Assembly: GCF_035083965.1 (NCBI RefSeq)
Contig: NC_089738.1
Coordinates: forward strand, 5,107,398-5,171,397
DNA length: 64,000 bases
Origin: Branchiostoma lanceolatum
Lineage: Eukaryota > Chordata > Leptocardii > Amphioxiformes > Branchiostomatidae
Direction: 5' to 3'
The notes beneath the pieces were generated by a model, which was not told the DNA's origin, made no database searches, and saw only the letters and a list, made by a program, of their open reading frames with translations. Below are positions 1-64,000 of the stretch, one piece after another. Both the position numbers and the translations under genes were made by a program. Numbering within the stretch: position 1 is the first letter of the stretch; the number at the start of each line of letters is the position of its first letter.

Positions 1-719
1 TATTATTTACAATTTCTAGCAGATTTGCGTTGTGGAGGGGGGGGTGGGGGGTGGCTGGCAAAACGATTTAAAAAAAGCTAAGACGATGCAAGGCAATGTA
101 TACGCTTACCTGTGGCGATGACGATGCTAGGAAAACCTAAAATTCTATACGAGTACAATCAAAGCGGAAACGTTTTGGTAATACCAATACTGAGACCCTC
201 TAACATATAACCCTTGAGACGCCGGAGCTTGGTATCACCCGGAAGTTTCCGTCTGGGTCGCAAAGGCTCAAAGAATTGTTCATTATACGCTTTTTATATA
301 GCAGGTGTCCGTGTATCGACACAATAAGTTGTATCCAACTTAGTGAGCCATCGTGAGCGACTTCAAAACGTCTGTAAAGGCAAGGATCTGAAATGACGAA
401 TTAATACGTCATTTTCCAATATGGCGTACCCGTTATTTACATTGCCCCTTTTTGGAATCATAACAAGATAGGTTCCGGTAATATTAATCATATGGTGAAA
501 GAAGAGCCCTAACCAAGTAAATGATGCAGATCAAAGATGGATAAGATCCACATGCTGTGTTGGGAAGCTGATTAATTTTTGAATGTCAGAATAATCAAAC
601 AAATTTTACACCCCTCCCCAACATAAATGGGTGTATTCCAAGTATCCGGAATATAATCATGATAAACGTCTATGGAGAAGTTACTTTAAATGCATTTAAT
701 TTTTGTTTGTGAATTACAG
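1..719. other. No gene recognised upstream of the first exon-like segment
   Basis: I see no convincing exon here. The reading frames are short and resemble nothing known to me. Because the next exon-like segment (720-804) opens with an AG acceptor and starts inside a codon, an earlier exon of the HELZ2-like gene must lie here unseen or outside the window. No promoter could be identified. Confidence 0.5.
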
Positions 720-1384
720 TGGACATACCTTTCTACCTGAAGAGCCAACATCCTCCCATTGTAAATATGCCGAGACATCCAATACGGAAGGAATTGACTT
801 ACAGGTACGATAATATAATGATAGTAGATTTTCAAATGACTTGTTCTTGCTGACACTTGGAATCAAATGCAAAAATTCATATATAGATAGCGTACCACAG
901 CGTTGCCTCCCGCGTGGAATAGATCTTACTAGTAATGATTTGTCCTTTAATTTTGTTTCGTTAACTATATATGGCAGCCGGTTTGGAAACATTTATCACA
1001 TTCTGCATCCACACAGAGTATTCTGTTAATATGTCATTTGTTAGGACAGATAGTTCTTTCCCGGAACAGAACAATGTACTTTTTGTGTAAAGTGGTAGCA
1101 GCTTCAATCTCAGAATAATAGCATGAAAATACCAAATGTTCTTACAAAATCTTTGAAGTAATCCTATAGTATAAGTCACTTGGAATTGCCTATGTTAGCA
1201 TGGAATTCACAATTATATATACCAAAGTATGACCTAAGTATCAATTCACGGTTCCAGTACATGGTGATTACGATACCATGGCCTATAGAAATTTATTAAT
1301 TATAACGCATCTTCTATAATTATTGTTTTTGTCTAACTTAGTTATGATAATGTGAAGCGACTCTTGGAACACTTTGGACTGGAC
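720..1384 (+). CDS. Two tentative upstream coding exons of the HELZ2-like gene (720-804, 1342-1384)
   Basis: Exon 720-804 lies between a pyrimidine-rich stretch ending in TTACAG and the donor GTACGA. Exon 1342-1384 lies between TCTAACTTAG and the donor GTGAGT. Read with a two-base leading partial codon, both stay open, join in matching phase, and end in phase 0, as the next exon at 3424 requires. The predicted peptide runs from [12 protein letters not shown] to LLEHFGLD, about 42 residues, and I recognise no domain in it. Splice signals and phase agreement support the call. The lack of homology, the short length and the 2-kb gap to the next exon weigh against it. These could instead belong to another transcript. 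Confidence 0.45.
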
Positions 1385-4300
1385 GTGAGTTGAAAGTTTA
1401 TTATTTTTGAGACATACTATTTAATCATTTGGTATACCAGTGTCTAATCTGATGATTTGATAGAGTATTGCATAGCAGCTTGTAAATCTTATATCTGACA
1501 ATACAATTTTGGATAGGCAATTGATACATTTATGAATATCGATAGTAATTATGTCGAATGTGAACTTACGCTCATACAGATATAAGTCACTAATAAGTCA
1601 TGTAACGTTACATCAATAACCTCTAATTACACGTTTTCCAATTCGAACAAGTACTCCTCGAGTGTTTAATAAAATATAAGGGATTTTAATGAAATAATCA
1701 TTTTGGTAGCGTTTGCATATGTTGTGTGTATGTATGTAATGTGGTTTAGTATCATAACTCAAGAAGCTATAGCTGAATTGTCATGACATTCAATATGTGG
1801 TTAAGTCATGTTCTATCGAAGAAACGGTTAGATTTGGTCCCCCTGCCGGCTTTCCTTGTTACTGCACCAGAATTTCCGGTTTCGATATCTTGTGTTCTAT
1901 ACTAGCTATGGTCACGAATTTTTGGTGGTAGATGGCTTATATAGCTTTCTTTCGAATTGCAGGGGGCGTTACTGGTGTAGACTGTAGAATCAAGATGATT
2001 TAGGAGGGCATGAATGAATGAATTGTTTTACCTTTAGGTAACTTCGATTGAGACCAGGGTAACGGTTTGTTAACTATAAGTTAGGACTTGATTTGCACAA
2101 TCAATGGGGAAAATTCATGCATCAATTGTGCTGAATGACTTCACACTCAAAGTCAATACATATTTAACGTGGTTTGAGAGGGACATGATTTATAAAAATC
2201 TTGCTGATCATGGCCTACTCTGCATGATGAAAAAATGATTACATACTAGCAGTACCTTAAGGCACAGACAACCCCAGAAGCGGGTGTTATTTTTGTAAAA
2301 GACCACATCTTTATGAATACAAAATTAGCCAAGCTTGTAAAAATTATTCATAGATGAAAAAAAATAAATGAACCAGGAATTCAGTAGTGCCCCTTCATGC
2401 AGACCCATGGGGTGTGATACATGATGGAAATCATCCCTAAATATTGGTTCCTATGGGATAATTGCTGAAATTCTAGGTCAATTTTGGGTTAACACAATAG
2501 AAGAATTAAGTTGTTAAGGGTGGAAATTGATGAACATCTATTCACACACACGCTACCATTCATTTTCAACACCGGACCTAGATTTTCTAAGAGCTCCCCA
2601 TTTCTGTGAGAGCCTTTTTTCAGTTCTTAAGTATGGGTTTCAATGGGATGATCAATAGAGATCAAAGTCCATCTTTGACCCAAAGCAAGTGAAAAATACA
2701 GTTATTAAGGCTTTAAGTTGACAAACAAGTATCCTGAAACACATTGCAAAGTATTTTTCAAGCTCAACCAAAGATTTATTAAGAGATCCCCGGTTGAAGT
2801 TTGCCCAATGGTTGTTCGCGATGTAAAATGTAACACCTGACTGTAATTAATCTGGAGGTTATTCGGGGGGGGGGGGTCAAAATAGTGATGCTATATAATG
2901 CAACTGCTGCCTAGTCCAGGTTCAAGATTAAGTTGCCAATACCATTACGTTCTTGGATTCAGAAAAATATTATAAGCAGAATCAGGGCCCCTGGTCTGTG
3001 CCATTAGTGGTGAATGACGGCATTCTCAAACTAGTGACACATGTAGGTTAGATAAAAGTAAATATCAGACATGAATTTATTTTTTTGAATTTTGCATAAT
3101 CAATGAGCCAGACTGTCAAAGACATTGACTCATGAGGAAATGCTGTAATAGCTCCCTAAAGAAGGAAATTTGCAACATGTGATTTTGAAAAAAAGATAAT
3201 GAATTTATATATGAATAGATTATCCTAAAATGATAATTTTGTGCATATCATTTGAATTGTGATGAGACAAAATTACGGTATGGGGTCGTTGAACTGTGGT
3301 TTTAGCTAAATAATGATGTATTTAATTTTTTGAAATGACGCCCAACGTCATACCATCTTAATAAATCAGAATCAAGACTGTCGCAACATTTTACACAAGC
3401 CTTCATTTTCACTTTTGTTTAAGTACCAGCAAAGCCCCGATGGCAGATATTCTTTCCCCCTTGATCAACTCATTGACTGCCTCACCGAGGAAGCATGTGT
3501 AAAGTGCGACACGGGGGAGCACGGGGCTGCACTATCAGGGTTCGAGGCTGCTCTTGGGATTGTTAATCACTTTCCCAATAAACCTCGCTCTGCCGTGGGC
3601 ATCTACTGGCTCAGGGCACAGTATTGTTTTGATATGGTAAGTACAACCTAACTCCTTCACATTATATATCATAAATTACCTTTTTTAAATATTTTTTTAC
3701 ACCATGTATGAAACCAAACTTTTTGTCGACAAAAAATGTTATCGTTAAGTTACTTAGGCATAAGCGACAATCTTCCTTACGCATACTTGTTGACATATAT
3801 CTGTAGGAAAATTTCCTGAAAGCCATTCAAGACTGCACACAAGGTAAGAAAAACAACACTCATTATCTACTTCAAAATTATAATCCTCGTGATAGAACTC
3901 AGTGACAATGACACAAACAATAGTATTGATCTAAATCAGGTTTATGTTTTGCTGATTATTTGTAAGATCTGATAAGCATTGATGTTTGGACAGACTGGTA
4001 AAATACTCGCTCACGTACAAGCTAAAGAAAGCTAGCACCACCAGTGCAGTAACAGCGCTGAGAGCTCATCTAATTTCTTTTTTTCGGCGTGCTTTACACC
4101 AACTGTTGAAAGAAGTTCCTATTATTTTCCTTTTAGTTCCTACTAGTTCCTTATAACAGTTGTGTAGTGGTATTTATTCCATGATTTAGGTTTATAATAT
4201 CCTGATGTTTAAACCTTTAATGTTTGTAAATAGAAGCACATATGTATGTAACATTGTTACATTTGATCACATTTAGTCATCAATTCCGACAAAGACGGAA

Positions 4301-7300
4301 CCGGTAGCTTCACATCGAAGAGCTACGAAATGAAGATTAACGCTCATCTTCGCTTAGGTCAAGCAGACCAGGCTCTCAAAACTGCCGAAGAATATGTCAT
4401 CCACTATCCGTGGGTAAGAATGGCACCTTCAAGCAAACGACATAGTCAGAATTTCACATCAAACTTTGTTTCTAGTAGCGCATTAGCAAGAATGTTGAGC
4501 ATAACAGGACTCTCTTAGATTACAGAAATCCAGACCTTCATCGGACAGCTAAAGAGGGATGAAAACGAACGAAGGCGCAAGGTTACTTCTTTTTGATTGT
4601 TATTTTAGTATCTAGTAAACATGTTCCACTTGCGTGATATTCTGGATTTCCCAGTACTGGTCCCAGAGTCTTATTTACAACGTACAAAACAGACGACGCT
4701 ACTTATCCTGTTGACATGTAATCATGAAACATGGTAAGGTCAGAATATGCGGTGAAACGAGGACCGTATATGATAAACGCAGGTAAAACATTGAAGTTAA
4801 GCCCCCCCTCTCACTGGACCGGCGGTACGCTGGCGGCGTCGCTGCGTCCTGAACTGGATTCGTGTTACCTTTGACTTTATAATGGGACTATCATTCTAAA
4901 CGTACAAGTATGGCCGAAAAGACATGAAAACACACAGTGCATACAAAAATTTGTTTTCTGTCGATGAAATTCGTTCCGTGTACATGTTTTGTCAGTTGGA
5001 TCGGCCGCAGCTACGCCGCGAGCGTGCCGCAGGCCCAGTGAGAGGGGGGCTTTAGAGACAAGTTGTGTCATGTGTGTACAAACATTTGATTCTAATATAT
5101 TCATCTTCTAGGCGAAGGAACTAGCTGACAACTTCATTGAAGAAGAAGAGAAAGAGAGAGCGAAGAAGAAGAAAATTGTCTGTGGAGCTACAACCAAACC
5201 CAAGGTAACTACTGCTGTTATCACTACTACGTAGTACTCTTGCTGCTGTTACTAGTACTGCTACATCTTCTTCTACTACTGCTACATCTTCTTCTACTGC
5301 TACTACCAAATACTACTACTGCTGTACTAGAACTACTACCTCAACAGATGCCACAACTACTATAACTACTACTTCTACTACCACTACTAATGCAACTACC
5401 ACTACTAACCCTATTACTAATACTGATAACAGCCTAGAATAGAATTATGGTTGATGTCAATGTATGTGTCAGGGTAAAGACTGCAATCTGCCAGAATCTC
5501 TCTGATCGGGATTGCTGTCACTATGATGACATGTGTGCTCGAGTAATGTTAAAGCTGACATTATGTTTGCACTAATCGGCATAATAAAATCGTATGCAGG
5601 ATTCTGTGAAACATCTTTGTTTTCTATGAATAATTTCTTGTATTGATTTTTTAAGATGAGAATAATTTTGCGCCTTTATGCATTCACTTATTATTACTCT
5701 TTTGCAACCATGTACCTGACCCGTTGCAGATAACATTTGTTTTATTTCTGATAATTGAAGCTGAAGGGAAAGAAGAAAAAGAAAACCAGACAAGTTCACA
5801 CAGCTAGAACTGGCAACAGAGGTATTATGTGCAGGTTTTATGAAAATTCTACTCACTAATAGGAACTGTTCTTTGTAAGTAATGTAACATACATGCAGTT
5901 ATGTTCAATTACATGTACTTGGATCAAACGAGAATTAGTGATGATGCCTAGTTTACCGTGCAAAGCGGTCTTATGGATAATCTCATGTACATCTTCAGAT
6001 GTTACAAACGACGCAGAACCAGAGAAACATGCAGAGGATTTGGACGTGTCCAATGACTCAAGGTATAACATAATTGCTTGTGTACGACATCATTATCGGT
6101 GTATAGCATTATTGAAGTGATGATGTCAGAAGGGGATGATATATTGATGATCTGGTACACTCCAATTCTGACTGCATTGTAAGAAAAACATATCATACGT
6201 TCTTTCTACATCCTGTCGGCATATACTAGTAACTACTATTTTCGACTTGGTTTTCAATAATTTTACTCTTTTATCAATTTGATATGTCATATGATTTGTG
6301 TATTCTTCCGACTCCACCTTTCCCATGTGATGATAGATACCCCACTCTATCAACAGCGATTCCAGTAGCAGTGACAGCGGGCACCAAGAAGATAAGGTAC
6401 AATCAATTTACGTTGATGAAGGTTGGACATACAGGTAATAAGATACCGCAAAAATAGTTACTCAGAAGCAACTGGATAAGATGTTGAAACAGTCAGACTT
6501 TTCAGATAGCATCCACGTCTGACCGTTTCAAAATAAAATTGTATCCAGTTGCTTGAGTATTACTAACTATTGCTTAATGTTAATATTGACAAAATGCATA
6601 CAAGGGAACCTGAGTCGACAATGAAAACAGTAATGACAAAGTCATGACAACAATGTTAACATAATCATCAAGTTCCGAATTGGTTACAGGAAGAGGAAGA
6701 TCAGGATGAGGTAGCAAATTGGACAACGGTGAGGAAACACCGACCGATTCCTACTCATAACAGATTTAACACTCCTCCTGCGGCAGGCAGTGCACACATG
6801 GGTGAGTGAGCCGTTGGAATCTTGAAATACCAACAGTTGTAATAGATAGATCTTGACATGCTTATCAAAAATCAGATTGTGATCAGCGGAAGGGCACAAC
6901 AGACGTACCGGTGCAAATATTAAGCAAAGAACTGAATCATAATAAACAACATCTAACGTCACGTCATCTTTTCCTTAGCCTTCACTCAGCCGTATATCAC
7001 CATTTATTTGCTCTTTTAGCAGTAGCGGGCCAGAAAACCTTTGCTGCTCAGCCAAAGGTTAAAGCTGCTGCATCACACAAACACCCTGGGGAGTACCCAC
7101 CATTGATGATGAGAAAACCGCCGCAGCAAAAGAGTAGCACCCAGTGTGTGCAGCCCTACAAATCACCGATACAAGCTGCAACTAGACCCAAAACGCACTT
7201 CAAGCCTCGTAGATACGGTATGTTTATGAATCGTGCTCCAGACTATATCATATTCTAAATTTTGGGCAACACACGGTCGACAACACAAATGTAGTATTTG

Positions 7301-10300
7301 CAGTATAATTCGATCTCAAAGTCGCCAAGACAATATCCGATTATACTGTTTTGTTTTTTCTTCTTTTCAAAACAGATGAATCAACGGAAGTGCAACCTAC
7401 GGGCATTTCACTACAGGACTTCTTCATCAAGAAGAAAACTCCCATTTGTAAGTTAAGTATCTATCAAATCAAAGAAATCAATAATGTAAAGGACGAATTG
7501 AAAAAGGTACGAGATGGCGCATTAAGCGGTTACGAAAATTCGGCCCTTCACATTCTACAGAATGACACATGAGGTCGGTATCTACCTTGGTACGTTTTCT
7601 TATCCCACTATCTCGTAAGATAGAATGATCTTCTGAAGAGTTTGTTTGCAATCACATTGATGATGAGGTATATGCATTATCTAGTTACATGCTAATTTGT
7701 AACCATAGGTGAAGCTAGAGGAGCGGAAGCACCACCGACAAAGAGGAGGACATTTTCAAGGTACCATGAAGACATCAAGGCAGGCACTACGACAGTGCGA
7801 GACTACTGTGACTACTGCCAGTTACAGTGCAACTCTCAACAGCAGCTCCGTAATCATTACCAGGTAAGTTCCATCTCCCAAAACAGCGTCAGTATCTGAA
7901 AGTGTTGTTCAACTGATGATATAGATTCACCTCGACGTAACACAACGTGAATTTGTGCCAGGGGTAGAAATCTAGAACTTTGAACTCATCTAAATATATG
8001 TGATGTCTATAGCATATTTCTTACAATTGTATTGCAATTCGACTGTGACCTACACCTGTCACGACAGTTCCTGACAAATTTGCATCTATTTTGATTTCAA
8101 TTAGGGGAAGAAGCACAGAGCGAAGCTCCTTTCAGATGACTCCGACCAGATGTGGCAGCAAAGGCGACCGCCCCCTGGCGTGCCGGCAGGGCAGTACAAG
8201 ATGTGTCCCAACCGATTCAGGTAAATTTTAGTCAACATCGTATAGAATATTCACATTGGAAAACAGTACAATACCAATAGTATGTCTTTATGGTAAATTA
8301 CAAAGGAACATTGATGGCTCACTGGAAGAAATATCAGGAGATAAACAAAATGCCTTTATGCAAGATGCTTACTGCAACAAATTAATGATTATTACACTTC
8401 TTCCTTCAATGAAGCCTCCTGTGCCTTCTTTTATATGTTATAGTATTTCTATCAACCTTGGCATAGACAAGTGCAAAACCTTTAAATTATTTCAGAAATA
8501 GATATTGAACATAACTGCACGTAAAGTATTGGAAGGCGAGGAAACAATTTGACATAACTAAGATGATAAATGTAACTATCCGATTCAATTTTATAGACGC
8601 TGCATTCATGGCGTGCGCTGTACCTACGCGCATACGGAAGAAGAGCTGAAAGAATGGCAACAAAGGTATGAGATACGGAAACAGAAACTAAAAGCAGCTC
8701 AGACATCAGGCAGATACGGTCACACCTTTGCTGAGACGTTGGCCGAGGACTACACCAAGGCAAAAGACAAGACGAAAGTGGTGAGCTCATATTTCTGTCT
8801 TTCAGGCTGCAATGATTATCATATTAATAATAGTAATCTTAGCCGACATTTTACAAAATTGAATGCTGTATCTGAACTGCCATTAATCTAGATAAATCTA
8901 TATAAACGTAATGATGTTGAATATTGATGTATGGCAAGCCTTATACATAATTGTTTAGATATATAGATAACGTATCACTTGGTTCTCCTCCTATATTATT
9001 TAGCTATCAGCAACCGTACAACATGCAAGCATCACGGTGGAACCAGAACATACCAGCGTAATGTTTCCTGAGCGGGCAAGAGAGTACAAATGGACACTTA
9101 AAATTCAGGTGGGCTTTCCGAACATCTGTTGCTATTCGTGGTCGCTAAAATTTTCCATCTTCAGATCCCTTTCACCTAGGCCTGGTTTAAACTCACACTG
9201 GTTTAAAGTCAGTCACATAAACTGGCTAAAATTTAGAAGCAGTCAGACGTTTCAGATTGCATCCGCTATATTTCGTCAGTGAGTCACTGTCTAAAATGTC
9301 TAACTGTTTCAAAGACAGCGGATGCTATCTGAAAAAATTGACTGTTTCAAAATTTTATCCAGTAGCTTGAGTAACCATTTTGGCGTATCTTATTACCTGG
9401 ATGTCTAATCTTCATCAACGTATTAGTCTCTACCAGACTAACTACGCCAGAGTTTCACTTGCAGGCTCCTAAACGGGCGAAATGTCATCTTCAGTGTGGA
9501 CTGACTCTAATTGCTAATTATTCCTTTTCCTGCCAAATTCTACAATTCATACGCCCGTAAGAGGGCCTGGTGGAGGCTACAACGTATCAGCCAAGCTGAT
9601 TTATATTTTTATTCAAACGCTACACAGTCACAGCTGCAGGTGAAGAGGGTTGCATTCATGGAAGGCAGCTGCATTCAATTCAAAATCAAGGCAGTGAACA
9701 GCACTTCCGGCCAACCTCTCGATGGCCTGCTATCTGAAGATGGACAGGAGTGCATATCGCACGGTGCTCAACAGTCGATCCACACTGACTTCATCGTACA
9801 GATTATTTTCTCTTCTGATCAGTACGGAACTTTCAACCAGGCTGTCGTCTTCGATTTTGGTGAACGTCAACGTCCCTTCTTGTTTTGCCCTTTCCATGTG
9901 GATGTTGCCATGGAAACCGACCTGACTAGCTTGACAGAGTTAAGGAGTAAGTTTACATTGCTTGGGACTTCCTGGGAAAATGAAGGGAAAACCGTCCATT
10001 ACATCGACGGAACAGACACAGATGACGACGTGGATGAAGAGCTGACGGCCAAATATCAACTACCGCAAGACCCAGAGAAGCTATTGAACCTGAAAATCTT
10101 CAAGGAAGAAATGCTGGACAAGTTCAATTACAGGAAGCGTCAGCATCAGCTGATGTTCATAGAGGAGGCTGAGCAATTGCAGCATATCGGAAGGTACATA
10201 TCTATAACCTCATTGCAATGTGTTTGACATGTGTTAGCAATACTGTAAATGCATTTATGTTCGCGTGGTTTTATTTCGCGGTAGGGAGGAAATGGGGTGT

Positions 10301-11858
10301 TCGCGGTGGTTTTAAGTTCGCGATTGAACAATAGTAGCGCTACAGTTATAGGTGGACAAAACGTTTCGCGGTGGATTTAGGTTCGCGCTGAAAGTTCACC
10401 GCGAAAACCGCGAACATAAAGCCACCGCGATCATAAAGCCACCGCGAACATTTCTGCATTTACAGTATTTGATTTTTGTACCTTGCTTGAATATGCCTTT
10501 TTTTACGCTGCAAATATTGCGCACATACAATTTTCTATGTGACCGATGTTAGCACATCACCTGCCTGCCTTGTACATTTCAGGTTTACCATTGAAACAAC
10601 GGGAATCGTCTCTAATGAGCTGAAGAAGACATACATGGACTCTACCCAAGTGGAGTACGTACATCCTGGCGAGTTGTTCATCCAGATCGACTTGAATGAA
10701 GCCTTGTCTGAAGACACGCCACAAGGGTACCTCCTAACGCGCAGCCTGTCACCTAAAGCTTATGTTATCATCGATACTGAATGTGATGATCGGGTATGGC
10801 CAGTATACACTTACATCTGATTTTGGTATGATGTGTGTTTCCCTTATGACCATAGTTCTGTCTCGGCTACAATTTCTTGATGTACAAATTTCTACATTTT
10901 GCGTTGTTCTTGACAGGATGCCCATGAAGTCTGGGTTGAGTGGAAGACCAAGAACAACATTTGGCTCAAGATTCCATCTTCTGTCTGCCAACACTTCGGT
11001 CTTGAACAAGACACAAGAGTGAAAATGGAAGTTCAGTTCAAGCTCGATCGCGGACCAATGGTGAGAGTCTTTGACTTGCCTCAAACAGTGATTTATGCAT
11101 TAGTTTTGTTTTAGCTCTTTCTTGATATAGAGGTTTTTGTTCGTTTTAAGGAATTTGCATTATGTATTTCCCTTTCCAGTTATTCCGACATTGTGCTGTG
11201 GACGCCATAAAAGATTTGACGGTGGTGTTTCCCCCGGATGTCTCCAAACGGTTTTGGAAAAACCTCCGCAAACAGAGCCCCAGCCCTCCACATACCCTGA
11301 ACGACATGCAAAGGGAGGCATTTTCTAAAATAACAGGTTTGTTCAATAGATATCTATACGGTCTTATTTTTGTGGACATAATTCTCCCTCTATTTGCTGT
11401 TTGTCCATGCACTGTAAATCTAATTGCGATTTTGGTATCTGTGAGTAACTTTTAATAACATTATTTTTGCTGTTTTTTAGCCCCTACAGAAATCGAAACC
11501 CCACCTGTACTCTTGATTGGGCCATTCGGCACAGGGAAAACCCACACCATAGCAGCGGCTGCTTCTGCTGCAGCCCAACAGCCCGGGTCCCGCATTCTCA
11601 TCTGTACGCACTCTAACAGTGCAGCCGATCTGTACATAAGAAACTTCCTGAAGAAGGACGATATTCCTGGTAAGTAAACAAATCTCTGTCGTACTTTTTT
11701 TCAAAGAGAAGAAAAACAGTCCTGCTGTAACTCTTTACAAATGCAAAGTTATAGAGACTCACTTATTCATCTTTGCCGCTTTTCAGTCCTTTCACTGAGG
11801 CGGGCAGCAGCAGAACACAATGGACTATTACTCCTACTGCTACTACTACTACTACTAT

Positions 11859-11890
<32 letters not shown>

Positions 11891-14764
11891 TTACTGTACA
11901 TTGGTCTTTTAATTCAGTGTATGTAAACTGTGAAAAGCCAATAAAATACATCTTACATCTTACTATTACTACTACTACTACTGAGCTCAGCAAAGTTCAT
12001 CAGTTCAATAGCTCAAACAGATTTGTACTTCTTTTCTTTGCAGGAGGTCCTACTTCCCTCCTGCGTATCTACTATAAGAAGAGAAAGATGACAACTGTTC
12101 CAGAAGACGTTCTAAAGCACTGTATTATGTACGAAGACGGGACGTTTCGTTATCCTACCAAAGATGAGGTTGAAGCAGCCAAGATTGTCAGTGAGTAAAT
12201 CAGATTCTGATTTGCATAATTAGAATATCATAATGCATATTATCATTTTAGCAATCTAGACACCAAAAATTATGACGATCCGTCAATACCTTTTTGAGAT
12301 ATTCTGTTTGAAACGTAGATACAAAATCTGTCCCTGCAGTTACCAATATGCTAGGGTGCTCAAACATCAAACCTACCACTCAAAACTCATGACCATAGCA
12401 TGTCCAGAACACGAATGTTCACAGACGTGGATCTATGCACGCCCACCAAAACATAACCTTCTCGGCGAAGGTAATCACATAATGCTTTTACTTGTCACAT
12501 ATGCATATACTGTATCATGCGTCAACCACTATTTGATTTTTACTAGTCACCACGCTCAGCTTGTCGCTGGTGCTTGAGAGAGAGGTGGGCCTATCGCCTG
12601 GGTTCTTCACGCACATCATGGTGGATGAAGCGGCGCAGGCGCTGGAATGTGAGGCAATCACCCCACTAAGCCTAGCCACAGCTAAAACCCGCGTGGTCTT
12701 AGCAGGTGATCATATGCAGGTCAGTATTATGATATGTTACTCCTTGACAAATTTGATTCTTAACCTCAACACAAACAAATATAGCTCACCTGAAATTATC
12801 AGTCGCTCTTACGTCGACCTTCTTCAGGGGTGATTCAATTACTCTGAGCACGTGACATAAGGAACGTGTGACACGTTACTTGAGTAATCGTAATTGCCTG
12901 GCAAGGTCAACGTTAGAGCGACTAAAGGTGACCTACATTTGCTTGTGTTAAACTTTATCGTGGAATGTATCAACTCTGATGAGCTTACATGCTGTGACTC
13001 CTCTATACTTCCAATGCTCCTTTAATTGACAATGACGATGGGTGAACGAACTGGCTTTAGCAACTCCATCTTCGATTAAAGAACCTTTACCTTGAACAGT
13101 GGGTAGTCTCCAGTTCGGACTTAGGTTTTGGGCCAGTGACAAGTAAGGCCTAAGAACAGCAATTACGTTAGAGAAAAGTTTTGTAAGGTTACATTATTAA
13201 AACGACTATCTGTCGAAATATTTATGCTATATTACATTTGATATGTATGCTATCTTTGTGGTGAAGTAACTGAAGACCATTTTGCAGTTGAGTCCAAAGG
13301 TTTTCTCCAGCTTTGCCAGAGGGAAAGGATTCCACCAGTCTCTGCTAGAACGTCTATTTTACCACTACCAAACGATGACCAATGATGACCTGCACCCATG
13401 CATTACCTTACTGCATGAGAACTACAGATGCCACAATGACATCCTTAAGTTTCCATCAAAGGTAACGATTACTTTGAGTAGTATCATAACAGCTTTAAAC
13501 ATCACAACAATTACATTCTATTGATATTGATGAAATATACAAACACATTTGGAAACCATAACGAAATCTTCTGACGAACTTTCAAACCTAGCTAGTCTAC
13601 CTTTGTGCCATGGGTTAGTGCCACCTAACGTATGACGTAAGCACAGTGTCATCTTTAGTGAAATATTTAAAACAGCGAGCAGATTATTATTGGAATGAGC
13701 AGAGCACTTTGGACTAATGCTCCTGACCGTTTACAGCTTAAAGGTACAGATCCAATATTTTGTGAAATACTTCTCTGATACACAACGGGACCCCAGCGGA
13801 GGTCTTCATGCATCGTTGAAAAGGAAAAAAAAAATCACGAAATCACAATGAAAAAGATTTATTCTGAAAATCTCAAGATTTTGTGATGAATCTTGAGATT
13901 TTATGAGAGAATCTTGAGATTTTATAAGAGAATCTTGAGATTTTATGAGAGAATTTTGAGATTTTATCAAAGAATTTTGAGATCTTTGAAAAGGTCTCAA
14001 GATTTCTCCAGGATGTTTCAAAGCATCTCAAGATTTTTTCACCGCATCTCAATATTAATCTGCTCGCTGTTGTATGTAATGTTTTAATATTTTTCTTTTG
14101 ATGTTGGCAAAGAGATGTAACCTTCTGATGTCATTACGTTTTCGTTTAGGTTTTCTACGGCGGAAAACTGATCTGTCGCAGTGAGGCAGAGAAACATCCG
14201 GATCCAAAGTTCTTCCCGCTGCAGTTTTACGCAGTAGTTCATGGCCAAGATTCTGCAGAAAATACCAGTACTTCATTCTACAATGACGCGGAGGTGTGCA
14301 AACATTTCTGCTGTTTTTTTTTGTGTGTAGAGAATTCCAGTGACATAATAACAGACCATTGAATGATATGGTTATTAAACAGAAGCGTTTCTCTGCAGGT
14401 GTGGGAAGTTGCTGACCGTGTAGAAGCTGTCTGGAACTCCTGGCCAGAAGCGAAGTGGGGAGAAAAGAACAGCAAATCTATGGCACAAATAGGCGTTGTC
14501 ACCCCCTATCAAGACCAGGTATATATTGAAATCCCTAAGTTATGATTATGAAGATATGAGATTGACAATGACATTCTTCTTATTTTCTGTTTATGACTTA
14601 CAAAATATGAGATGTTGTTATTTCTTTTGATATTGTGCATTACAGGTTAATAGAATCAGGCTTGCTTTACGGAGAAAGGGCTTAGCAGGCGTAACAGTGG
14701 AGACAGTCACCAACGTTCAAGGTTAGTAATTTTTTCGCAAGTTTGTGTGCATGTGTGTGTGTTT

Positions 14765-14813
<49 letters not shown>

Positions 14814-15007
14814 TGTGTTGTGTGTGTACGGGTGTTGTGTGTGTGTGTGTGTACGTGTGTTGTGTGTGTACGGGTGTTACGTGTGTGTGTGTGTATGTTT
14901 GTGTGTGTACGTGTGTTGTGTGTGTACGGGTGTTATGTGTGTGTGTGTACGTGTGTTGTGTGTGTATGGGTGTTATGTGTGTGTGTGTGTGTGTGTGTGT
15001 GTTTGTG

Positions 15008-15052
<45 letters not shown>

Positions 15053-18000
15053 CTGCGTGTGTAATTTTGATCAGCTTTAAGAAGATGTCCTTGCATTTTG
15101 TTCTAAGACACTGGCCTTTAACTTAATTAACGTTTCGCGTATACTATACAAGGTGAAGGAATAGTTTACTAGTGGCCGCATTTCCAGGAAGTGGAGATAA
15201 AACGAGAAGTCATTATACCTCTACAATATTTCCAGAACTTCTAACGTGCCCCATACACTAAAAATATAGCATCCATCAACGTTCATTTGAATACCAGTAT
15301 GGAGAAAATGCTATTTTGATCACAGTGCAAACTTTAACTGTTATTATCAAATGTTGATGAAATCAAAGTCTTTTGTCTTCATCAAAATGCTTGAATTTCA
15401 GGCAAAGAGTATCGAGCCCTTTTCCTGAGCACAGTGAGAACCCGTGCGACCTGCTGTGGTGAACAACTAAACCCACTCCAGGAAACCAACAAAGAGGAAA
15501 CCTCTGACTTCGGTTTTCTCTCAGATCCAAAGCTTCTCAACACCGCAATCACGCGTGCAAAGTCTTTTGTCGGTGTCGTTGGTGATCCTGTATCACTCTG
15601 CTCGATCGGTAGCTGTAGCAAGATCTGGTTTGAATACATCGAAGATTGCAGCAGGAACGGAGGCCTCCATAGAACAAGTGTTGAAGAAATCAAAGACAAC
15701 TTGAATATGCTAGAAATGGAGGCACCTTCTCTATCGGTGGCTAGTGTCTTGCGCCCAGAGGCACCCATCTTTCTTCCACGAAACGTTCAGCAGCCGAACT
15801 TAGAGACCCAGAGGTCGCAAAAGAAACAGCAAAAAGAGAGCAGGAATCCGTTCAAGCTGTTCCCATCAGCTGGAGGAGGAGAATCTAAAAAGTCATCACC
15901 AGTTAAAGACCACAAACCAACACGTCCAACAAGCAAGCCTAAGGCAAGTTCTCCAACAGCATTAAGGCTGCCTCGACCGGCGAGTTATCAAATGTCACCG
16001 CAACCCAAGTCTGGAGATGCCTTAAGTCAAGGAATGGGAAGACAGAGTCAGGCAAGTGGAAAGGAGAAACCAGATCTTATCTCTTCCGCAATCCAGAGGC
16101 AAATCAGCAAGGCGGAATCAAATGTGGGAGATGACTTGAATAGTTCAAGCTCTTCCGACAGTGATGACGTAATAGACATCCAAACACATGGAGATACCAT
16201 CAATCCAATCGCAACCCCATACCTTGCCGATCGAACAACAGGAGATATTAGCGGGAAAGAAAACAATGTTGTTAAACCTGTAGAGGGTTTCCAGTCACCC
16301 TCTGAGCCTTCAAACATGGATGAGGCAATGTCCCGTCACAGACATGGCTCCACTGATTCCACTGACTCCAAGACAACTCGAACACCTGCATTGGATCATG
16401 CAAAGACCAAACACCTGAAGCAAGCAGAAGCTACAAAGCCTTCCACGACTGACACGTTTACTGATGAACAGGACAAGATTGTGAAAGAGCTGCAGAAACA
16501 GGTCAGAAGGGCGGAAGATCCTAACTACGCACAGGACAGGGAGTACGAAGAGGAATACCCCAAGCCACGTGAAACGCTGGGTGCTGATGAACCGAAGAGA
16601 CCATACGTGCCAGACAGTAAAAGTAGCCATGGCGAACAGAAAGGAAGGGTGAAATCCACCCCACTGTTTAAACTTGGCACCAGCCTTGCCTCTACTTCAG
16701 ACCGAACAGCGCTGTCGATAGAGGGGTACGGTGCAAGGTACAACTATGCAGAGTATGATGAAGAAGCTGAAAGGCTGAGAGGAGGTAAACTCAAATATCA
16801 AAAGCACTTCGACGAGAACACCCTGTATGAACTTCTGATGAAGCATCCCGACAAATATGTAAAATGCAGGATACAGATGTCAAAAGCAATGTCCGGGCAA
16901 GGGCATGGTGTGGTGGAAGATCTTGCAGAAGAAGATATTCAGCTGTGTAGTCCCAAGAGACTGAACCGTGCATTCGATGGGGATGAGGTAGTTGTAGAAC
17001 TGGACACGGAGAAAGATAGCGATAGCTCAGCGGGAGAAGGAAACACGGCAAAGAATGAACAAGTAGGAAAAGTCGGGAGCGTCGTTGGAGTACTGCGTCC
17101 CGCCGTCCCACACGAAGATCTACAGTTTGTTTGCTATGTCGACGATCATGATCCAAGCATCCTTATCCCTATACAAAAAGGTGCTCCTAAATTTAAGAGT
17201 AAGTTCCCACAGGACATAAAAGATCCTGTTGACTTTATCCAACTCTATAGCATTACGGAGGACATGAAGTGGAGACCTACAAAACAGGTTCCATTCTATG
17301 TTGTCGCCAAACGAAGACGACTCGTTGTCACACGTTTTCTGAAGTGGCAGCCGCACTTTATCTACCCACTCGGAGTTGCGACCAGACTGATCAAGCCAGG
17401 AGACAGCGAGGAGCATGCCGTGAACGCTCTGATGGCCGACCACAAGATACAAGAATCCTTCACCCAGCAGGTGCTAGACCATGTTGACCAGATGTTTCCC
17501 GAGGACCTTGCTGCAACCGACAGCTACCCTAACCGCTACGACCTGACAGATCATGTAGCAGTAACTATTGACCCTCTGGGAGCGCGTGACCTCGATGACG
17601 CTCTGAGTGTTGGGCAACTCAAGAATGGGAAGTATGAGGTCGGCATCCACATTGCAGATGTTTCAAATTTCATAAAGAAAGGCGACCCTGTTGATCGTGA
17701 AGCTCTGTCACGAGGCACATCCTACTACCCCCACACCGCTGCGAAAGAGATGGTGCCAATGCTTCCGCCACAGCTATGTACCAACCTACTGAGTTTGATA
17801 CCAGACGGAGAGAAATACGCCATCACTGTCTGTGTGGAAATTGACGAAAAAAGTGGGAACATCAGCAAACGTCGATTTTTCCCGAGCAAGATCAGGACTA
17901 ATGTACAACTGACGTATCACCAGGCGCAGAGCATCCTCAATGGAGAGAAGGTGACAGGAGAAGGCATTGACCGAGATGTTGTCCTCAGCATCCAACGACT

Positions 18001-21000
18001 TGGGCGAATATCAAAGATACTGCGTACCGAAAGACTCCGTGAACTCGCATTCCTGCGCAATGACGTAGATGAGGACATGGCATGTTCTGATGCGCATTAT
18101 CTAGTGGAGGAGTTCATGATAATGGCCAACAGGTTTGTAGCAGAGCACGTGATGGAGCACTTCCCATACTGCACCTTGCTTCGACGTCAGCTTCCGCCAA
18201 AGGATCACAGGATGATGGAATGGAAGGAGACCCATGGAGACACAGCTGAAGAGTCTCTTATGCTGTCAAAAGAAATGGACAGGTACAACGCCCTTGGCCG
18301 CATCACTGGCATTGAAGGGAGCGATGATCAGCACTTGAAGGTCATTATCATCCGAGAGATAATATGGACTGAAATCAGCCAAGCGGCAGAACATGGTGAT
18401 ATCCAGAAGCTCCAGATGTTGGTGCTTTTCGATGACAATCATCCACAGCTAGCCGTCGCCAAGGGCCACTACCGCCGTATTCAGAGTCGCGCCGTGTATG
18501 TCAGCTCTGGACAGTACCAAAATCATCCCGAAATGTACGGTCATTTCTCACTCAACATCCCTGCTTACACTCACTTCACATCGCCCATCCGAAGGTATGC
18601 TGACATTGTCGTACACAGGCTTCTGGTTGCCGCTATGACTGGGAGCACGTGTCCATATGAGCAGGACGAAATGGAAGAACTGTGTGCTCACCTCACACAG
18701 AAAGCTTGGAATTCAAAGGCGTTCAAAAAGAGAGTATCCTTGATCAAGATGGCTTTCGAGATTAAAAAAATGGTAAAAATGGTACAACAGCCATTCATTG
18801 AAAGCATTGATGGAAGACGAATCCACCTCAACTTTCCAGACTGCCCTGACATCCCAGCTTCCAACAGAACCATCAGCATGGCGCACCTGCAGCCTGACCA
18901 GCAGCCTACCTGGATTGAGGGGACGGTGACGTTTGTATGGAGGCCACGCATATACGACCTTTCCAGGTTCAATCCAGAGAACTACAGTTCGAACCGAAGC
19001 TTGCTGCCCGATGACAATGCTGTGAAGATTTGCACATACACCAAGAGGATTTCATCCTCGACATGGAAAGCAATGGTTGAAGCCATCAGAGATAATGACA
19101 TGGGGTCCCTAAAGCAGGTTGTGGATCATGCAAATCAAATGGAGGTCCATAATGATAGCGAACAGAAGCGTCTGTTGGAGATAAGCAGGGCCGAAACGAG
19201 CGCGGCTACAGGAAGTCTCCAAAGGCATAGAACACAAGGTGTGAAAGAGGACCACGAAGATGAACTTCTCGCTGAAGAGGAAGGCAACTCAACTGGTGCC
19301 TCAGATCAATGCAGTGGTGAGAAGAGCGCAGCTGGTGAGCTCCGAAGATACAACAAAACAATTGAAGTGGCCTACTCACCTTATGACGTCGTACAGGTCA
19401 GTATTATCAAAGCTGGTAAGAATAATCTACTTTCCTGTACCTTGATCTGTTTAATGACTCTTTAAATTCATTAGTGAATTGTCACTGATTCATTCTCCTC
19501 TTGTATTCTCTTTGTCTTATTCTGTCTTATTCTCTTTGTCCTTCCTTGTGTCCACTAGTGACTACAGCAAATCACAAGGACATCTTTGTCTACACATGGC
19601 AAGTAAACCTAAACTAATCCAGTGTTCGATCAGAATTCGATCAGAATTTTATCAGAATCCGATCAGAATTCAATCAGAACTCGATCAGAATTCGATCAGA
19701 TACCATGATCATGTATTGGTAGATGATAGATCCTTTTCACTTCTCAGCAATTTTGAATGACCTTCAATATCCCAGATCAGACTTTGAAACTTTTTTTCCT
19801 TCTAGTTTTTAGATGGATCAATGATATGCTATTTGGCAAACGTTCAGTCTGTATCATTAGGTCGTCGTCTTCCTCATTAACGCTCATTTCTGAATATACT
19901 TTTTCACAGGTACAACTGACAACAGAGATGTACCGTGGACTTCGAACACCAACCATTCAGCTGCTGAAGCTGACACCAGCTGTAGACATATGCCTAGAAC
20001 ATCGCCGCGACCCGGTTGGAGTGTTCACCACTCGCACAGGTGAAATGGCCTCAAAAGGTAGGCTGGCTACGTTTGAAAAGACGTTTTCTACAGAGATCAC
20101 ATTATTCTCCAAGCAGGGGTTTTGGTCGAGTGGGCTAGGAGTGTAAGGGATTTTTAACATTTCTCTCGTGGAGGAGGAGGAACGTGAAAAATTCCGTTCA
20201 CTCCTAGCCCACTCCACGGAAACCTCTGCTCGGAGAAATATAACTATAACACATTACATATTTTATATTCATTGATTGATTGGTTGGTTGGTTGGTTGGT
20301 TGGTTGGTTGGTTGGTTGGTTGGTGGGTATGTGGGTGGGTGGCTGGGTGGTTGGTTTGTTTGTTTGTTGGTTGGTTGGTTCGATGGTTGGTTGGTTGGTT
20401 GGTTGGCACACAAACGTTCGACAGGGTTCACAACACAATAAAGAGCCTGTGTGGTGCCGATACATACTTGAATTTGTATCCTCAAGAAGCGCTAATTTCA
20501 TTTATAATTAAACCAGAAATCCCGTATGTTACAGAGAGGTATGACTCCATGAAGCAGTACGTACAACTGTGGCGTCCAGTTGTGGAGATGGAAGCAGCGA
20601 ACAGCAGTAATAAGGACGAAAAAGAAGTCACTATCATGGGGATCAAGGTAGGTCGAACTTTGTGTTTAGGATTTTTCCAGCTTTCAAAATGTTGGGTAAT
20701 CATAAAATGCTGTTGCGGGGTCCATTTACAGATGTACCATCACTATTACAAACTAGAAAGGCAACATTTGCGAGCAAATACAGCATGTTTAGCCATACTC
20801 CTCGCCATGCAAAAAATGGACTCTCCCCAAATAACAATGGACCATTCTAAAATACTTGCACTAAAAAAATGAATCACCCCAGTCCAAAACTGAGTCTTCC
20901 AGTAGCACCTCAACACAATATGGACCAGTCCACAACCATATCCACTAATTGATTAACACTTCTGCTAAAGAATGGACTTTTTCATAATCATTCCAGCTCA

Positions 21001-24000
21001 AAATTGAAAGAAATAATTAAAGAATCCTCCCCTTGCAAGAATGGGATATTCCGTGCCATTTCAATGTAAACCAGTCGAAAAATATCCGCTGAAAATTACA
21101 CTCTTGCGCATAATCAACCCAGTTCAAAATTGAATTAAAAAAGATCAGCCCCAGGGAAGAATGAAGTTTTCCATAGTATACATATGAAGATTTGACAGGA
21201 GACGAAGGAAATGACCAAAAACAACATATTTGGGTCAATTCAAAGTCACCGAGAGGGTTTTAATATAATATTTGTAATATGTTTGAACTATTTTGATTAA
21301 AAGAATGTCTAAGTCACAACAGTTCTAAAGTGTTCAAACAATTAGAATTGAAACTTATAACATGTTTGAACTCATTTCACATACGTTGGAAACATTTCGA
21401 ACGTAACTACACAAAAATCTCTTTATTTAGAACAGTTTCAAACCATCTATCCAAATGTTTCAATGTTCGAACAATTTGTAACAAAAGATTTTCACAATTG
21501 CCCTCATAAACGAAGGTGCTAAGTCCTCCTGTGTGTTTCTGCCTATTTTCGGTGGCCGCGCTAGACCACCAGCGGATTTGTTTTGACGGAGCGTCACCCG
21601 CGCGCGACGATGTACACTGTTCGGCACCGCTAATATCCGGCATTTTCCCGCTCCAAAACACTCCACAAGACCCACGTTTTTAGTGTTTTGCCTCTTGTGC
21701 AACACGATTCGATTTGCATTACTAACGGGACGAAAATGATAGAAAAAATTCACCCCGTCCCGGCGTCCGTCCCAAAAACATGAACGACATGAAAATATAT
21801 TTTCTTACAGATTCAATCACAAAAATCAACAGCATGGGATTCCAAATTTTCGCAACGGCCGACCATTTATCATGGTTGAACTTCCTTCCAAGGCGTGCGA
21901 TAGATAAACATTCCCGGCACATAATAGTCACTAGTACCAGACTAACGCAAGCTCATGATGATAATAGGGAGAAAGTTTGTCAGTGAAGTTTGGCCACCAG
22001 AGGGTACATTCATTTAACGTTACAAGCTAGCGCAAAGGGGCGAATCATTGACCTTACCGGGGACTGACTCTACTGGCCTAATCATTCCTTTTTTGCCGAA
22101 TTCTACGATCCATACGCCCGTACGTAGGACATGTAGGAAGGCACCGCCTACCACCCGCCTTTGATCATGTATGAAGTCGGCGGCAGAGAGAGATCATCAA
22201 TCAATTTTGACAGGAGTGTCGCGCCAGTCTGAGGAGAAACGATCTCCCGTGTTGTGTTGAAGAATTTGGAGTTTGAAAATATCTGGAATAACTAATGCTA
22301 GAATAAACATTCACAAAATCATTGATTTAACTTATTTTCTGTTATAAAATTTCCTAAACTGCAATTTAACCACTGAGTTTAAGGGAACATGGTGTTTTCC
22401 CGATAATCACGTTAAATGTTTATGTCCGGTCTTTCCTCCTCGTAAGCAAACTTCAAGCTTGGCCAGGTGCAAGGCACTCGGGGTCAATGACCTGTAGGTC
22501 ATATGTAGTATTGAAAGTGACAGAAGTGGCAAATATTGTCAAGAATGCCCAAAATAAATCGTTTTGAATATATGTATGCCAAAAATGGGAATGTAGTCCT
22601 TTAAATATTTGCTCAAGCCACATATACAGCAAATTTCAGGTCATTCGGTTGAAATACAAGGGCGCAGGAGGCCAAGATATGCTAAAAATAGCCTAAAAAC
22701 CTCAATAAAATCACTTTCAAGGTCAATATCAAAAAAAGGAAAAGAACGTACATTGGTTTTTGCCTACATTACCTCTGTACCAAATTTCAGGTCATTTGGT
22801 CAAAAAATGACAGAGATGAATCGATTTGAAGATTTGACAGGAGAAGAAACATGAGAGAAAACAATATGTTGAGCCATACTTATGGCTAAACATAAAAAAA
22901 AGAGTGGCGTCGCGGTGGCCCATGGCCAGTGCAGGGTGTTTGGCCCCAGAACCCAGAGGTCCTGGGTTCAAATCCGGGTCCCCTGATTTGTGTCGTTAAC
23001 GTTGGACCCTTGGAAAAGGCACTTGACACGACTTTCCTCACTTCAGTCAGGTGGAAATGAGTACCTAACTTTGGTTAGTGACGTCCCTCGGATAGGACGT
23101 TAAATGGAGGTCCCGTGTTTGAGGAGAGCCACATCTCGAGCACGTAAAAGAACTCACCGCGCTTATCGAAAAGAGTAGGGTCCTTCCCGGTGTGAGTGGA
23201 TCAATGTCCGGATATACAGCTTGTTACGCCATAAGGCAGTTTACCGGGTATGCAATACGCACAACATTCTAAAAGAATGGACGAATAAGAAAGAAAAGGC
23301 TAGGTAATTTAGTAACTCACAGATTCTATGTATTTTTTTCTCTCAGATTCAATGGAGAAAGAAGCGGGGCAAGATCCATGGGACGTTCCAGATCCCCGGG
23401 CAGTTTGCACGAGCCTGCTGCTTCCTCATCAGACCAGGCGATCAGCTGTGCGTCAGATATGCAAATATAGACAGCACCAGTGACGTCATCGACACCAGGG
23501 AGAGTGAGGATTCATCAACAGAGGAGAGTGATGACACTTTCTCAGAGGACAGGTATCTCAAAATTCTTTACCTTTTTTCTGGATATACCATATCATTGTC
23601 ACTGTGTGACAGAGTTTCTTTTAAAAAGTGCCATCACTCTATAAGCCAGTCACAGTCTTACGTCAACGTCGTTACATTTGTGGTCGGTTTTTCATCTGTT
23701 TCCATACAGCTTTGAGTCAGCATACTCTGCTGTTGAGGAGCCTTTGGAAGATCCACTTACCAAGAAGGACAAGAAAGGGCCAACATGGGTCGCACACTGT
23801 ATTGTGCACGAGGTCACACCACGTCCTGTTCGTGTCAGGGAACGAGTTGACAAGTACAGGATTGCCGTTCGACTTCATCACCATAGTGCAGACTTACCGA
23901 AATGCTTGTTGGAGCCAGCATTTGGTGCTAGACGGTCTTGCACTGTGGAGCATATTCAAGTTCCTGTTCCAATAAGGTATTTTTGAATAAGGTCCTTGAC

Positions 24001-27000
24001 TTACTTTGAGACCATTTTGTAATTCCGTATAATGATACTAATTTAAAATGAAGTCCTAATATATAGAAGACACAGCAAATATAGATTTTCTTCATTAATG
24101 ATGCAAATCAAGTCCTAATTTACGTAATGTGCTTTTCATTATGTACATCTTTGTCCAAGCTACATGCATACTGAATATAATGGAAATCCATAGTTCTTTT
24201 GCTAAGTCATTCTCCTTTAAATATTTTGATAAAAATGTCCCTGCAGTTAGATAAAGCTGCTAGGGGGCAGTGCTTACACCACTTCTTTTATTGCATTACA
24301 AGCAATCTGCCACCAATAAAGATTAAGACTACAGCACGTCCAGGACAAAAAATTAAAAAAACGGAAATTCTGCAGCAATACCAAGGTCATATACCAGGAG
24401 GCTCAAAACTGACATTGACCTTCGTCTTTCCACATACTACATATAATCGTAATCCATCCAGAGGTTTTTAAGTTATGCTGACTCCAAACCCGTAAATACA
24501 CACAGACACACCGACACGCCAAAACTTTACCCCCATTTTCATGTCGGTAATAACGCTTATTATTTGGTTCAAGGCGAATGCGGGGTGCAGTGGAAGGACT
24601 TGTGGACAAAAGCAAAGAATATGCGATTCTAGAAGAAATCTGCATCAACCAACATCCTGAACGTCTTCAGATGACAGGTAAGTCCAAACAAATATCACTT
24701 CAATTGATTTTCAGTGTTGCACGCTGCTTATCAGATTATAACGGAGTTCCTGTGAAACTTAAGCTGCTCGCTCTTGTGCAGATCCAGACTTAAAATCAAG
24801 ATCCAGAGATGACTACTTGGGCACCATGCATCAAGGATTGTATCTGAATGACTACCAGAAGGCAGCAGTGCAGAGGGCTCTCTGCTGCCCCTTCTACGTC
24901 ATGCAAGGACCGCCAGGTACAACTCTCCTTTATTTTGTTTTCAAACAGATAATACTGTCGCATGCCTCTGTAGATTTGTTAAAGTCACTCAAAGACAATT
25001 TTGATGTTTCTTGGAACCAATCCTTTACAATGTTTGAACGCATGTCATCCCGAACGGAAAGGGGGAGGGAGTAATTGACACCGGCGTGAACAATCCTTCT
25101 AATATTCAAGATCAGTAAAAATGACGCCATGTTAGATGTCCACAACCAAGTGCCAGCAAAGATAAACTCTCCAGAAAACAGGTAGAATATGTGAAAAAAA
25201 AGGTGTTTTTCTCCTGATACGGGGAAAGGGGCCCGACCACGCGGGTTTGAAGTAAAAACATGCAATGACCGCAGGTGACCCCAAATCGCGCGTCCGGATC
25301 GAATTACATCATTTAGAACATCGTGGAACAGCGTTCGAAATCGGCTGGACATGAGAATTTTTGAGCATGAATCTAACCACCGTGTTCATCAATAACTTAA
25401 TCCTAATATGATCTATATTGCAGGCACAGGGAAGACCGTTACAGGCGCACACTTGGCTTACAAGATGGCCAAAAGGAATCGAAATGCCCGAAACGGAAAC
25501 ATTGTCACGTACTGCGGACCTTCAAACAAATCCGTTGACGTGGTTGCAGGTACTTACAGCAATTCTGACTTCCAAAGGTTTTGTCATATATATTGGTACA
25601 TTAGAAATATTCCTGATTTCGGTTACAATGTTCATTTTTTTTTCTCTGGCATTATATTGAAGGAAATATACTAACAATGTGTTTCTGTTTTGCTTTTATT
25701 GATATTCTTCTATTCCTCACAGAGTTACTGATGAAATACGAGTTGAAAGTCCTACGTGTCTACAGCAAGAGGATCGAGGAGACAGACTATCCTATCCCAA
25801 ACTATCCACGATCGTCTCAAAAGAAGACATCGAACGAGAAACTCCGGAACATTACCCTACATCACAGGATACGACAGCCCGGGACTCCATACGGACAACA
25901 ACTCCGTGAGATGGAAGAGGCATTCCGGAGAAAACAGCAGGATCATGAGCTCATAACAGACAATGAGACCGACAGTTACCTTAACCTTATCTACGAGGCA
26001 TCCAGTGAAATGATCAAAGGTATAGCTCATATCACATTATTGCAAGGACCATTTTTTACAATGATTATAAACTGATAAGGAGCCTACTGTTAAAGGAAAC
26101 CCAAGCTGCAAGCAATATTAGAGCCCGAAAATCGGATTTTGAAAGTCAATTTATTTAGTCATTTTCTATACATGATAAAACAACACTATCACAATGTATA
26201 GCGACGTCCATTAGGCAAAGATATGACGTAGTTATGTGAGAACTCGCTGAAAATCGTCGCCAGGGTTTTTGTATACTCGTGAAACTAAATTAATCATCAT
26301 ATAGCACGTTTTTGCGCGGTTTTGAAATGCTTGTAGTATGAAGATATTACGCAAATGTTGCTGAATAGTGTAAGTAAATGTCACTACTATAAAGATTTTA
26401 CCCTTAAAGCATTTTTTTCATTTCCATATTTTAGGCCCTAATATTGTTTTGGTTACTTTAAATGCATTTGATATACATGTAGTTCTCAGAATTACCTGAG
26501 TGTTCAGAATCCGAACACTATGTTTTGTTATGTTTACCTTGCCAAACTCAAGGTAGCTTCTTGTGTGTTTAAATATTGTGTTCATATAATGCACATTTAA
26601 TTGTATAACCACATGGTCCAACCTTTCGTAGATGATCAATCTGTACAATTATCTAACAGGAGCGGAGGTCCTTTTGTCCACCTGTATAATGGGCGGCGAC
26701 CCGAAGATCTCTGCTGCTCCTGTTAAACAGTGCATCATTGACGAGGCTGGGATGTGTATGGAACCCGAGTCTCTCATCCCCATTTCAAACTTTGCTCTGG
26801 AGCAGGTAAGGGATGCTGATCGTTGTTTGTTACTGGTATCGATCGTAGATCATAATCTAGTGGCACTACATGAATCTGATTCTGTAATACCTTGCTAATT
26901 TCTTTCATCACAATAAGACAATTCCGCCAGATTGAACCATGCATGGCAGCTGAAACTTTTGCACTACCACAGTCATGTGTATCAAAGTACAATGAAAATG

Positions 27001-30000
27001 TTATCCCGTTATCCATAGCTGCTTACTCGAGCACTTCGAACCACTTCCTTTGAACATGTGGCGCTTGAAACCTATTGATAAAATGGCGGAACTATTGCGG
27101 GTATACATTAAATGCATCTTACTATCGTATCAACATGGACGTCAAGTTTCTAAAACCTTGTCCAAAAAACTTGATGTGTCCTGACCTTCGCACTTTGGAA
27201 AGTCTAACTTCTCAGCTATGTTGTCATGTGTCCTCTCATCATGTGCAATTTAAAAATCACAAAAAAATGTCCAAGCTGTGTTGCCAAACTTAAGTGACAC
27301 ATGTTTTCGATTAACTTAACTTAATGTGCTCTGGTCAACAGGTTGTTCTGATCGGTGATCACAAGCAGCTGCAGCCCGTAGTCAGCCAGCCTGATGCCAG
27401 GGACCTCGGACTGGGGGTGTCCCTGTTCGAACGACATGCCAAGAAGGCCTACATGTTAAAGATTCAGCACAGAATGGTAAGTAGCTCGATCAGAGTTTCA
27501 ATACTAACAATGATCATTCCAACATGTTTCAAAATTCCCAGAAAAATACAGTGTTTTCTCTTATTTTATGATTGACATGTATCTTTGAATTATAACATTT
27601 TGACATATCAGTCATCAATCACATGGATGATTAACAAAATATTTTGTCACGTGTGTTTCTAATTTTGTGCACTATTATACAGAATTGTAAACCGTGGCGA
27701 AGATGTTAAGTCTGGAGACTTTAAATGCTGCCTAGTGTCTTTATCGTAAAGGCATTCAGTTCACTGTATGTTTTGTGATTCTTTTTTATTTTCAATCTTT
27801 GAAAGCATGAGAAGATATGTGAGTTTCCATCACATAAGTTCTATGGGGACAAGCTGGAGACAGCTGAATCTGTTAAGAGGCGTCGTCCAGACATGGTGCC
27901 TGCGAGCTTCTGGCCCTCCAGAGGTAAGACCTCTCTGGGGTTTTTTGTCTTCATCACAATAGTCTAAAGTACGAAAACAGGAATTTAGCCTGGGCCAGAC
28001 ACACAAATTGTATGTGGTTTAAATCCTCCAGAGACCCTACTTATGGTGTTAGATTGTTTCTGACAAGATCTCTGCTGAAGAAACAGCTTAACTTAATGAT
28101 TAAACTGAGGACAGATCTTACAATAAGTATTTGAGTCATTTTTTGTACCAAGAATTGAACACACACAAAAATAAAATGCTGTAACAACCAACATGCCTTT
28201 TACTATTGCACTCAAAATATAGAGATCGTATTGACTATATATACAAATGAAACAGAAATCTGTGTCAGAAATCGTCACCTAAGCCATGCAATGATCCTGC
28301 TCACTGTTATATGTCACCTTAACGGAAAATGCTATTCACATGAAAATTACCTTCATAACAAAAAGTGCCTTATTCACACCAACTTGTAATAACAAACAAT
28401 TCATTCATCAGTTAGTTATCATTACCAATTGAACAAACTACAAGGTATTTTGAGAGAATCTTGTATGTCCTATCTTTTGTTCTAATTCGGAATACTTACT
28501 TACCGTGTTCTGTAGGTAGTCCAGTAGTATTCTGTCACGTGGAGGGTGTTGAAGAGGCCCTACCTGTTGCATCAGCAGAGGGAGGTGTCATGTCTCAGAG
28601 CAACCAGCAGGAAGTTCAGAAAGTAGTAAGTTTATTGGTCTAGAACATTGGTATATAGAGTACTGCTCAACAAAAAACATCTCTGTATGTGAGTTATTTG
28701 AAGCTCCCGAAACATTGTTGCAATCATCATCTTAACTCCAACATGAAACAATGAAATATTACGGTACCGTCTGTCCAACACCGTTGATGATCATTGAACC
28801 TTTATCCATCACAATGCCGCCAGTTGTAACAAAGTGAATGTTGTGGACTGCTGTATTGGATGCTCAAGTTTGATATAAATCTGATATAATATCATACATA
28901 TACATCGTTTAGGGACTGATTGCTAAGAATTCTACTAGGTATGAGCGTCAGTCAATGTCATTAATGATATACTTTACTAATATCCAGTTCCATTTAGACT
29001 TATATTAGCAGTATATTGTATAGCAAGGAAGGACTCTCTAGAACCGAGAAATACAGATATATGATTACACCTGGTGTTTTTCTCTCACTCAGGTTCAGAT
29101 TGTGAGTGACCTAGTAGTCCGCTACCAGGTCAAGACTACACGGATCACAGTGCTGTCCCCATACAGAGCCCAGATGCACCAGATCACCGAGTCTCTGAAG
29201 GAGAGGAAACTGGACTCTGTTTCTGTCAGAACAATTGTAGACAGTCAAGGTACAGTAAAGACATTTCAGATACCGACTCTTATCACCAGAGTGATCAAAC
29301 ACAATTCAACAATTGTTTTTAATTGTAAGAAGTAAAATTTGATATACGTTACGGAAGAAAATCATAATTATCTACATTGTTCTGACACAAAAACTCAATT
29401 TACGAGTAAATACTATGTTTTCTGTTTTCACATCAAATCATGATACTAGTATGATCAACATTGGATGAAGACTTGAAGTTATAATTATTAACAGTAAGCT
29501 CCGATCCATACCTTCCAAAGCCAGTCCTAGGCTTTTATAAGTGCAAATGTATACCTGTATTCTAAAAATCATTTGAATTTTCTATTCAACAGATTTAATG
29601 ATTGCCACTTGTTAAAAGTAAATTTCTGCCCTATAGGAAGTGAGTGGGACTACATCGTCCTGTCCACGGTACGTTCCCTTCCCCAGGCGGAGATCCCGGC
29701 CCAACCCTCCCGCCGGTGGATGACTGACCAGCTGGGCTTCCTGACGGATGACCACCAGATCAACGTTGGACTGACCAGGGCCAGGAGGGGCTTCATTATC
29801 GTTGGTAAGGAGAACTCTACATCACTGTCCTCTTTTATCAAGCCCACAGTAGTAGTGACAAAGAAGGATGTTTGGTCTAGTGGCCAGTTACTCTGCCTAG
29901 AGAGTGGACCTGGAGGTCAATAGGTTGATGTTATAGCTTACTGCTTAATGCTATTGGAAAGGTTGCAGTCTTTAACTGTAGCGTGCGTAGTCCAGTGGTT

Positions 30001-31204
30001 AGTGATCTTGCCTCTGGAACTAGAAACCCCGGGTTCGATCCCGGGTTCGAAACCGACATTTTGTGTCGCTCACCCGACATGCACGCTACCGGAAAGGGTC
30101 GCAGTCCTTAGGACGGGACGTTAAGCCGTGGTCCACTGTTCATTGTGCTTGTCGAAAAGAGCGAGGGGAATTTTCCCGGTACAATGAACCTGTAAATACT
30201 GTACATAGCGTCTGTCTTCACTGTCACGACCAGTGGAAGATTAGCTCATCTGTTCATTGAGTTCATTTGAGCTAAACTGATTCGAGATCACTTTCCTTTT
30301 TAGATGGGATAATATAAAATAGAGGTCATGGATTGGACTGATTTGAGGAGAGCCACAGAGGTGTAGGGTATAATGCCCTGATATGAGTTTGATCAAACCT
30401 GTTAACCAGTTCTTATGCAGCTTCGATATGAACCTTGAGCAGTTTTAAAAGCAAAGTTAGCTACTGATCCTCTGTATAGCCGGACTTTTAGATGATACAT
30501 AATATCAGATGGATATCAAGATAACTACACAACAACAACGGACCTAAGCTTTATACTATGCGGATGAAAAGTGACATTTTGTCTTGCTAAATTCCCGTTT
30601 GCCGTGCCCTTAACAACTTGGTGAATGGCTGTTGTTTTTACGTCACATGCGGACTTATCATGTGCGATCTTGAGTGCTAGGTAATCTTGAACAACCTTCA
30701 AACTTATGTCGACTTGGATTCAACGTCTATAAATCCCTTGGTATTGAAGCTTATTTAAGAACCGAGGAAATGGGGGAGGGATAAAACACATGTTCACCGA
30801 GACATGCTGGTAAGCGGTTTAGCCCTATTCAGACCGGACTTTTTTGGTCATCCTGGGGGGCTGGGGGGGTTGACGCCCTCGAGCCTGTTCAGACCCCTGT
30901 AACTCCAAAACTACTTATCATATGACCACCAAATTTTCAGAAGATGGTATATAAGTAATTTTTGTAGAATATGACAACTTTGGTGTTATACAGACGTAAT
31001 GTTACGTAATTATGACGTAATTCATCATAGAATGTAAGAATGCTTTCTAGATTTTTTGCAGCTGTGATATTTTTGATTTTATCTTGCACCTGATCTACCT
31101 GTACAGGTAACAAGAACCTGCTGCAAGCCCACTGCACCTGGAGCCACCTGGTGAACTTCTATGAGGAAAGGGGCTACCTGGTGGACGCTACACAGTTCCC
31201 CTGA
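720..31204 (+). CDS. HELZ2: HELZ2-like protein: TPR, zinc fingers, two SF1 helicases and an RNB exonuclease (whole gene, 44 exons)
   Basis: The exon chain sums to 10,196 coding bases, or 3,397 residues plus a TGA stop at 31202-31204. Every donor and acceptor phase matches its neighbour. Order with approximate visible residue numbers: TPR-like region (45-190), C2H2 finger (near 440), CCCH finger (near 490), helicase 1 with its P-loop near 965, RNB domain (about 2000-2350), and helicase 2 with its P-loop near 2950. Human HELZ2 (about 2,650 residues) shares the zinc finger-helicase-RNB-helicase plan. It is known as an interferon-induced PPAR coactivator and 3'-5' exoribonuclease. The front half also matches HELZ closely, including a TPR region before the CCCH finger. 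I infer an RNA-unwinding and RNA-degrading enzyme. The start is unresolved. The alternative of two adjacent genes is made unlikely by the exon that joins the end of helicase 1 to the RNB domain. Confidence 0.88.
1385..3423 (+). other. Long intron or intergenic stretch with no recognised element
   Basis: This 2-kb AT-rich segment separates the tentative upstream exons from the TPR exon. I found no open frame with splice sites, only a short G run near 2867-2876. It could hide a small exon or the true promoter and first exon. Confidence 0.4.
3424..4581 (+). CDS. HELZ2: HELZ2-like, TPR-like N-terminal module (exons 3424-3636, 3807-3843, 4277-4413, 4519-4581)
   Basis: Four exons encode a helical segment with TPR character: [48 protein letters not shown], and [20 protein letters not shown]. 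Alternating small and large hydrophobic residues and the Y/W-LR-A-xxYCFD pattern are typical of TPR helices. Human HELZ carries a similar TPR-like segment before its CCCH finger, so this block probably mediates protein binding. The first exon of the block may use either of two in-frame acceptors, TTTAAG at 3423 or TACCAG at 3429. The last exon ends at a weak donor, GTTACT, which is the least certain junction. Confidence 0.75.
4797..5054. mobile_element. Harbinger-like MITE, copy 1
   Basis: A 252-bp element (4800-5051) begins AGCCCCCCCTCTCACTGG and ends in the inverted counterpart CCAGTGAGAGGGGGGCT, flanked by TTA on both sides (4797-4799 and 5052-5054). A three-base TTA/TAA duplication with no coding capacity is typical of PIF/Harbinger-derived MITEs. 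It sits in an intron of the HELZ2-like gene. A second copy is at 47705-47946 in the opposite internal orientation. Confidence 0.88.
5112..7447 (+). CDS. HELZ2: HELZ2-like, charged low-complexity linker (exons 5112-5204, 5761-5821, 5999-6062, 6357-6396, 6690-6801, 7020-7217, 7376-7447)
   Basis: Seven short exons encode about 210 residues rich in Lys, Glu, Ser and Asp. Examples are [12 protein letters not shown] in the first, KGKKKKKKTR in the second, a [13 protein letters not shown] run in the fourth, and basic, proline-rich sequence in 7020-7217. No fold is apparent, so this is probably a disordered tether between the TPR region and the zinc fingers. The exon at 7020 opens at a CAGCAG-like tandem acceptor (TTTAGCAG) that could add or drop one residue. 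Exon 6357-6396 was chosen because it restores the phase; the splice site upstream of it at 6334 would break the Ser-rich frame. Confidence 0.65.
5205..5420. repeat. Interrupted ACT/CTA trinucleotide microsatellite starting at a splice donor
   Basis: The repeat begins inside the donor itself (GTAACTACTGCTG) and continues as imperfect ACT/GCT runs for about 200 bases. Confidence 0.8.
6410..6570. repeat. Dispersed repeat 'R4' (further copies near 9190-9425, 34612-34695, 55945-56068)
   Basis: The copies share GATGAAGGTTAGACATACAG, GTAATAAGATAC and CAACTGGATA / TATCCAGTTGCTTGAGTA ends, in inverted relation. They occur in introns of the HELZ2-like, NCBP2 and calpain genes, so the family is genome-wide rather than gene-specific. 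Confidence 0.65.
7709..8780 (+). CDS. HELZ2: HELZ2-like, C2H2 and CCCH zinc fingers (exons 7709-7863, 8105-8220, 8597-8780)
   Basis: The first finger is a matrin/U1-like C2H2: Cys pair in YCDYCQ, then a helix with NHYQ and, across the exon junction, GKKHRAK. The second is a CCCH finger, [19 protein letters not shown], with spacing C-x6-C-x5-C-x3-H. It is followed by [12 protein letters not shown], which closely resembles the segment after the HELZ CCCH finger (SQEELAEWQKRY). Such fingers typically bind single-stranded or structured RNA. All three junctions are phase consistent (0, 2, 0). The combination identifies the family well, and the RNA-binding role is inferred from related proteins. 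Confidence 0.85.
9004..11060 (+). CDS. HELZ2: HELZ2-like, HELZ-family beta-rich region before helicase 1 (exons 9004-9108, 9634-10193, 10583-10793, 10917-11060)
   Basis: These exons encode about 340 residues that align in order with the HELZ segment between the CCCH finger and helicase. Landmarks are the [12 protein letters not shown] motif near 9830 (HELZ has GTFRQTIVFDFG), [11 protein letters not shown] near 10055, and [14 protein letters not shown] near 10705. In HELZ this part is beta-rich and contributes to the RNA-helicase front end. Exon 9634-10193 could begin six bases later at a second in-frame CAG. The donor after 10193 is GTACAT. Confidence in family is high; the precise role of the region is unknown to me. 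Confidence 0.82.
9470..9580. repeat. Dispersed repeat 'R6' (second copy near 22020-22150)
   Basis: Both contain GGACTGACTCTA, ATTCCTTTT and GCC(A/G)AATTCTAC followed by CATACGCCCGTA. Both are within HELZ2-like introns; the first ends about 55 bases before the 560-base exon. Confidence 0.6.
10240..10467. repeat. Dispersed repeat family 'R3', copy 1
   Basis: Ends are TACTGTAAATGCATTTATGT and the inverted AAATGCTGTAAA-like counterpart; the interior is made of TTCGCGGTGGTTTTA variants on both strands. Other copies are at about 54922-55132 and 56464-56716. Noncoding. Confidence 0.78.
11180..15796 (+). CDS. HELZ2: HELZ2-like, helicase module 1 (HELZ-type SF1, UPF1-like)
   Basis: Exons are 11180-11336, 11481-11669, 12044-12190, 12547-12719, 13288-13461, 14150-14293, 14399-14518, 14646-14721 and the start of the long exon at 15402. 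Motifs in order: LNDMQREA (Q motif), GPFGTGKT (Walker A), [12 protein letters not shown] (Ia), [11 protein letters not shown] (II), AGDHMQLSP (III), LHENYRCH (IV), [11 protein letters not shown] (V region) and [18 protein letters not shown] (VI). All nucleotide-binding residues are present, so ATPase and 5'-3' unwinding activity are expected from the UPF1-like family. The sequence is closer to HELZ than to helicase 2 of the same protein. Introns hold a 400-bp inverted-repeat element and a long TG microsatellite. Confidence 0.9.
11826..11985. repeat. ACT/CTA trinucleotide microsatellite
   Basis: Uninterrupted CTA repeats at about 11837-11893 and a smaller ACT cluster at 11964-11980 in a HELZ2-like intron. 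They produce poly-Leu, poly-Thr and poly-Val frames that are artefacts. Confidence 0.9.
12800..12925. repeat. Imperfect inverted repeat in a HELZ2-like intron
   Basis: AGTCGCTCTTACGTCGACCT at 12801 pairs with AAGGTCAACGTTAGAGCGAC near 12904, with partial pairing between. Probably an old MITE; noncoding. Confidence 0.5.
13671..14071. mobile_element. ~400-bp inverted-repeat element with internal 21-bp satellite
   Basis: The ends read AACAGCGAGCAGATTA at 13671 and its reverse complement at 14056-14071. The interior holds about six degenerate tandem copies of GAATCTTGAGATTTTATGAGA (13870-13990). No coding capacity exists; open frames here are repeat artefacts. It is intronic in helicase module 1. 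I could not define a target duplication. Confidence 0.75.
14743..15060. repeat. ~320-bp TG-rich microsatellite
   Basis: Long GT runs are interspersed with TACGTGTGTTGTGTGTGTAC higher-order units (about 50-60 bases). It begins about 20 bases after the donor at 14722. All Cys/Val- and Thr/His-rich frames through it are artefacts. Confidence 0.95.
15402..19396 (+). CDS. HELZ2: HELZ2-like, 3,995-base exon: helicase 1 end, disordered linker, cold-shock-like folds and RNB exonuclease
   Basis: This uninterrupted exon encodes 1,331 residues plus two bases of a split codon. It begins with helicase motifs V-VI ([17 protein letters not shown]), then about 300 Ser/Pro/Lys-rich residues with no fold. Cold-shock/OB-like signatures follow: [12 protein letters not shown] near 16975 and [12 protein letters not shown] near 17070. 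The RNB domain carries [12 protein letters not shown] (17569-17604), preserving the Asp cluster that binds magnesium in RNase II enzymes, and ends with [18 protein letters not shown] near 18570-18630. A region after it is S1-like. I infer a catalytically competent 3'-5' exoribonuclease. The exon ends at GTACAG before GTCAGT in phase 0. Antisense frames across it are shadows. Confidence 0.9.
19627..19703. repeat. Short tandem repeat, GATCAGAATTC units of 11 bases
   Basis: Seven or so imperfect copies of CGATCAGAATT in the intron after the long exon. Confidence 0.75.
19910..24677 (+). CDS. HELZ2: HELZ2-like, region between RNB and helicase 2 (exons 19910-20057, 20535-20647, 23347-23552, 23710-23976, 24574-24677)
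   Basis: Five phase-consistent exons encode about 280 residues. Recognisable pieces are [20 protein letters not shown], which resembles the YVQLW segment ahead of helicase 2 in HELZ2, and [20 protein letters not shown], a probable beta-barrel strand region. An acidic Ser-rich loop ([15 protein letters not shown]) follows. These residues probably form the 1B-type accessory domain of the second helicase. The 2.7-kb intron between 20647 and 23347 holds a SINE and other repeats; the intron at 20058-20534 holds an inverted repeat and a TTGG microsatellite. Confidence 0.8.
20104..20236. mobile_element. Small inverted-repeat element in a HELZ2-like intron
   Basis: GAGTGGGCTAGGAGTG near 20128 and its inverse near 20199, together with outer ends TTCTCC(A/G)AGCAG, form a palindromic 133-bp unit that begins 46 bases after a splice donor. 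Confidence 0.65.
20274..20405. repeat. TTGG tetranucleotide microsatellite
   Basis: About 30 imperfect TTGG units in a HELZ2-like intron give Trp/Leu/Val/Gly frames that are not proteins. Confidence 0.93.
20648..23346 (+). other. 2.7-kb HELZ2-like intron: degenerate repeats and SINE copy A
   Basis: Between 20,860 and 21,240 are loose repeats of about 110 bases containing CAGT(T/C)CAAAA(T/C)TGA. From 22,590 to 22,860 TTTCAGGTCATT(T/C)GGT occurs twice in a repeat-like segment. SINE copy A follows. No coding exon with matching phase was found inside. Confidence 0.6.
22902..23298 (+). mobile_element. tRNA-headed SINE, copy A
   Basis: The head has a degenerate A box and the B box GGTTCAAATCC near 22972. 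The body includes GAGTACCTAACTTTGG, GGACGTTAAATGGAGGTCCC and TCGAAAAGAGTAGGG, and the 3' end is A-rich. The body matches copy B at 48296-48663. It lies in the 2.7-kb HELZ2-like intron. Confidence 0.82.
24782..31204 (+). CDS. HELZ2: HELZ2-like, helicase module 2 (HELZ2-type SF1) and C-terminus
   Basis: Exons: 24782-24916, 25424-25549, 25723-26019, 26660-26805, 27342-27476, 27806-27923, 28516-28625, 29093-29249, 29637-29804, 31107-31204. Motifs: LNDYQKAAV (Q), GPPGTGKT split by a phase-1 intron after the third Gly codon base (24916/25424), [13 protein letters not shown] (Ia), [12 protein letters not shown] (II), [11 protein letters not shown] (III), IQHRM (IV), [10 protein letters not shown] (V), VLSTVRS, and [15 protein letters not shown] (VI). 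DEAGM..EPE and the following sequence resemble human HELZ2 helicase 2. All ATP-binding residues are intact. The protein ends DATQFP followed by TGA. The last intron (29805-31106) carries a tRNA-headed SINE. Confidence 0.9.
26089..26410. repeat. Dispersed repeat 'R2', diverged copy in a HELZ2-like intron
   Basis: AGCAATATTAGAGC, ACACTATCACAATGTATAGC and GTGAGAACTCGCTGAAAATC align with the two other R2 copies in the same order. Noncoding, filling the intron between exons 25723-26019 and 26660-26805. Confidence 0.6.
29978..30260 (+). mobile_element. tRNA-headed SINE, copy C (different head, related core)
   Basis: A box TAGTCCAGTGG near 29988 and B box GGTTCGATCCC near 30031 are close to consensus. 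The body has GGGACGTTAAGCCG and TCGAAAAGAGCGAGG, recalling the core of copies A and B with otherwise different sequence. It lies in the last HELZ2-like intron. Confidence 0.75.
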
Positions 31205-31990
31205 ACCAGCTGTACATGTCCACAGTTGTCTGTACATACACTCTGTAGTAGGGAAATCTGATTGTAAATACTTTTGAGGACCTTAAAACAATTTCATGAG
31301 GCATGAAAAGTTACTTCAACGATGGAAAAATATATATAATGGAAGAATTTTGGTTTGTGCAAAATATAGGATCATTCAGCATGTTGTTTTTAAGCCGTTT
31401 GTTGTTCAATATCTCAGAAGTACAAGTACACTAACGTGTACCCTTGAAAGGTTTTATGCAGTGAGTTTGAATGTGTGCGTGCATGCGTGAGGAATACTTA
31501 TTTTTTACCTTGCTGTGTTTGCTGATGATGTGGTCAATGTGTTGTGATATCCTTGAAGTGATGTCATGTTAGCATGAGTAAAATATTTTTTATCATTAAT
31601 GAGTGAAATGCAAACAACCGTTAACTCTCTTAGTTGATGTCTTTTCAAATACCCATTGCATGTACAGTTAATCAAGATCTTTGTGTCCTTGCCTTTTCAA
31701 ATCATTGATGAACAACAATGTACATGTAGGTGTATACAATAGCTGAATCCATTCTTTTAAGTAGTTGACTTTGACAAGTGCACTAGTGAAATATGCATGC
31801 TTGGTAGATGCAGGATTGAAGGAAATAATGTAAAGAGAGATCATGTATATATCATAACTCATGTGTCATTTTAAATCTACACAGGTGTGTAATTTATCTT
31901 GATAAGATGTTGGATTTTATTGGTGACTAGGTTTAGCTTGTAGTTTTCTTATTATATGCACTGTGTGATCGTGAAAGTCCAGACTTTTAT

Positions 31991-31996
31991 AATAAA
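31991..31996 (+). terminator. Candidate polyadenylation signal of the HELZ2-like gene
   Basis: A canonical AATAAA lies 787 bases after the stop codon, giving a plausible 3' untranslated region with no other obvious signal nearer the stop. The choice is by inspection only. Confidence 0.45.
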
Positions 31997-32092
31997 CAGG
32001 ATTAACCAAACTTTGGTACATACATCATTTATTTACAACAACATGTTAAGATACTACAGGTACATGTAGATGTGATACATGGTTTGAATGCT

Positions 32093-32364
32093 GAGTAGCT
32101 TAGCCTCCTGTGCAGGCCTCCTATAACGCCCGACATATATATATGGGGGGGGGGGGAGCTCTTATGCCGGCAAGGGAGTTGTGCAGCCGAGGGAGTTGTA
32201 TAGCCGAGGGGTCCGCGCGTTATCTACAGTAGATAACGCGCGGACCCCTCGGCTATACAACTCCCTCGGCTGCACAACTCCCTTGCCGGCATAAGAGCTC
32301 CCCCCCCCCCCCATATATATATGTCGCGCGTTATAGGAGGCCTGCACAGGAGGCTAGAGTAGCT
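32093..32364. mobile_element. Near-perfect palindromic fold-back element with 8-bp target duplication
   Basis: Arms of about 126 bases (32101-32227 and 32229-32356) are reverse complements with very few mismatches and a single-base centre within TATCTACAGTAGATA. Each arm contains a G/C homopolymer of about 12 and an AT stretch. GAGTAGCT occurs directly on both sides (32093-32100 and 32357-32364), an 8-bp duplication as made by hAT or P-type transposases. It lies between the HELZ2-like gene and NCBP2. Confidence 0.9.
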
Positions 32365-33406
32365 ATTGCTAGGAGAATTACTCACTTCCAGCTAATCTTT
32401 CACTTATTTCCAGACAAGCATTAACTTTCACAGGCCTTTTGAATTATGTCCAAAAAGTTGGCTCTAAAACTTAAAGGGCTATCAAAACTGCTGCAATACG
32501 TACTGCTTCTCATCACGAATACAGTGATGATATTGTTATGAACTAAAAAACAACTAAGAACCAAAGACCCTAACAAACAAAACTTTCTCCAGGATAATTG
32601 TGCAATCTAATATAAAAGACTGCGACAAAATATGATGTGCTGTTGCGTTCACAGCTACTGTGTCATCTGAAAATACCCTTAACACTGGTCAGTTCAAATT
32701 GGGAAATCCAGAAGCAATTTGGAATCTTCAGCAATATCAGATTTGTGCCTATAAGTGTGGTATAAGCTGAAAGCTCTCTTCATCATGAATGTAGTCATGT
32801 AAAAATTATTAGTCAGCGATGTTCACAACTTTAGATATGATTGATTGAAAATGCATGTGAACGATGTACTCCTAGGTCAGTACATATCCAGCAGTATTGA
32901 GTTCACCTGGGTTTTTACAAACAATTGTGGGCTAATTGTTCCTGTCACAGTGGGCAATGACACCTCTAATCACCAAGCCAATTGAACTCAAGCCCGCCCA
33001 TTGTACTGGAAATCTGGTGATTATGCAAGTGTATTCAACTGAATGGAAGGACTAATTTTCTACTCATTTGCATGGCATTCATTAGGGTGGATCATTGTCT
33101 GTCCACTATCAGGCCAGTATGGGCCAAGTCTAACCAGGTCCAACTAATGATAGTATGGGTTGGGCAACTTTCTAAAAGAAATATCTTCATAGCTTTCCAT
33201 GTTAGGACCAAATTAAAGGCACCATAATGTGTGGGACATCATGCTCTTTCAAATGATATATGAAACTTAACTGTAAACTCAGTAGAAAAAAAGTTGGAAA
33301 ATTCGAATTCCAAGATGGCCGCCTTGATATCTGGAAACTGAACCCCCGGATTTGAACTGACTAGTGTTCCTTCATTCTCCTTACTGAGTCCTATCACACT
33401 TGTGCG

Positions 33407-33412
33407 TTTATT
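33407..33412 (-). terminator. Possible polyadenylation signal for NCBP2
   Basis: The minus strand reads AATAAA here, about 410 bases past the NCBP2 stop codon. A more distal signal near 32,030 is also possible, so the assignment is weak. Confidence 0.3.
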
Positions 33413-33823
33413 CAAGTCCGTATGAGTTACGTATCAACATTTTTTGGGTTTAAGTAAAGTTTGCGGGAAAGAAGTTCTTTTCTACTTTGACCCGCCATTG
33501 GGTAGCCTAGTTATCGAACCTAAGAAATTACTTCTTTGGCTGCAAATTTAACTAAAACAAAAACATGTTAATACTAGTACGCAACTCATGCAGACTTGTA
33601 TATATGCACAAGTGTGGCTTTAGAATTAGAATCAAACTACTGGTGAAGCCCTATGACAAGTAACTACAACATAAATACATAATGCGCCACTGTTACTTTT
33701 TAAGAAATTCAGAGTACTTCTTCTTTTGTTTTGTTCATCCCAGACATGACATGACAAGACATGACATTCAGCAAAGATGTGACATGATGTTCAGCGTTAG
33801 CTTTCTGTCTTTTTTCAAACAGT

Positions 33824-36682
33824 TCATCTTGGCCCACTTGGCCCTGGGCCTTTAGACATGAGCATGGGTCCGAGAGGGTTGTACTGTTTGGCTGTGATTT
33901 TACCGTACCCACCACGGCCTGCATCGTAGTCTTTCCTGTACTCGTCCCTCACCTGCAAAAGATATGAGAATGTTGTAACAAACTGCAGAAAGTAATTGTC
34001 TATTTTATTCTAAACAAAAACTGGAAGCAATTACAATGTACAACTTTTATCATTCTCTTCATTGACAAAGTGCGGTCGGACGGATTATATTACTCTATTG
34101 CTGACCTGGATGATTAACATTCACAAACATTCAAAATGTATATTGAAAGAGGTTTTCAAATCACGGTATATATTTGCCTTTTTTCAGCTGCTTTGTATGA
34201 TTTACACTATAAATTTCAGTATGGTCGAAGTTTTTTTTCTAAACAGACGAAAATAAATGCCCGTGCGGATGTCATCCATGTAATCAAATCAACATAGCCT
34301 AACTGGAGTACCCACCTGTCCTCCACTCTTGCCCCTGCCATACTGCCTGCCCTCCTTGAACCCTGCGTCCCAGTCACAGCGGATGATCCTGTCGTCCAGC
34401 CGGGTGCCTGTTGTGTACCGCATGCAGTTCTCTGCATCACCTCTAGTGTAGTATCTTATACAGGGGTGTGTCAAGGAACAGCATGCCACAACCCAGTGAA
34501 AATCTGTACCCATTTATACTGGCCATGGTACTAGTACATGTACCTGATACTGTACATTAATATCACAGAAACATTTCCAAATTCAATTGATGAATAATGC
34601 TAACTAAAGTTACTAAAGCAACTGGATAAACTTTCGTAACATATAGCTAGCTATAGCGTCTAAATCATTACCTGGATGTCTAACCTTCATTGACATAAAT
34701 TAATGAGTGCTTGCAGAAATACATGGGGGTCTATATAGATTATAAGGGGAATTATTGATTACCAAGTACACAAAATAAATAAACAAATAAATGGCGTTCA
34801 CTACAGATGCATCACAGAAGTTCCATAAAACGCCCCTAACAGATTAACCTCCCACTGATTTGCAAAGCTTGGGCAATCTGTTGATGAATGAAAGTGATGA
34901 AAGGTACAGTTACTATATGGGGCTAAACTGTAGTACAGGATCACCACACACATGTATCTTATCAACCTTCTCCCAGCTGAAGTAGTTTTGGCACTGTTTC
35001 TACAAGTGGAAGGGCTGCTACAAGCTTGATGTAGTCAGTCTAGGTTAGGCAACACTGCGCCTACTTTCTGCGACACAGAAAACAAAATGGACAAACAAAA
35101 ACGAACAGTATGAAAAAATGCTTTCACATAAAGAACTAGAGCAGAATGCCCTGCCATATGACTAGAGTACGAGATACAAACAATGTCATCATACAGGAAT
35201 TTCAAACAAGGACTACTAAAGCACATGAGAGACTTTAAAACTTGGAGCACATATAATGAAAAACATATGCTTTGTTGTTTTGAAATACATTTTGTAACTG
35301 TAAATACTTTATGTTAGCTGTAAGTTGATTGTAGCCCAATGCTATCTATACTAGTAGTATGTATATGTTTTTGTTGTGTTCTCTCCCAGAATAATAGCTG
35401 TCTCTTCAAGTCTTAGGCAGACAGGCTAAAGGAGAGGGTTGTACTCCAATAAACATGAAAGGATACTCTACGAAGCAGAACCCACAGGGTGTTCTCTGCA
35501 TCTTGTCCAACCCCATGATGATGCGTTTGATGTCGCCACACTTGCCGAAGAGTTCGTAGATCTGTTCTTCGGTGGTGTAGAAGGACAGGTTCCCCACGTA
35601 CAGGGTGGTGCTCTCCAGGAGGTTGCGCTCCTGGTCAGTACGACTGCCCTAGGGGGTGGGGGATAATGGATGAAAAAATTAAGCGATATTGCATGTTATG
35701 GCTTGTTTGTCACGGAGTGTTCTCTGCTCTTAGCCCTGGACCTCCTCCCCACAACCCCCTTCTTTGTCCCTCGCGGGGTCATCTGGGGGTATTCGTAAGT
35801 TGAAGTTGACGTTTCTCACATTCTGGAATGGTGAGTGAGTGAACATAAATAAGGTATTTCAGTCCCCGCGAAGATTAGTATGATGAATAAATTTTACAAG
35901 ATGTAACGTTACATGTAATGTTAATAATAAGCTAGCTCGGGTTTGCTTCTACGCAAGTGCAGTGTCAAAGGTGAAGGTCCCCGAGACGTGAACAAGACCC
36001 GTCTGGGCTTTGTTATGCAAATCGAAGACAATGTCAAGACGAGCACTGTTTTCAAGCCGGGGCCTTCACCTTTGACACTGCACATGCATAGTAGCAACTC
36101 CGAACTAGCTTATACCTTGTTGATACCTTAAAAAAATAGTTGAAAAGGGGGATGGAAGAGGCTGGATTGGAAGGGGGGTAGGGTTCAAAGCATCTGGATT
36201 AGGAACCAGGAAGGGTTTGTGCATTTTTGGATTAGGAACTAGGGGGGGTTGAGCAATTTTTGACCCGGAACTAGGGTCAGTTGGGCCATTTTGGATTAGG
36301 AACCCGATTTTGTACCTCTTCCACCCCCCCTCCACAACTTTTTTTGGAGCAGCCCAAATTGTACTAGTAGGCCTATAATAATATCTAAACGTTTTTAATT
36401 AATCAACAACGTGAAAATCATGTACTGTATATACAGAAATTATACATAACATGAACATATCATATTATTTTCGCCGAGAAACGTGGTCTTTGTCATATTT
36501 TTTTGTAATTGTAAAATCTGCCCCCCTCCCCTCTACTGTCTACAGCTACAGATCAAGCTCTCAGTTTTAAAACTGGAGCTGCTGCCACTAAATTCCGCCC
36601 CAAACAAGTCCACTCGGTGTCATACCTTATAATGTTGGTCTCTGTAAGCGCCAAGCTCTTTAGCTGGGTCTCTAATCGGCAT
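33824..36682 (-). CDS. NCBP2: Nuclear cap-binding protein subunit 2 (CBP20)
   Basis: Four minus-strand exons, 36626-36682, 35467-35648, 34316-34454 and 33824-33952, join in phase to give 168 residues plus TGA. Human CBP20 has 156. The RRM is complete: RNP2 is [19 protein letters not shown] and RNP1 is [14 protein letters not shown]. The cap-contacting C-terminal region [20 protein letters not shown] and the tail [20 protein letters not shown] follow. The N-terminus keeps the AYRDQHYK segment that folds over the cap in the human protein. With NCBP1 it binds the 7-methylguanosine cap of nuclear transcripts and supports splicing and export. The donor after 35467 (GTATCC) is weak, but homology fixes it. 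It is divergent from NUFIP1 and convergent with the HELZ2-like gene. Confidence 0.96.
35941..36099. mobile_element. Small inverted-repeat element in NCBP2 intron 1
   Basis: GTGCAGTGTCAAAGGTGAAG near 35957 is mirrored by its reverse complement near 36061-36083, with further matches toward both ends. The total is about 160 bases and noncoding. No target duplication was defined. Confidence 0.65.
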
Positions 36683-37041
36683 TTTGTGAAGAAATGTGCG
36701 GAAAACAACAACAACGAAATGTACAAACACGCCAAAAAATCTCCTCTGGGCTTTTCGTTGAATCAAACATAGCTACACATTTTACTACACGATTCGATTA
36801 ACTTTTAAAAGAGTTTGTTGTAATCTTCTTCGATCTAAAGGTAATTAAAGAAAAGTCAAAATTAAAACAAATGATATTTTACAAAGTTTAAAATGATATA
36901 GTTATTCATAACTAGTATATTTTGCTTTTCCTTGCTACAAGTTACGTTTTGAAGAATCTATGGACGCAAATCAGATGCTAAACTCATTGTTGGTAGTGTG
37001 ACCTTTAACCTATAGTACCACATGGTCGGGAAATCTGAAAA
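36683..37041. promoter_or_regulatory. Probable bidirectional promoter between NCBP2 and NUFIP1
   Basis: Only 359 bases separate the ATG of NCBP2 on the minus strand from the ATG of NUFIP1 on the plus strand. The interval has no exon and no obvious repeat, so it must contain both 5' untranslated regions and, most simply, a shared promoter. I see no TATA box placed convincingly for either gene. Confidence 0.55.
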
Positions 37042-40000
37042 ATGGCGAGACCACCAAACTTTCCTCTGCCTTTGGGACACTTTCCAGGTGGAATGTTTCC
37101 CTCCCCGGGTCCATTCCCGCCCGGACTTATGTTCCCAGCAGTCCCTGGCCCTGCCTTGATCCCAGGGATGGGTAATTTCGTACCCAGACACGGGTTCAGA
37201 CCGCCGTTCCTCCAACCGGCTTCGTTCGGGCCGGGTGCCCTCCCTCCCCGAGGACCTCCACCCCGACACGCCGGCCCCATGGTACCGGGACAGGGCCGTG
37301 GGACACCGCCAGGACCTCGGCCCAGAGGCCCATGGGCACAGGAACGAAGGCAGGGCAACTTTGCTCAAGGGAACAGACAACAAAGAAAGGTTGAATGATG
37401 TTAACGTTTATTTTGCATGCTTCATCGACATGTAATTTACAAGTCATTGATAATTTTAGGATTGAAGAAAAAAATATGTTTGGATTGTTATAATATACTA
37501 TGATGATGATGATATATTTTTGTACACATGTATAAGTATATATATTGTATACATACCATAATATCAATGATATTATGATTTACTAAAATGCCTTTTAGTG
37601 TTGAAACACTGATATGTTTGTGTTTTTTATTGAAAATGTGATGGAGCCAGCCATTAGCAATATTAGGGCGCTGAAAGTCATATATTCAAAATCAATTTTT
37701 TTCTGATTTCTATCCATATTAAGTTTAGATAACACTATCCCATCGCATAGCGACCATCATCATGATCATGGAGCAAAAATGTGATGTCGTTGTGTGGTGG
37801 GAACTCATTGAAAATCTGAGTACTTGGAGGCCAGCCATCATTTCAAGTCTTCCGAACATGCACGATTCTGACCGATAAGTCCCGAACGCTTCCGAAGAAA
37901 TAATCACGTGGTCATGGCTCAATTTCTTGGGCATTGTGACGTCACGCGGCCGGAAGTTATCGAAAATTGTCGACAGAAAACGGTTACGGCTGGATTAATT
38001 TGGGCTGATTTTTTGGGGGACCCAATAAATGAAATACTCCTTTTTTGCCTTGCGTCTGTGCTATCTTTAAACGCCTTAAGTCTGAAATAATGATGCAGAT
38101 GTGCTAATATAGGAAAGTAAATGTAAATTTCAACCTCACCAAACAGAATTGTTTTCCCAAGAATATTTCAAGTTTTCCCCTCTGAAATCGCTTAGGGCAC
38201 CTTTAAATAACAGCAAAACTCAGGCTGTTTAGTCTGACGGTTGTATAATGAAGATCCAATCCAATCCAATCCATATATAAATATTGTACTGTAATACAAT
38301 AATTGTATACAATTTGTATACAATGTACTAACGTTATACCATGTTTTGATGACTGGCTTTTCCTTTAAAAAACATTATCATCCACAGTGCCAATATTGAA
38401 TTTCTATCTGCAATGCCTGTTGGAGACTTACATACAGTAATGTGTTCCTTATTCTTGAAACAGAAGGCCCAGCTGAGTAAAGACGACACCCCATTCTACT
38501 GTGATTCGTGTGACAGAGGCTTCAAGACCGACGAGTTGCTCAAGAAACACTGCGAGACGCATATACAGGTACAGAACACAACCCTGCACACACATGCACA
38601 GCATGTGTAACATTTCTAACATCAATCATGTATCATTGTCTGTAACTGTTGAAGATGTATGTAAACCCCCGGAGTTTGCGTTATACAGACTAACATATAC
38701 TAAGCTACTTAACAGTTTTTAAAAAAAAATCAGATGTAGAAGTGTACTTTGAAAGTTCAAATGCAAGTACAATCACCACGTCAGCTGCAACAAAAATCCT
38801 GTTTTTAGGAAACCTCTCTGTATTGTCAGTCAAACTTCTTGCCATCAATGAAATTGATAACATATTTTTTGTTCATGTTAGTGTTTCCATGAAGGCTGTC
38901 CGTATGTAGCAGCAGAAAAACTGGTCAAGCTGCATCATAAACTGGTAAGTGTTAGAACTGAGAGTGTTCTACATGTGCTTATAATAGTTATTGTGTATGT
39001 GTAAGTACAACCAAGATTCTGAAGTAGGCCTGGTAGCCTACGCAAAACTTGACCAAGCCCATTCTCTAATCATTTAAATATGTTCTGGTGTTTAAGAAAA
39101 TGAACTTTTGATAATGGCAGCACATTTCGTCATTTTTGTGTACTACGTTCAATGTTTCTTGTTTTGGCTCTTTGATGTTTCTCTGTGTTGTACTATTATA
39201 GTGTTTGCTGCTACATCATTGTACTAAAAATACTTTCCACTTTCCAGACACATCTTTCCAGGTTTTCTAAAGCCCTGAGTAAACTGGACACACCTGAAGC
39301 CATCGCGAAGTGGCGTGAGGAGAGAAAGAAGTAAGATGCTCGGACATGCAATAACTTTCTTCAATATCTTTTAGTTTTACCAAGAAGCTTTTGATCATAC
39401 CTCTGATTCATCTCAAGTTAAGAGATCAACTTCAGAAGGACCAGAGAGCTGATTGAAAACTTGTTAGTAAGCACTTGAATTTGTGTATAGCACAGCTGTG
39501 TACCTAAACAAATTTTAGGTACAGGTACACTGGTTAAGGTACAGGTCCGGACCTGAACCTGTACCTAAACTACCAATGGATTTGTATATGTACCTAATTG
39601 ATTGTATCCATACTGTATCGGTACACTGTACCGGTACACAGCTCTAGTGTATAGCATATAAAATCTTTATGTTATTAATTACCATCACAGGTGAACTTTC
39701 ATTCAGCTAGCACCTCTTAACCTTCTCCCTGCTGCCTAGAATAGAAAACCAATAGAAAATGTGATGCCAAACAGCTACTTCAGTGTGCTTAAGTTTAAGG
39801 AAAATATTAATATATTGTTTTTATGTTTTTAAGAATGCAAACCAAACCTGTTTTCTTTCTGCTACAGAAACTACCCTACTGTTGCCAATGTTGCAAAGAA
39901 GGTGGAAGACATGAAGAAAAGAAGAGACAGAGGAGAAGTACTGGACACAAGAGAGTTCGGGTAAGAAGTACACTAGTCTTGAAGAGATAGGGTTCCTTTC

Positions 40001-43000
40001 AGATTTATAATCACTTGATAAACAGGTTATGTGTGGATTTTTAGAAAAATAGCTGTTATATTGATAATAATTGTCATGGCTGTGTACTTAATAGTTCGGT
40101 GTACTTCTACTTGTAGTTGTAGGTACATTTTTTTCATTTCAATTTATACTGTAATTCTTGATTCGTTAACGGTAACAGTAGCTACTTCAACAGTCACTAG
40201 TCAACCGCTAGAGTTTCATCATCAGAAATATTTGATTGCTAGCATTTGAGACAGTGATCTTTGTTCCCACCATTAGAATTAGATGCAGCGAACTACTCAC
40301 TTTTCCCCAAACCGCTAAGATTACTAACCGCAATATTAAATTGATTTACAGTAGATATCTTGTTTTTTTCAGGGCTTTTTAATTCTAAATGACAAATCTC
40401 TTATATTTTTTCAGGAGAATGCGAGGGAGGGGGCAGGGGAGAGGTAGAGGAAGGGGCAGGGGGAGGGGGTTTGGACGTGGGGGGAGGGGAAGTTATCACC
40501 ACCACCACCAGCAGAACTTTGACCAATCCCCAGGCAGAAAGAGGGGACAACCAGATGTGGAGCATCATGGGAGTCCTCAGAAGGTGGCAAGGCATGCTGG
40601 GTCTGATGTCACACCTGGTGGAAAGTCACATGACCCAGCAGCTGACCCCATGGCTTATCTGATAGACGAAGGGAGCTCATCTGGTGAGAAATATAGTTCA
40701 CACAACACGGTGTATTCCATATCATCCGAGGTACCGGCCCAATAGCGGTTCGTATTGCCTGAATGCCAGAGGGCTATGTGACCCACGGGAGGGCCAAGAC
40801 CCGAGGGTGATGCGAAATACACTGTGTTGTATTTATCAATGTCATGCCCACCCGAAGAAACAGACATTTCAATGCGAAATGCGCCAGAATTTGAGAGAGT
40901 TTTGTGTCCTCGAACAAAAAATCTTGTAATAACATCGATTCCAACCTCCAAATCAGATATCCACAGTGGCGCAACTGGCGCACTCGAAATGCATTCTAAA
41001 TATTCTATGGACATATATTATATATACGAAAGTTATTGCCCGGTCCAGAACATAAAGATAATTACAAGAGTAGTTAACCCTTGTTATCCATTTGACTTTG
41101 TGCCACAAAACTTTGCGTATTTTGACCACCACTATGTGATGTTGCACAAAGCTTGCAATACGAGCAATCGCAATGATGTCACAGTGACTCAGTGGCAGGC
41201 AAAAAGCAGGTGGTAGACAAAATATTAATTTACCTTTTGATCAATAACTTGATCTGCGGACTTAGAAATTAATTAGTGATTGGATCAGTTGATTTCCTTG
41301 TAGGCACCAGTCGTCGAAAACCCCAGATGTAACGACTTTGTTAAACAAAAAAAGCTAATTGATTTGGTTATGAACACTACATTTGTTAAACAAGAAAAAT
41401 ATGATTAATGCATTTCAAGTACAAAAAATGTTATTGTCTATAGGTTTCGGATCATTTTAATATTGTTTCATTTAATCATATTGATGTACATGAGGGTACT
41501 GTAGGGTAAATCATATTCCAATGTGTACAGATTCGGAGCCAGCAGAGGTACCTTCCCATCCTGCCCAGAGTGCTGCCACCCCCCCTGCAGCAGTGGTCGT
41601 ACCCAGACAGGTGACATCAGGACTGGGCAGCCTGGTGGCGGCGTACGGGGGCAGCTCAGAGAGTGAGGAGGAGGGGGAGATCAGGGGTAAGTGTCTAGAG
41701 TGAGGAGGAGGAGGGGGAGATCAGAGGTAAGTGTCTAGAGTGAGGAGGAGGAGGGGGAGATCAGGGGTAAGTGTCTAGAGTGAGGAGGAGGAGGGGGAGA
41801 TCAGGGGTAAGTGTCTAGAGTGAGGAGGAGGAGGGGGAGATCAGGGAGAGTGAGGAGGAGGAGGGGGAGATCAGAGGTAAGTGTCTAGAGTGAGGAGGAG
41901 GAGGGGGAGATCAGAGGTAAGTGTCTAGAGTGAGGAGGAGGAGGGGGAGATCAGGGGTAAGTGTCTAGAGTGAGGAGGAGGAGGAGGAGATCAGAGGTAA
42001 GTGTCTAGAGTGAGGAGGAGGAGGGGGAGATCAGGGGTAAGTGTCTAGAGTGAGGAGGAGGAGGGGGAGATCAGGGGCTAGTGTCTAACTTTGGTCTGAA
42101 AGCAGGCTACCATATTTTCTCGAATAAAGTACGCACTTTTTTAACAATCAAAATTCAAATTAAATATATCACAAGTCATTGCCAAAGTCAGGGTGCGTAC
42201 TTTATAGCCTATAGGTTATTGCCTGGAAAATTCAAGGGGACCTCAAACCCTTGCTCAGTCAATCCAGGAACCCAGCTGTGGTGCAGCAATGCATGGCTCA
42301 ATACCTGCTAGTTTGAGAAGTTTGCAACTTGTCGTAGACAATTTCTCAAGTTTGCAGAGATGATACCGGCAGGGTATACATGTGTATAAGAGAATTTTTG
42401 ATGAATCTAAGGAATGGCATTATGTAGAAGTCGTTGATTTAAGCGAAATTACCTGGAGTTAGTATAGCGTATAGTTATTAAGTGTGACTTTGCTGTTTAA
42501 AAGTTACATGCTGTTATAAAGGAGACATAACACCTACATGTATTGTTTGATCCGAGGACTTTTACTTGCGGAATGTTAAATTTACTCATCATGTTTCTTG
42601 TGGCACTGCCAACAGAACATTAATTTTTGTTTCTTTTATTTTGACTTTGATCCTTTGTTACCATCATTCAGTTTGGATACACTGTACTGCTCTTGAAGAC
42701 TTTCAGGACAGAGTTATTTAATTGATGAAATCTTGTCTTTTCTACAGATTCCCCTGTTCCAAAGCTGATACAGTCATCCCAACTACCAACACGACAACCT
42801 TGGCAATCTACAGACTCGCACACTGGCAGTCAAGATAGACGATGGTCGCATCCAGAGGGAAGGAGAGGTGCACCATGGGAAAGGGGAAGGGGCAGAGGTC
42901 GTGGCAGGGGCAGGGGTAGAGGTCAAGGTCGTGGTGGCAGTGGGAGGGGACGTGTAGCGCCCGATCAGCAGCACCTTAGGAAGAGACGGGCGACACTTTT

Positions 43001-44147
43001 GGAAATGGTCAGTCATAACAGACTCAGTAGTAGAAGTGTGAAGTTGTATCCAGCACATTGCCTTTTCTGTGCAAAATTGTGTATGTTAAGCCAGACCATT
43101 TTTTTCTTTTGCTTATCGGAATCGCCTCTCTTGTTTCTCCCATTTTTGAAAAAGATAAATTTTTTGTCACTATTGCCTTTCACAAATTTCTACTCACGAT
43201 TTTACTATTTGTTCAGTTGTTATTACTCAATAGCCACCAAAATTAGATTATAAAGGCAAGCACATAACTAAAAAGTGTGGTTACATTTCATCATTAAGTT
43301 ATAGTTTTTCATTTATTACAACTATTTCTCAATATCAATTTGATATACAATATTACATAGCAAAAGGTAATTTTGTTACTCAAATTCTAGTACTAGATCA
43401 AAGAAAGGGATTCATTGCATAAAATGAGCCATACAAAGCTGAAACTTGAATAATCCTCTTATTCTTTATGTTATGTAAACCCATGTCGTCACCCCAAACT
43501 ATTTGCAAGAAAATTATTTGTATTTTTTTTCACCCTGTCGCTCCAATTTTTTGCTGAAAAAATCAGAGAATCAACAAATAAAATTGGTGTGGCCTTAACC
43601 ACTTAATGTGTATGGTATTAAGCATAAAATTCTTGTGTTAGATGGCAAAGACACCTTTAAAAAGTATCTAGTACATGTATCTTCCATAATGTGTTGGATG
43701 TCAGCATTCAACTACAATGTACTGCGGTACTGGAAAAAATCCGTAAATTTATTCTACACATGTTTTAAGAAGAGAGAAGAAGCACCTACATTTTAGGTAA
43801 AAAGCATAGCATAGTTCTCTTGTTATTCTCATGGTATTCTAACTTAATACATTTAGCCCATGTTGGAAATTATTATGCATTAAACTTCATTGTCGCTGTT
43901 ATTTGTTGTTACTTTCCAGCTGCTAGCCCCGGACGTCAGACATGAGCGTAACGTGGTGTTACAGTGCGTGCGATACGTCGTCAGGAACAAGTTCTTCGGG
44001 ATCGGAAGTACAAAACCTGCTACTGTTACCTCACAAACTGATGTCTCAACACAAGAAGACTCTACGATTGAAACAAAGGAATTCAAAACTGATGATGAAG
44101 CCAGTACCCTGGTGGATAAACAAATACAGAACACTGAGGATCTTTAA
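37042..44147 (+). CDS. NUFIP1: NUFIP1, FMR1-interacting nuclear protein and snoRNP assembly factor
   Basis: Nine exons (37042-37389, 38464-38568, 38882-38944, 39248-39330, 39868-39960, 40415-40683, 41531-41686, 42748-43007, 43920-44147) give 534 residues; human NUFIP1 has 495. Features in order: a Pro/Gly/Phe-rich N-terminus; a C2H2 finger (YCDSCDRGFKTDELLKKHCETH, where C-x2-C-x12-H-x3-H is seen) with CFHEGCPY after it; the conserved NYPTVANVAKK to DTREFGRMRG segment, which in human NUFIP1 is the PEP region binding the snoRNP core; two RG-rich stretches; and a conserved C-terminal block, LLAPDVRHERNVVLQCVRYV. The protein links box C/D snoRNP assembly with the R2TP complex. Exon 1 ends at a weak donor, GTTGAA. 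The donor of exon 41531-41686 is tandemly copied (see repeats). Confidence 0.94.
37640..38205. repeat. Dispersed repeat 'R2' in NUFIP1 intron 1
   Basis: It shares GCAATATTAG, CCCATCGCATAGCGACC and GTGATGTCGTTGTGTGGTG with the copies at about 26089-26410 and 54832-55326. No open frame. Confidence 0.65.
39505..39650. repeat. Dispersed repeat 'R5' with GTACAGGTCCGGACCTG core (also 50405-50680 and 61475-61545)
   Basis: The core is a near palindrome, GGTCCGGACC, inside repeated GGTACAG/CTGTACC motifs, with the tail GTACCGGTACACAGCTC shared by the first two copies. All are intronic. Confidence 0.65.
40700..41060. repeat. Dispersed repeat 'R1' (further copies near 48990-49320 and 50880-51120)
   Basis: Shared pieces are ATACACTGTGTTGTATTTAT, AATGCG(A/C)AATGCGCCAGA, TTTTGTGTCCTCGAACAAAA and GCACTCGAAATGCATTC. 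The copies lie in introns of NUFIP1 and the calpain gene. Frames running through it are not conserved, so it is treated as noncoding. Confidence 0.65.
41659..42088 (+). repeat. 40-bp minisatellite copying the 3' end of a NUFIP1 exon with its splice donor
   Basis: The unit (GAGTGAGGAGGAGGGGGAGA then TCAGGGGTAAGTGTCTAGA) comprises about 27 bases of exon plus the GTAAGT donor and first intron bases. The authentic donor is at 41687. Further intact GTAAGT copies stand at 41727, 41767, 41807, 41877, 41917, 41957, 41997 and 42037. One copy near 41847 has lost ten bases including the donor, and the last, at 42077, is mutated to GGCTAG. Use of any downstream copy would bring an in-frame TGA, so the first donor must normally be used. 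Confidence 0.93.
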
Positions 44148-45062
44148 GTTTACCTTTGGTGTCCTCTCAGACATGCACGCTGTCTTGAGAACCACAATGT
44201 CTTCCAACCATCTTTTGAGTTATTTTCTTAACAGTTTTAAGTTAAAGGAAAGGCCCGTACATGTATATATGTAGAAGATACAATATTTTTAAGTTCTGAT
44301 ACGTGTGTATTAGCGATTTGTACTGTACGGTCAGGGTGCTACATGTAGTAACCTCTGCTTGGAGAATAATTTGCATGAGCACAATGTAGACTGAGGCTTA
44401 ACAAATTTTTGTGAGATGACAGTGATGTATCATGTACAGTTGGGACCAACTCTACTCTTGGTGTCACAGGTTTTTGTATGATGACACTGTAAATTTCATC
44501 TCAACTACCCTTATTGGTGATTGCATCCAGAAAAGCTATTAGATGCACTAATTCCATGTTGCATAGGAGTTATTAATTTTTTCTGAAACTTATTTCACAA
44601 TTAACAGGTTTATTTCGTAATATGACAGGCAGCATTCATGGTTAAAGAAATTAAAGGTGAAACCTTTGACAATCCTGAAATGTAGCAAAGTCAGTATAAC
44701 AAATGTAAAGCTAAAGCTGAGAGACAAGATTTGTTGTGTGATGTACATACAGTCATCTTTGCAGTCTTAAGCAATATGAAACAAAGAACGCATAAAAGAC
44801 ATGTCATTGTACAGTGCTCTTTTTTTATCGCTGATTTTTGTGTGTCTGGTAAGTTTTCTTTGGCATTTTCTCTTGATTTCTCCTATGTTATATTTTGTAG
44901 TTGCACTTTATCTACCCCACCTAGATTTAGGTTTTATCAAAAAGGGCCTCTCTGTCCTAAGTCCTGAATTACCAGTAGTAAGAAAGCAAAATGCCTTTAC
45001 GTGAATGGTGGGGCTACAGGTGAAAAAGCAAATATCTTCTGTATGAGAACAAGACTCCTCAT

Positions 45063-45206
45063 GGATTCAATCATGGTACTGAAGCGCCGACTAGTAATCG
45101 GTGACGGTACTGCAGGCTAGGAACGGTCGAAATGCCCTGCGACAGTTTCAAGCTTGCAGTACCGTCAAGGATCACTAGTCGGCGCTTCAGTACCATGATT
45201 GAACCC
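45063..45206. mobile_element. Short inverted-repeat element downstream of NUFIP1
   Basis: Arms of about 55 bases (45063-45118 and 45151-45206) share GATTCAATCATGGTACTGAA and the following GCGCCGACTAGT in inverted orientation, with a 32-base loop. It is noncoding, about 0.9 kb past the NUFIP1 stop and possibly inside its 3' untranslated region. Confidence 0.75.
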
Positions 45207-47701
45207 AGTTTATTTCACAAAACTCTGTTACTAGGCCAGTATACACTACCTATAATTTTTATAAGGAAATTCTAGTGATGTAGGACAGATTTAACAATTA
45301 AGATTTATCTAAATGCCAAACTCTCATAGCTTACTCTCTGTAATTATAGTATAATAGCCCTCAGTTGCAATAGTTGGATAACCCTGGCTCTTCTTTTTTT
45401 ACCTCCAAAATCAATAAATCAAACTTTCCTACTTCTCAGTACATTGTATTTTGAGGCCTACTTCACTACTACAAGAGTTCCTCCAATGAATGGTGGGGAA
45501 AATACGCTTGTTGGAGGGTAATGACTGATTAGGATGACTCCAGGCTAAGTACTAAAACTAAATGAATCACACATCAATGAAAACAATAGACTTTCAACAA
45601 ATAAAGCCCACATTATTTAATGACCACATCATAAAGAATGGTGCCAAATATACTAGACATACTGTGCAAATGTGAAATTTCATGCAAAGTGAAAAGACCA
45701 CATTTTACATCACAAAGAAAAGTTCAAGATGCATGTAATAGGAATTTCTAGATTTATACTAAGTCTTGATACATGTAAGTGGAATAAATCAGTGGTGCAA
45801 AATCACATTGATATTACTGTTCTTAGTCTTGTAGATTATGTACTGTTAGTCAATGCAGTTGATATTAACAATCTTAAAGACCCTTCTTAATAACATTTAA
45901 TCTACTTGATTATCCTCCAAATGTTGTTCCATTACTAAAAATCTAGTGTAAAATGATAGAACGCAACAAAAGCTGATAAACAATAAGTCAAAGCACTTTC
46001 GTTCAAGTATGCAACAACGGCTTAACAAACTGAAAAGTGACACTGCGATGAATGCATACGTGTACATTTTCACATTAACACAAAATTGTATTTGTTGTTT
46101 ACCATGTGCATTATTGACCTACATCTAAATGTGTCAAAATATCAAAATCCACATAAAGACTCAACAATTCTACAATCATACAGAATATCGTCTAACAGTT
46201 AACTACCAAATTAACATGAGCACACATACATATACTGTGTTTTTCCTTTTTTTAATTTAAGTCTAAAATCTTCATTCACTTTCTGAAAGCTACCAATCTA
46301 AAAACACCTTTAGTTTAGGTTTAGTTTCAACCTAGAATTTAATTAAAAATACAGAAAAAAAGGAGGCATTAGCGTGAAATCTAATGAATCTTAATACTAG
46401 ACCCAATGTAGATCTTACACAATGGTATCTTTTTTTTCAGGGTTTCCCCATTCTATTAGTAGCATTATACATGTACTTAGTATACCAATGGAGAGAGATT
46501 GCAAAACATTCAACAGTTACTGTAGAGATACCTGTAAAATTACAAATGTGTCAATAGTACGTAAATGCTAACTATTGTCACCAGAAAAGGTACAAAGCCT
46601 GCAAAAATAGAGCGATTCTCTTCTTGTTCAATTTCTAAATTCTTTGTCGAAATGACAATCTTTCATGCAGCTCTTGGAATGTCTAGTTTTCCACAACAAC
46701 AATGAATCTGTTTCTTTCCTTTTCCCTATTTTCATAATCATACCAACACCACACAATAGCCTTTATGAACCTAAGTCTATTAAAATGTAGTTACGTGCAT
46801 TTTCATTTCCACTGCCATAAAGAGCAAGTGATTTCATCGAGACAATAAACTAAAAGACAAACGTTTTTAGATTGGAGGGACTTTTGCAACATTTTTCGAC
46901 ATCAAACCAGTTAGGTTCATGAGTAAAATCAAAAATGAAAACGACTTGTTTCAAAAACAACAACATAATGTTCAATTTTGTAGGCATCCATGATTGAAAG
47001 TTTTCTTTTAAATTCAGTTCCTCTCAACAAAAACAATCGAAGTCAAGGCAACACACATCTTCAATTGGCAAATGCCCTCAAACATTTTACAATTCTGATT
47101 TGATAGACATCTTTGGAATCACAGCCAAACGCAGCTTTGGTGCAAGCAGTAGAGGTGAAAGACTGCAAGGTATAGAGCATCTTATTCATGTAGTTCTAGC
47201 TTGTTATGGTTTCAAGGCATTATATTATATATTGCTTATAATGAAAATATTGTGTTAGCATAGTTGCGCAGTTTTAGTAGAGATTCAGTGATTCTGCCAT
47301 GCAAAATTCTGCGAAGTTCGGGGGAAGAATTTTTGCAACAACTTCACAGCTAAATACATGTATCTTTTCTACAGGACATACAAAATCTTTAAAACACAAC
47401 AATTTGGTAAAAGACATCTAGTACATACATCTAGCTAAAAAGATTGAAAATCAAAATTGTCATAACAGCTAAATATGAGATTTAGACTAAATAGCCAGCA
47501 AGTCTGCTTGTAGCTTCTCAGTACAAAACTATGCTACAACATAAAAGGGATATGAATGACATAAAAGATATAAAGGAATTCAAATACCAATAAGACCACT
47601 AAGACAAAGAAGTTCACCAGAAGCACAACGTACTGCAAAAATAGTACATAAAAGAGGCAATAAAAGATCAAACTTTGAAAGTGGCTTTAAAGTACATTTC
47701 C

Positions 47702-47949
47702 TAAAGCCCCCCTCTCACTGGACCTGCGGAACGCTGGCGGCGTCGCTACGGCTGATCGAATTGACATTAAGCACTCAACGAATTTCATCGACAAAAAATG
47801 AATCTTTTTAAACTTTTTTTTTTGCCTTTTTGGTCATACTTGTACGTTTAGAATGATATTCCCATTATAAAGTCAAGGGTAACACAAATCCAGTCTAGAA
47901 TGCAGCAACGCAGCCAGTGTGCTGCGGGTCCAGTGAGAGGGGGGCTTAA
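47702..47949. mobile_element. Harbinger-like MITE, copy 2
   Basis: A 242-bp element (47705-47946) has the same terminal inverted repeats as the copy at 4800-5051 and is flanked by TAA on both sides. The interior matches the reverse complement of copy 1 (shared GGTCATACTTGTACGTTTAG segment). It lies 84 bases past the calpain stop codon and so is probably transcribed within the calpain 3' untranslated region. Confidence 0.88.
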
Positions 47950-48029
47950 GTGGAAGTTAGTATATAATAAAGTGGATGTTCGCTATCTCGCTACACCATT
48001 TTAATGAGCTTAGTGAGTCGTTGTGATAT

Positions 48030-49976
48030 CTAGATTGCCGTCAGGTCGTCGTGACTGGTGACGGAGACGCTGAGACTCCCCGTCGCACCCACTCCCCCGT
48101 CCTTGTCCTCAAGGTGCACCACGTGCTGCTTGGTGGAGTTGTTGACCTCGCACATCATGGTCGCTTCACCCAGCAGGTCATCCCTGATCAGATCCTTCTT
48201 CCAAATCTGGTATAACAAAGTAGTAAAATTGAGTTAAGCGATTGGAGAAAACTACAGTCTGTACATTTATTAATTTATTGGTTCAACATGTTGCCAGGGT
48301 TACCCAACTAGCCAGAAGCGAACCCATGTGCGGCCGACTGTAGGTTTTTGGACCATCGTACACCGGGACATGCCCCTACTCTTTTTCGAAAGGTGTGGTG
48401 GGTTCTTTACGTGCGCGGGGTGTGGCTCTCCCCAAACACGGGACCTCCATTTAACGTCCTATACGAGGGATGTCCCTAACCCTAGATGAGCTAGGTACTC
48501 ATTTACACATGAGTAAAGTGAGGAAAGTCATGTTAAGTGCCTTTCCCAAGGGCACAACGTCAGGACGCAAGTTCGGACATGTCTCTGGGCACAACTCGGG
48601 ATTAGATCCTGGGTCCCCTTGTTTGACAGCCGCGCGCTCTACCACTTGCGCCACAAGATGCCACTGCAGTGTACATTTACTGCTGTCAGTTCACAATATT
48701 ATTACAAAAAGTAAACATCTGAAATCATTTGTTGATCGTTTCAATTCTGATTTTGACTGCATCTAATTTTGACTGGGTCAAAATATCAACATATTTGTTG
48801 ACTACACTTTGCATATGATAACTCACAGTAGATGCATCAGACGTTTTTGCTTGGTCATAGAAACTAAGCACTTGGTGGACAAAGACACAAAACACTGTCA
48901 TCTCAGGAGATAGATACTGAACGGAGCAAATTATGTATAAGTCAAGGGTATAAAATTAAATATAGAATAAAACATGTTATCGGGCTGAAACCTATTGGGA
49001 GAAACGGAATACACCATGTTGTATCTTATCTACATGTCTGTCATACCCATGTGAGAAAACACACATTTTAATGCATAATGCGCCAGAGCTACATGTAATT
49101 GTACTGGCAGAAGTTGAGAAAATTTTGTCTCCTCAAACAAAACTTGTTCAGTTCTAGCGTCCAAATCCAGAATTCAAATTTTCAAGAGCGGCATACAAGA
49201 AGTCCATTGGAATGAGTCCATGAAAGTCACTGTACATGAATGTACATGTCTGATTAAAGTAGAACCTTGTGTGATCACCCAAAATATCAGCTGGTCCGAA
49301 ACATGTTGAAAGTTTATGACATAAATAGTTGAGATACCTGAATCTTGATGGGGTTTCTGGGGTCCTTGCGGTAGAAGATAGCTTCTTCATCATACTCCGG
49401 GCTGCTGCTGTCCTCAACGACCCTTGTTTTTGCTGACTTGTTTCCAGACTTGATCACCGCATACGTGTCTGCAGTCAGTGTTGAAACAAAAACACTTTCA
49501 GTACTAAGCATAAACATTACAATTGTAAATCTACTATACAGTAACTTTAATATGTAAGCATGTATACAAACATAAAAGTTTAGGGCAACAACAGTAGTGA
49601 CCAATCAGCACCAAGGACGGAGACAGTAGTAACCAATTAGCACCAAGGTCAGCAACAGCAGTGACCAATCAGCATCATGAAGAGCAACAACATTATGTAT
49701 TAACCAATCAGCACTAAGGACAGACACTGTCCTCCCTGTTCTACACTAACTCTCACAACTCGAAGGTACACAATGTAGATTGCTGCACCTACTTTGAAAC
49801 TTAAGAAGGGCGCCAGTTGTTTTTTCTTAAAATTTAGGTTCAAGCACTATGTAAAGAAAATGTCATTTTTCAGAAAGTATAAAATTTCTACAAGTTATCA
49901 TTCAAGGTAACAAGGTGTTGATAAAAGAAATCGGTGTTGAGAAAAACTGACCTATTTTCTTGTAAAAAGTTCCTTT

Positions 49977-50019
<43 letters not shown>

Positions 50020-53000
50020 GCACACACAGACACAGAAAGACAGAGACACAGAGATAGAGACACAGAGAGAGTTTAATTGATTCATGTTCCAAGACTCCCA
50101 AATATCTTTTTCGATTTGAAAGAATCAAATTTGTAACACCAGAAAGAATCAAATTTGTAAGCTCTTTACGGCTAACATCTACAGAACATAATTCCACCAG
50201 GGTACAGAATTCCGCCACCCTGAAAAAGATACGTCCAAGCAGATCTCCAACCCAACGTCCATGAGTAAAATGAACTCCAGTGTAAATTGTATATCTAAAC
50301 TGGCATATTTGGGGGCTGCTGCACTAGAGATCTATCTGCCCCACAGTTTTTCAAAGTGGCAGATTTATGTAACCCATTGGACAAATTTTAACTAAACAAA
50401 ACAAATCTAAGGTACAGGTCCAGATCTGAACCTGTTCCTAAAATACTTGTTCAGAAAATGGTAGATTTTCAATATTAGGACAAAAGCATGTTCAAACTGG
50501 TAACAACATAATATCTAATTGTGCTAGGTATTATTTATAAAAACACAGATGAAAATTTGGCTATCCCGAGTCAGGCTTGACCTGATTAGTACCAGTACAC
50601 CAGGGTTCAGGTATTTTGGACCTGTACCTAATTGATTGTACCCGGTACTGTATCGATACAGTGTACCGGTACACAGCTCTACCGGTGGACTAATGTCAAT
50701 GGAGATACATGTAACATGGATAGCGTGAGAAACTGACCGTGTTTCTTGGAGAGACCAGTAGCAGACAGGAGATGGACACTTGTGACAGCCTGTGGGTAAC
50801 CGAGGAGTCCTGAGAAACAGGAGGCCGTGGGCTGGTCCTTACACAGCTCCCTATGTGGGAAGAATTATCTTAGTCTTGGCAGTACACATTGAATACAACA
50901 TTGCATATTCCGTATTGCCCAAGATTTTTGTCCTCGACCAAAAAACTGTAACAACACTGATTCCAATCTCCATGGACGGTATTTAAATTTTCGACAGTGC
51001 TGCAACCGGTGCACTCGAAATGCATTCAAATTTTTTTACGGATGCCTGCATGTGTGATAAAAGTGGAGCCCTGTGTGATAACGACAGTTTAATTGCCCAG
51101 TCTGAAACACCAGTATCAAACGTTTTTGCGGCACAGGTTTTGTAAATTCATTAGTACAGGTGTCATAGAATATAACAGATAATGACATCTTTTCTGCTAA
51201 CCACAACAAACAAGGGTCACTAGCAGGGTTGAAAAGACACAACATGATTGTCACAACTTAATACGTTTTTTTACCTGGCTTCATACAAAATATGATTTAT
51301 CTATGTCCTACTAATGAGATTTTAATCTTTTCAGATCTAGAAAGACATGTACATGAAAACAAGAAGTAGGACTCGTTTTACCTTTGATGGTGTTTGCAGT
51401 TACAAATTACAATCACTAGGGGGCATGACAGCAACACCTTTGTACTTACTTGAAGTTGTTGTCAAAAGAAGTAGGACTCGTTTAACCTTTGATATCTGCA
51501 GTTACAAATTACAATCACTAGGGGGCATGACAGCAACACCACCGTACTTACTTGAAGTTGTTGTCAAAAGAAGTAGGACTCATTTTACCTTTGATATCTG
51601 CAGTTATAAGTAACAATCACTAGGGGGCATGATAGCAACACCACTGTACTTACTTGCAGTTGTTGTCAGTGTCAGTGAAGATCCTCAGCATCATATCGCC
51701 CTCCTCGTTCTTGTCGAACGTAGTTGGGATGACGACGTAGCGGCCGCGGCGCAGCTCGGTGCGGACAAAGTTACTGCGAGTGTTGATGTAGACGGAGTCT
51801 GCAACTTTCTCCTTCATGGTGTGCAGACGGTACTTCCTGTTCAGTTCAACCTACAGAAGAATTTTATTTTAGGGTTCCATTTGAAAAAGAAACGTGTCTG
51901 AGAAGTTATTGCATATGGTATCTGGACTACATGGCAGAATTCTATTGCATAAATTGAGAATGTTTCATTGATAAATCATAAGAGCAATTCTAAAACCAGA
52001 GCACTTTGTGTCAGCCAGGTTTCAGTGGTCTTAAAAGTGATTTCAGAAAGTTAAAAGTCTGTCTTTCCAATCCCCCTTCTCAAAAGAACTGGCTGTGATC
52101 TTATGTGTTTATACCATGGATGTTTTTAAATGTAAACTTTCAAGTTATATAAAGGATAACTATAAGTCTTAGAGTGATACGTTAAATCCAACATGTTGAA
52201 TTACCCATTGACAAATATTAGTAACTATGTCTACTAGTTAAATTCTTTTGGTATCAAATTGTTTGTTTGTTTGCACGTATAGTTGTACTTTTGTTGTGTC
52301 AACAAAGATTGTGTCATCGAGTCAATCTTTTTTTCACAAACTTAGCTCAGCTACCTGATTGTGACAGTTGCCATACTTAAGCTTTAATACATATACCCGT
52401 GAATAGTTTCATCAGGTTGGTATAAGTCACTGAATAACAAAACTTGTTGTACACAACCTAGTCTTTTAATCAAACCAACATTTTGGTCTGTCACCCTCCT
52501 CAGGATAATTTTGACTGGTTCACATTGCACTGCAACTACATGACATTGGATACTATAGGTGCTGCTGCTTATCAATGTGATACATGTGAATGAAAAACAA
52601 AAATGGCCTGCGTGCTGATTTGAGCTTATCATGAATAAACAAAGGTTCAAACAAAAAATACAAAGAGAGTTGCCTACCCTGTAGACAGCAAAGCCGAGGG
52701 TCAGATTCCCCTGTTTCCCCTCCTTGCGGGACTGTCGTGTGTCGGGCTGGGACAGGGAGATCAGAACTGTGTCCTCATCCTTCTCCACATCAAACAGGAC
52801 CTGTGGGGAGGGGGGCACAAACACACACATCATAGATTAAAATTTAACTTAGACAGCCTCTTCTTCTTGCAAACATTACAGTACTATATACTACATGTTT
52901 GTATTATAATGATACTGACTTGAATTTGGAAATAAAAATGGTCATCGTAGCTTAGTTACTCAAAATAAAGTTGTACCTCTTCTTCACAGAAATTTTTACT

Positions 53001-56000
53001 CTTTTACAGGAATGTGTAGAAAAGGCCTACAATAGTCTGTTTCCTTTAATTATTACAGCAATATGTTATTTCCAAAACACAATCCAATTTTTATAATAGC
53101 ACAGAACATTTCTCTTATCACTAAATAATATTCTATCATTTGACAGTAATAAATTTATAGATTTTAATGAACGGTTGAACTACTTTGAGAACATACACAA
53201 CATTGACTAACTAAAAGAACAAATCATAAGGAAAATGTGTTTTTGTTACTGTTAAAAGCCATGCACTGTGCAGTTGTGACTTTTCTACAAAATTTAGTAA
53301 TTACAAAATAGTATTATAAAAGATCAGGTATTGATTTATAACGTTGGGTAACATAAATTCGGGATTTTTCCGATAATGGTTGACTGAAATCAATCTAGCA
53401 GAACAATAAACCATCCTTTTTTTCTATAATTCTGTCAGTATCATGCACTATCTTTGCACTAATCATATATATGGTAGATTTTGTCTCTAGTCGTGCTGAC
53501 ACCATAATATTTCAACTTGAAACTACCGTCCGCCGCACGCACAATGACGGTGCTGTCGGACAGGGGGGCACATTAATTCGGGAGAGAAGATTCGTCTTGA
53601 ATATCTTACCGCTAATCACATTTTATACAGCAGCTATTCGTTCCATCCTTGGCTTGAGGAGAGTGCTATGGATATAGACGTGTCCAAGTAAAAAAAATAC
53701 ACGAAAAAACGGCCGTACCGCACACATCAGGCCAGTTCGGGTACAACCCGTGTGTTGAGTCGGTAGAACTTCACTCAAAGTCGGCCCATCGTCATCATCG
53801 GGCAACGTGTAACGTTACATTATTCATGGGAAGTTAGCTGGATGCCGTAGCAATGGTAATACTACTATGTCCATGTGTTCCTTGTTGTGTTAGGAGCAAA
53901 CTTTGAGGAAAATATCTTCCTCAGTCCACTATCAAACGCAGCATTTAGACAAAAAAGTGTTCCTCACAAACCTTTGTCGTCTGCTTGACAACAGGATTCT
54001 GGTTAACAATATGGCGGCGGGAAAATACACGTGCCGTAGGTTGTAGCAACAGAGAGGAGTTTTGATGATTGATCACACTTAGAATCCAGTTGCAGGTTAG
54101 CAAAAGAGATTGTAATAAGTTGTAAATAAATGTGTTGAGCAGGAATTGGATGTGACATTTTTCTTATAAACCAGCCGACAACCATGTTGTTTAAGTCTCC
54201 CACGAAGTCCTCAGACTGTTCCAATAAGGGACGGAGAGTTTTTGACCTCGTCGCCTTATAATCCATGCTTATCGAAGCTTTTCAGACAGTGTTCTGAATA
54301 CGTAAGTCTGGCAGGTTTGCATTTCTAGCGGTATTACTTATGTTGCATCTAGCACGTATCCTTAAATACCCCGTTTTCGAAAAATCCCGAATTTAAGTAC
54401 CCCGCGAATTTAGGTTACCCAACGTTAGATGACCACTTTCTAAAACAATTTGTTTTCTTCCAAAAAAATTCAAGTTTCTTAATTCAAGGTGCATTTGACA
54501 ATGAAATTGATCGATATTTTTTTCTTTGTGCACTTTTTTTTTTTTAGTACAATCTCTAGAAAATGTGCAGTAGAAGCACCAGGCATGACACATCACAAAT
54601 ACAGAATAACATAATCATCTAGTATACTTAAACATACATGTGTACATAAACCATGATCATAACAATAACTCTACACTAAGACTGTACATGTGCACCTAAC
54701 TCTACAACATAACCCAGCACAATCCACCATGTTGCTCACCCCTGCATGTGACTTCACCTTGGTCTCCAACTTTCTTACTAAAAATAAAGACTTTTCTCAG
54801 TTGGCCGGTTAGTCCTGATATTTGTGCAGCTTAAAGGAGCCTAAAGCTATTTCAGCCCGTTGGAAGTTGGATTTTCAAATTCTAGTCCTTCTTATATTTA
54901 CAAATATATAAAAATCACTACATGCATTTAAGTTCGCATCGTTTTTATTTCACGCTAAGGGGAAAATGGAGTGTTCACGGTGGTTTGAAGTTCGCGGTAG
55001 TGCTATAGCCACATACTGCTACAGTATTGGACAAAAATGTTTGCGGTGGTTTTATGATCGCGGTAAGACGGTCGCCGTGAAAACAGCAAACATAAACCCA
55101 CCACAAATATTTCTGCATAATAATATAATACAGTATCCCATTGCATATCGACCTTCATGTAGCAAAAGTGTGATGTCGTTGTGTGGTGAGGACTCATTGA
55201 AAATATCTGATATTTTGGTGGTCCCAAAATATAAAGGACATCATACTAGACTGTTGGTATCTTACAGATTACCATATCCAGAATATTTCAGTTTTAACGT
55301 TATGAAATTGCTCTGGGCTCCTTTAACAAATAAAAGACGTAATATTTGCAGATTTGTGCAAAAGCCCCCAATATTCAACCTAAAACCGTAAAATAAGCCA
55401 TGCATGCCACCCCACATCCACATTTTATTGTTGATTAAAACCTTCTTGGTTTTCTGCGTGGTCTTTCTCGGCACAACGTCGAACACAAACTAGAAAGACA
55501 GACAGAGACTTCACAGGTCAGTTAAACAGACAAGACAGACATGGAGGGAAAATATATAATAGGTTAAAACATCAGCAGCTGGAAAATATGAGGGCAGCCA
55601 TTAGACAGTCACACACAGATTGAACACAAAACAATTTGACTTAAATGTATATAGCATTTATTTATACTCTATATTGAAATGAGAGAGAAACGAGAAAAAT
55701 CCTTCCACATTCATTTCAAATTAATTTTTTAGACCGCATGTATCACTTTAACAGCAAACTTTAAAAGGTATTCCAACTATTTCTAGTCCTATGCCTTGGA
55801 CACTTCAATGACAGTTTCTTGGGGCCAATATTTATTCATTACTTTACCTAAGACTTAAATGAGAGAAATTTCAGTTCAACTGAACAAACATACTGATTGT
55901 TAAGTAGCTTTTGTGCTTTCTTTATACATGTAGTATCAAAAAGCTACGCTGATGAAGGTTAGACATACAGGTAATAAAGATACGAAAAAAACAGTAACAA

Positions 56001-59000
56001 TCAACACGCAACTAGATTTTCTGGATTTCCCAAAATCATATCCAGTACTGCATGTTGCTTGAATAACTGTATTTTAGTGTAACTACTGGTCCGGGATAAC
56101 TATTCTTCAAGTTACTAGTACATTATTTTTGCTTCCTTTCTATAAAAGGTCCAAAACCAATCTCAATTCAAAGCAGGTTGTACAATGCAGTTCCAATAAG
56201 AAATATAAGAAGCTTGAATCAGACCTGTGGGTTCTGAAGGTAGGTGTCCCTGTTGTTCATACAGCCGCCGGCACGGTTATGGGCAGGGTCTCCGGGAGCG
56301 CTCCTCCAGCGGGAGAAGACGCGGGACTCCACCCACGTCTTGTGGATACTGAGGAGGGACGTGTTGATCAGGCGACAGATTCCCGCGTCCGAGAAATGGG
56401 TGATCCAGTCGTCAAAACTCATCCTGGGGAAGACAGCACAAAACGTATAACCACCGTTAACATGACTGTAAAACATGACTGTAAATGCAGAAATGTTCAC
56501 GGCGGTTTATATTTGTGTTTTTTGTGGTGAACTCTTTACCACGAACTTAAAACCACAGCGAAAAGCCATTCCATTGTGTGACTGTGTAAGTGCTACTATT
56601 GTTTCAAACGCGAAGTGTGAGTGAGTGAGTGAACTCAAAACCACCGTGGACACTCCATTTTCTTTCTACAATGAAATTAAATCTCCGCAGACATTTCTGC
56701 ATTAATTTTACAGTAGTCCACCAGATTACATAATTCCGCCATTTAAAAAAACAGAGGGTTTGAGAGAGCTCTAATGCGATAACCCCCAGGTATGCACAGT
56801 CCAGATACACAGGTCCAGGAGTGCATTAAACGGGGGGACGTTGGGTTGGAGATCTGTTTAGACCAATCTTTTCAGGGTGGCGTAATTATGTACCCTGGTG
56901 GAATAACTTAGTTTAAGTTAGTACTAGATATTACACATTGAAACACTTTGTATTTGCTCAATCCTTTATTTGTTGTTAAAACTGGCCAATAGTACAGCAT
57001 ACATTTTGTAAGCTCAGCAACCAACAGCTGTATACCAGCTTATAAAGAGTTGTAACAGATTTTTAAAATTGTTAAAATAAACAGAACAGAGAGAACACTG
57101 ACCAGAACTCGCCATCATCATCTTTAACCAGCCCCAGCTTTTCCTTCTCAGAACTGCTGACCTGCTGCCACTCAGGAGAACTGTTGGGGGGAACGCAAGA
57201 AAATTCTTATAACAACAGTACATAATATTCATTATCTTCAGTCACATTGTGTAATCTTCCAGTATGAATCATGTCTGGTTACACATTCTAATGAAGGTAA
57301 AAGGTAAAGGTAGCCTTTTTGAGGTCGTAGGGGCAGTTGTGCCATCACATTCCACCGCCTTTTACCTCCCAAACCAAAGTCAGGTACCCATTTACACCTG
57401 GGCAGAGAATGGTGACATGACAGGATTCAAACCCAGGACCTCTAGGTTCTGGGCCAAAACACCCTGCCGTTAGACCGCACGACCCCAGGCCAATAAATAA
57501 TTATAGTTTACCTCCAGTCAGCCTGGCATTCTGACACATGAACTCTGTCCTAAGACCTTTGACCCTACTCACTCATCACTCCATATGGTCCTCTCCACTC
57601 CTTCTGTGTACAATTACTCTAAATACTAACACTAGTACTGCTGTGTACTAAATCTGTGCACTAATACTCACACACGAACTCTGTCCTAAGACCTTTGAAC
57701 TCTGACCCTACTTACTCATCACTCCATAAGGTCCTCTCCACTCCTTCTGTGTATAATTACTATAAATACTAACACTGCTGTGTACTAAATCTGTGCAGTA
57801 TTACTGATACACGAACTCTGTCCTAAGATCTTTGAACTCTGACCCTACTTACTCATCACTCCATGGTCCCCTCCACTCCTTCTGACCCCAGGGGTTCCTC
57901 ATCCGGATCATGTAGATCTTCTCCTGATTACCCAGGAGCCCACTCAGCATGCCGGAGTCCCCGACCTTGACCTTCTTGACTGCTGTGACACTGTAGGCAT
58001 GACCTTTGACCAGGCCCATCTCTGTACTTGCCTCCATTTCATCTCTAGAGGTCACCTAGAGGATAAAATGCAAATAGCCTCGTGTATAACTGAATTTCAA
58101 GAATCAAATCACATTGTAAGGTCAAGCATGAAAATTTTCTACACAAAAAGTTTAAAATAAAATACACCTACATGTATTGAGTAAATACAACTAAATACAA
58201 ATGTCGTGTTCCTTTACACAGATGTAGCAACCAAGGGCTCGAAAGACTGGGTGCATGTGCACCTGTGTGCACCCAAAATTGGAGCCTTTGTACCTAATTT
58301 TTGACTGTGGGTGCACCAGTGCACCTATATTTTTGTAGGCTATAGCCATAGGGTACAGGTACAGTATAACTACTATAAAACAGTGACACTTAGTAATACA
58401 TATTACTAAGAACATGAAATTTAAGTATCAGAAAAAGTAATATAAAGTCGGTATGCCTAAACACCACAAACCACCGCAAACGACCACAAACGACCGCAAA
58501 CGGGTCTAATATGCAGTGTACATGGGCAGGGACCTTATGTCACGCACTGAATACATTGCATATGCAATAATGAATAAAAAATATGAAGCAAATTAAGTGT
58601 TTACCGGTTAAATCAAGTTATTCCGCTCATATCAAGATCGGAAGAATTTTTGGCGGCCATGTTGGATCGTCGGTGTTCGGGTTCTGCACTAGTGGAGAAC
58701 TCTTTGATACCTTTTCTCTAGCTTGACAGACGACGAGGCGATAATTATCGATAAAAAGTGGATATTGTTGGTAATAGATTATAGTACAATGTAATTGTAT
58801 CATTATAAAGTCATAAGACTTGTACACAGAGTGTTTTCAGCTTCAAATACAATTACGATCCGGCCAAAAATTCTTCCGATCTTGATATGAGCGGAATAAC
58901 TTGATTTAACTGGTTAACACTAAGATTTGCTTAGTATTTTATTATTATTTATACATATTTTCAACATATACAATGTATTCAGTGCGTGACATACGGTCCC

Positions 59001-62000
59001 TGCCCATGTACACTACATATTAGACCCGTTTGCGGTGGTTTGTGGTGGTTTGTGGTGTTTAGGCATACCCATATAAAGTTTGTTGTATATTGTTTGATGA
59101 TGAATTGTTTATATTTTTATTTCATGTTGTGTTGTGTTGTGCACACAAAATTTTTTCTGTGCACCTTAATTTTTAGGTTAGGTTCACTAGTGCACCTTTT
59201 CCCAAAAGCTAATTTCAAGCCCTGCAACCTGAAGGCATACTTACGTAGCAGTCTTGGAAAGTTTTAAAATCATCATGAAATATTGAAAAAGAAAACCTAC
59301 CCTGATACTACAGGTGAGAAGCGATCCTCTCTCGGCCGCCTTATGCATGACCTTGAAGAGTTTCTCCTTCTTCTCCTCGTCCTCCCGATACCCCCCCTTG
59401 TCCAGAGCGATGGGCTCCGCCACCCCCCCTGTGAAATCCACCAGGGCGTCCAGTGTGTTCCCACCCTGCAGGGCCTCATAACATCCAGCAAGCCTAGTGG
59501 AAATAAGTACATTCATATTATAAAATGTCATACATGAAATCTTTATTGACACAACAAGTACTGTGATTGTGAATTTTGCAAGGTCTTCTACAACTACACA
59601 TGGATCAAATAACATTTTGATGATACTACAATATCATAGAAACCACTTCATGTCTTAGTAAAAATTGTAGCTATATCATTCATATTCCGAAAACATTCCT
59701 GTCCACTCTTGAAGCTGACATATGAAATATATATCACGTATGCTAAAAGGTACAATATTAGGAGCATCTTCTGTCAGTAGATACATGTAGCTTTGAACAA
59801 TACAGTTAGATGTACATTTTTTAGGTTAGGTGTGACAGGTTGTTTAGTGTAAATATAATAAGACGCTACTGCGCTGCGTGCCTGCGAAGCTGGTGTGTTA
59901 CGCTATGTATATATGGATACAGAATTCAGATCAGGTGGCACATACCATTTTACCACCTAGTTTCATCAGTAACTTAGTTAAGGATTAATGTTGATCTCAT
60001 TGTTTGAATAATCAAACATCTCCCTATCATATTTTACAACTGTTACAGTAAGTTGTAAAAAATTAGAATGTCAGGGGCTGGGACAAAATACACAGTCAAA
60101 ATTAAATGTCTGCCTGCAACAAGGCTGTTTTAGAGAAATAAACAACAAACAATAAACAAACAATACTTACTTGGCATAAGCCTTCTCCAGCAGTGAGCTC
60201 CACAGCTCATTCTGGTCCTTAGACCTGTTGTAGACCAGCTGACCATTGATCGTTGGAAGAAGGTCATCGACAACGACCTCTGTCCAGGTTCCGAACCGCC
60301 AGAAACGGAAGCGGAAGATGCCCTGGTAATTCTCGGGATGTTCAGGGTCCCACTCTTGGTCCTTATAGTCGGGGATGACCTGAAATATGCATTTATTATT
60401 TTATCATATGTATCATTTATGGTGAAATGATGTCAATTCAATCACTGGTCATTTGGAAAACTGTATCCAACTTTTGAACATATAACATATATTACATTAA
60501 TTTTACAGTTGTCATTGTCATCTTTCTTTTGAAGCTACACGTCGTCTACATATTTATAACAGTAATTCTTGAAATTTTTGAGCTTGTTTAATTTGTGTTC
60601 CCAGTTTTTGCAGTGACCACTACATGTAAACTACTGGGAAAATGTTTGTTTCCATTACTGTACAGTATGTGACTTTATTTTTGTTAAAAGTGCAAATTTA
60701 AAGTTAACATTGTGAATACTCCATTGTTTACTTTCATTATTAATAATACCACAAATTAAAAGTGAATCAACCCAAAATTACAGATATTTACAGTACACTG
60801 TATGTAGCAATGTTTTATAGGCTTGTCATCTAATAACTGACCTCCTTCCAAAGATCTTTCTCTAGAGTGAGGCTGGCGACGGCAGCCACGAACCAGCAGT
60901 TTCCCAGCTGCCCCTGGTTCAGGTCATGTGCCGACACGCCCTCCACAAACAGGCGTGGGTTGTCGCAAAGCTCCTGCAAACATACCACATGTTACAACTT
61001 CTCACCAGCAACAATATACATTATTCACAATGATTGTTTTGTAAAACATAAAGATGTATGTGCATGTAACATTGCTCGTATTCTAATGCTAAATTCTATG
61101 TGCATGTATTACAATGACAAGACTTCCGACTTATGGTATTAATGCCAACTCATAGCCAATAAGTGCTGTATAACTAAAATCCGGGCCTACACTGGACTTG
61201 TACAAACGGTTACGTTACGTTCATTAGTAAAAAAAAACTCAGGACTTGCGAAAAAGAATGTCTCACTTATATTCTCCTTTTTGTTCTAAACTATCTAAAA
61301 CCTTCAACAGATCGTGAAGCTTGCACTGGAAAAAGACGAAAACATTTCCTGTTTTTGTGCTTAGGACTGAGCTTTTTGTGTTTGCTACTAACTGTATAAT
61401 AATTTTGCATGTATATTTTTCAAATTGTACAATGTATGTCAACTTTATGTCGACATAGAATCTTACATTTTGCCATGGGTTCAGGTCCGGACCTGAACAC
61501 CTGGACTTGAATCCGAACCTGAATAGCCAATACAAATCAGGTTCCAAAAGGCATGGGCAATACCCATCAAACCTTACTAGTAGTTGTTGCTGTGACGGTT
61601 TCTAGTTCATGCACTACTGTAGTTTAAAAGATAAGACTGATTTTTGTTTCAAGTACAATTTCCTAGTAGGAGGTTGATATAGGAAAACTAACTTCAGCCC
61701 TGATTTAACCAATGCCCGGAATGCAATCGTCTGCCAATCATCCCCTGACTTCAAGTGACATTAACAAGATCCCGGCTTTGTCTCTGTGCACATAAACATG
61801 ATATATGAGTCTGGCAGCCCTCGGTAATGAAATTGTATCCAGGATACAGACCAGACTGTACCCAAGTGGGACCAGGGTGTTCAGACTCCTACAAAATAAT
61901 TCAATCAACAACCCATTTGGAAAGCGGTCTTTGAAGCAATGAATACAATAAAAGGAACCAGCTATAAGAATTGTTTGCAAGATTTTGAACCTTCATCAAT

Positions 62001-64000
62001 GTACAATATGTACATGTACATGTGAAATGATAAAGAAAATTGTCCCAAGAATTAAAGATGAAACAATTTACCCAACTTACATGTAACTGAAATTATGGTT
62101 AGTATTTGCTTTTGAACAGCATAATTTTCTACGTCACCTAAATTACATTCTCACAAAGACTTCCTCCACATAAATTTGAGCAAATCTTCTAACTGGACAC
62201 ATGCACAGACATAAGGACATGTTTTGAATTTATGCTGATATTGCAAAACTCTCTAAAATGCTTTTAAATTAACAAAATCTTCCAAAATCTGTTGCTGTCT
62301 GGTTCAGGTCCTTCAAAATTCAATTCAAATAAGCAAACATAATATACCAGCTGGGTATACTAATTTTCTTGTCTGTATTATCAATCTCATTCTGTCTACA
62401 ATTTCCTATTTGCAAAGAATAATATTTTGACTTGGTATTATGGAAAAATGTTGTCATTAGACGCCAGCTGTGTTTGTACTTTTAATAGAGCGAAATGACA
62501 GATACATGTAGATGTCACTTTGATCACATATTCTGTTGTATCTTGTCTCTCTTCCTAGTACAGTTGAAGGAAAAAAGTTACATTTTTCTTGTTCATGATC
62601 AGACTCTCATTATGAGTCTCATACAATAGCTAGCTAGCGCTAGTAATATCAATAACTTAATACTAGTATATAAATAAGTTCTCAGCTATGTCTGTCAAAT
62701 ACACTTGTGACTTGTGCTAAACCTTACTTTACTTGTCAATGGTAAAAATTGTACTCACTCTTGGCCTCTTCCATTCTATACGAGCGGGGATGGCCTGGTC
62801 GTACCACAGACTCTCCTCGGTGGCAGGGAACTCCGGATCTTTAAACAGATCCCCCTTCTCCTCACATTCCTTCTTCAAGTCAGAGTAGCTCTGATTCTTG
62901 AAGTGCTTGATGGTGGGTCCAAACACCATGTTGTCTTGTACCCAGGTGTTTTCCAATTCTTCCTCGGGATTCTCTAGATCTGGGTAGGAGATGTGATCTT
63001 CGGGGCCTCTCACGCGTCTGGAACAGGAGAAATTTCAATATATCATGCACTTTAAATCATTGCATCATTACATACATGTGTCTGCACCCATATTTTGTTT
63101 AAATGATATTAAGGCCTGACTGACATTTTTTTTCAAATAAAAACATGATTTAAATTTACAATTTTCTGTCACACTCACAGGTAATAATCTGTCTGTCTGT
63201 CTGTATCTATATAGCTGGTATAACCGCCATTCGGCGTAACACACCAGCTTTGCAGGCACGCGGCGCGCCAGCAGCTGGCTATATTACACTGAACGGCCTG
63301 TCAGTAGTATGGTTATCATTTTCAAAAATTATGGTCAAAATAAGGTCCATTTTCAAACATATGCCACTTGCACTTTCTAAACATAATACATCAGTACACA
63401 GTAAACTGTAAATACATTTAAGTTTGTGTTTTTTTAATTTTCAATTTCATGGTAGGATAAAGGAGGCTTTCTCTAAGTTTTGAATTTATGGTTGAAACAA
63501 TTCTGTAGTATAGTATGGTCACTGTACATGTAGCTGTAATAAATTGGAAACACATATTAGTATTTGCTAGCTATTCATGCGATGAATTTGTGATGGCAAA
63601 AATAAAACCAAGCAAAAATATCAAGATTTACAACAGATAACTTCAATACTGACAGTGACAGAGACTAGTACTACCATGCAATATATGCAACTACGCACTT
63701 ATATCACCATGCCATATACACAATAAATATCGATCTGTATACCATCACAAGGTCCGTATATGTAATTTACTGACCTTGCAGAGTTCCTGTCTCTCCACTG
63801 ATCCTGTTCAAACTGTCTCCCGTGTCCACGGTTACGCTTCCTCCTGCGTCTAACTCTGTCCTGCTCTTTTCTCGCCTCTACCTCGTCTGAGTCTTCACGC
63901 TGTAACTTGTGCTTCTGCAGCTGTTTATTCACCTTGTGTTCAAGTTCTGAACCGAGCGCTTTCAGCTTCCTACCGAACTTGAGCTTAGACCCAATCTTCA
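48030..64000 (-). CDS. CAPN5: Calpain-5/6-type cysteine protease with C2 domain (5' end outside window)
   Basis: Thirteen minus-strand exons (63775-64000 partial, 62759-63017, 60842-60973, 60171-60379, 59301-59493, 57853-58055, 57103-57180, 56225-56423, 52678-52800, 51654-51850, 50738-50850, 49338-49468, 48030-48206) give 745 visible residues plus TAG; human CAPN5 has 640. The protease core keeps its triad: Cys in GQLGNCWF, His in KGHAYSV and Asn in MRNPWG, so it should be active, unlike CAPN6. The calpain beta-sandwich follows ([22 protein letters not shown]), then a C2 domain ([39 protein letters not shown]) in place of the EF-hand domain. An extra N-terminal stretch of more than 100 residues precedes the core. 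Calcium-dependent limited proteolysis is expected from the family. Confidence 0.93.
48296..48663 (-). mobile_element. tRNA-headed SINE, copy B
   Basis: On the minus strand the element starts with a clear tRNA-like head (TGGCGCAAGTGGTAGAGCGC is a good A box) and shares GGACGTTAAATGGAGGTCCC and the AAAGAGTAGGG segment with copy A. It is intronic in the calpain gene between the last two exons. Although tRNA-like, the head lacks the folding needed for a functional tRNA. Confidence 0.82.
49977..50070. repeat. GA dinucleotide microsatellite
   Basis: About 20 GA units followed by GACACAGAGA variants in a calpain intron. Confidence 0.9.
51363..51672 (-). repeat. Triplicated ~102-bp unit spanning a calpain splice donor
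   Basis: Three tandem copies (51363-51467, 51468-51569, 51570-51672) each include the last bases of exon 51654-51850 and the donor read on the minus strand as GTAAGT. The authentic donor starts at 51653; copies with identical GTAAGTAC context start at 51551 and 51449. Divergence between copies is low, indicating recent origin. In the two decoys the exon part reads ACAACTTCAA instead of ACAACTGCAA. Confidence 0.9.
53341..54425. mobile_element. 1.1-kb non-autonomous element with TA-flanked inverted ends
   Basis: The left end ACGTTGGGTAACATAAATTC and the right end, which reads inverted as ACGTTGGGTAACCTAAATTC, bracket 1,085 bases with TA on each side. The motif AATTCGGGATTTTTC recurs inside both ends. 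There is no transposase-length frame. TA duplication suggests a Tc1/mariner-type origin; this is inference. It fills much of the calpain intron 52801-56224. Confidence 0.72.
54832..55326. mobile_element. Repeat 'R2' interrupted by a nested 'R3' copy (54922-55132)
   Basis: The outer element starts TTAAAGGAGCC and ends with the inverse GGCTCCTTTAA. Inside, CCCATTGCATATCGACC and GTGATGTCGTTGTGTGGTG match the R2 copy in NUFIP1 intron 1 (about 37640-38205), but the left part is separated from the right by an R3 element. Another diverged R2 copy lies at about 26089-26410. Confidence 0.72.
56464..56716. repeat. Dispersed repeat 'R3', copy in calpain intron
   Basis: It begins GACTGTAAATGCAGAAATGT, contains TTCACGGCGG and ACCACCGTGG in inverted orientation, and ends ATTTTACAGTAG. 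Diverged relative of 10240-10467. Confidence 0.65.
57290..57495 (-). mobile_element. tRNA-headed SINE, copy D (truncated)
   Basis: The minus strand shows a head similar to copy A (GCAGGGTGTTTTGGCCCAGA, then GAGGTCCTGGGTTTGAATCC) followed by GGGTACCTGACTTTGGTTTG, but the GGACGTTAA core is missing. Calpain intron. Confidence 0.72.
57530..57890 (-). repeat. Triplicated ~140-bp unit spanning another calpain splice donor
   Basis: Three tandem copies each carry about 32 bases of the end of exon 57853-58055 (encoding KEWRGPWSD) plus the donor and about 105 bases of intron. The authentic donor starts at 57852 (GTAAGT); decoys start at 57715 (GTAAGT) and 57572 (GTGAGT). Spacing is 137 and 143 bases. 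Small insertions and substitutions distinguish the copies. Confidence 0.9.
58449..59072. mobile_element. 620-bp fold-back element with ~210-bp arms
   Basis: Left arm 58449-58659 and right arm 58863-59072 are reverse complements at roughly 90 percent by eye, from TATGCCTAAACACCACAAAC inward to GATCGGAAGAATTTTTGGC. The outer part of each arm is a run of CACAAACCACCG-type repeats. Further out (58220-58340 and 59150-59230) is another, weaker inverted pair rich in GTGCAC, so the whole may be a larger composite of about 1 kb. Intronic in the calpain gene. Confidence 0.8.
60974..62758 (-). other. 1.8-kb calpain intron, mostly unique AT-rich sequence
   Basis: Apart from an R5 fragment at 61475-61545, I see no recognisable element. 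The flanking exons encode contiguous protease-core sequence, so no exon is missing. Confidence 0.6.
63018..63774 (-). other. Calpain intron with a short dispersed repeat
   Basis: A segment near 63225-63268 is the reverse complement of one near 59868-59910 (shared GCTGGTGTGTTACGC and GCGTGCCTGC), indicating another small dispersed family. A TCTG microsatellite of five units is at about 63189-63204. No exon seen. Confidence 0.55.
63775..64000 (-). CDS. CAPN5: Calpain-5-like N-terminal extension exon (partial)
   Basis: The exon is open to the window edge and ends at GCAAG before GTCAGT, in phase 2, matching the next exon. It encodes 74 visible residues, lysine- and arginine-rich, with a predicted helix ([20 protein letters not shown]) and the cluster [15 protein letters not shown]. 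Human CAPN5 starts near the [13 protein letters not shown]-equivalent position in the next exon, so this part is additional. The basic cluster looks like a nuclear localisation or nucleic-acid-binding patch; that is inference. Confidence 0.75.

Follow-up and report, generated by a model that had tools for sequence, protein, structure and literature searches.

Tandem arrays repeating exon ends and donor splice sites in a NUFIP1 gene and a calpain-5-like gene of Branchiostoma lanceolatum

The window, a 64,000-nucleotide stretch of the Branchiostoma lanceolatum genome (NC_089738.1, positions 5,107,398 to 5,171,397 of the forward strand), contains a NUFIP1 gene on the forward strand and a calpain-5-like gene on the reverse strand, and in these two genes three tandem arrays overlap exon ends. 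Positions are those of the window, and the arrays were delineated with Tandem Repeats Finder (TRF):
41531..41686, + strand, NUFIP1 exon (gene finder), the final 22 nt of which are the first copy of array 1
41665..42087, + strand, array 1 in NUFIP1, 40-bp unit x 10.8, 92% matches
42748..43007, + strand, following NUFIP1 exon, hand-set; in frame with the first donor, spliced translation open
51361..51668, - strand, array 2 in the calpain-5-like gene, 102-bp unit x 3.0, 91% matches
51654..51850, - strand, calpain-5-like exon (gene finder, open splice), the final 15 nt of which are the first copy of array 2
57560..57884, - strand, array 3 in the calpain-5-like gene, 137-bp unit x 2.3, 90% matches
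57853..58055, - strand, calpain-5-like exon (gene finder, open splice), the final 32 nt of which are the first copy of array 3

The spliced NUFIP1 product (partial, 7 exons, first donor used) is open up to its terminal stop codon, contains the Pfam NUFIP1 domain and matches the NUFIP1 chain 5l85_B. The spliced calpain (partial, 12 exons, first donors used) is open throughout, contains the Pfam calpain, calpain III and C2 domains and, among solved structures, is closest to calpain-5 (6p3q_A, E = 3.7e-137). By these matches, both genes are of animal type. The exon junction at array 3 is ungapped in the alignment to 6p3q_A; the structural alignments stop just short of the junction at array 2, the placement of which rests on the open frame and the downstream C2 domain. 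Elsewhere in the window, two neighbouring genes on the + strand, 3424-20647 and 23347-29804, show helicase features: the former has Pfam RNB and OB_HELZ2 domains in a 4-kb exon (15482-19396), and in the latter the features were judged from the reading frames alone.

Exons were predicted with a small home-made gene finder with hand-entered weight tables, yielding 99 exons. The final list, which is approximate, combines 54 of these with two hand-set exons, for a total of 56 exons with 55 donors and 55 acceptors; the count of about 70 exons given in an earlier note on this DNA was not reproduced. Of the 45 dropped exons, 29 are antisense to a kept exon, two gave way to the hand-set exons and the remaining 14 fall in neither class. 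An array is met by six of the dropped exons: four at array 1 (three within decoy units, one antisense), one identical with the (AG)n array 49980-50071 and one antisense at 56459-56485. Likely exons absent from the list lie near 13270-13520, 37088-37399 and 55442-55489, and by eye none of them meets a TRF array; misplacement is probable for at least one donor in the list (35486), beyond which the reading frame continues open. One gene-finder peptide matched no Pfam families.

All three arrays are built in the same way: the last 15-32 nt of an exon, the donor and some of the intron are repeated head to tail. In the exon model, the real exon end corresponds to the first copy, and the others are decoy exon ends within the intron, most of them with decoy donors. 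Contrary to the proposal that the arrays are centred on 5' splice sites, the true donor lies close to one end, at 22 nt in the 423-nt array 1, 15 nt in the 308-nt array 2 and 32 nt in the 325-nt array 3, and the remainder is intron.

Array 1 consists of 11 units, counting from GAGTGAGG, and nine of these contain an intact GTAAGT, namely the true donor at 41687 and eight decoys. One unit is 10 nt shorter and has lost the donor, another has a changed donor, and TRF additionally detects a higher period of 190 bp in two copies; these features, found in one haplotype, are signs of turnover inside the array. The exon copy is the deviant one: at 37 nt, it lacks 3 nt. Array 2 has three identical donors (CAA/GTAAGTAC, the slash marking the exon end) spaced 102 nt apart, with first intron bases at 51653 (true), 51551 and 51449, and five acceptor-like sites with scores of 3.26-5.22 lie between and after them. 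In array 3, TGA/GTAAGT occurs at 57852 (true) and 57715, and TGA/GTGAGT stands at the matching place, 57572; both decoy copies have a 2-nt insertion in the exon-derived part.

The three exon-overlapping arrays described in the earlier note are thus real, and all of them touch donors and none touches an acceptor, as the note had it; the further statement that exon interiors are free of arrays depends on the threshold and fails at a lower one. At a TRF score of at least 50, 26 rows merge into 20 arrays in the window, three of which overlap listed exons (three donors, no acceptors, none wholly inside an exon). When the score is lowered to at least 30, there are 68 merged arrays, of which 10 overlap exons, with three on donors, seven in interiors and still none on acceptors. 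An alignment of the 90 nt around each of the 112 ends of the 56 exons (among them one at a stop codon and one at the edge of the window) with the neighbouring 800 nt, amounting to 223 edge-sides, detects only the three arrays as strong boundary duplications (z 42-48). The next best edge-sides are two donors at z 5.1, one matching the following exon over 22 nt, the other giving a TAC-rich low-complexity match; no acceptor side among the 223 exceeds z 5, and the same alignment provides no convincing case of decayed boundary repeats at other exons. Self-BLAST, with 20 pairs within 3 kb, finds no exon-edge duplication besides the three arrays.

Arrays of this kind have been described in amphioxus. 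The paper on amphioxus globins applies the name 'mirages', which the earlier note also used, to tandem duplications of exon-intron boundaries, and cites Adh3. In that work, the BflGb6 array lies at an acceptor and the BflGb9 array at a donor, so both boundaries can duplicate; splicing is seemingly undisturbed, the copy number varies between haplotypes, and mirages are suggested as possible seeds of new introns. Units measure 150-160 bp in BflGb6, 157 bp in BflGb9, and 60 and 108 bp in PGBD5; papers that cite the original descriptions give 10-72 bp for Adh3 and also count troponin C among the amphioxus mirages. The arrays reported here are likewise minisatellite-like, head-to-tail boundary copies with similar unit sizes, many of them with splice signals, but they lie in other genes, NUFIP1 and a calpain-5-like gene, and, unlike BflGb6, all three are at donors. 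The anatomy is the same, with a unit that spans the exon-intron boundary, in agreement with the earlier suggestion of new members in NUFIP1 and a calpain. On the best reading, then, the three arrays are further mirages in two new genes, with two arrays in one gene.

Judging from the DNA, it is highly probable that the arrays are exon-boundary-spanning minisatellites of the mirage type that arose by local duplication and persist thanks to the first donor, and that the excess of donors over acceptors reflects chance or survival, not a process aimed at donors. Local tandem duplication, and after it slippage or unequal exchange, would have given rise to the copies. The arrays would survive inasmuch as the real donor is transcribed first and is still attached to an intact exon, and the use of a decoy would introduce a stop codon and lead to the destruction of the message. 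Arrays at acceptors are predicted to be less well tolerated, because the decoys there would precede the true site. The simpler alternative offered in the earlier note, selection that tolerates only duplications downstream of a working donor, is the better fit.

A rival explanation, in line with the genome-wide process suggested in that note, is a mutational process aimed at transcribed donors, with U1 pairing, R-loops or slippage seeding the arrays; across the genome, donors would then greatly outnumber acceptors as targets. Such a process would likewise produce three donors and no acceptors, which counts against the reading preferred here, and in the exon list arrays touch three of the 55 donors compared with none of the 55 acceptors. 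At n = 3, however, the power is low (binomial p = 0.25, Fisher p = 0.24), and a preference for one kind of splice site cannot be demonstrated from so few cases. Random placement, a procedure that ignores the removal of arrays from coding sequence, puts on average 2.14 of all 20 arrays on donors (P = 0.36 for at least three); for subsets picked after the data had been seen, the probability of the donor overlap drops to 0.059 (five arrays with units of at least 30 bp) and 0.025 (the three long arrays alone). The joint pattern of at least three arrays on donors and none on acceptors, also picked post hoc, has P = 0.021 among all 20 arrays, falling to 0.006 for the five and to 0.0015 for the three. 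Exons contain only 69 array bases, whereas random placement predicts 509 (P = 0.008), a deficit to be expected if arrays entering coding sequence get removed; the number of arrays overlapping exons, three versus 6.1 expected, is not low by itself (P = 0.094).

Published cases include acceptors, and when the three arrays are combined with the four published boundaries for which the side is readable, the tally is five donors to two acceptors (p = 0.45), with the side of the 60-bp PGBD5 repeat taken from unclear wording, and Adh3 and troponin C left out. The arrays also differ in the features through which a donor-aimed process might act. The sense strand of array 1 has a strong G skew (GC skew 0.82) and array 3 is skewed as well (0.49), and both contain two-tetrad G4 motifs (three in array 3), in keeping with such a process, but array 2 has neither skew (-0.04) nor any such motif. 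By strength, the three donors rank 8, 18 and 46 of the 55. Because the ranks and the base skew differ among the arrays in this way, no single donor-linked driver, be it U1 strength, R-loops or G-skew, is supported as fitting all three. With a non-significant 3:0 ratio, a published acceptor case in BflGb6 and no common donor-linked cause, the donor-only claim is not established, and a donor-aimed process appears very unlikely. The literature matches listed, which cover few subscription papers and so are weak evidence, include no genome-wide count of donor versus acceptor arrays in amphioxus.

A second alternative concerns the decoys, which might be used as alternative 5' splice sites, directing part of the message to decay or representing a step towards a new intron. 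Several observations are compatible with such use. The decoys are good donors, with scores of up to 8.23: in NUFIP1, four of the eight score above the true donor (8.23 versus 7.10) and the other four equal it, so that strength does not explain the silence of the decoys, a point that weighs against the preferred reading. The acceptor-like sites of array 2 lie between and after its donors, and the globin paper proposes intron formation for mirages. The human gene IFI6 (6-16), similarly, has a minisatellite that provides several splice donors, and is said to employ two downstream repeat units as donors, with three mRNA species; unlike in that gene, decoy use here would introduce stops. In human segmental duplications, variable minisatellites at exon-intron boundaries are described as altering gene structure, and the boundary repeats of the duplicated genes are said to be capable of yielding novel introns (PMC2812944); unlike the arrays considered here, these are reported from primate genes that were duplicated recently, and half of those repeats lie in coding exons.

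The consequences of decoy use were predicted by extending the exon to each of the 12 decoys (eight, two and two in arrays 1, 2 and 3) and joining it to the next exon. In the exon model, every one of the 12 introduces a stop codon, and, measured from the true exon end, the first stop lies 14 nt downstream in NUFIP1 and 1 nt downstream in each of the two calpain arrays; four of the 12 would keep the frame were it not for the stop, and in array 3 the exon-derived parts of the decoys are out of frame (+2 nt). The first copy in each array should therefore be the productive donor, although first-donor use is deduced from the sequence, which again weighs against the preferred reading. Given the stop codons, use of the decoys seems very unlikely. 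That misassembly produced the copy numbers or the arrays themselves is extremely unlikely: PGBD5 mirage copies do vary among assemblies (2 versus 7 and 3 versus 6) and the draft is said to contain one aberrantly assembled globin array, but the copies here differ by substitutions and indels, unlike a simple assembly echo, and the PGBD5 repeats were confirmed in re-examined sequence data.

That a 64-kb stretch contains three such cases, with one gene contributing two, suggests that minisatellites duplicating exon boundaries may be common in this genome and not exceptional. The decoys that equal or exceed the presumably used donor next to them are natural experiments on the choice among similar donors, and the same arrays bear on whether boundary repeats feed intron gain. 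A more far-reaching proposition, which we consider unlikely, is that boundary minisatellites in this lineage are biased towards donors genome-wide, either because a duplicated donor would do no harm as long as transcription reaches the true site first, whereas with a duplicated acceptor the decoys would precede the true site, or because transcription through donors would promote duplication. Were this true, the surviving arrays would form a permanent reserve of exon ends and donors from which new introns could be made.

Several other features of the two genes are of note. In NUFIP1, short G-rich repeats in two exons on the + strand (40425-40469 and 42882-42916) encode arginine-glycine runs, and downstream of the gene lies a near-perfect hairpin (45062-45207) with two 68-nt arms that are 88% complementary and 10 nt apart. 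An RNA fold hiding the decoys of array 1 is not supported, as all 100 shuffles of the region 41640-42100 fold better than the region itself (z +3.23). In the calpain-5-like gene, a 48-nt in-frame stretch between two exons (55442-55489, - strand) follows an acceptor-like site, resembles at its start the start of the next exon (VLFDVEK) and has a weak donor (GTTTTA); it may represent either a cassette exon or the start of an exon duplicated in part. A calpain intron also contains a long inverted repeat of ~620 bp (58450-59069), with arms of 43, 125 and 59 nt that are 83-97% complementary around a spacer; it resembles a foldback or MITE-like element, and its ends are the small arrays 58459-58502 and 59028-59057.
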